Of a stretch of 64,000 nt of DNA, positions 1 to 64,000 are shown piece by piece. Position 1 is the stretch's first letter. Each line of letters opens with the position of its first letter. Both the position numbers and the translations under genes were made by a program. Source of the DNA: Perognathus longimembris pacificus (Eukaryota; Chordata; Mammalia; Rodentia; Heteromyidae); the NCBI RefSeq assembly GCF_023159225.1, contig NC_063166.1, forward strand, positions 71,419,575-71,483,574. Reading direction: 5' to 3'. The notes under the pieces are model-generated. The model was not told the origin of the DNA, made no database searches, and worked only from the letters and a program-made list of their open reading frames with translations.

Positions 1-372
1 CAGAGTGCTCCCTTGCCTCCTGTCCCTGCCTTCCCCGGGGCTCCTGGAGGTGGCGATTGCCAGGGTTCGGTTTTGGAAGAAGAAACCAGATCAGAAAAGT
101 GTTGTCCTGTTCTGCCACCCTGAAAAACCCCTCCGCTAGCTCAGAGGGAAATTTCTCTTCCTGAGCACCCAGCATTTCCGTGGCACTTGCCCTGGACCAG
201 CACTGGAGCGCTGGAGCTTTCTCCCAGAATGCCCTCCGGGGGCACCCCTCCTGAGAGTGGATGCTCCTTGCTTTCTGCCTCCCTCCTCAGCCTCAGCCGG
301 CCCCTTCCCTCCTGGAGCCTTTTGTCACATGCAAACCCGGCTGGACTCTGTTTTGTCTGTAGATTTATTTTT

Positions 373-592
373 GTTCGGGGGAACCAGAGTTTGAACCTCA
401 AGGCCTGGTGCTTGCTTTGTGCACTTGCGTGGCTAGTGCTCTATCTCTTGACCTGCTCCTCCAGCCTGGCGTTTCACTGGTTATTTTGGAGAGTGGAGTC
501 TAGAACTCTTCTGCCTAGGCTGGCCTTGAGCTTGGATCCTTTAGATCTGAGCCTCCTAAGTAGCTGAAGTTACAGATGTGAGCCACCAGCGC
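373..592 (-). mobile_element. B1-Geo type SINE, diverged
   Basis: In reverse complement this shows the B1-like half (GGTGGCTCAC, CTACTTAGGAGGCTCAGATC) followed by the Geo-like half ending in GGTTCAAACTCTGG. Heavily substituted, so an old copy. Confidence 0.65.
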
Positions 593-1280
593 TCTACCTT
601 TTGTGCGGAAAGTTGATCATCCACGGTCACTTCTGTGATTTTTAGCTTTCCTTTTTGGCACCTGCACGATTCATACTCACTGTTTCTTCTCAAGTCCATT
701 CACTTTTTTTTTTTTTAGCAATGGACATTACTTAGTTTCTACCATCTTGCTGGTGATAAGGAAGCAGCCAGTCTGCTTGGGTTCCAAGGTTGTTTATGTC
801 AGTTACTTTTTGTTTGTCCCAGCCAATTCCTTCACTTACCGTGCCCCACGCCTCATGTGTGAAACAGACAGTAATTTGCCTGATTTAAAGAGTTCACCAA
901 GATTGAATGGGATTATTATCTGTGTCAATTCTCTGCATAGGATTCGTGTTTAGCAGGTGCTCACTAACCAGGAGCCATCTCTGGGATTGTGGTGATGTGT
1001 TAGGGTCCTGTTACAGTCACACTGATGTCACCACTGTATGTGGAAAAATTTGTCAGCTGGTACAAATAGAACACAACTTCAAAACCACACCAATGAGGCT
1101 TTCATTGGGTGGTTTCTATATCATTTATATAGATACACTTACATGTATTGTAGAACTTACTAGTAATTACAGCTAATTATGTCAGGTGTTTATATAAATA
1201 ATAATATATAAATACATAAGTGCTGGCGACAGAATCCAGAGCCTGCGTGTTTGCTTGCTTTCTCTCTTCCTTTCTTTCTT

Positions 1281-1506
1281 GCTGCCAGTACTAGGGCTTG
1301 AACTCAGATCCTGGGCACTGTCCCTTAGCTGGTGTTCTACCACTGGGCCACAGATTTACTTCCAGCTGTGTGTGTGTGTGCGCGCGCATGTGCTTGTGTG
1401 TAAATAAGAGTCTCACCAATTTTCCTGCCTGGGCTAGCTTCAAACCTTGATCCTCAGATCTCAACCTCCTGAATAGTGAGGATTACAAGTGTGAGATATC
1501 AGTGCC
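1281..1506 (-). mobile_element. B1-Geo type SINE carrying a GT tract
   Basis: Reverse-oriented Geo monomer (CCAGTACTAGGGCTTGAACTC) followed by the B1-like half. A GT/GC dinucleotide tract at about 1,368-1,390 has grown inside the linker. Confidence 0.65.
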
Positions 1507-2954
1507 CCACTTGGCAAGCACCTATTTATTACATAAAATATATTTTACTGCCCTAATTTTATTTTTAAAAATGCTTTTTAAAGTAGCATTATACTTTACA
1601 TTCGGGTGCCACGTGATCTCCTCCCAAAGGCTCAGGCAGCCCCTTCCTTTCCTCCAAAGCCAGCCTGCCATGCATCCGAGGTGCATTTCAGATCTGCTCG
1701 CCAGAGGACGGCTTCCCATCCTCTGCAGAAAACGCCAGAGCTCAAAGTGGCAGACTGCCACACCTGGTTCCGTATCACTCACTATGCCTGCCTCTAGCCA
1801 CTCGTGAATCATGAACTCTGTTGCTCCGTGTGCCTCAGTTTCCTTATCTGTAAACGTTCTCATTCTGTCCTACACAATGAGGATCTTGGGGATGGAAGGG
1901 GGGGGAAGGGAGGTCTTGCTGCTGTTCTTCTCAGCAGGCAAAGCTCAGCCCTCTGGGAAGACCCCTCCCACAGTGCCTTCTGGAATCCCCTCAGCCCCTC
2001 CCCCTCCCCAGCAGTAGCAGCCTCTGTGCGGTCTGCAAGGTGCCAGCCCCACAGGATGAACCCAGGGCTAAGCAAGGGCAGGTAGAGAAACAGAGGCTGA
2101 CCTTCCTCCCCAAAGTCATGGAGAAGAAGAGAAAGACGGAGCTGGAATCCATCCCAGGCTGCTTGGGTGTCACCAGCCTGGGGGAGAGGGTTGTTCTTCC
2201 TGGTCTCCAGTAGTTCCCCCAAAAACTGGCTCTGAAAGAGCAGGCCTGGTGGGCTGAGATGCCCTTGGCTGTCATAGAGGTCTCTGCTCAACACACTGTG
2301 ACCATTGAACGAGCAGGACTCCCTGCTCTTGGCCGCTCTTTGCCTGCGTGGTACCTGCTACAGGTGGGGGGGGGGGCGGGGGGGAGCGGCAGGTCCTCAT
2401 GGCTGTCAGGGCCCTGGCAGCTGCAAGAAAGAGCGCTGACCGCTCGCCATCCTAAATGAACCCCACAGCCGGGCCTAGGACCACCAAACTGAATGAGGCT
2501 GTGGGCCAGATGTGGGCCCCTCAAATGATTTCCGTGAAACTTGATAGACGTGTTTCCATTCCTGCACAGCAGGCTGCGCTTTCCCGGTGCCTGGGTAGGA
2601 GCCAAGGTAGGGTGTGACGCAGAAAAAGGAGACTGGGAGACAAGCCAGAGCTGTCACCACACGCTGACCCCTTCCTCGGCAACCCAGGGCCGGCGATGGA
2701 GCGCAGCACACAGACCCGGCACCAGCAGAACAGGCCCATGGCAGGCGCTGCACAGGGCTCGGCGTCTGGGGGACCCCAGACCCTTGGGTGGGGTCAAGGG
2801 ACATAGAAAACCAACTCGTCCCTGCCATCGAGTCTGGGTGGGACAGGAGCGGGACAGGAGCTTCTTTGCAAGAAGCCTTGGTTAATATTAAACTGTATAT
2901 ATTTGTGTGTATACTTAAATATATACTAAATATATATGAATATACTAATAATGC

Positions 2955-3009
2955 TGATATTATATATACATATATATATAGAGAGAGAGAGAGAGAGAGG
3001 GAGAGAGAG
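2955..3009. repeat. TA then GA dinucleotide repeats
   Basis: Alternating TA (about 2,958-2,980) runs into GAGAGA (about 2,981-3,009), directly beside a minus-strand SINE, so it probably grew from that SINE's tail. Confidence 0.85.
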
Positions 3010-3205
3010 TGTCCTGGGGCCTGAACTCAGGGCCTGGGCACTGTCCTTGAGCTTCTTTTGCTCAAGACTAGCACTCTACCACTTGGTAGTTTAGTGGCGG
3101 TAAGAGTCTCACACTTTCCTGCCTAAGCTGACGTTGGGCCATGATCCTCTGATCTCAGCCTCCTGAGTAGTTAGGATTACAGGTGTGAATCACCAGCGCC
3201 TGGCC
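3010..3205 (-). mobile_element. B1-Geo type SINE
   Basis: Starts with TCCTGGGGCCTGAACTCAGG and ends with GTGTGAATCACCAGCGCCTGG, the reverse complement of a Geo monomer joined to a B1-like monomer. Confidence 0.75.
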
Positions 3206-3320
3206 TAAGGGTTATTCAAGCAACACTACCCCACTGAGAGGTCCCCCCTTCCAGCCTACTCCCCAGCCCCAAACTCCACTCTGACTCTGAGGTTATTTTT
3301 ATTTATTTATTTATTCATTT

Positions 3321-3712
3321 GCCAGTCCTGGGCCTTGGACTCAGGGCCTGAGCACTGTCCCTGGCTTCTTTTTTTTTTTTTGGCCAGTCCTGGGCCTTGG
3401 ACTCAGGGCCTGAGCACTGTCCCTGGCTTCTTCCCGCTCAAGGCTAGCACTCTGCCACTTGAGCCACAGCGCCGCTTCTGGCCGTTTTCTGTATATGTGG
3501 TGCTGGGGAATCGAACCTAGGGCCTCGTGTATCCGAGGCAGGCACTCTTGCCACTAGGCTATATCCCCAGCCCCCTCTGGCTTCTTTTTGCTCAAGGCTA
3601 GCACTCTACCACTGAAGCCACAGTGCCACTTCTGGCCATTTTGTATATATGTGATGCTGAGGAATCGAACCCAGGAGGCAAGCACTCTTGCCACTAGGCC
3701 ATATTCCCAGCC
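3321..3712 (-). mobile_element. IDL-Geo SINE interrupted by a second IDL-Geo
   Basis: The outer copy begins at 3,321 (GCCAGTCCTGGGCC) and is broken after about 3,370. It resumes near 3,575 and ends with CATATTCCCAGCCC at about 3,712. It is flanked by a perfect 16-bp target duplication, CTCTGAGGTTATTTTT, at 3,285-3,300 and 3,713-3,728. The outer IDL half is missing part of the region near 3,670. Confidence 0.85.
3382..3574 (-). mobile_element. Young IDL-Geo SINE nested in an older one
   Basis: Complete dimer in reverse orientation with a T tract (3,369-3,381, its poly-A tail) and CTATATCCCCAGCCCC at its head. It is inserted in the word CTGGCTTCTTTTT of the outer SINE, which is repeated on both sides. 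Its sequence is almost the same as the copy at 21,543, which suggests a recently active subfamily. Confidence 0.85.
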
Positions 3713-4111
3713 CTCTGAGGTTATTTTTGAAGAACATTTTCCATACATTAGGATCTACAGAACGTGGGTAAGGCTCAAGTGTAAATGGGTCTTAAATAGA
3801 ATGTTAACTGCCCTTGCCCTCCCCACCCCACCCCCTCAGGCTGTGCAAGCCAAGCTTCATAAGGCGGTGGTTATTTTCTTTCTAATTTGCTGGATTTTCC
3901 AAAGGCTGGGGAGCCGCTCGTTGAGCTGTTAAAACCAGGGGGAAACATAAAAGTGTGACTGTGTGTTTTTAAAGTTGGTTCCCTTTCCAAATGATCTTGC
4001 CAGATGTGGCTGGGGCTGCTGAGCTTCAGGCTGAACTTCCTTAAAGGTCTGGATCTGTCCACTGACCTTAACAGGAGAAGGTTCTGGCAAGAGAAAAGAC
4101 CAAGAGGGGTT

Positions 4112-4180
4112 GGGAGGCGTGGCTCAGTTGGTAGAGTGTTAGCCAATCAGAGAAAGTGGCAGGTACCAAGTTTGAGTTCC
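4112..4180 (+). mobile_element. tRNA-like monomeric SINE
   Basis: GGCGTGGCTCAGTTGGTAGA looks like a tRNA A box and AAGTTTGAGTTCC like a B box, about 40 bases apart. It is followed by a purine-rich GGAAGG tail (about 4,190-4,265). Related words occur at 15,066 and 28,565. It is not a tRNA gene: no cloverleaf is evident. Confidence 0.5.
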
Positions 4181-4185
4181 CATGG

Positions 4186-4266
4186 GGAGAAAGAAGAGAA
4201 GGAGGGAGGGGAAGGAAGGGAAGAGAAGAGGGATGGGAAGGGAAGGGAGGAAAGAAGGAGCAAGGA
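4186..4266. repeat. GGAAG/GGGAA purine tract
   Basis: Imperfect AGAAGG, GGAAGG and GGGAAG motifs directly after the tRNA-like SINE, probably an expanded tail. Confidence 0.8.
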
Positions 4267-5809
4267 CCAAGAATAGCCTTGGAGCCCTGTGGCCACGGCT
4301 GGGGATGGAGCTTGGAGTGCCTCCTAGCTGTGCTAGGACCTAGGTGCCCTCCCGAGCACCATCTAGGAGAGGTGAGAGTCTGCCTCTTCCTTCCTGGGTG
4401 ACCTTAGCTTGTAAAAGGGGCATCTTTGGGCCTATCAGTCTCCAGGGGCCTTTCCAACAGGGCATTGTAGAACTGCAGGTATAATCAAACTCAGGAAAGA
4501 TCCCAGCTGGGATGTGGTTTCTAAATGGGGTCCTTTAATCCTCCCTGGGTAAGAAAATTTCAAAGATCTGCCTCTGTCACCTTTCCTGTCCAGGGGCTCA
4601 GAGATCTAGCAGCATGGTGACAAAGGCCTCCAGGGGCCTCCCAAATGACCCGGGAGACAGAAGTGGGCTGAGCATGAGACAGTGACTCCTCCAGCCCCGT
4701 GGCCACAGGGGAGCAACAGGAAGCCACGCCCCCCACCGCACCAACACCAGCCTAATGGGACTTTCGCCCAGATTTGCCTGTCTGCTGACTTTTTTTTTTT
4801 TTAAGTAAAATCTCCTGATACTTTGAAGGTTGGCCAAACCAAATACATCTGTGGGCCAGATGCAGCCCAGCAGGTGTCAGCTTGTGGTCTCCAGCCTCAG
4901 CTACCTGGGACCCTCCCCTTTGAACTTGTCTAGATTCTAAAGCCAGCATCCTGGCCGCCTAGACATCGCAAAGTTCTTGCTCATGTCCAACTAAAACATC
5001 TTGAGCTCTAAGTTCTTTTTATTTGCCTGTGGGTGGAGGACTAAGAATTGGCTCTTCATTAAAAAAAAAAATCTTTCAAAACGAGAAAAACAGTCCTGAT
5101 GCAATGAACAGAGAACCAAGTAGGCATCAGAAAGCTCATGTTCAGGTTCAAGTCCAGCTCTGCCCTGTGTCATCTGACATCTCCAGCCACTTAGCACCTC
5201 TGCCAATGCTGCTGTCTCTCCCTCCCTCTCCCCCGTGCCTCAGGCCTGGGACTCACCCTTTCCCATCCGAGCCACATAACAGTAACAGATATAACCAGAG
5301 CAACTTCTCACTGAGCAAGTCCTCATTCTAACGATATGCCCAATTTTATAAAATGCATATTTGGGGGAGGGAAAAAAGCGGGAGAGGACAAGGGAAAGTG
5401 TGAAATTATCCAAAAAGAAACATACTCATTACCTGACCTATAACCTTTCTGTATATCACCTTTATAATAACAATTTAAAAAGAACAAAAAGAGTATTTCA
5501 TTCCTGTTTTACAGGCTAAGAAGCTGAGGCCAAGGCTATCTTATTAGTCCAGCTGGGGCATGAATATGAGCAGCCATCAATCCGCTCTCAGCCTACCTCT
5601 TCTACTTCTCCTATAGAACCTTTCTGTTCTAGTTAGCCCAGGGCTTCACAATCATCTATGTGCCCTGCGCGCCAGGTTTTCTTGTAAGGGTCACGTATCC
5701 TCATTTCTTAGTTATGTGATCTTGTTTATATAATATTATGTTAAATTGTTGGTTCATCCACTTCTATTTATTTGTTTTTCTCCATCATTTGAATGAGGTT
5801 CCCAGCTTT

Positions 5810-5935
5810 TTGTTTTTATGTTTCTCTTTGACACTACATCACATAGCTACCTTTGCTCAGGCTAGCCTCAAACTTGTGATCCTCCTGCCTCTTCCTCCTC
5901 TGGGATTGCAGACTTGTACCACCATGCCTGACTGA
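5810..5935 (-). mobile_element. B1-like SINE monomer, old
   Basis: CTCAGGCTAGCCTCAAACTTGTGATCCTCC...GGGATTGCAGACTTG is a reverse-oriented B1-type sequence. It is followed by a TC/TG-rich tract at 5,942-5,999. Confidence 0.6.
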
Positions 5936-5957
5936 TCATTCTCTATCTGTCTCTCTG

Positions 5958-5997
<40 letters not shown>

Positions 5998-6267
5998 ATT
6001 GTTACTAGAGCTTGAACTCAAGGCCTCAGGCTTGGAAACCCAGTCCCCTTGGAGAATTCTCTAACATAGATCAGCCTGCCTTAATATTTTTTTCAGGTCC
6101 TTTCTGTTTATAGCAACAGATACTGAATTTCCATAGTGATAATGTGAAACCTCCTATTGAAATATATTTTAGGTTTATAAAGTTGATTTAGGGGAAAATA
6201 TTGAGCAAATAAGTAGATTTTATTCTTTGCTTGTGATATGTTATCTAGTATGTGGATATATAAAAGC

Positions 6268-6372
6268 TGTTCCACCAGGTGTGAGAGCTCAGCCTGTAAT
6301 CCTAACTACTTGGGAGGTGGAGATCAGAGGGTCAGGGCTTGCAGCCAGCCGGGGCCAAAAGAAAAAAAAAGA
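6268..6372 (+). mobile_element. B1-like left monomer, truncated
   Basis: CCTGTAATCCTAACTACTTGGGAGGTGGAGATC followed by GCCAGCCGGGGCC and an A-rich tail. The Geo right half is absent. Confidence 0.6.
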
Positions 6373-6496
6373 AGAAAAGTTTGCAATGTCACAGGTGCCT
6401 GTCGCCTCAGCCACATGAAGAGCATAAATAGGAGGACTGCATTCCAGGCCAGGCATAAAGCAAGACCTTATCTCAATAAGCATGTGTGCACGGGTG

Positions 6497-6505
<9 letters not shown>

Positions 6506-6541
<36 letters not shown>
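6506..6541. repeat. CA dinucleotide repeat
   Basis: Uninterrupted CA tract after a mixed CGCGCACA lead-in. It sits between short SINE-like remnants. Confidence 0.95.
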
Positions 6542-6543
<2 letters not shown>

Positions 6544-6740
6544 CCAGTGGAATGGCTCAAGGGGTAGAGCACCTGCCCAACAAGTGCAAGAAAGAAAAAG
6601 TTATTCCAGGGATACTAGAATTTGGGAGACGTGGGAAGAGGCCTTATACTCTTTCACTGTAAGATGCTCTCGAACAGAAGCCGTTAATCACCCGAGCCCA
6701 CAAAAATGACAGCTGTGCTGGCTGCCATGACGAGAGCTGC

Positions 6741-6758
6741 GTGACGTGACGTGACGTG
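6741..6758. promoter_or_regulatory. Three tandem TGACG (CRE half-site) units
   Basis: GTGACGTGACGTGACGTG repeats the pentamer GTGAC, giving three TGACG half-sites at 5-bp spacing. CREB/ATF proteins bind TGACG, but no transcript start is visible nearby, so a regulatory role is only a possibility. Confidence 0.25.
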
Positions 6759-8210
6759 CTAGAGTACAGCCTGGGGACGTGGTGGGAAGGCTATGGAGGA
6801 GTTACTATTGGGGTGGGAATATCCAGGATAAGCAGGAATGCCTCAGGTAAAGGGGTCACAGCCTCCCCACAGAACCAGTGTGAACAACGGTGTCTTTCTA
6901 GAAGTTCACACACACTGGGTATGGGCCGTAGCTCTGGGTGACTGATCGCTGAGGGCAGATCTCGGGTTAGAGCTGCCCTACTGTGCACTTCCTGATGGGG
7001 TGACTTTGGGCAGTGGTTTAGCCTCCCTGAGCCAGAGACACCGGCTGCTCTGCTGTTAAAGCACTCAGCACAGGGCCTGGAATATAAGCAGAGAGTGAGG
7101 AGCCATCCGCTTATGCTAGCTACCCTCAAACAACTCCGAGAACCATGTGTGTCCGTGTGTTTTGCTGGCGTGTGGACTTGGGCGCCTGGCTCTGCCCCAC
7201 ACCTGTCATGTCCATGTAGAACCACATTCTGACCGTGTGTGAGGGCAGGCGGGCCAGGCTGGGGTGTGTGAGAGGATGCTAGTGTTCATCCCTGTGGGCT
7301 GGTGTAGTAGTGTGAGTGTGTGTGTAAACACACCTCTGTGTATTCTGCCTGTGGATGCACACAGGAGTGAACACCCACCCAGATTCAATGTGCAATCTGG
7401 CGGACCACAGTCGAGGGGCTAAAGCCCAGGCCTGGCCTCCCCTTCTGGCTCACAAATCCCGCCAGTTTTGAGCTTGGAAAAGCTCCTGCACAGTCCTGCA
7501 AAGTCTGGGTCTGTGTGGAGCTGGGCTGGGAGTGTCTGAAAGCAACTGCTTTTCTTTTTTCTTCCCCTATTTTGGATCTGGGTACTAAACCTAGCACTGC
7601 TCTCCAAGGCAGGCCCTACCTTCCCAAGGACCAGTCCGGAAAGCCCCAGGTAGGAGGTGGGCCCCCTGCCCTCGCCCACCCCACTCCTGTGGGAGCACCG
7701 GCTGCACACTGCATGTCTGACATTCTGGCCACACAGTGAAAATACCCCAAGTTTTGGTAGGCGCCTCCTTCCTGGGTCCTGCTGCACCCTTCGCCCACCC
7801 TGCCTGGCTGTGCAGGGCTGCACTTAGGGGATCCCCGTCCCCATCGTGAGCCCCACATTGACAGGACAATGCACCCAGCTGGCCCTCAGCCCCACGTCTA
7901 AACTGCAACAACACCCCAAGCTCTCTGTCCACGACGGCAGGGTTGCATTTCCTCCAGCTCAGATCTGTGTCCTGGGCCGGGCAAGTGGAAAGTTTCCAAG
8001 CCATCCCAGCCAGGATGCACGCAGCCCCGGATGGGCTCTGCGCCCCTGCGCCCCTGCGCCCCTCCCATGCCCCGCAGGACTGGGGACAGACAGTCACGCA
8101 GACCCAGGCGGCACTGACAGACAGTCTGCTCCCTGAAAGAGTCCCCCCACCCCCCCACCCCCCGCGGTCCCTTAAAGGGGCAGAGCACGGTGGTCCAGGC
8201 CTTGGCCGGC

Positions 8211-8224
8211 GTTACCATGGTGAT
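8211..8224. promoter_or_regulatory. RFX/X-box-like motif
   Basis: GTTACCATGGTGAT contains the palindrome ACCATGGT and resembles the X-box bound by RFX factors. It sits inside the CpG-rich island. The same bases give a strong Kozak context to an ATG at 8,217. Either reading is tentative. Confidence 0.25.
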
Positions 8225-8312
8225 GCTGGGGCTGCTCCTCGCTATGCTATGCGGCTCCGTGCATCCGCGGGGCCTTCTGTCCTGTCCCGCGCCCAAGTGG
8301 CCCCCTGCTTAG
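8217..8312 (+). other. Short ORF with hydrophobic N-terminus (31 codons)
   Basis: From ACCATGG the frame reads MVMLGLLLAMLCGSVHPRG and stops at 8,310-8,312. The N-terminus looks like a signal peptide and the start context is good. The frame is too short to assign, and I see no partner exon or homologue. It could be a leader exon, an upstream ORF or chance. Confidence 0.15.
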
Positions 8313-8689
8313 CCCTGGAGCCGGCCCAGCGGGTGGGCCTGGGGCGCTGGGTCCGGCTTCATCTTCCAAGGCATAAAGAGCCGGGAGAGGCGGCAGAGAG
8401 ACACGGGAGGACTGGACCGAGGAGGAGAGAGGGCAGAGAGGGAGAGAGGGTGGATGGACGGGAGTCCGGGCGTCCCACATACCGAAAGGGGCGGCCCGGG
8501 GGCGGGGCGGGGAGTCAGCCGGCCTCTCCCCAAGTGGGGTGGATGGGAGGGGGACAGCAGCCCCTTTGTGCAGCGCCTGCCCCTCCCTCTGTCCTCCCCC
8601 CACCCGGGGCTGTGGGTGATGAGAACCAGGCGCCCCTGCTGCCTGCTGCACTCCCAAACGGGATTCCCACCTCAGCTCCAAGCCTCCAG

Positions 8690-9015
8690 CTCCTGCTCCA
8701 AGTCACCAGCCCAGCTCCAAGTTCCCAGCCCCAGCCCCAGCTCCAGGTCCCCAATCCCAGCTCCAGGCCCCCAGCCCCAGCTCCAGGTCCCTAGCCCCAG
8801 CTCCAGGTCCCCACCCCCAGCTCCAGGCCCCCAGACCCAGCTCCAAGTCCCCAGCCCCAGCTCCAAGTCCCCAGCCTCAGCTCCAGGCCCCCACTCCCCA
8901 GCTCCAGGTCCCTAGCCCCAGCTCCAAGTCCCCAGGCCCAGCTTCAGGTCCCTAGCCCCAGCTCCAGGTCCCCACCCCCAGCTCCAGGCTCCCATCCCCA
9001 GCTCCAGGCCCCCAT
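8690..9015. repeat. Minisatellite with a 20-bp unit
   Basis: About 16 imperfect copies of a unit like AGCTCCAGGTCCCCAGCCCC. The period of 20 is not a multiple of three, so every frame on the plus strand reads as repetitive Pro/Ser/Gln-rich peptide. The long frames here are therefore artefacts of the repeat. Confidence 0.9.
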
Positions 9016-9978
9016 GTGCCCACAACAGCTGAGTAAGAGCAGTCTTGAAAGGTGGGCTCTCACAAGCCTCACTTTCCCCATCTTGCAGATGGGATGCGGT
9101 GGTGGAGATGAATCCAGCACCGCCCCTTAGGCTCAGTAGCTGTGACAGCATTGGTCCACACACAGGAGAAGGTGTCCCTCCACTCACCCTTCCCCTGCCA
9201 ATCCTCCCTCCTCATGACCACCCAGTTAAGGGATCTGCCAGGGGGGCTGGTGTGGGGGGGCTCGGCTCTCCTCTCAGATCATGACTAGCTGCATGACCTT
9301 GGCCAAGCCGTTGTTCCCTCCTGAACCTCACTCGGGTCTGGAGAGACACTGAGAAATTACATGATGCTGTAAACCATTTGACAGGTCAACAGACCCGGGT
9401 GTAGTAAGCCCCAGGGTGGGGTGATGAAAGCAGGAAGGTAGAGCCCTCTGGAGCCTCAGAACCCGGTGCTCCTCATCAGAAGGGCATCGCATGAAATAAT
9501 CCCTCAGACTGCTGCCTGCCTTCCATCCCATGAGGCCTTACCAGGAAGGACACCTCTGTGAGAGGACAGAGGACCTGTGGCAGACACCCAGCCTGCAGGG
9601 CCTTGAACTTGCTCTTCCCAGGCTCAAGCATCTAGGACTCACCTGACCTCGGGTGCTATCACAGCAGCCCCAGGACTAAGACGGTGCTGAAGTTATTGCT
9701 AGTTAGGTGGCCCTAGTTAGGGATTTGTCCATCTGCTTACCTAACACTCACCTGAGTGCTGAGCCAGAATAGGACACAGCACCCCTGAGCTCGGTTAATG
9801 TGGATCCCAGTGAGACTACAGACAAAGCAAAAACAAGAGAGTGAGACACTGTGAAGGCTTTGAGGGTGGCAGAGGAAAGCTGCTCCAAGCAATGGAAACC
9901 ACACGTGCAAAGGCACTGAGGTAGCATTAAGCATAAAGAAATAAGAGCTGAAAAAGCTAAGGTTTATTTTCAAAGCCC

Positions 9979-10023
<45 letters not shown>

Positions 10024-12990
10024 TAATCTGTCTATAGTAGAGGGAATTGAGCTGGGGAACATCTCAACTTGCTGTGTTCCCCAGCGGTATGGAGTCCCAT
10101 TTGTTTATCACTAATTTGGGGCAAATTATCTCCCTGGTAGTTTCACTATCTACAGCACCCCAGTACCTCCTTGGCGGTGTTCATGAGACAATGAATAAAC
10201 ACTTCCCAGCCTGCAAAGAGATAGCCTGTGTGGTTTGGAGAGCCCCTGGCACATTCTATAGGAGAGAACTGACTTGGGGTCTGGTGCAGAATTCTGCGAG
10301 GAGGTACGAGGCCCGAGTCCCACGTTGAAATACGACAGAGTGCGCATGACAGCCAGTCCTTCTGGGGTCTCCAGCAACAGAAACATGTTCAGAATGAGTT
10401 AAGCAGAGAACAGATGGATTGAAACGTGTATCAAGGGCTCTAGGGTCTGTGTGAGGTTTGGAAGCCCATCTTCGGGGAAACCTAGGAGTAAGTAAAAAGG
10501 CCGGGAGTGGACAGGAATGAATTGGAAACTCTCCAAGATGGAATTACATGAAGACAAACCCTTCGGAGCTCCCTATGTGGTGGGTACTTTTCTAGGTAAG
10601 TTACAAGGTAGGTTCAGTTACAGTCTACAGGTGACCGATGAATAAGCAAAGGCTTGGAGAGGTTGTGGCACTTTCCCAGGGCTAGATAGCTGGTAAAACT
10701 AGACTCCACGATTGGACAAGGACAAGTTGTTAGTAACTTCCTCACTGTGCTGCTAGAACCAATCCTATGGTTTGTCCTGCCTGTATTATCTCTCTTGAGA
10801 CCCAACGCCTCAGTGAATCTAATAGGGCCGCATGACCAGGCCCCCAGGAATCATGCACAGATCAGAAAAGTCCAGGGAACAACGAGGGCTGTTGCTGTTC
10901 ACCCCTCAGGCTTCCGGGCCTCCTTCACACCCTGAAGCCTCTGCATGTTCTTCCAAAAATGCGCTGCTCTGATGTGGTAACAATTCCACGAGCAATCAAC
11001 AAGGCATGTGCATATGCACACCTACCTGTATGGTGTGCAACCATGCTGTGTGGCCTCCAGCGGGCTTCCCTGCCTAAGCCTCAGGCGCATGGGTGGAATC
11101 ACACTTGCTCCTGTGGCCAGGCCAGGGGGGCCCAGGGACCTCACACTTCCTAGCATGCAGTGGAATTAGTGTGCAAGATGGACAATGCTATCAAGACCAA
11201 CACCAGCACATAAAGACGACAGAGACACACTGAGAAATCACAGAATCCGTCCTGATCTGCTATTTGGAGGAGGGAATGATGGACAACTGGATTGGGCTGC
11301 TCATTTTTCTGGGTATCTGGGGCAGATCTCACCCCCTCCTGAGCCACCATTTCCTCCGTCAATAAACACGGGAGCCTGCAATCCCTCCTTGTGAGGGGAT
11401 CAGAGAATCCGGTGAAATCATGCACCCAAAGGGCCTAAGGCAGTGCCCAGCCTATTCCAGATTCTGCCTTGCAATGGCAGAGCAAATGTAAGCTCTACAT
11501 GAGATTTTTGAGATTCCTCCAACCTGGTACCAGGATGCCACATCAAAGGACAAGCTCACTGGGGAGAAGGGAGTGGCCTAATTTAAGCAGAATGTTATAG
11601 GATCCAGAATTCATTCCATATTATTTGTCTCTACTATGAGAAGGCCATGTACTTGGCACACTCTTATGTATACATCCCTCCGCTACCCATGACAGACATC
11701 ACAAATCAATCATGGAACTCCCTGTGGAGCCGAGAAACAACCTCAGAATCCTCCTCAACACACAGAGTGCCGCCACCAGTCAGTGTGAGTTGTCATGGAG
11801 ACAATGTTTATTTGCTGTCTGTGGCCTGAAATGTATAAGGCCAGCTGGCATTGAAGTAGACACAGACTTCTGAGGCAGAAGGCTCTGGTCTGAATCTTGC
11901 CTTAAAACCCCCTATGGAAGCTTCTGGTAATGAGCTGGTACTGAGACTGTATGTCAGCCATGGAGAACCTCTTAAGAGGTAGCCAGTGAGCTATGGATAC
12001 CTTCCGCTTCTGCTTCAGTGTTTGAGATGGCAGCCTCCAGCAAGCATACTTGTGAACAAGTTGTCTTTGTCCAATTTATGTCGAAATAACAGAACACCTG
12101 AGGCTGAACAGCTCATAAAGAAAGAGATTGATTCCACTGGAGGTCCTCCAGGCTGGCAAGTCCAAGGTCAGGCGGCAGCATCTGGTGAGGCCTCCAGGTG
12201 TGTTTTAGTAGGGATGACCCACGAGCAGACCACAGCTCAAGGGCTCAGAGGTTCTGTCTAACACAGAAGAATCTGCATGGCTAAGCTCACCTCGGGGCTG
12301 CCCATGGTCTTCTGAGAGCTGCATCAATAGCCTGAGCATCTTCCACCCCATGCTGGAGGCCGTCCCCTGCTCTTCTTGTCCCCTCTCTCCCTTTCCTCTT
12401 CTCTGTAGGGAGGAGAGGGTGGCACAGAGATGTCCATGAGTTCGGGGCACCAAGGGTCAGGCCAGAGGGCATGAGAGCCCCCCACCCCAGGAAAATTAAC
12501 AGTCTCCACTAAGGACCCTCTGATCACAAGTCACACACTCAGTCTTGCTTCAGTAAAAAGGGACTGACTATAAGGGTCTTGTAAGTGAGAAGTGACAGGT
12601 CCCTGTTGTTATTCTTCCAATGGCTTCTTCCCTCTGATAGGAGGATGGTTGGCCTCTGTGGTCTCAGCTGGGCAGTCGTTGTAGGAAGACATCTTTTTCT
12701 GATGCCAGAATTCTAGGGAAGACTTCAATTGGTCTTGCTTGGGTCACATGTCTATTCCTGAGCCAATCACATTAGCCAGAGTAAGGAGGATATTCTGGTT
12801 GGCTGGAGTAGTTTCTATTTTTTGTTGTTGTTGGTGGTGGTGGTCATGGGGCTTGAATTCAGGGCCTAGAGCATGAAGGCACATCTTTGCATCTGTATTC
12901 ATATAAAGATCTTGGATCCATAGAGGTGACTGGTCTTTTTAGAGACTGCCAAAAGCACACGTTGTGATTTTTTATCAACTACAGCAGCGT
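9016..12990. other. Mostly unique intergenic DNA
   Basis: No recognisable exon on either strand. There is a CA repeat at about 9,983-10,020. Around 12,050-12,220 is a diverged repeat with the wording of mammalian LTR elements (AATAACAGAACACCTGAGGC... AGCTCATAAAGAAAGAG... CATCTGGTGAGGCC). If BPI were intact, its 5' exons could be expected somewhere in this part of the window, but I found none. Confidence 0.5.
9983..10020. repeat. CA dinucleotide repeat
   Basis: Uninterrupted ACACAC tract. Confidence 0.95.
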
Positions 12991-12997
12991 GTGTGTG

Positions 12998-13230
12998 TGT
13001 GTGCCAATTCTGGGGCTTGAACTCAAGGCCTGGATGCTGTTCATGAGCTTTTGTGCTCTAGGCTAACACTCTACCACTTGAGCCACAGCTCTACTTCTAG
13101 CTATTTTTTGGTAGTTAATTGGAGATAACAGTCTCATGGACTTCCCTGCCTAGGCTGGTTTGAATCACAATCCTTAGACCTCAGCCTCCTGAGTAGTTAG
13201 GATGACAGGTGTGAATCACTGGCACCTGGC
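12998..13230 (-). mobile_element. B1-Geo type SINE
   Basis: GCCAATTCTGGGGCTTGAACTC through GTGTGAATCACTGGCACCTGGC, preceded by a short GT tract. Both halves are recognisable. Confidence 0.75.
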
Positions 13231-13504
13231 AACTGCCATAGCTTTTTTTTTTTACTGAAGAGACTATTTATTGTTACTAATGTTAGTAGTACATTAGTTG
13301 TGACATTTACACACATGCAAACAATGTATCCTGAACAACATCTTCCTCTCTTATTCTCCCTGCTCTCTCAAAGCCATTTCAATGAGTACATTGTATTTTC
13401 ATATGTGCAAGCAAACTTTATGAACAATATTCTTTGTTAGCTTTCTCTACTCTGGTTGCTGCTCACCACACATCTGAGTCTGTTTTAAGAGTTCTTTTTT
13501 GTTT

Positions 13505-13700
13505 TGGCCAGTCCTGGGGCTTGGACTCAGGGCCTGAGCACTGTCCCTGGCTTCTTTTTTTGCTCAAGGCTAGCACTCTGCCACTTGAGCCACAGTGCCA
13601 CTTCTGGCCATTTTCTGTATATGTGGTGCTGAGGAATCGAACCCAGGGCCTCATGTATACGAGACAAGCACTCTTGCCACTAGGCCATATTCCCAGCCCC
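13505..13700 (-). mobile_element. IDL-Geo SINE, complete
   Basis: Full dimer in reverse orientation, from GGCCAGTCCTGGGGCTTGG to GCCATATTCCCAGCCCC. It is flanked by a 15-bp target duplication TTAAGAGTTCTTTTT (left copy from 13,485, right copy 13,701-13,715). Confidence 0.9.
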
Positions 13701-13814
13701 TTAAGAGTTCTTTTTAACAAATGGATTTACATTCATAAGGATTTTATCCTGTTTGGGTTCTCCAATGCAAACTGAGTTTTCTTCCAGGTAAAAGATATTC
13801 CACATCTATTAAAT

Positions 13815-14543
<729 letters not shown>

Positions 14544-14639
14544 AGGCTTTGTGTAATACTCTCGGTTTCCCATGGGACACTTATCTCCTGGATTGAGTAG
14601 ATAGGCCATTACAAGGCAGAGGATTTGAACTGGAAAAAA

Positions 14640-14745
14640 GAAAGAGAGAGAGAGAGGAGGAGAGGAGAGACGAGGCGAGGAGAGGAGAGGAGAGGAGAGG
14701 AGAAGAGAAGAGAAGAGAGGAGAAGAGAGGAGAGAGGAGAGCCTG
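14640..14745. repeat. GGAGA purine repeat
   Basis: Imperfect GAGGAGAGGAGAAGAGAAGA tract of about 105 bases, all purine on the plus strand. Confidence 0.9.
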
Positions 14746-15065
14746 CCATAGCTTTTGCAGCCAAGCTTCCTCACCCTAAGTAGAGATACGTTTTGTACCC
14801 AGTGTCCTGAGGACTGAACTTGATTGGTTGACAAACTTAGTTGTGCTCCTCCAATCCAGTAGCAGGAAAATACACCACAACTCAGACATGACCCCGTTTT
14901 ATCCCTGTGAGATCCCCAACAGAAAGGAAAAGAGATTGAAACATCCACTAAAATCTTAGCCCCAGATGGATACATACCAGTGGAAATTCGCTAAGTTCAT
15001 GAATGAACAAGGTGATATGTCACCTTCAAAAGCCAACAACTTCACAATAAAGAAATTACGTCTGA

Positions 15066-15130
15066 GTTGGAGGCATGGCTCAGTTGGTAGATGACTAGCC
15101 AATGAGTGAAAATGGCAGGTACCCAAGGAA
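15066..15130 (+). mobile_element. tRNA-like monomeric SINE remnant
   Basis: GGCATGGCTCAGTTGGTAGA...AGCCAATGAGTGAAAATGG...GGTACCC shares its A-box half with the copy at 4,112. Confidence 0.5.
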
Positions 15131-15542
15131 AAAAAGAAAAGACTTAAGAGTGAAGAGGAAGGAATTCCAACTGACAAATTAAAAAACAACAACCAACAAT
15201 GGTCAAAGAAATCAAAAGGATGCTATATAAATAGTGGAACCAATTCAGAGAGGATACAAATAACTAGAAGAGATCAAAGAAAATCCACACCAATGGCAAA
15301 ATGAAATGCAGGCAATGCAGGATATGAAAGAGGAATTTAATAAAGATAAAGAGATCTTTTTAAAAAAATCAAATTAAAATCTTGGACATGAAGAGCTCTA
15401 TAGACTAAATAAAAAGCCTAGACCAAATTGAACAGCCTAGCTCATAAACAGAATAAATTGAAACTAGGGTATCAGAGATTGAAGATAAAGCAGAGGAATA
15501 AGATCAATCAGTCAAAGGCATTGAAAAAAAAACACTAAGAAA

Positions 15543-15750
15543 GGGCTGGAAATATGGCCTAGTGGCAAGAGTGCTTGCCTTGTGTATATGAAGCCCTGGG
15601 TTCGATTCCCCAGCACCACATATATAGAAAAATCCAGAAGTGGCGCTGTGGCTCAAGTTGGCAGAGTGCTAGCCTTGAGCAAAAAGAAGCCAGGGACAGT
15701 GCTCAGGCCCTGAGTCCAAGCCCCAGGACTGGCCAGGAAAAAAAACAACA
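15543..15750 (+). mobile_element. IDL-Geo SINE, complete
   Basis: GGGCTGGAAATATGGCCTAG (IDL, with GTTCGATTCCCCAGC as B box), then CCACATATATAGAAAA linker and the Geo monomer ending CCCCAGGACTGGCC plus an A-rich tail. Confidence 0.9.
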
Positions 15751-15765
15751 CTAAGAAAATATGTA

Positions 15766-15935
15766 TAGAACCAGGCCCTGGTGGCTCAATGCCTGTAGTC
15801 CTAGCTACTCAGGAGGCTGAGATTTGAGGATCATGGTTCAAAGTCAGCCTGGGCAAGGAAAGTCCATGAAACTCATCTCCAATTAACCACCAGGAAACCG
15901 GAAGTGGTGCTGTGGCTTGAACTGGTAGTGTGCAA
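15766..15935 (+). mobile_element. B1-Geo SINE, 3' truncated
   Basis: CCAGGCCCTGGTGGCTCAATGCC through CAATTAACCACCAGGAAACC and the first part of the Geo half; the Geo end is missing. Confidence 0.7.
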
Positions 15936-16112
15936 TTTACCTTGTTAGCTGTCCTGATTCGTAGCACAGCTCCCAGGGAGGAGACACACAGCATCCGCCT
16001 GCCCTGGAGCCCAGGATAAAGCCACAGACCCCTGCCTGCTGGCCAACTCCAGAGAAACCTTGAGGGGTATGCTTAAATTCTCTGGATACTGAAATGCTTT
16101 CCTTTCATTTAT

Positions 16113-16207
16113 TCTTTGAGATCAGGTGTCTCTACATAGCTCAGGCCGACCTCAAACTCGCGATCCTCCCGCCTCAGCCTCCCATGTGCTGGGATTACAA
16201 GAGTTCA
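16113..16207 (-). mobile_element. B1-like monomer
   Basis: TCTACATAGCTCAGGCCGACCTCAAACTCG...GTGCTGGGATTACAAG is a reverse-oriented B1 core. Confidence 0.7.
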
Positions 16208-17394
16208 CCATTACTCCCTGCATGAGAGAGATTGCAGAGTGCCCACTTCGCCGGGCACAGTGTCCCAGGGGGACATTTCAGGCTCGGAGGGAATTGGATC
16301 TTAATAATGAAGGCCCCGTACAAAGGATGGTAACATCTTAAAGCGGGGAGAGAAGCACAATGAGGTACCCGGGAAGTCTTAAGCTGGGGTTCAGAGAGAG
16401 CAGAAGCATTGACTAGTGACCAGCACCAGGAAAAAGCATGACTGTCTTCAGGAACAGCACACACAAAAAGTCTATAGCCACAGAAAGAGAGGGGTGGGGG
16501 AAGTCAGAGACCAGTACACCAGGGGACAGGGGATGAGCCAGCAAGGCTCTGTGAAGGTAGAATCTGAATTTCCCAGTGAGGCCAGGGGGGAGGGAATGAG
16601 GGAGGGGGAGGGGGTAACATGATCAGGTTAGACTTCTCCTCTGTGTGCTGGCTGGAGTGGGAGGCGCTGCAGGGAACTCAACCAGCCAGGAGCAGCTGCT
16701 GTGGGGGTGTGGGGGTGGGGTGGGGAGGAAGTGGTGGACGCCTCGGGGTGTGGGCACCCTGTGGGCACTCGGTGGCCCCCAGCCCGTTCTCTGCCTCCAC
16801 GCTGTGGGTCCAGGGTCCCTGTGCCCTTGGACTTTCCCTGTTCCTCCCAGCCCAGCTCTGTCTTGTTATTCTAGGCCAGGCTCCACCATGATTCATCAGG
16901 ACTCAGCTTTCTTATTCCTGGGTCCCCTCCCCAGCTGGCCTGGGGCTCCTGGGGCCTGCAGGCCCCACCCCTCATCATCTGTGGAGGCAGTCACCAAGCC
17001 TGCCAGCTGGGGGTAGTCTGCAGAGGAGGAGCTGCCAGTGCAGACGCCACCCACACCATCCGGCCCCTGGGGTTCCTCACCCTCCCTCCCACCACCATTT
17101 TGCACATCCTGTCCATTCCTTCTGGAAAGTCCTGTCCAGTGGCCTGAGGTAGTCTTCCTCTCTCTGCTCCTGTCTTTGCATCCACCCTTCAGGGTCTCAC
17201 TTTCTGGGGAGGGGAAATGGCGGTGCACGGATGGAACTGTGGACACAAATACCATGGTAGACTAGAGCACAAAACCAAGAGCACTCCTAGAGGTCAAGCC
17301 AGAGCTTTCCAAGAGAGAAAGGGACATTTGTGTTAGGGTTTTAAAGGGGGAATAGGAGTTTGCTATAGGGTGAAGGATAAAAAAAGACATCCCA

Positions 17395-17522
17395 AAGCCG
17401 GGCACCCATGGCTCATGCCTGTAATCCAAGCTACTCGGGAGGCTGAGATCTGAGGATAGCAGTTCAAAGACAGCCCAGGCAGGAAAGTCTGTGAAATTCT
17501 TATCTCCAATTAACCAAGAGAA
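17395..17522 (+). mobile_element. B1-like left monomer
   Basis: GCCGGGCACCCATGGCTCATGCC through TCTCCAATTAACC; the Geo right monomer is absent. Confidence 0.75.
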
Positions 17523-18217
17523 GCCTCTCTACATTTAAAAGTTGGAGGCTGGCCCTAAGTTGCTGGAGCTGGGCAGTAACTTTGCCTTCATTCAGGCCCT
17601 GCTCCCCACCCCCAGATTCCCAGAGCCCACCTGGTCCAGCCACTCATCCACAGGGCTTCCCAGACCCTAAGAACTTCCGAGTTGGTGCACCGCCCTCCAT
17701 TCCCACCAGGCACACAGGAGGTGCTCGATAGATAGGCGTCCTCTAGGTGGATGGATAGGGGAGGGATTTTGAAATGGGTCCACGCATTTCTGAATACTTC
17801 TCTCTTCCAGAGACTGAGCCCTGGCCTTGGAGACCCCTTGTAGAGAATCCCGCATGGAGGAAGTGCTGGGGATGATGTCTGAGAAGAGGTCAGAAAAGAC
17901 ACCATGGCTGTCTTGCTGTTTCGTGGATGGCTTGCCTGGAGGAAGGTAGTAGCCCTGCTTGGAGGATGTTCAAGTGGTCTGTGGAAAGCCCGAGGTGCAG
18001 AGGACTGGGTTCCTGCCCTCAGCCAGTGCCCAAGCCAGTAATGAGTCACGTGAAGGCTGACCAGGACACACATACTCAGCCCAGCCAAGCCTTCCTGGGG
18101 CAGCGGACCTAGCTGACACCCTGACCCAGATCCACTCAGCAGTAAATGCTAGCTGTTGTCTCGGGCTCTGACTTATAAGATAACTTGTTCTGCATCAACA
18201 GATAAGCAGTACAGATG

Positions 18218-18355
18218 GACATATTGGAGGATAAATGGACGGATGATGGATGATGGATAGATGAGGTGTGAAGAGTTGATGGTTAACGCTGTATGGATGA
18301 ATAGTAGGTGGAAGGAAGGATGGATGGATGGGTGGGTGGACGGATAGATGGTGGA
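18218..18355. repeat. GGAT tetranucleotide-rich tract
   Basis: Imperfect ATGGATGG and GGATGGATGG motifs with interruptions. Confidence 0.85.
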
Positions 18356-18889
18356 TATCAGGTGCATTAGGCAGGACTGGAAATTCCACAGGGAAAGTAA
18401 GGGGTATCGAGTGGCCTTACTTCCCTGAAGAGCTGCAAGAAGTTTGTAACTGGGAGTGCCAAGGTTAACTCTGAGTTTGGGGCACGTCACTCAGGCAGCT
18501 AGGCATGGAGGATATAGCAAATGAGAGTTCATCGAGGGGCTACACCAGCCATCCTGGGAGACAGAGGACTCCCCTGTGTCCCAGCTCGGCTCCCTCTGAG
18601 GTCCCCACTCTGCCACCCTCGGCCTGCTGGCCCTCTGTATCAGGCAGGAGGTCAAGAGCAGCATTTCTCAGGGGCCGAGTCATCGTCTCACTCAGAGCCT
18701 TCTTTGTGTGGGGGAAGAAGTTCCTCCCACAGATCTCAAAACAGGGCCAGAGGCTTTAGGGACCAGACAAGGAGAGTGAGGAATTGTAATCAGCCTTCAG
18801 CAAGACTTCACTAGCCCCATAGGTATGACAGTCCCCTAGATGGACACAGCTCTAGTATCTAAACCCCACTCTCGGATAAAAGAAAACAA

Positions 18890-19130
18890 AGTTGGGAATA
18901 TGGCTTAGCGGTAGAGTGCTTGCCTTGCTTGCATGAAGCCCTGAGTTCGATTCCTCAGCACCACATACACAGAAAAAGCCAGAAGCAGCACTGTGGCTCA
19001 AGTGGTAGAGTGGCTAGCCTTGAGCAAAAAGAAGCCAGGGACAGTGCTCTGGCCCTGAGTCCAAACCCTAGGACTGGCAAAAGAGAAAGAGAGAGACAAA
19101 AAACAAAAAAACGAAAAAAACAAAAACAAG
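18890..19130 (+). mobile_element. IDL-Geo SINE with long A-rich tail
   Basis: GTTGGGAATATGGCTTAGCGG, B box GAGTTCGATTCCTCAGC, Geo half ending CCCTAGGACTGGC, then an AAAAC/AAAGA tail to about 19,130. Confidence 0.85.
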
Positions 19131-19715
19131 GCTGTTTAGAGCTCAGCTGAGTCTCCCTCAGGGGTAGAAAATGTACCAGCTTGGAACAATGTAGAGTCAG
19201 TGCTAAAACTACAAACAAATCTTACCATGACAGAGGCTGATAAAAGGACTCAGAATAACAACGGACGCATTCCTGATGACCCATGCTGGAACAATTCAAG
19301 CCAGAGCATAAAGCATTATCCTGAAACAAATTTTAAAACGTGAATGAATACATAAACACATGGGAGAGCATAGACAAATGTCCTCTGCAGAAGAATCCTA
19401 AATAACCTAAAAGGCTATGTTCCTCTCTAAAAGATAAACACAACACCCAGCTCCTGAAGTGTGAAAGGAATTTATAGACTTCTTTACCAAAGACTGTAGT
19501 GTGAAAGGGGGACAAGTAGAAATGACTGATGCATCCTGGCTCTGTAGGAGGTCAAAGGTCAAGGTCATGATCAGCGATGCTGACAGAATGGACTAAGATC
19601 AGGTACTGGAGTTATAGGCTGCCTTAGAGGCCCTCCGTGCTGGCCCCTTCTTTCTTACAAAGATGTTTGGGGGTCTTGGTGCTTTCTGAGGAGGAGGAAA
19701 GGCATCATGAAGCTA

Positions 19716-19945
19716 CTGGTAGGAGCCAGGTCTACTCCTTAGAGGCTGAGATCTGAGGATCATGGTTTGAAGCCAGCCCAGGTAGGAAATTCCATGAGAC
19801 CTTTATCTACAATTAATCACCGATCAGCCAAAAGTGGAGCTGTGGCTCAAGTGGTAGAGTACCAGCCTTGAACAAAACAAAAGCCAAGCAAAGTGCAAGG
19901 CCTTGAGATCAAGCTCCAGTGCCCCCCCCCACACACACACCCATT
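19716..19945 (+). mobile_element. B1-Geo SINE
   Basis: AGGCTGAGATCTGAGGATCATGG through AGTGGAGCTGTGGCTCAAGTGG and TTGAGATCAAGCTCCAG, ending in a C run and ACACAC tail. Confidence 0.75.
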
Positions 19946-20000
19946 GGGTTTTGCCAGGATCTAAAGAGATGGATCAATGTAGAGCTATCTCCCAGGTTGT

Positions 20001-20530
20001 TTTATTGACTTTTTACTGGAGACTCAAAAGCTCATCAGTGAGCAGCTTAAAGCAGCAATGACTACTTGTGCTGCTTGCAGTTGCTTTGGATCAGCAGTTG
20101 AGGAATGGCTTGGCCGGGTGCTTCTGGCTCGGAGTCTCTCATGAGGTTGTCGTTAAGATGTTGGCTGGTGCTGCCCTGGTCTGCAGGCTTGATGGGCTGA
20201 CAGATGCGGTGCCAAGATGGCTGACTTACATGGCTGTAGGATGAGGGCTGGCGGTGGCAGGAGGCCTTGGAGCCTCGCGGTGTGGGTCTCGTCCTGGGCT
20301 GTATCCGAGTCTTGACAACATGGTGAGTGTTTTCACTTCCCCAGGGCAAGTGATTCCAGAGAGGATAAAAGCAGAAGCCACAGTTTCTCAGGACCTGACT
20401 TTCCATGGTATCCATCAGAGTGGTCCTAGTCAGTGGGACAGGGACTGTGTAGGAGGGATGGGGGGGGGGGGGTTCAGGGGGAAGGGGGGATAAGGGACTT
20501 GAGGTCATCTTGCAAACTGGTTCCCACAAG
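20001..20530 (-). pseudogene. Unidentified minus-strand ORF with its own AATAAA
   Basis: An open frame of about 155 codons ends at 20,062 on the minus strand. AATAAA lies about 55 bases past the stop (plus-strand TTTATT at 20,001-20,006). The C-terminal half (HHVVKTRIQPRTRPTPRGSK ... LLIQSNCKQHK) is basic, rich in Pro, Ser, Gln and His, and does not look like simple repeat. I do not recognise the family. The short distance from stop to signal would suit a terminal exon or a processed copy. The 5' end is unclear: the Pro-rich start runs into a G/C homopolymer at 20,460-20,472. Coding status is unproven, and 'pseudogene' is used only as the most cautious label. Confidence 0.3.
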
Positions 20531-21287
20531 TCAGAGAGAGAGCAAAACAGCCAGCAGTCTGTTTAGCACAGAGTGGCTTGGAAGCGTTTGTAAAAGGCCA
20601 CCCATCCTCATAACATCTGACAGCTATTTGTTTGTACTCTTGCAGAATGTGTCTGGAACATACTTTTTTTTTCATGGCTTCCTTCTTTGTATCTTTGGCA
20701 TTTATTCCTCCTTTACTCTGATACACATTTAACTTTTTTTAATCAGATGACCAAAAGCTGTATCCACTAAGTTTAAAAAGAGGTTCTTTTGTTTATTCAA
20801 ACCACCAATATTTACTGAGCTTCTTCTGTGGGCCAAGTATTGTTTTTGGCAGTGGAAACAGGAAAATGAGGAAAGCGATACTTAGCCACCCTCATGGGCT
20901 GGATTCATTTGCTAGGGCTGCAGGAAGAAACTATCACAGATCCAGATCCAGGGCTTACACAACAGAAGTGAGTTTTTTCTTACATCTCAGAAGTCTGACA
21001 CTGGACCATCAACAGGGCTGGCCCCGTCTGAGTGAAGATCTACTCCAGGCCTCTCTCTCTCTGGCCTGTGGATGGCCACCATCTTGTTCTTACAGTGTTA
21101 TCCACATATTTGGGTGTGTCTAGATTCGCCTCTTTCCAAAGACTAGTCATATTAGGACCTACCTTAATGATTTCATTTAATTTTAATTTTTTTTGTGTGC
21201 CAGTACTGTAGTTTGAACTCAGATATTCCCATACCATAAAATGTGTCTGTATTTGTTGCCTTTCTCCTTGATGTGACCAATACCTAA

Positions 21288-21345
21288 AAAGAAGAAGAAG
21301 AAGAAGAAGAAGAAGAAGAAGAAGAAGAAGAAGAAGAAGAAGAAA
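21288..21345. repeat. AAG trinucleotide repeat
   Basis: About 19 units of GAA/AAG, followed after 20 bases by a second triplet repeat. Confidence 0.95.
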
Positions 21346-21362
21346 CAACACTTAAAAGAATT

Positions 21363-21384
21363 ACTATCATCATCATCATCATCA

Positions 21385-21421
<37 letters not shown>
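21363..21421. repeat. ATC then ATT trinucleotide repeats
   Basis: About eight ATC units pass into ATT units, ending at the edge of a SINE. Confidence 0.95.
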
Positions 21422-21422
<1 letters not shown>

Positions 21423-21508
21423 TGCTGGTCCTGGGGCCTGAATTCAGGGCCTAGGCACTGTTTCTGAGCTTTTTCCCTCAAGGCTAGCACTCTACCACAG
21501 CTCCAGTT

Positions 21509-21542
<34 letters not shown>

Positions 21543-21544
<2 letters not shown>

Positions 21545-21737
21545 GCCAGTCCTGGGCCTTGGACTCAGGGCCTGAGCACTGTCCCTGGCTTCTTCCCGCT
21601 CAAGGCTAGCACTCCGCCACTTGAGCCACAGCGCCGCTTCTGGCCGTTTTCTGTATATGTGGTGCTGGGGAATCGAACCTAGGGCCTCGTGTATCCGAGG
21701 CAGGCACTCTTGCCACTAGGCTATATCCCCAGCCCCT
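21543..21737 (-). mobile_element. IDL-Geo SINE, complete and young
   Basis: Begins after a T tract of about 30 (its poly-A tail) and ends with CTATATCCCCAGCCCC. TTCTAGCTTTTT is repeated on both sides as a target duplication. It is nearly identical to the nested copy at 3,382. Confidence 0.9.
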
Positions 21738-21782
21738 GGTTCTAGCTTTTTGATGGTTAATTGGAGATAAAAGTCTCATGGA

Positions 21783-22004
21783 AGCCAGGCACTGGTGGCT
21801 CATGCTTGTAGTCCTAGCTACTCAGGAGGCTGAGATCTGAGGATCACTGTTCAAAGCCAGCCCAGGCAGGAAAGTCTGTGTTGCCCTTATCACCAATTAA
21901 TCACCAGAAAACTGGAAGTGGAGCTGTGGCTCAAAGTGGTAGAGTGCTAGCCTTGAGCAAAAGAGCTCAGAGACAGTGCCCATGTCCTGAGTTCAAGCCC
22001 CAGG

Positions 22005-22100
<96 letters not shown>
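21783..22100 (+). mobile_element. B1-Geo SINE with microsatellite tail
   Basis: AGCCAGGCACTGGTGGCTCATG through GAGTTCAAGCCCCAGGAC, then TC (to about 22,053) and AC (to 22,100) dinucleotides in place of a plain A tail. Confidence 0.85.
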
Positions 22101-22102
<2 letters not shown>

Positions 22103-22224
22103 CATGGACTTTTCTGCTCTGGCTGGCTTTGAACCATGATCTCAGCTTCCTGAGTACCTAGGATTACAGTCCTGAGCCACCAGCACCTGGATCCTTCATT
22201 TTAGTTAAATTATTTTTAAAAACA

Positions 22225-22600
22225 ATCTTCAAGTCGTGGTTTGAATATGGAATTCCACACCCACCCACTCCCCACTCCCTTCTGTTGTTCCCCCTGCCCC
22301 CAGGCTCATGTCATATGCTGAACTTGGGGTCCCCAGCTGGTGATGTATTTTGGAAGGTTCTGGGAACAGTAGGAGATGAGGCCTAGCTGGGGGAGGTAGT
22401 CTCTGGAGGTCTGTCTTGGAAGGTTATACTTCAGGCCCTACCTCTCCCTGCTTCCTGTCTGCCATGAGGTGAACAGCCTCCCTCTCCACACTCTCCGGCA
22501 GCCATGATGTTCACCTCACTGAGGGCCAGGACCACTGGAGCCAAGGATGATGGAATGTGATCTCTGAAACTATGTGTTAAAATGAGTCACTCAATTCCTA
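22225..22600. other. Unclassified interspersed-repeat remnant
   Basis: Phrases such as GTGGTTTGAATATGGAATTCC, GGTGATGTATTTTGGAAGG and CTTCCTGTCTGCCATGAGGTG look like a repeated mammalian element, but I could not assign it to a family. Confidence 0.35.
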
Positions 22601-22806
22601 AGCCAGGCAACGCTGACTCGTATCTGTAATCCTAGGTTCTCAAGATGGCCGTTTAAAGCCAGCCTGGGCAGGAAAGTCTGTGAGACTCTTATCACCTCCT
22701 AGCCACTAAAAGGCCAGAAGTGGAGCTGTGGTTCAGGTGGTAGAGTGGTAGAGTGGTACAGCCTTGAGCAAAAAAGCTCAGGTCCTGAATTCAAGCCCTA
22801 GGACCA
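22599..22806 (+). mobile_element. B1-Geo SINE
   Basis: AAGCCAGGCAACGCTGACTCG through GAATTCAAGCCCTAGGACCAGC. The Geo A-box region has a small duplication (GTGGTAGAGTGGTAGAGTGG). Confidence 0.8.
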
Positions 22807-22814
22807 GCAGAGCA

Positions 22815-22905
22815 TGATGATGATGATGGTGGTGGTGGTGGTGGTGGTGGTGGTGGTGGTGGTAGTGATAATGATGATAACAATAATTCCTCCCTTTAAG
22901 GTTTT

Positions 22906-22941
<36 letters not shown>
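22815..22941. repeat. GAT/GGT and GTT trinucleotide repeats
   Basis: ATG/GTG triplets at 22,815-22,877 and GTT triplets at about 22,908-22,940, followed by an A run. They follow directly from the SINE tail. Confidence 0.9.
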
Positions 22942-24566
22942 TAAAAAAAAAAAAAGGTATTGGTCCCAGGAAGGAGAAAGACAACAAATACAGAATTAGA
23001 GTTCAACATGGGATTTGGGGGGAGAGGGCAGGAAGTGCAATCCCCCCACCCACCCACACACCCCTGGCCTTACAGATGACCAAATCCACCTGTCATACCT
23101 CAGGACCAGGAGGTCTGGGGAGAATAGCTAGCAGGGGGCAGGTGTTGTGGGGGCAGGAAGTGGCCAGACAGCGGAGAAAAGCCTGACTAGGAGGGGCGAG
23201 GGGCTTTGAGGAGGATTTGCTCAGCTTGGGGGGAGGAGGGGAGACCTGAGACCAAAGTGAGGTTTTGTCTGACTTTCTGATGGAGAATCTTGTTAGCTGA
23301 GAAGACTCAGATTTCAGAAAGGAAGGGCAAGGCGGCACAGTTGGAGGCTGGGACTCCTCTGGGCATGGAGGGGAAGGGAGGAAGGGAGGGGAAGGAAGAA
23401 GAGGCAGGGGTAGTGTGTGTGTGCATGTGGGTATGGGTGAGCAGAGGCTGGGGGTGAGCAGCCCCCAGATGCGTGAAGGACACAGGAAGTTTGGGGGTGG
23501 GGCCTCACAGCTTCCCGACCCCCAGCTCCCATTCTTCCTTCCGCCCCATCTCCTAGGGCCTCTGCTGTGTCTCTAGGCCTCTGCCCCAGCCAGCTGTCCT
23601 GCTGATCACTGGCCTCTCTGTTCTTTCAGGGCCTCACCCTGGGACGCTCAGGCCACAGTCAAAGCTGTCTCCATCTGGCTAAGGGAAGCCCCGCCCCCAC
23701 CTCTGGAACAATATTTGAGATTGTTTAGAAGCTGTGTTGTCTTATCACATCCTCAGACCCTGCACCACCTTCCGGAGCCCCATCCAAGGACATCCTGTGG
23801 CTCAGAACACAGACTCCAGACGCTTCAGCGAGGCCTCCACAGCCTGCCAGATGCAGCCTCCTTCTTACTGTTCCGGTTATCTAACATTTGTATTATTAAC
23901 GTACATTAACTATACAAAGGAATGGTTTTCATTGCGACATTTTCATACCTTGCTCACACCTGTCCCTTTGGGCATTGCTCTCGTGCCTTTCCATATCAGT
24001 TTTATCTTACGAGCTTTTCAGATGGTGTCTCGCGCTGTAGCCCAAGCTGGCCTTGATCTCCCGATACTCCTGCCTCAGCCTCGTGAGTGTCAGGAGTGTA
24101 GGCAGTATAAGCAGGCACTATCATGTCACGTTTTTCTAAAACATGTATCTTGGTATTATTTTCCATGAACAAGAGCTGTAGGGACCATCTGAAGAAGTCC
24201 AGCATGCCTTTCACCAATGCGCTTAAGACATGGAACATTCCCATTACTCTCAGAGCTCCTTTTGTGGGCAGCCCCCGCCGCCATGATGATTCCGTTCACT
24301 GACTGATGGAGTTGACCAAGTGACATCGTGGAGAGACTAGGGCTACTGAAGAAAGATTTATTTCCGGCATTTCCCAACACAATGGGTGTACCAAGTCACT
24401 CAGGGCCACCCTGAGAAGCCACATGTTGAGGAGGCAGAGCAGAGTGAGTGTTTGTCTTGTTTAGGGTGTCTATGCGGGGGGGGGGGGGCACAGCAGAGCA
24501 AATATCTTATTGTGGCAAGCTTCGATCGTTCTAAAGGTTTAGGACTCTGAGAAGGGACTACTCAGA

Positions 24567-24661
24567 GGGAGGAAGGAAGGGAGGGAGGAAGGGAGGAAGG
24601 AAGGAAGGAAGGAAGGAAGGAAGGAAGGAAGGAAGGAAGGAAGGAAGGAAGGAAGGAAGGA
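24567..24661. repeat. GGAA tetranucleotide repeat
   Basis: About 90 bases of GGAA/GGGA, perfect over the last 15 or so units. Confidence 0.95.
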
Positions 24662-26282
24662 AACTATCTTTGCAAGCCGGCTGTGTGAATGCTCCAGATA
24701 AACGGTGTTTGTTTTTTTTGTTTGTTTTTTTTGGGGGGGTTCATTAGGTCTGCACCTCGAGGTTGTAACTCAAGACTGCAGCCAAGTTTATTCTTAACTC
24801 CCAGCTTCTATGCAGTTTGGGTACCAGGGAATAGCATAGGGTTGTTAAAATTCAAGAACACAAAGAGGCTTTGAAGTTTGCAACATTTGATTACAGTAAA
24901 CACAGGATAAGGTTGATTAACATAGGAATGTACTCCAGCAGACATAGCAAGGTGGGGACGTAGCAAAGCAATTCCGGGTAGTGGCTGTGAACAAATATCC
25001 TTGCATCTAGCATATCCTGGCTATAACAGCACAGCCAGAGGTCAGAATGAATTTAGCTGCAAGTTTGGCTCCTGACAGAGGATGACAGGGAGGAGGAGGA
25101 GCTTGGCGGGTGGGGGTGGGTGGGTGCCACCACAGTGGAGGCCTGGACTAAAGGAGCCAGACGGTGGTCAGCTGTCCCTCCAAATGCCCCTTAAGGGTTA
25201 AGGTGGGGTCTCCTTGGCCTGGTCCAGTGAAAGTGTGTAGCAATTCAGCAGGTACTAACAGATAAACGGTGTTTTTAAAGGACACTTAACAACATGACAA
25301 AATACTCAATGTTGTCCAATCAGTACTCATGTTGCACAAGCACACATGCACATGCGCACACAACAGAGAGAAAACCAGCTAGACAAACACCCCAGATGTC
25401 CACAAGTCCCTCTAGGAGAAGGGCTTATAGCTGATCTTTCTTTTCTTTTCCTTCCTGTGATTTCTGAGATTCCCACACTTAGCCCTGGCTCTTTGGGAAC
25501 ATCTGGAGTCCCAGGCTGGCGCAGGGCCACCAGGAGAAGATGACCGCTCCACAGCTGGGAAAACAGCTGGTCCCCCAATGACCCCTGAGCCCTGTTCTGT
25601 CCAAATGTTTAGTTTTCCTTCCTGGGCAGATAAAACTGGAGACTGGAAGAGAGGCATAAATCCAGGCTCCGAAGCCCCCTTCAGACGCCTCCAGGCAGCC
25701 TGGCTGGCTCAGAACCTGTGGCTCACACTGGCCCTCACTCCCCACTGCCAAGGCTCTGGTGAATGAGTTCAAGTCCCGCTGAATCACTGCGCTGTCAACC
25801 TCTCTGTGCCCCTGTCCCTTTCTGTCCCATGGGAGTGAAGATGGTGCACAATGACAGGTGTGGTTTGTGCTTGCACACATGTGCAAGGAGCCTAGAACAG
25901 TGCCTGGGCTCTCAGGATAGATGGGAGAACAAAACAGATGAAGAGTCCCCATGGTCCCCATATCCCTCCCCTCCCTTCTCCCCTTTTCCATTCTGCCCCA
26001 CAGCACCCTCCTCAGACCCCTGTGGTTAAGGGTTCCAGATGTGACTAGGGAAGAAACAGAATGAAAAAGGGGCCCTGTACAGATAATAGACCTTGGTCAA
26101 ATTGTAGCCTGGTGGATCATTGTCTCAGGACTGGCTTTCCAGAGCTTGGGGGAGCTGTCAGTTCTGTTTCTGCTGGGGGTGAGGGGTCAGTTCCCATCAT
26201 GAGGTACTGTTCCCATTATCTTGCTGTGATCCACCGTTGTTCCTAGAAGGTTAGAGCAATGCTTGGAGGATTCTAGGCACTG

Positions 26283-26284
<2 letters not shown>

Positions 26285-26350
<66 letters not shown>
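26285..26350. repeat. GT dinucleotide repeat
   Basis: Uninterrupted GT tract of about 33 units. Confidence 0.95.
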
Positions 26351-26351
<1 letters not shown>

Positions 26352-27101
26352 TAGAACGGGAAGTTATAGAACCTTGCAGTTGGCAATCTGTTCATTACAA
26401 TGTCTCTACAAATCTTGAAAATACCTTAGCTCTTCTTAATTCGGTGGCCTTCAACCTTGAAGGGGGCACCAGGAAGGTTAGATAAATTTAGGGCTCATCT
26501 TGCCAGGTTTTATTTAAACAGATGTTCCTTAAGAGGAACAGAGGAGACAGATACAAAAGGAAGGCAGAGACGCCACGCTTGATCTGCTTTTAGTCATCCC
26601 TCAGTCTCTGCAGACCCCAGAGAGGAGTCGATGCTTTTTGGCTAAAGAGTCCTCTAAGCCCTCGTTACATTATAATGTCACAGGGATGAGGCGGGCCAAG
26701 AAGGCCCCCAGAGGGGGAGGACCACAGCTGGGTGGCATTGCTACAGAAAAGAATTCGAGGTAGAGCGCGGAAATTTGATCAGGAAAGCAAGCAAAAAAAA
26801 AATCGTGCACACTCAGACAAGGGTGTGGGCCCCTGAAGAGGGGTACTGAAGTGGTCTAACTTCAGGGGAAGGAATTTAGCTAGAACTTTCCTTAAGGCAA
26901 GTGTGTGTAGCTGGTTTAGCATTTCTTGAGACTGGTGTCTCCTTCGTGTTGAGTGTCTCCCGCATCTCAATCCTGTTGACTGTTTTCACATTAGCAACTG
27001 GGCCCGGAAATGTTTAAGTGGTTGGCTTCCTAAATTTGGGTCTCTGTGAGACAGATTTCTGTTCTCCTTGAGCAGTCTTTTCAACAAAAGAAGGGATTGC
27101 T

Positions 27102-27455
27102 GGCTGCCGGTGGCTCACTCCTGTAATCCTAGCTACTACCCACGAGGCTGACATCTGACCATCTAGGTTTAATATGGCCTAGTGGGAGTGCTTGCCTCGA
27201 ATACATGAGGCCCTGGGTTCGATTCCTCAGCACCACATATACAGAAAACGGCCAGAAGTGGCGCTGTGGCTCAAGTGGCAGAGTGCTAGCCTTGAGCAAA
27301 AAAGACAGTGCTTAGGCCGTGAGTTCACGGCCTAGGATTGGCAATAAATAAATAAATAAATAAATGAAGCCAGCCCAGGCAGAACCAATGAACCACCAAA
27401 ACGAGAAGTAGAGCTCAAGTGGCAGAGTGCTAGCCCCAGGAACTCCCCTGCCCCC
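27102..27455 (+). mobile_element. Mosaic: B1-like half, IDL-Geo, then B1-Geo remnant
   Basis: A B1-like head (GGTGGCTCACTCCTGTAATCC) is cut at about 27,166. An IDL-Geo copy follows (AATATGGCCTAGTGGG to CCTAGGATTGGC plus an AATA tail to about 27,365). The B1-Geo sequence then resumes (GCCAGCCCAGGCAG...AGTGGCAGAGTGC). The simplest reading is an IDL-Geo inserted into a B1-Geo. Confidence 0.7.
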
Positions 27456-28044
27456 CCCCCCCACAGACACAAGGGATCAGATACTCCACCAAGACAGGTG
27501 TTCCTCTGTTAGGTAAATATTCTTTTTTTTGTCACAATTATGTGACCTCCCCTCTGGTAAGTGTCTTCCTGTCAGATACGCTTGTTTTCTTTCCAGGGCA
27601 TTATGATTGCTTGAGAGAGAGAACCACTTTCTTTTCTTTTCTTTTTTTTAACTAAATATTGTAGTTCATGGAGGCAGTGTAAGCCCAAGAGAATAGCATT
27701 CATCCTTCTCATCAAGTTATCCATTAATACGGTGTTTTTCTTAGTTCCAAACTTTTGGTTCCTGTGCACACCCCCGCCAACTAATCTATCCTGCCTCAAA
27801 AAACAAAAAACAAAAAAAAAAACAACCCTTTAATCATTCCAATTGTTCCACCCCATCCAGCCCAGGCAGTTCTGTTCTCTGGACCCTAGATATTCGGATG
27901 GGGGTGGAAGGAAGCTTGCATTTTCTGGAAGCATCACACATTTGTCCCGAGCCTTGTCCCAAGATCAGCAAGCCCTCCCCTCCCCATCCCACCCTCCCTT
28001 CTTGCAACCCTGGTCTGCTCTCCTGGCCCTCCTCCTTACCCCGC

Positions 28045-28085
28045 CCCCCCGCGCCCCCCCCCCCCCCCCCCGCACACACACACCC
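28045..28085. repeat. C homopolymer and CA tract
   Basis: A run of about 18 C followed by CGCACACACACA. Confidence 0.9.
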
Positions 28086-28183
28086 TGAGGAATTTAGAAA
28101 CCCTAAGACAAGGATTGGGCTTTAGTGTTTCAGGAGACAGGAGTCTCTATAGCCAAAAGGCCACAAGGCTAGGTCCCCTCTGT

Positions 28184-28187
<4 letters not shown>

Positions 28188-28222
<35 letters not shown>
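28188..28222. repeat. GT dinucleotide repeat
   Basis: Uninterrupted GT tract. Confidence 0.95.
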
Positions 28223-28224
<2 letters not shown>

Positions 28225-28537
28225 ATATGACCAGTAAAGCTAAGCCCTGACTCAACTGTGGCTGGCTCCTTCCCCCTCTCTCCCACACCCAGAGCAGCCA
28301 TTGCTGGGATTTCTCTCCTCCTCTGCCTCCTCTGCCTCTTCCGCCTCCTCCACGGCCTCCTCCACTCCAGGAGAGGTTCAGCCATGGCCCCTGCTCCAGC
28401 TGCCAATGAATCTGCACTTTGTCTGTGGGTTCAGCAGCCCAGGAAGGGGAGTGGGGGGGATTCCTGGGACAGAAGGCAGGAGCATGCTTCTTCTGAGGCC
28501 CCCATAACCAAATTATACAGCACCAGACATGGGCCTT

Positions 28538-28570
28538 GTCTTCCTTCCTTCCTTCCTTCCTTCCTTTCTT
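28538..28570. repeat. CTTC tetranucleotide repeat
   Basis: CTTC units directly beside the tRNA-like SINE at 28,570 on the other strand, consistent with an expanded tail. Confidence 0.85.
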
Positions 28571-28655
28571 TTTGGTCCAAGACTGAGACTCGAACTCTGT
28601 ACCTGATACGTTCATCAATGGCTGTCACTCTACCAACAGAGCCATAGGTCCGACA
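28570..28655 (-). mobile_element. tRNA-like monomeric SINE
   Basis: On the minus strand ATGGCTCTGTTGGTAGAGTG (A box) is followed by ACAGAGTTCGAGTCTCAG (B box) and a GGAAGGAAGG tail. It is the same kind as the copies at 4,112 and 15,066. Confidence 0.55.
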
Positions 28656-28871
28656 CCCGTGTGCCTCATTTCAAATGTGTATAAACTGGGGACTAAAAAT
28701 AATGCAAATTAATTTTTAAGATTCCAGTTACTTCCTCAAACAGTGCTTTGCACGTCTACCAGACACAGGGAGAAACTTCACATTCAAAAGAAAAAAGGAG
28801 AAAAAGCCTAGGGTGAGTTTTCAACTCTCATTTCCTCCATAGGAAGCAGAAAACTTCTACCTGGTAACAAT

Positions 28872-28872
<1 letters not shown>

Positions 28873-28953
<81 letters not shown>
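28873..28953. repeat. TG then AG dinucleotide repeats
   Basis: About 18 TG units run directly into about 22 AG units. Confidence 0.95.
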
Positions 28954-28955
<2 letters not shown>

Positions 28956-30540
28956 CTGAAATGCTTTGCATGAATGGCTCTCAAGGACCTGTGGTTTTGC
29001 GTGGAAATTTCAGTGATGGAAATTGGCGGAGCCTGATTTCATTGCTGAATCTCACATGTTAAGAGAGAACTTCACGTCTTCTGGTCCTGATTATGGCGGC
29101 TTGTAAGTGGCATTCCCTGCTGACTGAATTTCTCATGTCACCTCCTCAACCTCCTTTCTGCAGCCCGGGCCCTTCATCCACCGTGCAGTAGATGCAATGA
29201 TGATGCATCGGAATGCTGCAAAGGAGACCTGGGAAGTGGCGGGGGGGGGGGGGGGACACTGCAGGGTACCCACACAGCACTGCATCCTCGTGGGTCCAGA
29301 AGAGTGCTTGGCATGAGGAAAATTTGTGTTCTGCTCTTTGGAACTTTCTGGAATCTTTTTAAAGCAAATATTGTTGCTCCACAATTGGTTGAATCTGCAA
29401 ATACGGAACCTGGGTACAGAAGGCCATGGAAGCAGGCCCCCTGGGCACCCCAGGCAGGGACCTAGCCAAGTCCACAGATCACCCTGCATGGGGGCACACG
29501 TAGGTACTTCTGCTCTCTGATAGGAAGTGGGGACCATTGTCCTTCCCCTCCTCCTCTGGGAGAGCTGTCTGGCTCTGTTTCCCCCTCTCCCCCAGCTTTC
29601 TGTTCTTCCCAGACTGCCCTCAGTGCAGAGCCTGGGCCTCATGACCCCTGAAGGCCCTCCCTCCCACCAGCCTGGACCCCATGGCCCCTGAAGACCCTCC
29701 CTCCCACCAGCCTGGGCCCTTGTCTATCTCTCCCTCCTCCTGAAGGCCGGGGACATGGCCGAACCCCATCTCTAGAGTCAGGATGCAGAGCTTCCAACTC
29801 ACCATGTATTTGTAACCAGATGGGGGGGCTGGGGTCCCCTTTTCTGCTGAAAAGGTGGGGGTCACTGATGGGATCCTCTGGTGGGACGTTTGCCATCTGA
29901 GGAAAGCCAGCGGAAGCGGCATCCCGGCAAAATAGACTCGGGACATGGGGCGTAAGGAAAAGAAGTCAGGAATTCAGGAATGAAGGCTGCATGGCTGGTG
30001 GGGAGTGTACCAACACCATTTTGTTTATCTCAAAGCCTCCCCAGCTCCTTCATGGAGCGATAACAAACTGTAAAAAGATGAACTCTCCTTGCTTCAGCTG
30101 ATTGTCAGAGCCTAGGAGTCAAGTGTGCAAACATCCAAAGGAACAGCCTGCTACCCTCCCTCCTTGTATTTGAAAGGTAGTTGTTAAACGTGACAAGAAG
30201 CAGAAGTCTCTTTGGCAAGGGTCTAGAACATGGAGCGCTTGATTGTAAGCAATGTTTAGGAGGATTACTTTTCCCTTCTACATATCCTGCTAAAGCAGCT
30301 CATTAGCATCTTCCCTATGTGCCTTTGCCTTACCAAGAGATGCAACCTTTTTTTGTCTTACTTGCTTACTAAATTTACTAGTCTCTTGTCTTGTGTCACA
30401 GCCTCAAGTTCTTATTCTGTGTCTCAAGACAAGAACCTATAAGCCAAATCAAAGACTTTCCCTTCTTCTTGGGGATACTCACTACCCCCTAGTAATAGCA
30501 TACTTAGAAGTTGACCGGCTTGTTTTAAGATTTCAGTATT

Positions 30541-30790
30541 CACCACGAACTGATGGCTCACACCTATAATCCTAGCTACTCAGGAGGCTGAGATCTGAGG
30601 ATTACATTTTGAAGCCAGCTCAGGCAGGGAAGTCCATGAGATTCTTTTTCTTGATGAATCACCAAAAAAGCTGTAAGTGGAGCTGCCGTTCAAGTGATAG
30701 AGTGGTATCGTGGAGCAAAAAAGCTCAGAGACAGTACCAAGGCCTTGTGTTCAAGTCCTAGGACCAGCATTTAAAAAAAAAAAAAAAAGA
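30541..30790 (+). mobile_element. B1-Geo SINE
   Basis: CACCACGAACTGATGGCTCACACC through GTGTTCAAGTCCTAGGACCAGC and an A tail to 30,790. Confidence 0.8.
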
Positions 30791-30808
30791 GCCAAGTATC
30801 AGTGACTC

Positions 30809-30812
30809 ACTC
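30809..30812. repeat. Provirus target-site duplication, left copy (ACTC)
   Basis: ACTC directly precedes the left LTR. The same four bases follow the right LTR at 34,451-34,454. A 4-bp duplication is typical of gammaretrovirus-type integrases. Confidence 0.85.
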
Positions 30813-31120
30813 TGTTGTGCCAAGTCGCAAGACCACCCCCAAGAAGACCACCGAGATTCAGACACTCCGAAATGCAAAAGCAAGGCAAGGCTTTATTTAA
30901 CGAGCTGCCAACTCGGGCCTCATCCTACCCACCGACACAGCGGAGGTTAGGAGGAAGCCCCGAGCTGTGATTACACAGGGCTTATAAAGGCAAAGAACAA
31001 GGTTACAACAATCAGCTGTGCAAGCAAGATTAGAACACAGGTACAAATCTGATTGGCTCAGGGTTTGATTCTAAAATGGGGTTCACGTGGTGAGGCCTGA
31101 CTTCAAAGTCTGGCACCTCA
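30813..31120 (-). mobile_element. Endogenous retrovirus 3' LTR (308 bp)
   Basis: Bounded by TG...CA in both readings. It matches the LTR at 34,143-34,450 at all but one of 308 positions (A at 30,922 against G at 34,252). In viral (minus) sense it carries a CCAAT box (plus-strand ATTGG near 31,050), a TATA box (plus-strand TTATAAA at 30,982-30,988) and AATAAA (plus-strand TTTATT at 30,892-30,897). Confidence 0.95.
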
Positions 31121-31141
31121 TTTCCCCCTTTTTCTTTTTGG
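31121..31141 (-). other. Retroviral polypurine tract
   Basis: On the minus strand an A/G-only run (AAAAAGAAAAAGGGGGAAA) directly precedes the 3' LTR, as needed for plus-strand priming. Confidence 0.85.
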
Positions 31142-31319
31142 TACCTTGGGAGCCAATCATGGCTCCATTCTGTCCATTTCAATGGCTTGCATGTCTAGGG
31201 GATGATATAGAGGTAAGGCATGGGCCAGTAGGGCCAAAAGTAGTATCCAAAAATAACTCTGGTCCCTCGGTTTTAAAGGGGGGCTGATGGGTGAAGATCA
31301 TCCATCTTCTGTAATCTCT

Positions 31320-32000
31320 TCAGGCTGACTCAGGGGCGTTGACCTTACCTAGCCAGGAACCTATAACCTTAGTCTCAGTCTTGAGGTGAAGGCAAAGCGG
31401 CTGAGTTGGGTGCTTGGAGACCTCCCATGTTCCATCACGGTAGTTGTCATCCAGGGCAAAGGGGTCAGCTGGCCTGGCGTGGAAGCAATGAACCCAAGTG
31501 GCGATGCCGTCTAGGGTCCCTTCCACCGTGGTTCTTAGGATTTCAGTCCCCTGGTCTGAATAAATGGGGGGTAGGGACAGAAGCAGAATCATATCTTTTA
31601 GAGTCCAATTCATTTTCTCTACCTGTGCTGCACTCTGGGGTTTCCGTCCCCAGTGCTGCAGCTATTCCCTGACTTACTTTTGAGACGAAAGCCTGTCCAT
31701 TGTCTGACCCAATGGTGGATGGGAAGCCATACCTGGGTAGGATTTCTTCCAGGATCTTTTTAGCCACTACATTCGCAGTCTCATGCTTTGTTGGATAGGC
31801 TTCAACCCATCCTGAAAAGGTGTCTACAAAAACTAGCAAATATTCTGTGAAATCTACTTCCCAATACACGCCTGGCCTATTCCCACAGAGGCGAGCTCCT
31901 TTAGTAATCTGTTGATTGGGGGCATTGGCAAGCTGACAGGTCTTGCAATTTTTAACAATATACCTTTGCAGGCCTTTAACAGATCTCAATAAGGACACAA
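31320..32000 (-). pseudogene. Retroviral integrase (pol) remnant, frameshifted
   Basis: The first frame (about 32,000 to 31,620) holds a CxxC pair of the zinc-binding N-terminal domain (NCKTCQLAN). It is followed by the catalytic core with its first two acidic residues in VDFTEY and GSDNGQAF. The third catalytic residue (in QVEKMN) lies in a different frame, so the core is broken by a frameshift near 31,620-31,660, and residues between the second and third motifs are missing. The second frame continues into the C-terminal domain (WVHCFHARPADPF) and stops at 31,320. Gammaretrovirus type; not functional. Confidence 0.9.
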
Positions 32001-32351
32001 TCTCAGGTCTACAAGCTTTCTTTCCTTAACAGATGTATCAGCTTAAAATTCTTACTGCCAATCAGAGCTTTTGAGTAAATGCGGGGGGGGGGGGAGGGTG
32101 AGATTTTAATCTATTCTCTCATTTGACAAACTTCCCCTTACTAACCACTATCACAGATGACTGGCAAATTCCTGCCCAGTAGACAGACATGGGCATTGGA
32201 AAGGCATGCTTACGAACTATTCTTCTAGGACTTCCCGGCTTTAACTTTTGAAAGGCCAACAGTAGTGACTCTAGGATCTGACACCATCTCTGCCATCCAA
32301 GCAGTGGCTTACTGCCTCTGGATGCTCCATCACTTTTGTCCCAGGAGGAGT

Positions 32352-32530
32352 GACTTTCGACTTGGACTCAGGGCCTGAGTGCTGTCCCTCAGCTCTCCAG
32401 CTCAAGACTAGCACCGTACCACTTTTGAGCTCCACACCACTCCGTTCCCAGCACTCTGCTGGCTGATTAGAGACAAGTCTCTCACAGGGACCTTTCTTTG
32501 CCCGGGCTGGCTTCGAACCGCAGATTCAGA
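32352..32530 (-). mobile_element. Diverged B1-Geo SINE inside the provirus
   Basis: GACTTGGACTCAGGGCCTGAGTG... GCCCGGGCTGGCTTCGAACC is a reverse-oriented Geo/B1 element with many substitutions. It is far more diverged than the flanking LTRs are from each other. Confidence 0.7.
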
Positions 32531-33174
32531 TCAGTGAGTCTTACAAAAGGCCACTTTACTCCAATTAGAAGCAACAAGGTGGTCCACACAAAAGTAGTTT
32601 TTAAGCATGCTCTTACCTGGAACTTATTAAGGGCCAGTATTAGATCTTGACAAACTTGTAGGAATCACCTGTGCTTCTCTGTGGCCCTGCTGGAAACTGT
32701 TACAAAAAAACTACAAAGAAGCTAGAATGGCAATTAAACATTTTGGTAGCCATAATTCTCCTTTTCTCACTTTGCGATAATTATTTAGGACAATTTTACT
32801 TCCAAATTTCTTATCTAGAAATGTATTCTTGATTTCCAAAGCCTTTTTACTAACCCAACACTTTAGCTTTTATCTGCATTGGAAAAACTGAAGCTCACAG
32901 ACATTCTGAAACCAGGTGCCGCCCTTTGCCTACAGACTGCTTGTTTCAAAAGAGCCTCTTTTTTTTTTTTTCAGTCCCAGTTACTGCATGGCATGAAGAC
33001 CTTTGAACTCACATGACAATTTTTCCTTAATGCAAGAATTACAATTAGAAATACTTATCCATTCAGCTTTCCAATATATTAGTGAGAAACATTGGCCCAT
33101 TTTGCCATTTCTTCCTACATACATAGAGTTAATGAGAGTTTACTTCTATGCCATTAGTTTAATATATATTCTGC
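32531..33174. other. Internal proviral sequence of unknown origin
   Basis: AT-rich, with stops in all frames. It separates the integrase remnant from the gag-like part. I could not recognise any retroviral gene here. Confidence 0.4.
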
Positions 33175-33720
33175 TTAAGAAGGCTGGGTGGGGGTCCCCC
33201 CAGAGTTCTTTCTGTGGACACTCACACTCTGATTGTGAACCATCGCCTGTACATCTTTCCAATGAGCTATGCAGGTTTGACACAGACTGTTAGACTTACA
33301 AACAACACAGAGATGACAGCGCAGCATGGTGAGGTCACTCCCTGCCACCTGTGGGTGGCTTGGGCTGGCCCTACATCCACCCTGTCGGCGGCTGCGGGTC
33401 AGGACTTGGACTCGGGGCTGATGCGTCCCTGTCCTGGGCTGTCGGCGCCGTTGAGTTGACTGGGCAGGACCCTCCGGAGTGGAGGGCACAGCTGAAACAT
33501 TTTCCTCAGAGTCCTCCTCTTGTAGAGTTAACTGGGGTGGGGAGTATGGAGCGGGAAACATTTCCTCCTCCGTGCTTCCTCCCTATGTCAAAGCTCCCTC
33601 AATTTCCTCAAAGGTGGACCATTCTGACTTGCACAGGGTGATCCACTTTTCCTTCTTAAGGGCCACACCTTGGTTCTGAGCTATCTCCTTCTCCCTCCAG
33701 TGAGCTAGGATCAAGTCTAG
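33175..33720 (-). pseudogene. Retroviral gag remnant (matrix-like, then Pro-rich)
   Basis: From about 33,720 the minus frame reads LDLILAHWREKEIAQNQG and on to KSEWSTFEEIEG, resembling the end of a gammaretroviral matrix domain, then hits a stop at about 33,589. The next open stretch (33,561-33,175) is Pro/Ser/Arg/Gln-rich, like the region between matrix and capsid (FPAPYSPPQLTLQEED). No capsid major-homology region or nucleocapsid zinc knuckle is seen. Broken and non-functional. Confidence 0.6.
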
Positions 33721-33804
33721 GGGGCTAGATGGAGGTCCTCAAGATAATACAAAAGGAGGAAAACACACAGGCCTAAGAAAAGCTACGAGTTGGAGATCTC
33801 CCAA

Positions 33805-33932
33805 GCTGGCCCACAACCTCCTACAAGGGTGCAGAAGGAATGGACCCGAGTTGGCCCACAACCTCCTGCAAGAAGGAGTGGATCCGAGTTGGCCCACAAC
33901 CTCCTGCAAGGGTGCAGAAGGAGTGGACCCGA
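33805..33932 (-). repeat. Three tandem 38-45 bp repeats in the proviral leader
   Basis: Units at 33,805-33,849, 33,850-33,887 and 33,888-33,932 share GTTGGCCCACAACCTCCTGC and AAGGAGTGGA. The middle unit lacks 7 bp. They lie between the primer-binding site and the gag remnant. Confidence 0.9.
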
Positions 33933-34122
33933 GTACAAGGTGGGCGGGTTGAGTCTCGTTTAGGAGGCCCTCCTGGTCAGTTCCGGCCAAAAACCAAACT
34001 GACTCGTGCCCTACAAGTATAAGCAAAAGCAAAACAGACAAACAGACAAATTACAGGACAAGACAAATGAACAGCATTGTTTTCTTACCTTCGGAGTCTG
34101 GGATCTCGGGGTCTCTGGGGCT

Positions 34123-34140
34123 ATCCCGGACGAAACCCCA
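34123..34140 (-). other. Retroviral primer-binding site (tRNA-Pro-like)
   Basis: Two bases inside the 5' LTR, the minus strand reads TGGGGTTTCGTCCGGGAT. This matches the 3' end of tRNA-Pro except for two adjacent bases. Confidence 0.75.
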
Positions 34141-34142
34141 AA

Positions 34143-34450
34143 TGTTGTGCCAAGTCGCAAGACCACCCCCAAGAAGACCACCGAGATTCAGACACTCCGA
34201 AATGCAAAAGCAAGGCAAGGCTTTATTTAACGAGCTGCCAACTCGGGCCTCGTCCTACCCACCGACACAGCGGAGGTTAGGAGGAAGCCCCGAGCTGTGA
34301 TTACACAGGGCTTATAAAGGCAAAGAACAAGGTTACAACAATCAGCTGTGCAAGCAAGATTAGAACACAGGTACAAATCTGATTGGCTCAGGGTTTGATT
34401 CTAAAATGGGGTTCACGTGGTGAGGCCTGACTTCAAAGTCTGGCACCTCA
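34143..34450 (-). mobile_element. Endogenous retrovirus 5' LTR (308 bp)
   Basis: Partner of the LTR at 30,813-31,120, with the TATA box at plus-strand 34,312-34,318 and AATAAA at plus-strand 34,222-34,227. The 85-base spacing gives a short R region. Followed by the right ACTC duplication at 34,451-34,454. Confidence 0.95.
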
Positions 34451-36883
34451 ACTCCTGTAATCCTAGCTACTCAAGAGGCTGAGACCTGAGGATCGTGGTT
34501 TAAAGCCAACCTGGGAAGAAAAGTCCCCATGAGTCTCTTATCTCTAATGAACTACTCAAAAAAGCTGGAAGTGGCACTGTGGGTCAAGTGGCAGAGCACC
34601 AGCCAGGAACACGAAGAAAGCTCAGGGACAGTGCCCAGGCCCTGAGTTCAAGCCCCAGGACTGGCAAAAAAAAAAAAAAAAAAAAGATGCAAGTGTCGTA
34701 GCCATGTCCGCATTCCTCTTGTGACTTCATCTCGATGCATTTGCTCACAGATGCCCTCAGATGCAGCAGCCGCCTGAGCTTCCGGGGGTACTGTGAGACT
34801 CTGGGTAGATACGGACTGGAGACATTCAAAAGCACACGACGATGTTCCAAACTGTTAGGTTTATTAAAGTAGGTAGCCGATAAAGGAGAACACCACACGG
34901 TATTCAGGCAGGAAAGAACGTTTATTACCGAACTGCTGGCCTGTGGCCGAGATAATGCATGGCCTGAGAGAAGGGGTGACCCCCACCCGGCCCTGCCTGA
35001 TGCAGGGCAGGGGCAGGAGGGTGTGGCCAGGTGGATTAGGATGTGACCTCAGGGAAGGGGGAATAACTGCCTTCAGGTCTGCCAATTACCCAGATAACTG
35101 GGTGGACCCTTAACCAGGAGGGGAATCGGCATGGAGCCTGTCTGGGGCGGACCTTACACCACCATCCGTCCTGGCTGCTACCTGGAGCTTTCTTCCTGGC
35201 ACAGATTCCAAAGGTAGACAAAGCCAGTGGGGGGGGGGGGGGGGAGGGAGGGGGCGGGACATGGATGACCCAGGTGTGAGGCCAGAGGTGTAGGGGAAAT
35301 CTCTCCTGGAAAGGCAACAAGACCACCACCGTGACTTCACCAGTCTGCGACTCCGTTTTCTCATTTCCTGAAGCGGGGAGTCACTGGCCCTCCCTGGGGT
35401 CCAGCCCTCCCTGTGGGTCAGAGCCTTGGCACTGGCCCCGCCTTGGTCATTCTCCGACAGGTCCTGAGGCTTTGTAGCTGTGGCACAGTGAACAGGAACG
35501 GAGGCTCTAGAACCTGGTCCTCCCGGTGACCCAACCACATTCAGTGGGGCAACAGCCAGGTGCCCTCAGAAGCTGCCCGGGCCTCCTGGCCTGGCATCTG
35601 AAACCCTGCAGGCCCTTGGGGGCCATCCAGGCCCTAGCTAGTCCACATTGTCTTTCCCCTCTGGGTAGGGAGCAAGGATCGAGGTTTCTATTTCTGAGCC
35701 CCCAGGTTTTGAGTTCAAATCCTGCCCCCAGCACTTGTCAGCAGTGTGGTCTAGGACCAAGCATCGGACTTTTTTCTGCACCTTGGTTTCCTCATCTGTG
35801 AAACCAGGCCTTCTTCCCCAGGATTGTTGAGACACAGTCACTTACTCTTGGAAACTAACTGCACGGTATGGATTGGAATCCCAGTGTACTTTATGATTAG
35901 TATCATTTACAGCCTGGGCTCTTGGAAAACACAAGGCCGGAGTGGCAAGTGTCCTTCACCTTACCGTTCTCTTGCTCTCTCATAGGGTGGTGTGTTTGCC
36001 TGTTAATTGGTTCTTGAATGTTCCCAGCCACTTAATAAACCCATGGCAGAATTCCTGCCTCTGGGGCACTCATTTATTTATCCAACAAATATTAAGCGCC
36101 AGGCACTGTGGTAAATGTCAGAGACACATTAATAAATAAAACTGACATTGCCTCCAGTCGGGGGTGGGGGTGTGGCCTTACATCTAGCCAGGGAGAGAGA
36201 CATTCATCAGAGCCCGGGAGAACACATGTATAATTACAAATGGTAATGAGGCATGGTGGAAATAGTAACAAGGGCTTCTCTCATCCACTGGGTAGATAAA
36301 AGAAGCGTTTCCAGAAGGAATGATGAAGGAGCTGACCAGAAGCTGGCCAGGTGAATATGGGAGAAATGTTCATGGGCAGCAGAATTAGCATGTGCAAAGG
36401 GCCAGTGCAACAAGTGCAGACACTAGAAAGGTCAGATTGACATGGGGTAGAGTGCAGAGGGAAGCACGGGGTAGATGCACAATAAACACTCTTGGGGTGC
36501 CTGGTGGTTTATTGGAGGAGAGAGGTGATGTTTTACAGCAGGGCTAGCAAACTACAGCCTATGGGCCAAGTGTGGCTTGTTTTGTGTTTCTCTATGGTCT
36601 GTAAGCTAAAAACATTTTTGTTTGGGGTTTGGGACTTTGTTTTGAGACAAACTCTTACGATGCAGCCCAGGCTGGCTTGGAGTTCTAGAGCTTCCTGCCT
36701 CAGCCTCCCCACTGCTGGGATTACAGGAGTGTGGCATCAAACCTAGCTAAAGAATCATCTTTAGGTTTTGTTTTATTTTTGCTCTCCTGGAGTTGGAACT
36801 CAGACCTGTGCTTGCTAGGTAGGTGCTCTATCACTTGAATGGAACACTCGGCCTGTTTTTTTTTTTTTTTCTTTTGTTTGTTT

Positions 36884-37136
36884 CCCCAAGTCCTGGGCCT
36901 TGAACTCTGGGCCTGGGCACTGTCCGTGAGCTTCTTTCACTCAAGGAAAGCACTTTCCCAACTTTCCCATTTGAGCCACAGCACCACTTCTGGATTTTTT
37001 TTTTTTTTTGAGTAGTTTATTGGAGGTAGTAAGAGTCTCATGGAGTTTCCTGCCTGGGCTAGCTTTGAACCTCAATCCTTAGATCTCAGCCTCGTGAGTA
37101 GCGGGGATTACATTTGTGAGCCACCGGCACCCAGCA
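36884..37136 (-). mobile_element. B1-Geo SINE
   Basis: CAAGTCCTGGGCCTTGAACTC through GAGCCACCGGCACCCAGC. Confidence 0.8.
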
Positions 37137-37626
37137 GCCTGAGTGTTTAATGATTGTAAATGGTCGGAACATCCAAAGAAGAACAATGCCTTGTCCTATG
37201 TGGAAACCACACAGAATGCGCATTTCAGTGTCTGTAAATAAAGCGTTGGAGCGCAGGCACATTTGTTTCCTTGCAGATTTTCTGCGGCCACTTTTGCTTA
37301 GTGTCCGCAACCTGGCATCGGTGTGACTGAGATTTCCGCTCCGCTGGAAATACTGACCGTCTGGCTCTGTGCAGAAAACCCCCTGCTGCGACCACGCCAG
37401 TCCCGCTGTCCTGGCTGTGGGCTCGGCCCCTGTGCAGAGCCTCTGACAATGTGCAGCCTGCCCCATCCTTCAGTCACCAAGCAGGGAATGGCGACTCTGT
37501 AGAAGATTCTGGAGAAGAGCCTCCAGGTGAGGCCCATCACCATTCTGTCCTCACCTTGAGCTGGGGCCACCATAACCTCGAATCATCTAGCCACCAACTC
37601 TTTTTTTGTTTGTTTGTTTGTTTGTT

Positions 37627-37857
37627 TGGTCAGTTGTGGAGCTTGAACTCAGGACCTGGGCGCTGTCCCTGAGCTTTTGTGCTCAAGGCTAGCACTCTAC
37701 CACTTGGAGCCACAGCTCCACTTTGGGTTTTCTGATGGCAAACTGGAGATAAGAGTTTCACAGACTTTGCTGCGTGGGCTGGCTTTGAACCATGATCCTC
37801 ATATCTCAGCCTCCTGAGTAGCTAGGATTATACACGTGAGCCACCAGCACCTGGCTC
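37627..37857 (-). mobile_element. B1-Geo SINE
   Basis: GGTCAGTTGTGGAGCTTGAACTC through GTGAGCCACCAGCACCTGGC, with a TTTG tail at 37,603-37,628. Confidence 0.8.
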
Positions 37858-37997
37858 TAGCCACCAACTATTAAAAAAAAAAAAAAGGCAGGACACCATG
37901 GGATTTCAACTGTGCACAGTGCAAATGAACAGATCAGTCCCTTTACTGAGCACTTACTTTGTGCCCAATATAGCTGTGCATTCAAGCTGCCTCACCA

Positions 37998-38050
37998 GCA
38001 CGCGCACGCGCACGCATGCACACACACACACACACACACACATACACACA
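37998..38050. repeat. CGCA/CA repeat
   Basis: CACGCGCACGCGCACG passes into CA units. Confidence 0.9.
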
Positions 38051-38384
38051 AGACCTAGAGCCCAATTTCATTTCTCCACTTGCAAAATCCAAGTGAAAGG
38101 TAGACAGATGTGGAAAGAAGCGATTTTGCAGCCCTGATGGGAACTGTCACTAGGCAGGAATGACAAATAAAGGCCTCCAAGGCCCTGGGGTCTTGGAAAC
38201 AGCCAAGAAACAGCTGCTAAGGAAGCTGCGGACAGATCCCCACGGTGGCACGCGGGTGCTGATGTGCCAACCCACGGGGAGGACCCCAGGAGCCCCAGTC
38301 ACTGGGGTGCACGGGAACCCTCTGCTCTGCACCCTCCACCCGTATCTTTGCTCCCAAGTTTCCTCCTCCTTACAAATCCAGCTG

Positions 38385-38527
38385 CTTATACTCAGGAGCC
38401 TGAGATCTGTGGATTGCAGTTCAAAGTCAGCAAGTGCTGAAAATGGCGCTGTGGTAGAATGGTAGGGTGCTAGCCTTGAGCAAAAGAAGCTCAGGGACAG
38501 CACCCAGGCCCTGAATTTAAGTCCAGG

Positions 38528-38528
<1 letters not shown>
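38385..38528 (+). mobile_element. B1-Geo SINE with internal deletion
   Basis: TACTCAGGAGCCTGAGATCTG through CTGAATTTAAGTCCAGGG; part of the centre is missing. Confidence 0.7.

Positions 38529-38597
<69 letters not shown>
38529..38597. repeat. GACA then CA repeats
   Basis: About nine GACA units followed by CA units, at the 3' end of the preceding SINE. Confidence 0.95.
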
Positions 38598-38600
<3 letters not shown>

Positions 38601-38661
38601 CTGCCCAACACTCAAGAATAAGAGAACGCTTCCAGCTGACAACCCTTCCATCTCTCCCTAG

Positions 38662-38700
38662 TACTTCCTGCTGCTAGGGGCAGATGCTCTTCTCAAATGA
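38662..38700 (+). CDS. BPI: BPI terminal coding exon
   Basis: After a pyrimidine-rich acceptor (CCATCTCTCCCTAG) the exon reads YFLLLGADALLK and then TGA. This corresponds to the C-terminus of bactericidal/permeability-increasing protein and, like the last LBP exon, starts in phase 0. BPI is a neutrophil granule protein that binds lipid A and kills Gram-negative bacteria. The next 250 bases match the BPI 3' UTR as I recall it. The exon lies 4.7 kb upstream of LBP on the same strand, in the expected BPI-LBP order. No other BPI exon was recognised in the window, so whether this belongs to a working gene is open. Confidence 0.8.
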   Translation, partial: YFLLLGADALLK

Positions 38701-38975
38701 GGTCCCAGCCTGTGCGAGGGGGCAGAGTTCTCACCACCTGTACCCCAGGGGCCATGGCAAAACAGGAGGATTTCCTGGACCTTGCCTGAGCACCCTTTGC
38801 ACACGCCTGTAAAGTCAGATCCAGAAATTACCCAAGCACAGGAATGCATTCACTGGGGGGAAGTATGTGGTGTGTCTTCCCGGATCCCTGAGCCTCTTTC
38901 AAAGCAGGGATTGCATCTCAATTGTCACCATGATTTCCTCCTGTTTTGCTGTGGCTTCTGTGGGCTGGTATTGTT
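38701..38975 (+). other. BPI: BPI 3' untranslated region
   Basis: Words such as AAGTCAGATCCAGAAATTACC, GGAATGCATTCACTGG, GTATGTGGTGTGTCTTC, GAGCCTCTTTCAAAG and TCTCAATTGTCACCATGA keep the order and wording of the human BPI 3' UTR as I remember it. I see no AATAAA inside this interval; the nearest one downstream is at about 39,438. The 3' end is therefore uncertain. Confidence 0.7.
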
Positions 38976-41450
38976 TCTTGTTCTATGAGCATTCCTGTAT
39001 TTGCTCATTGGCTGAAACCAGCAAGTTCCAGTCAGTAGTGCCGGTGTTCAGCGTGGACACCAGCCAGCCTTTTCCTGTCTGCAGTTGGTTCCTCGAGTCT
39101 TTGAGCAGAAAGCCCGATTGTTCTGCCTGTTTTTCGGGTTTTCCTGAGACCTGGGAGACTTCCTACTTCCCCCTGTTATGCTAAGCCATTCAATGCCTGG
39201 GCTGCTGTTCCCGAAACTGCCACAGGGTGTTGCTGTTGATCGGCTGTCCTGCGCAGCCTGTGCTGGCTGGGGGGGGGGGGGGGCGGGGGGGTGTCCCCAC
39301 CCTCCAGCACAACCACTGCCACAGCCAGATCCCGGGCCAGGGGACAGAGGCTTGTCCTTCATATAATTGGCACTGTATCATCATCTCCAGGCCCTGAGAT
39401 GGCAGCTAGATCCCTAGGCTAGGCCCCGTGCCACTCAGAATAAATTCCTCTGGGGGATTTCCCACCCAGAGGATCCACTTGCTTCTGTTTCCCAAAGGTT
39501 ATTAGGGGCCCTAAACAAGACCAGAAACACAGCCAGAGAGGCCAGAGGGGAGAGATCACAGGGGAGGCAGAGCCACAGAGACTGGGGGTTTGTCACAGAG
39601 GCTAAGGAGAGCCTTGGAGGGGCACAGAGCATGGCACCATCCAATTCACATCTTTGCAGGACCCCTCTGGCTGTCAGGCTGCTAAGCACGGTGACAGGCT
39701 TTGCCCTGCCCACCCTCCTTCCTCTCCAGGGGTCTCTTTGCTCCTGCCCCTCCCACCACATTCCAAGACACACAGGCAGCCCCTCCTCCCCTCCCCCAAC
39801 AAAGAAAGCAGAAGCCTTTCTTGGACCTTACAACAGGCAAAAGAAAACATGCTGGCCTCTGAGAACCCCTCTCCTCTCTCTACTGGCTGGAAAAAAAAGG
39901 TATTTTTTGAGGGGACTCTTGGTCTTCAACCCAGCCCTAGGGACCTGCCAAGTTGCCTACAAGTTGCCTACAGTTGGAGCCCGTTTCTCCTTCAGACTGA
40001 CCATCACCTGCCTTACCAAGCACACGGCTGCCTCTGCGTGTTGGAAACACTGGGAAGGCGAAACGTAACATTAGCCACCTTACTCTGCACACACTTAGAA
40101 GCCCAGCCTGCGGACTTCAACCAGGTGAATGTTATGCTGTGCGAAATAGGTGTCAACCAAGTGGTAAAAGATTCATGAAGGGCTGTACATCACTTTGACA
40201 ATAAATAAGTAATTATTCAGAAAAAAAAAAAAAGATTCATGAAGGAGGATTGCCCACTGTCAATGGCACAGTGCAATCTCCCTGCCCCGGGGCTCTTAGT
40301 GGAAATGCTGACTTAGGACATAGGTGGGAGGCCCCCCGGGGCGGGGCTTTCACTGTTGTTATTATAAAGGTGACATTCAAAGGGGCTACAGTTACATGCC
40401 CCCCTTCCCTCAGTGTCTCCCCATTGTCCTCTCCCATCTCCACACTTGGGAGGCTTTTCAAACAAGCACTTTTTCCAGTCACACAGCATGCAACCATCAC
40501 TGCCCATGGTTAAAAGAAAAAGAGAGAGAATCCTTTTCCTGGCAAAGAGGATGGAGCCGGGCGGGACCGTGCTGGCCAGCCTGGTGGAGGAGCAGCTGCC
40601 CAAGGGGCCGGTCAGCACTGCGGTTAGCCTGCTTCCTGTGGCCTGGGAGCACTTGGCAGCTGACCAGCTGGCACTGAGGTCCGGAGAGCACTGCTGTGGG
40701 AATTCCCCAGCCCTGCACACAGCCCCCCACCCGGAGTCCTTCAAGTGCCACAAGAGAGTGATGTGTCCCCTTGGGGTCCCCCTCCGCAGTCTGTCCTCTG
40801 CTGCTCTCCCAGCCTGGGGGCCCCCTGCTCAGCCCCGCCACTCCACTCCATGGAGGGAGAACAGAGGCCTGACCCTGGCTTACAAGGCAGGTGCAGGGCA
40901 CAGCCATCCCCCTGGACAGGCAGACAGACGTCCTGGGAGCCACCAGGCCCTGGGGCAGGAGCCAGGAGCTGGACAGAGACCCCACAAACCTCAGCCAGTG
41001 GGGAGAACAGCAAGACCCAGAGGGGCCTGGGCTGCTCAGCTCCCTGTGCTGAGCTGCTAGCGCTGTGGGGACCACCACGCCCACCCGGTTCCAAGGGAAC
41101 TGGACCACAAAGCGGCAGCCGGCTGATGGGATGAGGAGCAAAGAATGTGTGGGCGCATTTCCAAAAGGGCACAATTACCCAAAAGCAGAGAGTAGTAGGT
41201 ACTATGCCAGGGAGGCTGCAAGGCATTATGGGAGCTTGGACGAAGTGCTTTTCTCTACCTGGAAACATGAGGCGATCATGAGGAGGACTTCCTGGAGACA
41301 GAGCTAAACACAGCTCATGTACAAAGGGGCTTCTGGGGCAGAACTCTAAAAATAAGCACAGTCCCTGTTATAAATATTATCTCTATCTCTTTCTCTCTCC
41401 TGTTCTGAAGATTGAAGCCAGGGCCTTGGGCATGCTAGCCAAGTGATTAA

Positions 41451-41680
41451 CGAGTACTGGGGCTTGAACTCAGGCCTGGTGCTTGCTGTCCCTGAGTGTT
41501 TTTGCTCAAGGCTAGTGCTCTACCATTTGAGCCACAGCTCCACTTGAGGGTTTTTAGTGTTTATTTGCAGATAAGAATCTCACAGACTTTCCTGCCTGGG
41601 TTGGCTTTGAATTATGATCCTCAGATCTCAGCCTCCTGAGTAGCTGGGATTACACACATGAGCCACCAGTGCCCAGCTTT
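41451..41680 (-). mobile_element. B1-Geo SINE
   Basis: CGAGTACTGGGGCTTGAACTC through ATGAGCCACCAGTGCCCAGC. Confidence 0.8.
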
Positions 41681-41699
41681 TGAAAAATATATATATTAT

Positions 41700-41938
41700 T
41701 ATGCCACAATTGGGGCTTGAACTCAGGGTCTAGGCGCTGTCCCTTAGCTTTTTCACTCAAGGCTAGTGCTCTATCTAGCACATGAGAGCCACAGCTCCAC
41801 TTCAGGCTGTTTTGGTGGATTTAATTGGCAATAAGTCTCACAGACTTTCCTGCCCAGGCTGGCTTCGAAGCATGATCCTCACAACCCAGGCTCCTGAGTA
41901 GCTAGGATTACAGGCATAAGCCCCCCCCGCCCCGGGCT
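41700..41938 (-). mobile_element. B1-Geo SINE
   Basis: ATGCCACAATTGGGGCTTGAACTC through GGATTACAGGCATAAGCC. It stands in tandem with the preceding copy, separated by a short AT tract. Confidence 0.75.
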
Positions 41939-42099
41939 TCCCCTGACACACTGCTTTTCCGCAAGTTAGACCTCCTAGCAGTTTAACTGCTTCATGTTCA
42001 TTGAAACACAGATGACTAACCAGGGCCTTACATGTCCTGGTGAGATCTGAATACCACCGGAACATCTCTAACTCTGTCAATCCTGGCAAGATGACTTAG

Positions 42100-42235
42100 C
42101 AGTCAGCACTCACTAACAACTTAGCAGCTAAAATCTTAGCACTTGGAATGTAGTCTCCTGGAGGCAGAGGCAGGAGGATCTAAGAGTTTGAGGCTCGCTG
42201 GGGCTGCCCAGACAGACTCTGCCTCAAAATGAAGA
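42100..42235 (+). mobile_element. B1-like monomer, old
   Basis: CCTGGAGGCAGAGGCAGGAGGATC, GAGGCTCGCTGGGGCTGCCCAGACAG and CTGCCTCAAAAT follow the order of a B1 element. Confidence 0.65.
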
Positions 42236-42695
42236 GCCTAGAAAGCCCGGCCAAGGGAGAGGAAGTAAAAGTAGCTGTGGCAAGGACAACTCCCAAAGGC
42301 GCGGCCCTGGTCCGGTCATTTTAGGTAGCTGTGTCTCAATCAGCACAGCTGAGGCCCTGCCTGGGGAACCTGGGGGGGAGGCCCCCTTATTCCTCCCCTG
42401 CCCCTCCCTGCCTCACACACACAGTCACAAGTCTCAGTACCATTTGATTGTGTACCATGGGGCAAGTTCCATGTGTAAAGCTGGTGCTCACAGGGTGGGT
42501 GGCTGTTTCAAAAGCTCTTTATGTGGTTGCTGGTTGCTTAGTATTTTCTGTTTTGTTTTTGTTTGGGGACTAAACGTTTAAAGATTTGCCAGTCTGCCCT
42601 GTAGAAAATTAGATCTCCAGCAAGGCTTAGGATAGAGAGGCTTAAGAGAGAGGGAGAAAAAAAAAAGAGTCCAGCATAAAGAAGGGACAGACAGG

Positions 42696-42930
42696 TACCA
42701 CTGGCTCTTACCTGTAATCCTAGCTACTCAGGAGGCTGAGATCTGAGGATCACGTTTAGAAGCCATCCTGGGCAGAGCAATCGCCGTGAGACTCTTATCT
42801 CCAATTAACCACTCAAAAAAAAAAATGAAGTGGTGCTGTGTGGCTCAAGTGGTAGAGTGCTAGCCTTGAGCACAGAGGCTCAGGGACAGCAGCCAGGCCC
42901 TGAGTTCAAGCTCCACAACCGACCATAAAA
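42696..42930 (+). mobile_element. B1-Geo SINE
   Basis: AGGTACCACTGGCTCTTACCTG through GAGTTCAAGCTCCACAACC and an A tail. Confidence 0.8.
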
Positions 42931-43169
42931 AAGCAGGGACAGTGGTAGGATGCCACCACACCTGACTCTCCCCCCCGCCCCCCAGGTCTGCCATGTGCCG
43001 GCTTGTGATCTTGACAGAGTCTCGGTTTCCCCGGCTGCCTTCCCCAGGAGCCCCCAGGTCCTTGCTGGGTGGCAGGTGTAAAGACTGGGGGCCACACCCC
43101 CTTCCTAGGCCTGTTGAGAGTCACAGGGCTGTTTTCTGGCCTTCCCTTCACCTGCTCTTCTAAATTCTA

Positions 43170-43215
43170 TCTGGGACACTGTCCCACTTTGTAGCCCAGG
43201 CTGGCCTTGACCCCT
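43170..43215 (-). mobile_element. B1-like fragment upstream of LBP
   Basis: GGGACACTGTCCCACTTTGTAGCCC and GGCTGGCCTTGACC are the end of a reverse-oriented B1. It lies about 200 bases upstream of the LBP start. Confidence 0.5.
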
Positions 43216-43224
43216 GGCCCCAGG

Positions 43225-43385
43225 GTGTTGCCCGGGTGTTGCCCAGTTCCCGTCTCTGGGGCCTCCCCCTTCCCGCTCTGCTCCTAGCTGCCCTCCCTTC
43301 CTTCCCTCCCTCCCTCCCTCAGGACCCGCCCCAGCCTGGGGCTTGGCTATTTAAAGCAGCCAGGTCCAGCCCACGACAGGACAGC
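43225..43385 (+). promoter_or_regulatory. LBP: LBP promoter region
   Basis: A TATA-like TATTTAAAG at 43,348-43,356 sits about 57 bases before the LBP ATG, placing transcription start near 43,380. Upstream are a GC box CCCGCCCC (43,325-43,332), a pyrimidine tract (about 43,297-43,320) and a direct repeat GGTGTTGCCC (near 43,226 and 43,238) resembling C/EBP half-sites. LBP is an acute-phase gene driven by C/EBP, STAT3 and AP-1 in other mammals; the factor assignments here are inference. Confidence 0.6.
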
Positions 43386-43412
43386 TTCTGCCCAGTGCCC
43401 TGACAGTCCAGG

Positions 43413-43536
43413 ATGGGGGCCTCCGCGGACGCCCTGCCACCCATTCTGCTGGGGCTGCTGCTGGCTGTCACCCCTGGGACTCTGAGTGCCAACCCCGGCC
43501 TGGTGGCCAGGATCACCAGCAAGGGTCTGGAGTATG
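43413..43536 (+). CDS. LBP: LBP exon 1, coding part
   Basis: ATG in GTCCAGGATGG context. Encodes the signal peptide and [16 protein letters not shown]. Donor G|GTAAGA; 124 bases, ends in phase 1. Confidence 0.95.
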
Positions 43537-46500
43537 GTAAGACGCCTTGCGGGGTGGCCGGACCTGCAGGTCTGGCCCCAGGCTGCTCTGGGCACCCATA
43601 GGCACAGCGAGATCCCCTCAACCCTCCCCCATGATGCTGGACAGGACCCCCAGCCATGTGACTCATGCATTGCTGGCGGGAGCTGGGATCCCCCAGGAGT
43701 AGATGGTGGTTTCGGGGAGCCCGGGAGGGAGGGGACAGCTGAGGTGAGGAGGAGTAAGCAGCCGGCAGTGGTTGTGTTACCACATCAGTGCCACCCAGGG
43801 CATGGGGGTGGAGCTTGAAAAGACACTTTAAAGCCAGAAGTCAGAGGGCAGGGGAGGCCCAGGGGACCAGGCAGAGCCTGCTGTGCTGGGCCTGCCATAT
43901 CTGGGTCTGCATGGGGCCCATGTGAGCTTACCAAAGATTTTGAACTATTAGCCTGGTACAGTCAGTTCATGCCTGTAATCCTAGCTCCTCAGGTTGAAAC
44001 CTGAAGATCGAGGTTCAAAGCCAGCCTGAGAAGACAAATTCAAGAGACTCTTAGCACCAATTAAATAGCAAAAAGCTGGGGGCTGAGAATGTGGCTTAGT
44101 GGTAGAGTGCTTGCCTAGCGTGCATGGAGTCCTGGGTTCGATTCCTCAGCACCACATAAACAGAAAACGCCAGAAGTGGCGCTGTGGCTCAAGAGGCAGA
44201 GTGCTAGCCTTGAGCAAAAAGAAGCCAGGGACAGTGCTCAGGAATAAATAAATAAATAGCAAAAAGCTGGATGTGGAAGCGTAGCCTCTCAACCATCCTG
44301 CCCAAGGGATAAGGAAAGGGAAGGGTGATGTATTTCTGCCCCCAAATAGGATACACGTGTGGAACTTCTGCTACTTTTCTAGATGAAAGCAATAATATTT
44401 CTCAGGTAGGTCAGTAGGGCTATGGGATTTCCAGACAGGCCTAGACAGCAATAGGGCCTGCTGCCTGCTGTCTATATCCAAACCCTAGTAGATCCAGAAT
44501 ACTTGCCTCCCGTCCCTTTCCCACCATACACCTGCACCTGCACCCACGATCGTATAACCCATCATCCAAAGTTGGCCATCCCGGTCCTGCCCCGGGTTCT
44601 GAATGGCGTGAGCCCTTCTCTGTGTGTTTCCTGTGTACCAGGCCCCAGAGAGGAGTTTGCTCCTCTCCCCATTGCCAAAAGCCCGGATTCTAGCTCCCCA
44701 GATACTTCCAGTTTCTTCTACCCAGGCCCAATGCAGAGAGAACAGAAGCCAAGGCCACACACCCAAGCCCACAGCTCTCCTCCACCCCTGGTGGGGCTCA
44801 TAAAGACAGTCTATCTGTTACAGGAACACAAAGCAGGCCGAGGGGCACCCAGGCCTGCAGCTGCAATCAATGCTGAGACCAGAAGTGACGTCTGTACCCA
44901 GGGCACATGGGAGCCCTGGAGAGGTTAGAGCAGTAGAGGGGAGCAGGCAGGCCGGACTGACTTCTGTCCTTCCCTTCGCAGCGGCCAAGGAGGGACTGCT
45001 GGCTCTGCAGAGAGACCTGCACAAGATCACCCTGCCGGACTTCACTGGAGACTTCAAAATCCGTCACGTGGGCCGAGGGAGCTACAACTTCCACAGGTGA
45101 CCAGGACCAGGAGGCGGGGGCGGGGGCGGGGGCGGGGGGGGGAACCTGGCAAGCCAGGCAGGGTCCGGGGACTGGGTCAGGATCCTTTGGACAGACAGCA
45201 GGAGGGCACCCGGCTCCTGCTTTCATCATCCAGTGAAGGTCAGCAAGGACCTAGTTGTGTCTGTGACCTGAGCCTCAGTTTCCTCCTCTGTACGAGGCCA
45301 GGAGGGGGATTGTTACTGCTTCCTCCCTTCTGAATGACAATCCAGGAGCCAACCTGGTCAAACCGGAAATAGCCCGGAAGGAAAGATAGGTCTGAAACTT
45401 GAACTACACTAGCTCAATCATTAATGCCGTGTTTTCTAGGTGGGAAAAATCAGAGAAGGCTTCCTAGCAGAGGTGGCACCTTTGCTATCTTAAGGGAACC
45501 ACTAGATATAAGTAGCTTGAGCCTTTAAAAAAAAGGGGGGGGACATGAAATGCTTTTTGAATAATGGACAGTGGAAGGAGGAAGGCAATGAGACCTACAG
45601 CCTCTGACCCCCTTTCATGGTCACAGCTGGGCCAGAGTGGCTTGTGCCTGAGGAGCCAGGTGGCGACTGAAGCAGATCCCACAGAGGTCCCAGAGAAGGG
45701 AGCAGGGGCCCTGGAGCTGCGGGGTGCAGGCCTGGGCCTGAGGCCTCCCTCCACATCTGTATTCCCAGACTGGCGATCCACAGCTGTGAGCTGCCCAGCT
45801 CCACCCTGAAGCCCCTCCCCGGCCAGGGCCTGAGTCTCTCCATCTCCGATTCCTCCATCGGCGTCCAAGGCCAGTGGAAGGTGAAAAAATCTTTCCTGTA
45901 AGTCTGCCCCGCTGGCTGGTCCTGGGGCCTTGACCTTGGCCTCCACCCCTTTTCTTTCTGGTTACAAAGTATTTATTCCTAGCTTATCAGAAAGGTGGCA
46001 AGTTCAGAAAGCAGCCCGGGGTTCATGGAACTAAGTGAGATCGCAGACCTCCTAGGGAAGGGAAGGTGAGAAAGGAGGAAAGAGTCTACCTGAGTGGGGC
46101 ACCGGTGACTCGCCTGTAATCCTAGCTGCTCAGGAGGCTGAGATCTGAGGATCACAGTTCAAAGCTACCCCAGGCACGAAAGTCCAGGAAAAGCTTATCT
46201 TCAATGAGTTGCCAGAAAACTGGAAATGGCGCTTGTGTCTCAAAGTGATAGAGCACTAGCCTTAAGGAGAAAAAAGCTCAGGGACAGCACTCAGGCCCCA
46301 AGTTCAGTCCCCCGTGACCCACTTCCCTGGTAGGGGAAAGCCTGCTGGGGATCCAAGGGACAGGAAGACAGCTGAGACCCAGTACTCAGCTCAGTGGAGG
46401 CACCCCATCTTCCTCTGCCCTTGGGGACATGATCCAGCACTGTGGGTGAGTCTCTGAGCCTCAAGGAAATTGCCAGGACTGCCATAGCAAACACACACTG

Positions 46501-49500
46501 TGGCCAGGGTCAAGATGTAGGGGATCCCGGCTTCTCTCCTGGGCACTGTGTCCTCTCCTGCCTTTCCCCTGGTCCTAAACGTGAGTGTGCCCCCCAAGTT
46601 TGAAAGCCCCCGGTGGGGCTGGGTGAGGACCCAGCCTCCTGACCTCTATTCTGAGTCACTTCTTCAACACAGTTGCATTCTGGGTACTAGGGCCAAGGGC
46701 CCACACACACAAGTTGCGGGAAGAACACAGGTCAGCCCAAAGCACAAGGGCAGCCGGTTCCACGCTGCCTTCCCCTGCATTGGTTCCTTGCTGGCTAACT
46801 GGAGATGGAGCCTGGGCTAGGAATATGGCCTAGTGGTAAAGTGCTCGCCTGGAGATGGAGCCTCACAGACTTTTCTCCCTGGGCTGACCACAAACTGTGA
46901 TCCTCTTGAGAAGCTAGAATTCTAAGTGTGAGCCGCTGGCACTCGGTTTTGTTTTCTCGGGGTTTTCTTTTTTTGGCCAGTCCTGGGCCTTGGACTCAGG
47001 GCCTGAGCACTGTCCCTGGCTTCCTTTTGCTCAAGGCTAGCACTCTGCCACTTGAGCCACAGCACCACTTCTGGCCGTTTTCTGTATATGTGGTGCTGGG
47101 GAATTGAACCCAGGGCCTCATGTACACGAGGCAAGCTCTCTTGCCACTAGGCCATATCCCCAGCCCCTGGCCGTTTTCTGTATATGTGGTGCTGGGGAAT
47201 CGAACCCAGGGCCTCATATATACGAGGCAAGCTCTCTTGCCACTAGGCCATATCCCCAGCCCCTTTACTGTTATATTTTTTGTCTATTTTATTTTACTGA
47301 ACTTTTGTTCACTGGAGTTTGTATGACTGGCGGGATGTGAATCTGACTATCCCTGACTGGCCCTGAGCTCTCTTTTAGTTCTTTAATCTTTTATCTTTGT
47401 TTAGCTCTGCCTTTGGGTTTTTTTGTTTGTTTGTTTGTTTGGGGGTTTTCCCCCCAGTTATGGGACTTGAACTCAGGGCCTGGGTGCTGTCTACTGGTTT
47501 TCTGGTGATTAGCAGAAGAGTCTGAAAGACTTTCCTGCCTGGGCTGGCTTTGAACCACGATCCTCCTATCTCAACCTCCTGAGTAGCTAGGATGACAGGT
47601 GTGAGCCACGAGCACCTGGCTTGGTTTGTTGAGATGAGAGTGGAGTTCTGGTCTCTTCCCCATGATGGCAGAGGGGAGGGGGGAGGGCTCACCTCACGCT
47701 GCCTGCCTGGCCTCCCCCAGGAAGATCCAGGGCTCCTTTGACCTTCACGTCCGGGGCCTTACCATCTCTGTCGACCTTCTCCTGGGCACTGACCCCTCGG
47801 GGAGGCTCACGGTCACTGCCTCCCACTGCAGCAGCCACATCTCTGATGTTGACGTGGACATATCTGGAGGTCTCGGGTAAGTCATCATTGGGAGACCCTC
47901 AGCCTGACCCCCAGTGCAGCCTGTGCCCCCCACCATAGCTCTGCAGGCCCCCTTACTCCCCGCCAGTTCTGGAACAGGAGGCACTCCACGCATGCGCGCA
48001 CGCACACCCACGCACGCACACACGGAGGTAACCCCTCGGAGATCCTGTACACACCAACAGGGGCAAATTTAAGCAAGAGAGTGGGTGTGCCGCTTACACA
48101 GGATAAGTCAACTTTAGGGGACTTTCGTCCAATGAATCAAAGTTGGCTTTTGGCTGAAGGAGAGCGTGTTAAAAAAAAAAAAAAGTGGTCAATTCATGAC
48201 ACCTCTGCATCCTTGATTTGAAAAATGTGGACTCTCCAGCCCCTCCCCCAAGTCCTCTGAACTTGATGGGGGAGGGGAGTAGCTGGGAGTCAGCTGCTCC
48301 GAGCCCAGAGGGAACCTTGTGCTGCAACACTGGGCCCAGTAGGGTGCCGGATGGGGTGCCCCCTCCCCCACCATCCCCCTGTCCAGTGGCAGACTGTCCA
48401 CCGTGGCTCTACTCTGCCCCCTGCTAGGTGGCTCCTGAAACTCTTCCACAACCAGATCGAGTCCAGGTTCCGAAAGGTGCTGGAAGACAAGGTAAGAAGT
48501 GCAAGGCTAGTTGGGTACAGGTAGCTCACACCTATAATCCTGGCTATTCAGGAGGCTGAGATCTGAGGATCTCGGTTCAAAGCCAGCCTGGGGCAGGAAA
48601 GTTTGTGAGGCTCTTATCTCTAATTAACCAGCAAAAAAAATAAAGCTGGAAGTGGAGCTGTGGTTCAAGGGGTAGAGCACCAACCTTGAGTGAAAAAGCT
48701 CAGGGATGGTACCCAGGCCCTGAGTTCAAGATCCAGTACTGGAACAAAAGAGGAGGAGGGGGAGGATGTCCGTGGCTCTGTCAGGCCAGGCTAGACCAAG
48801 CGTGGCCAGGTGGCTGTCCTCACCGGCCCCTGGCTCTAGACAGATGATGGTGGCTGCTTTGGACACACTGGGGTCCACAGTCCGGAGGTGACAAGCCACT
48901 TCCTGGAGTCACAGAGCTGGAGTGTGGCCAAGCTCAGGGCCACACTCAGGTTTCTGGACTCCACATCCATCTAGTTACAGAAGGTGTTGGCTGCTTGCCC
49001 ACCCATGGGTAAAACAAAGGCAGAACAGGGGTGGGGGGGAGGAGGTGAAAAGAGACCTCAGTCTGCACACTCAGCTTTGCACACTTGGCCTTGCTCACTT
49101 CCCCACACTGCCCTTGGTCCCCAAGGCCAAAAGCAGCCATCACTCAGCTGCCCTAGGAGACAGGCGTGGTGGAGCCGGGCAAGCCTGTGCAGGGAGCAGG
49201 GGAGGGGAAGGGACCACGGGGTCAGAGTTCCCTGTTCAAAAGTATTGTGAAATGTCCAGACTTGGTACACTTTGGCTAACGCAAGAAGGTAGCCAGTTCA
49301 TGTCCAGTTCCTCTACACTCTCACCCCCACCTTGGGGAGCTGTGTCTATAGGACTGTGTGGAAAGGGAGGGAGAAAGGGACACGAGGAACGATCTTTCTC
49401 TGTCTCTGTCTCTGTCTGTCTCTGTCTGTCTCTGTCTCTGTATCTCTGTCTCTGTCTGTCTCTGTCTCTCTTCTCTCTCTGTCTCTGTCTCTGTCTGTCT

Positions 49501-49529
49501 CTGTCTGTCTCTGTCTCTCTGTCTCTCTG

Positions 49530-49568
<39 letters not shown>

Positions 49569-52500
49569 CCCCCAACCTTTGGTTTGTCTTTGTGTGCCCC
49601 CTGGTGGTTGAAGCAGGAATAACAGACACAGCCCTACCACCCCCAACCCCCAACCCTCACTGCTTCCTCTCTGATTCTGGGGTTCTAAGATCTAAATGAA
49701 CTGGAGAAATGCAAGCCCTCCTGCTCCAGCACCCCGGGTGCTGCCTTATATCCCCCTGTGGACGATGAGGAGAGCAGTGGTTAGTAATAGTATTATGTAA
49801 CAATAATAAGGCATTGCAGTTAAGTGCAACAATTATCACAGCACCTGGGATCATTACTGTTTTGAGAAAATGCTGCAGAACGTATTATTGTACAGTTATT
49901 CCTTTTTTGTGATGATCCTAGGGCTTGAACTCAGGGCCTGGGTGCTGTCCTTTAACTCTTTTTTGTTTTTTTGCTTAAGGCTAGCACTCTACCACTTGAG
50001 CCGCAGCTCCACTTGCAGTTTTCTGGTGGTTCATTGGAGATGAGATTCTCACGGACTTTCTTACCTGGGCTGGCTTCAAACTGGGATCCCCAGATCTCAG
50101 CCTCCTGAGTAGCTAGGATGACAGGAGCAAGCCACCAGCACCGGCTTAGAAAGCATCTTTTATGGGGGTCTCTCTAACCCACCATCTTTTGGGGGGGCCT
50201 CCCCAGCCCACGCCTTCTACCTTGCTCAGATGCTTGACTTTGTGGGGGGGGGCACCTGAGCTGTCCATTTGGTTCTCTTGGGGACCACAGGGCATCCACA
50301 TGCTTTTTAATCATTTTGTCTTCTTGTGCCTGGCCTGTGACAAGCTCCTAGAGCTGTTTGGGGAATCCACAATCACCAAGCAGACTTGGAAATCATGTTT
50401 CTACAGCGCCAACCCAGGGCTGGCCCAACGCAGGGGAAGCCGCTCAGCCCTGCCTCTCTCTCTCTGTTCATCAGGTTTGTGAAATGGTCCAGAAATCAGT
50501 GGCCTCGGACCTGCAGCCTTATCTCCAAACCCTGCCAGGTAACTGGTGCTCCGCCGACCCCTGGGATTCCATTTCTGTTTGGTTCCATAAGACAGTCTGT
50601 CTCTCAAACATAAAGGGGATGGAAGTGTAGAAAAGGACAATTTACAAGCGCTTTGTGCCTCAGTTTTTCTTCCAGCAGGTGGCCTTGATGTGGGGGTGTA
50701 TTTAAGATGTTTAAGGTATTTTCTCTGTGTGTCAGTATGGGAACAGAAGCTCTTGTACGCATCCTTGTTTGTGTTAATATCGGCATGTACGTAATTGTGG
50801 TGCATATCCATTAGTGTACACAAGACACACATTATTGTACACTCACTTCCTTTAAAGCCTCTGTAGCTTAGGGAAACTTCTAGGTCAGCCTACGTCAAAT
50901 GAAGTCATTTTTTTTAGAACTTTTTGAAGTGCTGGGATTTGAACACCAGGCGTTGCGCTTGCAGATACAGGTTTTCTACCACTGAGCCACACCTCTAGCC
51001 CATTTTTCTCTTGGTATTTTTTAGATAGGACCTTCCTTTTTTTTGCCTGAGCATGTGCCTAGACTGTGATCCTCCCGTTTATTCTTCCTGTCATGGCTGG
51101 GATGATAGGAGTATACCACTGCACCCAGCTTTTATTGATTGAGATGGGGGGTGGTGACAGAGGGTCCCACTAAATTTTTGCCAGGGTGGCCTCAAATTTT
51201 CATCTTTCTTTTCTTTCTTTTTTTTTTTTTTTTTGCCAGTCCTGGGCTTGGACTCAGGGCCTGAGCACTGTCCCTGGCCTATTTCTGCTCAAGGCTAGCA
51301 CTCTGCCACTTGAGCCACAGTGCCACTTCTGGCTGTTTTCTACATATGTGGTGCTGGGGAATCGAACCCATTGCTTCATGTATACAAGGCAAGCACTCTT
51401 GCCACTAGGCCATATTCCCAGCCCTCATCTTTCTGATCTACACCTCCCACGTCGTCATGATGACAGGGGCAAGCTGGTTTTGATCACACCATTCTAGTGT
51501 GACTGTCTAGAGTGGGTCCTTGGTTCTTTGCACCCATGAGAAACACAGAAAGACAGTGCCTGAGGATTGTCTGGGATTCTCTGATGCTAGTGCTGGTTCG
51601 CCCAAGTCTCAGGCCAAGGGACACAGCACCCTTGCTCTCCATGGCTTTAGGGAGAGTCTGAACCCATGCCTTCACCTCTTCTGGGGCTGGGGCTGGGACT
51701 GGGCCAGGCAGGTGGGGCGGGGCTCTAGGGGAAGCCCCAGATGTGAGTATCAGCCAGAAGCTTCTTCTCTTCTCCATGTGCCTAGGCAGGGCCTGGTCCA
51801 TCATCCTATGTCTGTCTGCTTTACAGTCACTGCCAAGATTGACAGCCTGGCAGGCATCGACTACAGTCTCGTGGGGCCCCCTCAGGCCACGGCCCAGGCA
51901 CTGGACTTGATGTTTAAGGTGAGGCCTTGCAGCAAGGGGAGCCCGGCCACCCCGCAGAGTTCCCTCAGACTGAGACCAGCCCCTGGGGCCACCCACCCTC
52001 CTAACACCAGATCTGCCCCTGCCTCCCCAGCCATTCTTGTTCTTGCTGTGCCAGAGGTGGGGCAATGTGGAGCCATGGGGAGCCACCCACCCTTCCCCTC
52101 TTCCTGCTGCAGTAGGGGTGCTCTCAGGGGGGACTGGATAGTGCATCCTGGGAGTTTCCTAAACCCATCCTGGCCCGGAGTAACAGTGGATTGCACAGGG
52201 CAGTCTCTGCTGGAGTCGCTGCCCGGGTGACTCCAGGCTGTGAAAAGTCTGATGGGATCTGTCTTCTCTCTCCAGGGTGAAATCTTCGATCTCCACAATC
52301 GCTCCAAGGTGGCTGCTCCCGTTCCAGTCATGAGCCTTCCCGAGGATAACCAGCAAATGGTCTACTTTGCCATCTCTGGTCATGTCTTCAACATCGCCAG
52401 CCACGTTTATCAGCAGGCAGGGTACCTGAGCTTCTTCATTACAGATGACATGGTGAGGAGGGAAGCAGGACGGGGGCTCTCCCTCACTCTGTGAGACTGT

Positions 52501-55500
52501 TCTGTTCACACTGAAAGAACGGCACCGGGGTGGGGGTGGGGGACAAGTTGGCCCAACTTCCCTTTATTAATTTGGCGGCCAGAAAGCTCAAAACCCAAGT
52601 TCTTTCTCCTTTATAACAACTCCTGAAGACACTGCCGTTTACATAGCTACATTTTGCTTTTCTGTTAGTCTCTACCTGTGAATAGCCGCAGTGGTGGTGG
52701 CAGTACTAAGGATTCCATTCAGCACCCCCAGTTTGCTTAGATGAGCTCTACCTCTTGGTTTTGTTTTTTTTTTTAGCTCTACCTCTTGAGCCACACCTCC
52801 AGCCTTGTTTTTGTTTTGCCAGTCCTGAGGCTTGGACTCTGAACCTGAGCACTGTCCCTGGCTTCTTTTTGCTCAAGGCTAGCACTCTACCACTTGAGCC
52901 ACAGCCCCACTTCCCGCTTTTTCTATATATGTGGTGCTGAGGAATCAAACCCAGGGCTTCGTGTATACGAGGCAAGCGCTCTACCGCTAAGCCACATTCC
53001 CAGGCCTCTAGCCTTTTATTTTTGCTGGTTATGTCCCAGTTTAGTGCTGACCTTGAGCCTTGATCCTCAGGTCTCAGTCTCCTGAGTAGCTGGGATGACA
53101 AGTATGAGCCACTGGCAATTCAGTTTAGACCTATTGTTCTAACTCATGCTTTCTAGAAATCTGAATGATTTGTGGAAATTTACTGAAAATGTTCTAGTGA
53201 AGAAGGCAAGATTATCCATACCCGGGTAAATGCACAAAGTTATGTAGAAAGGGGGACAGAGACCGAATAGCTGGACCCATAAATAGACTTTTTTTAATGA
53301 ATAAAAAAGAATCTAGGAGCATCCCTGTAGTCAAAGTGAAAAGGGCACATGGTTTAGTTCACAGCTCCAGGTCACTTCTCTCCAGCAGAAACCATAGCCG
53401 ATGGGTAGTGACTCGTATCCACTCTACATCTTCAATTTCCTCAGCATTTTGGGGTGTAGGCAGTGGTTCCTTGCATAATCTCAATGTATTCTGGGACGCT
53501 CTGGGCGCACGGGTGGCTTTGTCCTGTTGTCACCCGGTGTCACAGACAGAGCCATAGCTCAGCCCGTGGGACCGCACACCTCAGCCCCAGAGGCCCTGAG
53601 CGTGGAGCACACGCCTCACCGAGCCTCACCTAGTCACACGGACCGCACACCAGCCCTGGGGACTCAGGGTGTGTTCACACGAGCAGGTACCTCATCTCCT
53701 GTTGCCGGCTCACCTTGCAGGGAGCGGCTGTAGTCTCTGCCATCCCCCACGCGTCCCTTTAGACCTCCTCTTTGTGCCTCTTTGTTACAGATCCCGTCGG
53801 ACTCGACCATCCGGCTGACCACCAAGTCCTTCCGAACTTTCGCCCCCCGGGTAAGGGACCCCGCGTGCGCTGTGGCGGGGCCGGCTGAGCCCCCAGCCTT
53901 CCTGGCTTCCCTTTGAATCCTCTGCACTCCTCTCCGCGTGACCAGGGTCAGAGGTCAGCAGGGAGATCCATGGGAAAGGCCAGGGAGCTGCAGGTTTGGG
54001 GGTTCCTGGCAAGCCCCGGCAGGCAGTTGAAGCCAGAGCCTTCCTACCCACACCCCACCATGTCTCATACACTCACTCGGGGACACTTTCGGGGATACTT
54101 TCAACTTTTGTTTTGCCAGTGGCTCACACCTGTCATCCTAGCTACTCAGGAGGCTGAGATTATGTCCTGTTAACCACCCAAACAAGGCTAGGGGTGGAGC
54201 TGTGGCCCAAGTTGCAGAGGAATAGTCTTCAGCACAAAAGCCAAAGGAGAGCATTCAAGCCCCAGAGCAGTCAACCAGGCCCTGAGTTCAAGCCCTAGGT
54301 CCTCCCGCACCCCCTCCCCCCATCCCCGCACCACATACACCCTGACACACACAAACAACTCCCTGTCTTTTGACCCAGTGATTCTGTCCCCAGGAATGCC
54401 TTCCCAAAAATAATAGCTGAGAGGACAGGGTAGAAGAGCGAGTCTCCTACTGGCAAAAGCTTGAGACCACTTTCTTCCCAGTATGGTTATAGTATCATGC
54501 ACTGAGAAATACAACGCAGCCCTGAAAACTGATTCAGATTCTGTCCCCATAGACAGATGTCCTGTGAGTATTTAGTGAACAATATAATCAACTAAAAAAA
54601 AGTATTCTTAGCTCTACGAGACTCCCTATCATCTTCTCTTCACATCATTGTCTAATTCTGCTACTACCACCCCCACCCAGATAGGGAGGTTGTACCCCAA
54701 CATGAACTTGGAGCTCCAAGGGACGGTGATCGCTGCTCCACTCCTCAACTTCAGTCCTGGGAATTTGTCCTTGGCACCCCAGATGGACATCCAGGCCTTC
54801 GTGCTGCTGCCCAGCTCTGTCCAGGAGCCTGTGTTCCGACTTGCAGTGGTAAGGCTTGGAGGCTTTGCAAATGCTGCTCCCTTTTCCTCCTTGATTGCTC
54901 TTGCTCCTAGATCTGCTTTATCTCTTGCTATTGTGTTTCCTTTCTTTCTTTCCTTCTATCCTTCCTTCCCTCCTCCTCCTCCCCCCCTCCGCCTCCTCCT
55001 CTTTTCAGATTTCTTTTTTCTTTCCTGCATGTACCTCCCTCTGAGTCAGTGGAAGCAGGAATGTGGGGTTTTGTCCTGTTGGCTCTGCTGGATATCTATA
55101 GCTGGACCTTTGAAGACTACACATCCCAGAGTACCTTGCAGTCTGGCTTCAGCTTCATCAGCCAATGGGAGGCTCTGTCAGAAGAAGGAAGGGTGGGAAC
55201 AAGAAAGAAGCTGAAAAGGTGGTTTTTCTCCTCTGGGGGTAGTCCACTGGCGATTGTTAAAATCTCCATCCTTTGTTCCACTATTCCTAGGGGTACACAC
55301 AACCTCCTGGCTCTGCTAACCCCTGATCTACTTACCAATTCCTTCATGGCTTTTCAAAATCCCATCACTTGTATAAATAATTCCCTTCATTAATTCCCTC
55401 TACATTAAATATTGAAAGTGTTTTTCTTCTTCTTCTTCTTGATGAACCCTGTTTGATAAGGAAAAGTTTCTGAGTCCTTTGGGTGTCTGGCTGGAGAACT

Positions 55501-58500
55501 TGGGGCTGTCTTATTTTACGTTTGTCATTCACCAAGCTCCATCTCTGTAGAGCTAGTCCCTCTTTGGTAGCAGATCAGCAATTCAGTAGCGCTGTTGTGG
55601 ATAGCAAAATTGTCTCATTGTTCACGTAGTTTTAAATAAAATTGGATTTATTTCTATGCCTAGAGCCAAATCTTGGCCCTGAGATAGCTAGCGATGATCT
55701 TTCTGAGAGCTCTCCAGGGATGAATTAAGTTCAGCCTCCTCCCCCTTGTCTGCTCAACGTTTAACTGCAGTCGTAGGCAGCAGTTTCGAGTAAAAATGTT
55801 CAAGTCCAAGTTGGAACATTTATTGACCATCTACAGCAAGCGCTCCAGGAGTCTGCAGTCCAGTGGGAAAATTTCCTGTCTTAACTCGCCGAGCTGTTTG
55901 TTGGTAGCTAGCACACCACTGGACATCAACCCCACGCAACAGCTGCCGCCATTTCAACTTGTTGCTTTTCTACCGGTATTTCTAGGCCACTAATATATCC
56001 GCCATGATGACCTTCAACAGCAACAAGGTCACAGGGTTCCTGAACCCAGGAAAGTAAGTCAGCCCTCCTGCTATGTAGACGCTTAGCTAGGCGCCACTCC
56101 TAGCTGGGGGTGGGAGGGGAGGTACAATTCTTGTCAAAATAGAGGGGAGCGGAAACCACCATTTGAGAAGGAAACAGACACCATCACAATTGGCTCAGTG
56201 ATTCTGTCCCATCAGTCCTGCCCCACAAATTTCAAAGTAATTCATGGATACTGTATTTTTTTTCTTTTGAAGTCAGCTGTATCAACTTGTGTTGTTGTTA
56301 CTCCATCTTTTGGGCCATACCCTTACCCCATCTGTCTCAAGCCAGTACCTCCTCCTTTCTGCCCCACCCCCACCCCCACGGCTTAGGCTTCCTGTAGCCA
56401 CAGTGCTCACTCTGTGATTTTCTGTTTGGTCATAGGGTACAAGTAGAACTGAAAGAATCCAGAGTTGGAATGTTCAATGTAAGTCACTCTTGTTGGTACT
56501 TAATGAGGGTGTTTCCTAAGTGTCAGGTCTGCTCTGGAGCCTTCCCAGGACAGACCTTACACTAAGCAGTTGCAACTGCACAGAGAATAGGAGCTAGGCA
56601 AGGAGAAAAGCAGCTCTCTCCCCTAGAGACATGGAAGAATGCTCAGGAACACAAGATATAGAACCAAGATAGCGTTAACTCCCCGCATAAAACGAAATTA
56701 AGATGTCTGTTGGAAAGCGGGGAGCCAGTGGCTCACGCCTGTCATCCTAGCTACTCAAGAGGCTGAGATGTGAGGATCATGGTTCAAAGCCAGCCCCCGC
56801 AGGAAAGTCTGTGAGACACTTATTTCCAATTAACCACCACCACCAAAAACAAAAGTCTTACAGACTTTTCTTCCCAGGCTGATTTTGAGCCAAGATCATT
56901 AGATCTCAGCTTCTTGAGTCACTAAGACTATAGTTGTTAGCCACCAGCACAGGGCACAAAATAGTGGGGGGTGGGGGTGGGGGCGTGTTTTGTTTTGTTT
57001 TTGTTTTGCCTGTCCTGGGGCTTGGACTCGGGGCCTGAGCACTGTCCATGAGCTGCTTTTTGCCCAAGGCTAGCACTCTACCATTTGAGCCATAGTGCCA
57101 CTTCCAGCTTTTCCTGTTTATGTTATTAAGGAATCAAACCCAGGGCTTCATGCATGCTAGACAAGCACTTTACCGCTACATTCCCGGCCCTTAAGATAGT
57201 TTTAACTTATAAAATGGCATCAGAATGTAGTTAAGCCTTTGCCCTGTCAGCGTGCAGAACCACCCCAGCTCTGGGGTGGCTGGGGGACTGTCTTGGGGGA
57301 CAGAGTGACCCCATGCTCACATGACACTTCTTCATTCGTCCACCAGGTGGAGCTGTTAGAAGCGCTCCTCAACTACTACCTTCTCAACACCCTGTACCCT
57401 CAGGTCAACGGTAAGAACCACCAGGGATTTCCCCCTGCTCTCAGAGGGTGACACCGTTCCTGTGGGGAAGGAGGGGGAGCTGGACTCGGGGCTGGGACCA
57501 GAATATCCTGAACGCTTGAGAGACGCGGGAGGGCCAGGGGTTTGTGGTGCTATGCCCAGAATTCGGGGTCCCCAAAAGACCACCAAGGAGCTAAGTCTGC
57601 TGTAAGCACACGAGAGTCTATTGCAAGCTCGAGCCTGGGCTCACAACCGTCACCCATGCAGCAGGTCAGAATCGAGAGCCTGGACTCCTCTGTTCACAGG
57701 GATTTTATAGGGTTTTCAGGAACACTCTATACATAGTATTGCTCAGCAAATCATATCACACCATGGTTAAATCATAAAACAATTTTTTAAATGATTAGTG
57801 TGGCCAGTGGCGGGAACAAACCTAGTAAAGGTGATTGGTCAGCTCAAGGGGTTAATCCTTTCTAAAATGATTGGCTCTGGGGCTGGGGATATAGCCCTAG
57901 GTTCGATTCCCCAGCACCACATATACAGAAAACGGCCAGAGGTGGCGCTGTGGCTCAAGTGGCGGAGTGCTAGCCTTGAGCGGGAAGAAGCCAGGGACAG
58001 TGCTCAGGCCCTGAGTCCAAGGCCCAGGACTGGCCAAAAAAAAAAAAAAAAAGTAAAATGATTGGCTCTGAGCTGCAAGGGTGTACATGCCAAACTGCAG
58101 GGTTGTTTGTCCAGTTATCAATTATCTTAATTGCCTGGCAGAACATCTGGCATTTCAAGTATTATCTGCTGATTTGCTGTTGCTAGGGGAGTTACCACAA
58201 GAAAGGGGTTGTTAATGCGTTTCCTGAAATTCGGGTCCTTGACTCATTTAGTCTGCGTTTTGTCACTGAGGCGAGGGGAGACTATCTTAGGTCACATCAG
58301 GAATTGGCTTTTACCTCGTAACAGAACTTTGTTAAGAGTTGACCACATTTATGAGAAACATATTCCAATATGCTCCCTTTGTGGCCGGGGTTGACCATTA
58401 TTAAGCACGATTATCAAGCAAGGCAGTGAAGCATCTCACAAAGATTTGGCTAAAACATTCTAACCTTAACTGACCTCTGGTCAAATGAAGTCTCTCTGGC

Positions 58501-61500
58501 TACCTTGATTATTTTAGACTGCATTTTGTTCAGGCTTTGCCGGTGACCCCACATCCCTCCTGGGCACTAGTGAGGGTTGGAGGCCGGGACAGCTCTTTAA
58601 GGCACAGCACCACTCTGTGAGGGTGAAGTGGAAATTCACCGGCCAGGTCAGTGGAGAGGGCACAAGGCAGAGCTGGTTGAGTTCACATTTCGCAGGAGTC
58701 CCAACTCCTTGCCCCCCCCAAATAGAGCGTTGTTGGGCATGGTGGTGTACTTCTGTCATACCATCCAGCACTTCCAGAGGCAAAAGCAGAAAGGAATGAG
58801 AGTTCAAGGCCAGCAAGAGTGGGAGGAAGGGAGGAAAGAAGGGAGAAAGGGAGGGTGGAAAGGGAAGGAAAAGACAAGCTGCCAAGGTTTGAATCTCAGT
58901 TCTGTTACTTCCTAGCTATGGACAGGGGGACTTGGCCATTTGTATGTCCCTTTTCCTTACCTGTGTAATGGGAATGCTAACCGTGTCAACCTCAAATACC
59001 TTTGGCGATTGCTCAGCAGCAACATACTTGCCCGGGGTTTTGTCGAAAGCAAGATTCTTGGGGAAAACTTGTCTGTATTTATAAATGCTCAATGACGTTG
59101 TCCCCCTGCAGATAAGTTGGCCAAAGGCTTCCCCCTGCCTCTGCTACACCGTATCCAGCTCTACGACCTCATTCTCCAGATCCACAAGGTAATCGGGTCT
59201 CGGGAGCTCAGGGAAGCTGCTTAGCTAGCCAGGCCTGAGGGCCACCACTCAGTGGGGTGGGGCCCAGACACTGGGAATGCCTGACTGGAGCAGCACACTC
59301 CAGGGCTCCAGGGCTGGCCTCACGTGGAAAAGCCATCCCCTCTTAAAACAGGAAGTACCTAATGCAACTTGAGACTCCACCAGGAGGTCTCTGAGGGAAC
59401 CTCAAAAACAGCTCATTTAAAAATACCTCGGGCTGGGAATATGGCCTACTGGCAAGAGTACTTGCCTCGTATATATGAAGCCTTGGGTTCAATTCCCCAG
59501 TACCACATATATAGAAAACGGCCAGAAGTGGCGCTGTGGCTCAAATGGCAGAGTGCTAGCCTTGAGCAAAAAGAAGCCAGGGACAGTGCTCAGGCCCTGA
59601 GTCCAAGGCCCAGGACTGGCCCCCACCCCACCCCACCCCCCAAAAAATACCTCAAACCAGGCACCAGTGGTTCATGCCTGTAATCCTAGATACTCATGAG
59701 GCTGAGGTCTGAGGATCATCATTCAAAGCCAGCCCAAGCAGGAAAGTCCATGAGACTCTTATCTCCAACGAACTACCAGAAAACCAGAAGTGGGGCTGTA
59801 GCTCAAAGTGGTAGAACTCTAGCCTTGAGTAAAAAAAGCTCAGGGACAGCACCCAGGCCCTGAGTTCAAGCCCCAGGACCAGCACAAAATAAACAAAAAG
59901 AAACCAAGTACCTCAAATTCTACATTTATTAATGGGTCAGGTTCTGAACACTGTTGATAAGTGTTAGAATGTTAGTAATTTCTTCTTAACTCTTAAGCAG
60001 AAGAGCTATATTATACATGTTTAGTGTACCTACTGTTCTGGGGTCCATGGATCGACAGGCAATAGACACTCAGATTAAAATTTTAAGAAAGATTTTATTG
60101 AACGTGTGCCAGTCCTGGGCCATCTCAGAGGGCTGCTTATATACCCCAAAATGACAGGAATTTTCCCTTTAGCTTAACAATGGAGGCGTGTTACTTCCAA
60201 GAGGTGTCAATCAAAACAAGTTAGGGCATCTTGATCTTCACTGGAGACCATCTAGCAACTAGGTGTCAAAACAAGATGAAACTCTCCAGGGGAGATTACA
60301 AGTGTGATCAATGCAGAGCAAAACAAGTTCAAAGCAAGTTGGGTGAATACAATCCACATAAATTTACAGCATGGGCCAGCTTCAGAAAAGTTTTATATTG
60401 AACACTACAGAACAGTATTAGCAATACTTTGTTGTTGAAAGCTAGCATAGCAACAGATTACCTTTATCACTTTACTGCTACCACTTGAGCCCACTTGAGT
60501 TACAGCTCCACTGCCTTTTTTGTTAGTTAATTGGAGACATGAGTCTCACAGACTTTTCCTGCCCAGGCTGGCTTCACACCTCAATCCTCAGATCTCAGCC
60601 TCCTGAGTAGCTAGGATTATAGGCGTGAGCCAAAAGCACCCAGCTTAGTACTCATTTCTTTCCTTTTTATTTTAATTTTTATTTTTTGCCAGTCCTGGGG
60701 CTTGGACTCAGGGCCTGAGCACTGTCCCTGGCTTCTTTTTGCTCAAGGCTAGCACTCTGCCACTTGAGCCACAGTGCCACTTCTGGCCATTTTCTGTATA
60801 TGTGGTGCTGGGGAATTGAACCCAGGGCCTCATGTATATGAGACAAGCACTCTTGCCACTAGGCCATATCCCCAGCCCCTTTTTATTTTTTTTTTAACTT
60901 ACATTACCCATTGGGCTTAGTCCTTGGGTGCACTCTAGATAGCTAACTGCTAGTTAGCTGTATGGGGGAGGGGGTCCCTCCTGCAGTTTTCTTGCAATTA
61001 GCCAATAATTATGGCTAAGTTTTCACTGTCCTAACAACTGACGACTGTTCTGACTATGCCCTTTGTAACCCACCCGTGCCCCAAGTTTTAAATTATGTTT
61101 CTAGACAGCATCTCCAGGGTGATATGGCTAGGCTGGTGGGGGCAGAGGCACCGAGACCCTGTTGGGCTGGTCCAGGGCTCATGTCAGAAAATGATAGCTA
61201 TGAATAGGAATGAAGGAGGCAGAAGTGGCTGGGGACAGTGCAAATACTGACCAACTGTTAGATTTGGAAAACAAATGTGTAAGGCCCTTTGGGGCCTTCA
61301 GATACTTAACACTCTGCTACGGCTGAGTGGTTAGATATGGGGTCAGGTGTTTGCACACAGTTTCCCTACCCCCCATTTTCTCCTCTCAAAATGGGGTATA
61401 GCCCAGATCTCCCACCATTGTTAACGAAAGTTAGGAGGCAAGTAGGAAAGTTTCTAGCCCAATGTTGGCACCCAGGAAGCGGTTAGAAGATTCACGGTAT

Positions 61501-62038
61501 GATCATATTCGATAAAATTTTGAGGTCCACTATGTCTCTGTGATGGAGGCAAAGGCCTGGGGAGGCCACCCTAGGAAAACTTGAACTTCGTTCCCCCCAC
61601 CCCCCCACCCCGGCCCCAGATGATGCAGACTTAAGATGAACCCCAGAAGCTCATGATTTCATGGGGGTTGCCAAGAAGGGAGAACTTGGGTGGCACTGGA
61701 GACATTGAAGAGGCCTGCGTGGGAGCCGCCAGCTGGATGTCTACCTGGGAGAAGGCAGCTGGCGGCGGCTGTGCTTTGCCAGGATGGAGGGGAGGGGAAG
61801 CTGCCTTCACACCGAAGCACATCTTTCTGGAACAGAGAATGCTCTTTTCATTTGAAACAGAGTCTCATTGTATAGTCCAGGCTAGCCTCAAATTCGTGAT
61901 CCTCCAGCCTCGGCCTCCCAAGGGCTAGGATCATAGGAGTGCCCCGGCTTAGAGTGTATTCCTCACCATCCCATCCCGTCTCTTTTCTTCTAGGACTTTC
62001 TGTTCTTGGGTGCCAATGTCCAATACACACGAGTTTGA
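43413..62038 (+). CDS. LBP: Lipopolysaccharide-binding protein, 15 coding exons
   Basis: A secreted acute-phase plasma protein, made mainly in liver, that binds lipid A of bacterial LPS and hands it to CD14 and then TLR4/MD-2. The joined exons give 1,446 bases: 481 residues plus stop, the same length as human LBP, with no internal stop or frameshift. Residues 1-25 are a signal peptide (LLGLLLAV core) and the mature protein starts ANPGLVARI. The N-terminal BPI/LBP barrel holds WKVKKSF (residues 116-122). Its two central lysines stand where human LBP has Arg94-Lys95, reported as key for LPS binding. The C-terminal barrel starts around exon 9. NxS/T sites include HNRS, NFS, NLS and NIS. All 14 introns are GT-AG. 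It lies head-to-tail after BPI. Confidence 0.97.
43950..44070 (+). mobile_element. B1-like left monomer in LBP intron 1
   Basis: CCTGGTACAGTCAGTTCATGCC through TAGCACCAATTAAATAGC. Confidence 0.7.
44080..44265 (+). mobile_element. IDL-Geo SINE in LBP intron 1
   Basis: GGCTGAGAATGTGGCTTAGTGG, B box GGTTCGATTCCTCAGC, Geo half truncated at GACAGTGCTCAGG, then an AATAAATA tail. It sits inside the preceding B1-Geo copy, since AAATAGCAAAAAGCTGG is repeated on both sides. Confidence 0.85.
44982..45096 (+). CDS. LBP: LBP exon 2
   Basis: Acceptor CCTTCGCAG. Encodes [20 protein letters not shown] and on to GRGSYNFH; donor CACAG|GTGACC. 115 bases. Confidence 0.95.
45112..45142 (+). repeat. GGGGGC repeat beside the exon 2 donor
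   Basis: GCGGGGGCGGGGGCGGGGGCGGG followed by more G, starting about 16 bases into intron 2. The four or more G runs could form a G-quadruplex in DNA or pre-mRNA. Confidence 0.85.
45769..45897 (+). CDS. LBP: LBP exon 3
   Basis: Acceptor TGTATTCCCAG. Encodes [20 protein letters not shown] and on to the LPS-contact segment WKVKKSF. Donor CT|GTAAGT; 129 bases. Confidence 0.96.
46093..46315 (+). mobile_element. B1-Geo SINE in LBP intron 3
   Basis: GTGGGGCACCGGTGACTCGCC through CCCCAAGTTCAGTCCCC. Confidence 0.75.
46973..47263 (-). mobile_element. IDL-IDL-Geo trimeric SINE in LBP intron 3
   Basis: Reverse-oriented Geo half (46,973-47,070) followed by two IDL units in tandem, 47,071-47,167 and 47,168-47,263. 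The two differ at about three positions. Each ends GCCATATCCCCAGCCCC. Confidence 0.9.
47453..47622 (-). mobile_element. B1-Geo SINE with Geo half shortened, LBP intron 3
   Basis: CCAGTTATGGGACTTGAACTC, then a jump from CTGTC to ACTGGTTTTCTGGTGATTAGC, losing most of the Geo centre; ends GTGTGAGCCACGAGCACC. Confidence 0.75.
47721..47876 (+). CDS. LBP: LBP exon 4
   Basis: Acceptor CTCCCCCAG. Encodes [20 protein letters not shown] and [20 protein letters not shown]. The cysteine in SHCSS is placed for the conserved disulphide of the N-terminal barrel. Donor GG|GTAAGT; 156 bases. Confidence 0.96.
48428..48491 (+). CDS. LBP: LBP exon 5
   Basis: Acceptor CCCCTGCTAG. Encodes [20 protein letters not shown]. 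Donor AAG|GTAAGA; 64 bases, ends in phase 0. Confidence 0.96.
48510..48750 (+). mobile_element. B1-Geo SINE in LBP intron 5
   Basis: TTGGGTACAGGTAGCTCACACC through GAGTTCAAGATCCAGTACTGG. Confidence 0.8.
49394..49573. repeat. TCTG/TC pyrimidine-rich microsatellite, LBP intron 5
   Basis: CTCTGTCTCTGTCTGTC units for about 165 bases ending in a C run. It produces long low-complexity frames on both strands that are not genes. Confidence 0.95.
49905..50146 (-). mobile_element. B1-Geo SINE in LBP intron 5
   Basis: GATGATCCTAGGGCTTGAACTC through GCAAGCCACCAGCACCGG. Confidence 0.8.
50475..50538 (+). CDS. LBP: LBP exon 6
   Basis: Acceptor GTTCATCAG. Encodes [20 protein letters not shown]; its cysteine is the likely disulphide partner of the exon 4 cysteine. 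Donor CCAG|GTAACT; 64 bases. Confidence 0.96.
51233..51424 (-). mobile_element. IDL-Geo SINE in LBP intron 6
   Basis: GCCAGTCCTGGGCTTGGACTC through GGCCATATTCCCAGCCC. TCATCTTTCT is repeated at both ends as a target duplication, with a T tract at 51,218-51,232. Confidence 0.9.
51827..51918 (+). CDS. LBP: LBP exon 7
   Basis: Acceptor TGCTTTACAG. Encodes [20 protein letters not shown] and [10 protein letters not shown]. Donor AAG|GTGAGG; 92 bases, phase 0 end. Confidence 0.96.
52276..52452 (+). CDS. LBP: LBP exon 8
   Basis: Acceptor CTCTCTCCAG. Encodes [20 protein letters not shown] and [20 protein letters not shown], then SFFITDDM. This spans the end of the N-terminal barrel and the Pro-rich link. 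Donor ATG|GTGAGG; 177 bases. Confidence 0.96.
52815..53008 (-). mobile_element. IDL-Geo SINE in LBP intron 8
   Basis: TTGCCAGTCCTGAGGCTTGG through CTAAGCCACATTCCCAGG. More diverged than the other IDL-Geo copies. Confidence 0.8.
53020..53122 (-). mobile_element. B1-Geo remnant in LBP intron 8
   Basis: TTGAGCCTTGATCCTCAGGTCTC...GAGTAGCTGGGATGACAAGTATGAGCC. Only the B1 half remains, next to the IDL-Geo insertion. Confidence 0.7.
53791..53850 (+). CDS. LBP: LBP exon 9
   Basis: Acceptor TTTGTTACAG. Encodes [20 protein letters not shown]. Donor CGG|GTAAGG; 60 bases. Confidence 0.96.
54112..54302 (+). mobile_element. B1-Geo SINE with central deletion, LBP intron 9
   Basis: GCCAGTGGCTCACACCTGTC, AGGCTGAGATTATG, then CTGTTAACCACCC and the Geo half ending GAGTTCAAGCCCTAGG. 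Confidence 0.75.
54681..54848 (+). CDS. LBP: LBP exon 10
   Basis: Acceptor CCCCCACCCAG. Encodes [34 protein letters not shown] and [18 protein letters not shown] in the C-terminal barrel. Donor GTG|GTAAGG; 168 bases. Confidence 0.96.
55986..56053 (+). CDS. LBP: LBP exon 11
   Basis: Acceptor GGTATTTCTAG. Encodes [20 protein letters not shown] and PGK. Donor GGAAA|GTAAGT; 68 bases, ends in phase 2. Confidence 0.95.
56436..56478 (+). CDS. LBP: LBP exon 12
   Basis: Acceptor TTTGGTCATAG. Encodes [14 protein letters not shown]. Donor AAT|GTAAGT; 43 bases. Confidence 0.95.
56727..56960. mobile_element. SINE remnants in LBP intron 12
   Basis: A plus-strand B1-like head (CAGTGGCTCACGCCTGTC to TTTCCAATTAACCACC) runs into a minus-strand B1-Geo end (GTCTTACAGACTTTTCTTCC to GTTAGCCACCAGCACAGG), apparently two insertions facing each other. 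Confidence 0.65.
57004..57190 (-). mobile_element. IDL-Geo SINE, diverged, LBP intron 12
   Basis: TTTGCCTGTCCTGGGGCTTGG through GCTACATTCCCGGCCC. Confidence 0.75.
57347..57410 (+). CDS. LBP: LBP exon 13
   Basis: Acceptor TCGTCCACCAG. Encodes [20 protein letters not shown]. Donor AACG|GTAAGA; 64 bases. Confidence 0.96.
57543..57846 (-). mobile_element. Probable solo LTR in LBP intron 13
   Basis: TGTGGTGCTATGCCCAGAATTCG at one end and GGTCAGCTCA at the other. AGGGGTT occurs just outside both ends. In the minus sense a TATAAAAT box (plus ATTTTATAG near 57,703) precedes an R/U5-like stretch. The right boundary is uncertain: LTR-like AT-rich sequence continues to about 58,530, and a 7-bp duplication would be unusual. 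Confidence 0.45.
57880..58053 (+). mobile_element. IDL-Geo SINE with internal IDL deletion, LBP intron 13
   Basis: GGGCTGGGGATATAGCC jumps directly to CTAGGTTCGATTCCCC, losing about 40-50 bases of the IDL monomer. The Geo half is complete with an A tail. It has a perfect 17-bp target duplication TAAAATGATTGGCTCTG (57,863-57,879 and 58,054-58,070). Confidence 0.9.
59112..59188 (+). CDS. LBP: LBP exon 14
   Basis: Acceptor CCCCCTGCAG. Encodes [20 protein letters not shown] and ILQIHK. Donor AAG|GTAATC; 77 bases, ends in phase 0. Confidence 0.97.
59430..59642 (+). mobile_element. IDL-Geo SINE in LBP intron 14
   Basis: GGGCTGGGAATATGGCCTAC through CAGGACTGGC with a C-rich tail. AAAATACCTC is repeated at both ends. 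Confidence 0.9.
59655..59890 (+). mobile_element. B1-Geo SINE in LBP intron 14
   Basis: CCAGGCACCAGTGGTTCATGCC through GAGTTCAAGCCCCAGGACC; both halves well kept. Confidence 0.85.
60034..60404 (-). mobile_element. Solo LTR, ERV1-like, in LBP intron 14
   Basis: 371 bases from TGTTCTGGGG to TTGAACA with a 4-bp duplication CTAC at 60,030-60,033 and 60,405-60,408. In the minus sense it has a TATATAA box (plus TTATATACC near 60,139) and AATAAA (plus TTTATTG near 60,095). No internal retroviral sequence is attached. Confidence 0.8.
60476..60645 (-). mobile_element. B1-Geo SINE, 3' part missing, LBP intron 14
   Basis: CTACCACTTGAGCCCACTTGAG...GCCCAGGCTGGCTTCACACC...GTGAGCCAAAAGCACCCAGC. Confidence 0.75.
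60686..60880 (-). mobile_element. IDL-Geo SINE, complete, LBP intron 14
   Basis: TTGCCAGTCCTGGGGCTTGG through GGCCATATCCCCAGCCCC. CTTTTTATTTTAA-like words flank both sides. Confidence 0.9.
61848..61940 (-). mobile_element. B1-like monomer just before LBP exon 15
   Basis: TTTGAAACAGAGTCTCATTG, GGCTAGCCTCAAATTCGTGATCC and CTCCCAAGGGCTAGGATCATAG; it ends about 54 bases upstream of the last exon. Confidence 0.75.
61994..62038 (+). CDS. LBP: LBP exon 15, terminal coding part
   Basis: Acceptor TCTTTTCTTCTAG. Encodes [14 protein letters not shown] and TGA, paralogous to the BPI terminal exon at 38,662. 45 bases. Confidence 0.97.
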   Translation, partial: DFLFLGANVQYTRV

Positions 62039-62307
62039 GAATCAGAAGAAAAGCAGGTGTCGGAGGCCACTGCTGGATGATGGGCCTGTTTCATCCCCAG
62101 CTGGGTGGCACATCTCAGAGCATCTCAGAAGACAAGGGCATTTCTGTTCCTGGCTCTGAGGAACTCTGCCCTCCTCCTCTTCTTCATTGAGTTTGCCCAC
62201 CTCTCACCACCCTGGCCCAGGACTCCACCTTCTCCTCCAGAAAGGAACTTCTCTGAACTGACCTGTGAAGTTGCTAAAATCAGGCACTATACTTTTTGTT
62301 GTATGCG

Positions 62308-62526
62308 TGTGTACCAATACTGGGACTTGCACCTAGGGCCCAAGCACTATCTGTTAGCTTTTTTTTGCTCAAGGTTGGCACTCTACCGCTCCAGCCATAG
62401 CTCTACTTCCAGCTTTTTAGTAGTTAAGTGGAGCTAAGCACCGCATGGACTTTCCTGTCTGGACTGGTTCAGATCTCAGCCTCCTGAGAAGCTGGGATTA
62501 CAGGCGTGAGCCACCAGTGCCCAGTG
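62308..62526 (-). mobile_element. B1-Geo SINE within the LBP 3' UTR
   Basis: GTGTACCAATACTGGGACTTGC through GTGAGCCACCAGTGCCCAG. It makes up over a third of the predicted 3' UTR. Confidence 0.85.
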
Positions 62527-62600
62527 TCGGGTGCTGTATTTTTTATCCCCCGTGTGACCCCCTCCATCTCTAGCAGAGCGCTAGCTCTTAGTGGGTCCTT

Positions 62601-62606
62601 AATAAA
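62601..62606 (+). terminator. LBP: LBP polyadenylation signal (AATAAA)
   Basis: AATAAATATTTATGG; the first canonical signal after the stop codon, about 560 bases downstream. Confidence 0.7.
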
Positions 62607-62689
62607 TATTTATGGAATGATTTGATGAAGGAATCGCAGGTGTTCTTGCTGAACCTCACCCCCATTCGGACTCAGGGAACTCAGGGGAC

Positions 62690-63000
62690 TCTGTCTGGTC
62701 AGCCCCCCCCCCCCGCAAATTGTGACCTCCAAAAGTGGACCTTGGCCACGGTCCCCTCTCGCGGGCCACTATGGTGGGGGCTTCGCGGGGAGCCAGGGCC
62801 TGCTCATGCTGCTCAGCCAGCTCCCCGATGCTGAAGGCCCTCGCTGCCACATCTGCTGCTCCTCTGCTTGTCTGCTGCAGACCCCCAAAGCCAAAAGCAG
62901 AAGTGGGGCCTGCTGCTGCTTCCTTCACCGAGGCCAGGAGGGAGTGGATCCAACCAGGGCTCTGCTCTGACCCAAATAAAAACCTCATCCAACTGTTGTT
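62690..63000. other. GC-rich segment with open frames on both strands
   Basis: A C run at 62,703-62,715 is followed by about 280 bases open on both strands. The plus frame from 62,771 (MVGASRGARACSCC) passes through AATAAA at 62,975. The composition is gene-like but I do not recognise a family. It may be an old retrocopy or chance. Confidence 0.25.
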
Positions 63001-63530
63001 TATGAGCCCCAGGCCTGGAGGGAGAGGCCAGGATTTCTAATTACTGAACAATGAGGCTTTGATCAGACTTCATAAAGAGTCATTTCTAAGTTATGTGGGG
63101 AGGCCCCCAGGGGCTGGGAGTCAGAAGGCTCATTTGATTTTTTTTTCCCTTTAATTTCCTTAATGAGCAGATGGATAGAGCTGCTAGCTAGCAAATAATT
63201 CACCGTGAATATGCCCATTTACTCTGAATGTGACAGAGATGGGCTTCAAGATGGGACAGTGTGTTGTCACCAAGCAAGTAGCAGGGTGAGCTCAGCTCTG
63301 CTTCCTGTGTGCTCTTCCATTCCTGTGGGAAAATATGAGAAGGAGCTGAGGCTACACCCATGTGGCCGGGTCCAGGTGGCTTCTTCCCTCCTGGCCCCTG
63401 TCTGAAAGGTAAGGATGACAGTCATAGTGGCCACATCCTGGGATTGTTGGAATAACAGTACTGGGTCATAGGTGAACAAGGGCTTGTTTAGCCATAGTGG
63501 GGTTCAGGGGTTCAGAGTATACTCACTGAG

Positions 63531-63604
63531 CCTCCTGTCTGCCGGATACTGGGCACCTTGGCATGAGCTTCCTGTCTGCCAGATACTGGGCACCTTGGCA
63601 TGAG
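63531..63604. repeat. Two 37-bp direct repeats
   Basis: Units 63,531-63,567 and 63,568-63,604, both with CTGTCTGCC, GATACTGGGCACC and TTGGCATGAG, differing at two positions. Confidence 0.9.
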
Positions 63605-63794
63605 GAGAAGAGGCCCAGACCCGGCTCTGGTCTCCACTGTCGAAGCCTTGTGCCTCAGGTCTGGTGCCAAAGCCCAGGGGATCAGCCCCCTCCTGCCTTC
63701 CTCTTCGTGAAAGATAGCACATGCGCCCTTGCCAGAAATGACCTGCCTGAAACCAGGCATCACCTGACTGTGTGTTAGCAAAGCACCCCAGACT

Positions 63795-63883
63795 CTGAGG
63801 TCACTTCCTCATCCGCTGAGGTCACTTCCTGAACCATGCCACCTTTAAACAGTGAGCAGTTCCCCAGGCCCTGAGGTCACTTC
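63795..63883 (+). promoter_or_regulatory. Three AGGTCA half-sites in CTGAGGTCACTTC
   Basis: Copies at 63,795-63,808, 63,816-63,829 and 63,871-63,883 each hold the nuclear-receptor half-site AGGTCA next to an ETS-like ACTTCC (ACTTCT in the third). The last lies 35 bases before the TATA box. Confidence 0.45.
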
Positions 63884-64000
63884 TGCATGCGCTGTGGTCC
63901 CGCCTCCCTGCCTTCCCCTATATAATCCCACTATAAGTCCTCCCCCTTCCTCTTTTCTTCCTCTCTTCCTTTTTTCTTCTCTCCTCTTTTTTTCTCCTCT

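What the first reader, a model, noticed from the sequence alone, without database searches (positions are those of the whole stretch)
38662..38975. BPI terminal exon and 3' UTR present, but no other BPI exon seen
The exon YFLLLGADALLK-stop, its splice acceptor and the following 3' UTR are clearly BPI-like and sit where BPI should end. LBP exons, diverged from the same ancestor, were easy to find at 43-62 kb, yet none of the other 14 BPI exons was recognised in the 38 kb upstream. BPI may be partly deleted, decayed, or displaced in this lineage, leaving LBP without its antagonistic partner. By-eye search can miss diverged short exons.
Basis: partly seen in the sequence, partly recalled or inferred. 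Interest (0 to 1): 0.75.

Follow-up and report, generated by a model that had tools for sequence, protein, structure and literature searches.

The report
Pocket mouse BPI gene almost deleted
A desert rodent's gene for the bacteria-killing neutrophil protein BPI appears to have been removed except for its tiny last exon, while the neighbouring sister gene LBP is whole, and annotated relatives may lack BPI too.

Summary
38662-38700 is a BPI-type last exon; it scores 20.4 bits on a BPI-tail profile, against at most 12.1 in 200 random windows. The window lies in the Perognathus longimembris pacificus assembly. Searches for BPI exons 1-14 found none in 1-38,661 or 120 kb further upstream, and none among the best candidates of the 2.21-Gb assembly. 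The same searches recover most LBP exons and most of a third paralogue. Simulated decay leaves some exons detectable up to 30-35% substitution, so deletion of exons 1-14 fits better than slow decay. A beaver-BPI protein search names no geomyoid among its top 120 of 373, although LBPs of Perognathus, Dipodomys and Thomomys are in the same database; loss before their split is likely, not proven. A third BPI/LBP-family gene about 22-41 kb beyond the window groups neither with BPI (AU p 0.003) nor with geomyoid LBP (p 0.0003). Its N half is cationic, so 'LBP without a partner' may be too simple.

The parts
38660..38661 (+). splice acceptor AG of the BPI relic exon
   Evidence: read directly; phase 0 as in the LBP last exon at 61994
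38662..38700 (+). BPI last exon (exon 15), YFLLLGADALLK plus TGA; the only recognised piece of BPI
   Evidence: 20.4 bits, 0 of 200 shuffled windows as high; DNA search of the genome with 38641-38975 finds only itself
1..38659 (+). interval where BPI exons 1-14 should lie; none found; no N; holds repeats, an endogenous retrovirus and a pseudogene-like frame
   Evidence: (no N)
43413..62038 (+). LBP gene, 15 coding exons recognised (exon 11 at 55986-56054)
   Evidence: 15 of 15 by profile without mutation; matches P0121, LBP of Perognathus longimembris pacificus

Best explanation
This is the remnant of a lost BPI gene. In the ancestry of this pocket mouse, a deletion (one or several steps) removed BPI exons 1-14 between KIAA1755 and LBP. 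It left the 12-codon last exon with its acceptor and stop, and left LBP whole. Without exons 1-14 there is no signal peptide, no LPS-binding N-terminal barrel and no lipid pocket, so no BPI protein can be made. The short exon probably persists only because 39 bases of neutral DNA decay slowly. Shown: presence of the exon, failure to find the rest in locus and assembly, intact LBP. Inferred: that deletion rather than decay did it, and that the loss predates the split of Perognathus, Dipodomys and Thomomys, because no BPI protein named for these genera appeared in the search listings.
For: The relic exon is far above chance and of BPI rather than LBP type. 13 BPI proteins and a 42-BPI HMM find nothing convincing upstream while finding the more distant LBP (12 of 15 exons at E<=0.1) and the third gene (10 exons at E<0.02). 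Whole-genome searches with beaver BPI (13 matches: 7 LBP, 4 third paralogue, 1 on C1, 1 on C6 5.4 Mb away) and human BPI (12 matches: 7 LBP, 4 third paralogue, 1 on C1) find no BPI. The locus is nearly gap-free: no N in the window, one run of 76 N in the 120 kb upstream, and TGM2 about 91 kb before the window start. Dog order is TGM2, KIAA1755, BPI, LBP, RALGAPB (PMC5381864, table passage). Decay simulation on LBP as stand-in: 5-9 of 15 exons still detected at 20% substitution, 1-3 at 30%, 1 at 35%, 0 at 40%. Beaver BPI search: 373 proteins, none of the 120 listed is named as Perognathus, Dipodomys or Thomomys, while squirrels, guinea-pig-like rodents, a jerboa and mouse-like rodents are listed; LBPs of all three genera are in that database. 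The three unnamed BPIs in that listing group with artiodactyls or bats, not with beaver.
Against: One assembly only; no reads, no second Perognathus genome and no relative's DNA could be examined, so a misassembly or a polymorphic deletion is not excluded. Genome searches score only the best candidates. Only the top 120 of 373 proteins are visible, and models under 0.55 of the query's length are never candidates. The breakpoints are unknown. BPI evolves faster than LBP, so the decay simulation overstates power somewhat. The interval is still 38 kb long, so any deletion must be partly masked by insertions or have been flanked by long non-coding DNA.
Confidence: 0.86

Rival explanations
1. Assembly artefact: BPI exons 1-14 exist in the animal but the assembly dropped or mis-joined them just upstream of exon 15.
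For: Only one assembly was seen. Simple repeats (GACA/CA) and a stretch that I recall as SINE-like lie right beside the exon (about 38430-38600), the kind of place where joins can go wrong.
Against: No N in the window and chromosome-scale contigs (C6 is 86.9 Mb). Dropped sequence would often sit on another of the 6180 contigs, yet genome-wide searches find none. No BPI named for Dipodomys or Thomomys, which rest on other assemblies, is in the listing.
Confidence: 0.08
2. Displacement: BPI survives elsewhere, for example as the BPI/LBP-like gene about 22-41 kb beyond the window end.
For: That gene ends in NFLLLGAD, as BPI does, and its N half is cationic (+11, crude count).
Against: The tree puts it beside LBP (100/99); grouping it with mammalian BPI is rejected (AU p 0.00333; groups named after the tree was seen, and its branch is long). 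A leftover BPI last exon still marks the original BPI site. No other good candidate in the genome searches.
Confidence: 0.03
3. Decay in place: BPI was inactivated long ago and exons 1-14 drifted beyond recognition while exon 15 happened to stay readable.
For: The interval is still long (38 kb), and short exons are easily missed.
Against: At least one of 15 exons stays detectable up to 35% substitution in simulation. Exon 15 keeps its acceptor, frame, stop and FLLLGAD, so the local sequence has probably not drifted that far.
Confidence: 0.08
4. The 12-codon exon is a chance open frame or a copied LBP exon rather than BPI.
For: It is only 39 bases long including the stop.
Against: 0 of 200 shuffled windows score as high. 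Length and GAD match the usual BPI tail, not the 23 LBP tails. It sits in the BPI position on the right strand.
Confidence: 0.03

Closest known systems
Mammalian BPI (LBP/BPI/CETP family)
   Same: Last exon of 12 codons with F-L-x-x-G-A-D, located just upstream of LBP on the same strand
   Different: Exons 1-14 not found, so no protein; a relic only
Chicken absence of LBP (PMC3253384; title and passages seen)
   Same: One of the adjacent BPI/LBP pair is missing from the genome while the other stays
   Different: There LBP is missing and BPI kept; the passages seen place the appearance of LBP in the therian lineage and warn of assembly gaps next to BPI. Here BPI is the missing one and a relic exon speaks for its former presence
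Bpi-knockout mice (PMC8187252, passages; PMC8107240 and PMC7858664, listing and abstract start only)
   Same: A rodent living without BPI
   Different: Engineered and, by the passages and abstract starts seen, impaired in clearing Pseudomonas aeruginosa or with worse experimental colitis; here the loss is natural
Other rodent immune-gene losses, such as CCL16 in Glires (PMC6383237, listing and abstract start)
   Same: Loss of an innate immune gene in some rodent lineages
   Different: Described there as pseudogenisation; here most of the gene is not found at all

Membership tests
Functional BPI gene | In-frame exons coding both barrel domains (PF01273, PF02886) | tested here: not met
   no exon 1-14 found in locus or assembly
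Functional BPI gene | First exon with signal peptide | tested here: not met
   BPI exon 1 not found, though exon 1 of LBP and of the third gene are recovered by the BPI HMM (E 0.002 and 0.014)
BPI gene relic | BPI-type last exon with acceptor and stop | tested here: met
BPI gene relic | Syntenic position between TGM2/KIAA1755 and LBP | tested here: met
   TGM2 frame upstream, LBP downstream, dog order in PMC5381864; the KIAA1755 label of frames about 0.8 to 5.9 kb before the window is recalled, and Pfam gave no hit for the two scanned
BPI gene relic | Homology of flanking intron 14 and 3' UTR to BPI of relatives | not testable with these tools
   no rodent genomic DNA other than this assembly was available
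Third downstream gene as BPI orthologue | Groups with mammalian BPI | tested here: not met
   sister to LBP 100/99; union with 11 placental BPIs rejected, AU p 0.00333

The most novel reading that the evidence does not exclude
A whole rodent superfamily (Geomyoidea: pocket mice, kangaroo rats, pocket gophers) lost BPI before its radiation, and BPI's role was taken over by a third, cationic, LBP-related gene kept downstream of LBP. That would make these animals natural BPI knockouts with a replacement LPS-handling protein.
Probability: 0.2. Interest if true: 0.7.

Novelty: new member of a known kind. Interest (0 to 1): 0.5.

Why it matters
BPI blunts LPS signalling and kills or opsonises Gram-negative bacteria, while LBP amplifies LPS signalling (PMC8187252, passages). 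A wild lineage that keeps LBP but has lost BPI is a natural test of how dispensable BPI is and of what compensates. Nine text searches of the held library ran. No paper holds both BPI and Dipodomys or BPI, LBP and kangaroo rat, and I saw no title on BPI loss in these rodents in the other listings.

Tried and rejected
Displaced BPI: not supported by two genome searches and an AU test. Recent geomyoid LBP duplication as the origin of the third gene: rejected (AU p 0.000321). Geomyoid BPI hidden among the unnamed database proteins of the listing: P0013, P0018 and P0056 group with artiodactyls or bats. The endogenous retrovirus as cause of the deletion: unlikely, because its two 308-base LTRs are 99.7% identical, so it inserted recently, probably after the loss if that loss is shared. 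Charge shift of geomyoid LBP towards BPI: at most slight (N half +2 to +5 in 4 geomyoid LBPs against -3 to +3 in 10 others), still far below most BPIs (crude counts of residues 26-225, without checking signal-peptide lengths). Misassembly signs from long near-identical repeats in 1-43,400: of the 25 longest repeat pairs listed, only the LTR pair is nearly identical over 300 bases. The 3' UTR claim and the breakpoints could not be tested for want of relatives' DNA.

Full report
What was claimed.

The exon is real. At 38662-38700 the sequence reads, after an acceptor AG, TAC TTC CTG CTG CTA GGG GCA GAT GCT CTT CTC AAA TGA. A profile of 36 mammalian BPI tails, applied to every AG followed by 10-17 open codons on both strands, ranks this site first in the window (20.4 bits), ahead of the genuine LBP last exon (17.9 bits). 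The next site scores 4.9, and the best of 200 Markov-shuffled windows scores 12.1. Length (12 codons) and GAD match the usual BPI tail; the 23 LBP tails read have GAN and are two residues longer. A DNA search of the genome with 38641-38975 finds only the window itself.

Species and place. The window is C6:71419575-71483574 of a 2.21-Gb assembly. Its LBP matches the Perognathus longimembris pacificus LBP (95%; the query lacked exon 11), and the contig length given for that record, 86,909,130, equals that of C6. Fifteen LBP exons are recognised. A TGM2 frame lies about 91 kb before the window start. Frames that I recall as KIAA1755 lie just outside the window start; Pfam gave no hit for the two scanned. 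The dog order TGM2, KIAA1755, BPI, LBP, RALGAPB is in PMC5381864 (table passage).

The other 14 exons were not found. Thirteen BPI proteins by sensitive tblastn give nothing better than E 0.07 upstream of the relic, while each gets 8-12 matches at E<0.1 in the LBP stretch of the same window. An HMM of 42 BPIs, run on six-frame pieces of 264 kb (120 kb upstream, the window, 80 kb downstream), gives at most 4.1 bits anywhere upstream of LBP. It finds 12 of 15 LBP exons at E<=0.1 and 10 exons of a third family member at E<0.02. These controls are more distant from BPI than true BPI exons should be. Exons 11, 12 and 15 are too short for this test; the relic itself is not among the HMM's listed hits. 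Genome-wide, beaver BPI gives 13 matches (7 LBP, 4 third gene, 1 on C1 at 33%, 1 on C6 5.4 Mb away at 40%) and human BPI gives 12 (7 LBP, 4 third gene, 1 on C1 at 31%). These searches scored 15 and 14 candidates. I take the C1 and distant C6 matches to be BPIF-family genes from memory and did not test it. Further genome searches with ground-squirrel BPI and with the LBP as control did not complete (56, 59).

Deletion rather than decay. Mutating the LBP region and searching with an LBP profile of 20 sequences without geomyoid members, 5-9 of 15 exons are still found at 20% substitution, 1-3 at 30%, 1 at 35% and none at 40% (five replicates each). Exon 15 keeps frame, stop, acceptor and its core motif, so drift past 35% all around it is unlikely. 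BPI changes faster than LBP, so the real power is somewhat lower. There is no N in the window.

A wider loss. With beaver BPI as query, 373 database proteins match. The 120 listed include squirrels, guinea-pig-like rodents, a jerboa and mouse-like rodents, but none named as Perognathus, Dipodomys or Thomomys, although LBPs of all three are in the same database. The three unnamed entries of that listing, placed on a quick tree, lie with artiodactyls and bats. A full-length geomyoid BPI should have ranked high. The simplest reading is loss in the common ancestor; fragmentary models and the 253 unlisted proteins were not seen, so this step is inferred.

A third gene. Downstream of the window (85.8-105.1 kb in window coordinates, about 22-41 kb past its end) lies a collinear BPI/LBP-family gene with GT-AG introns, except that exon 9 has no in-phase acceptor. 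Skipping it keeps the frame and gives 465 residues with both Pfam domains; whether the gene is functional is open. It is sister to mammalian LBP (100/99) on a long branch. Grouping it with 11 placental BPIs (p 0.00333) or with 4 geomyoid LBPs (p 0.000321) is rejected, though the groups were named after the tree was seen and long branches weaken such tests. Its N half has net charge +11, against -3 to +5 in 14 LBPs and +2 to +27 in 11 placental BPIs (crude count). It could supply a BPI-like activity; that is speculation.

Verdict. A BPI gene relic: exon 15 only, loss real with about 86% confidence, loss shared by geomyoids with about 75%. It is a new instance of a known kind of event, of interest because LBP stays without BPI, roughly the mirror of the chicken, where LBP is absent (PMC3253384, passages).

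Noticed in passing
window 30813-34450: Endogenous retrovirus flanked by two 308-base direct repeats 99.7% identical (LTRs), with a minus-strand integrase frame and a weak, sub-cutoff gag-like match inside; a recent insertion, internally short.
   Followed up: partly
85824-105078 in window coordinates, beyond the window (C6 about 71505398-71524652): A third BPI/LBP-family gene downstream of LBP, sister to LBP on the tree, cationic N half, exon 9 without an in-phase acceptor.
   Followed up: partly
window 14029-14442, minus strand: Open frame with a partial NAD-dependent epimerase match that I recall as threonine dehydrogenase; probably a processed pseudogene.
   Followed up: no
window coordinates 64001-69000 (just past the window end): Exactly 5,000 N begin at the window end in the genome record; gap or withheld stretch, not known which.
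   Followed up: no
window 38521-38600: (GACA)n(CA)n simple repeat beside a stretch recalled as SINE-like, immediately upstream of the relic exon; a possible breakpoint region.
   Followed up: no
window 8673-9014: Tandem repeat in a GC-rich part with long open frames (proline/serine/glutamine-rich), self-similar at 84%.
   Followed up: no
LBP of Perognathus, Dipodomys and Thomomys (P0121, P0122, P0127, P0123): N-half net charge slightly higher (+2 to +5) than in 10 other mammal LBPs (-3 to +3) in a crude count; one shared event at most, not tested further.
   Followed up: no
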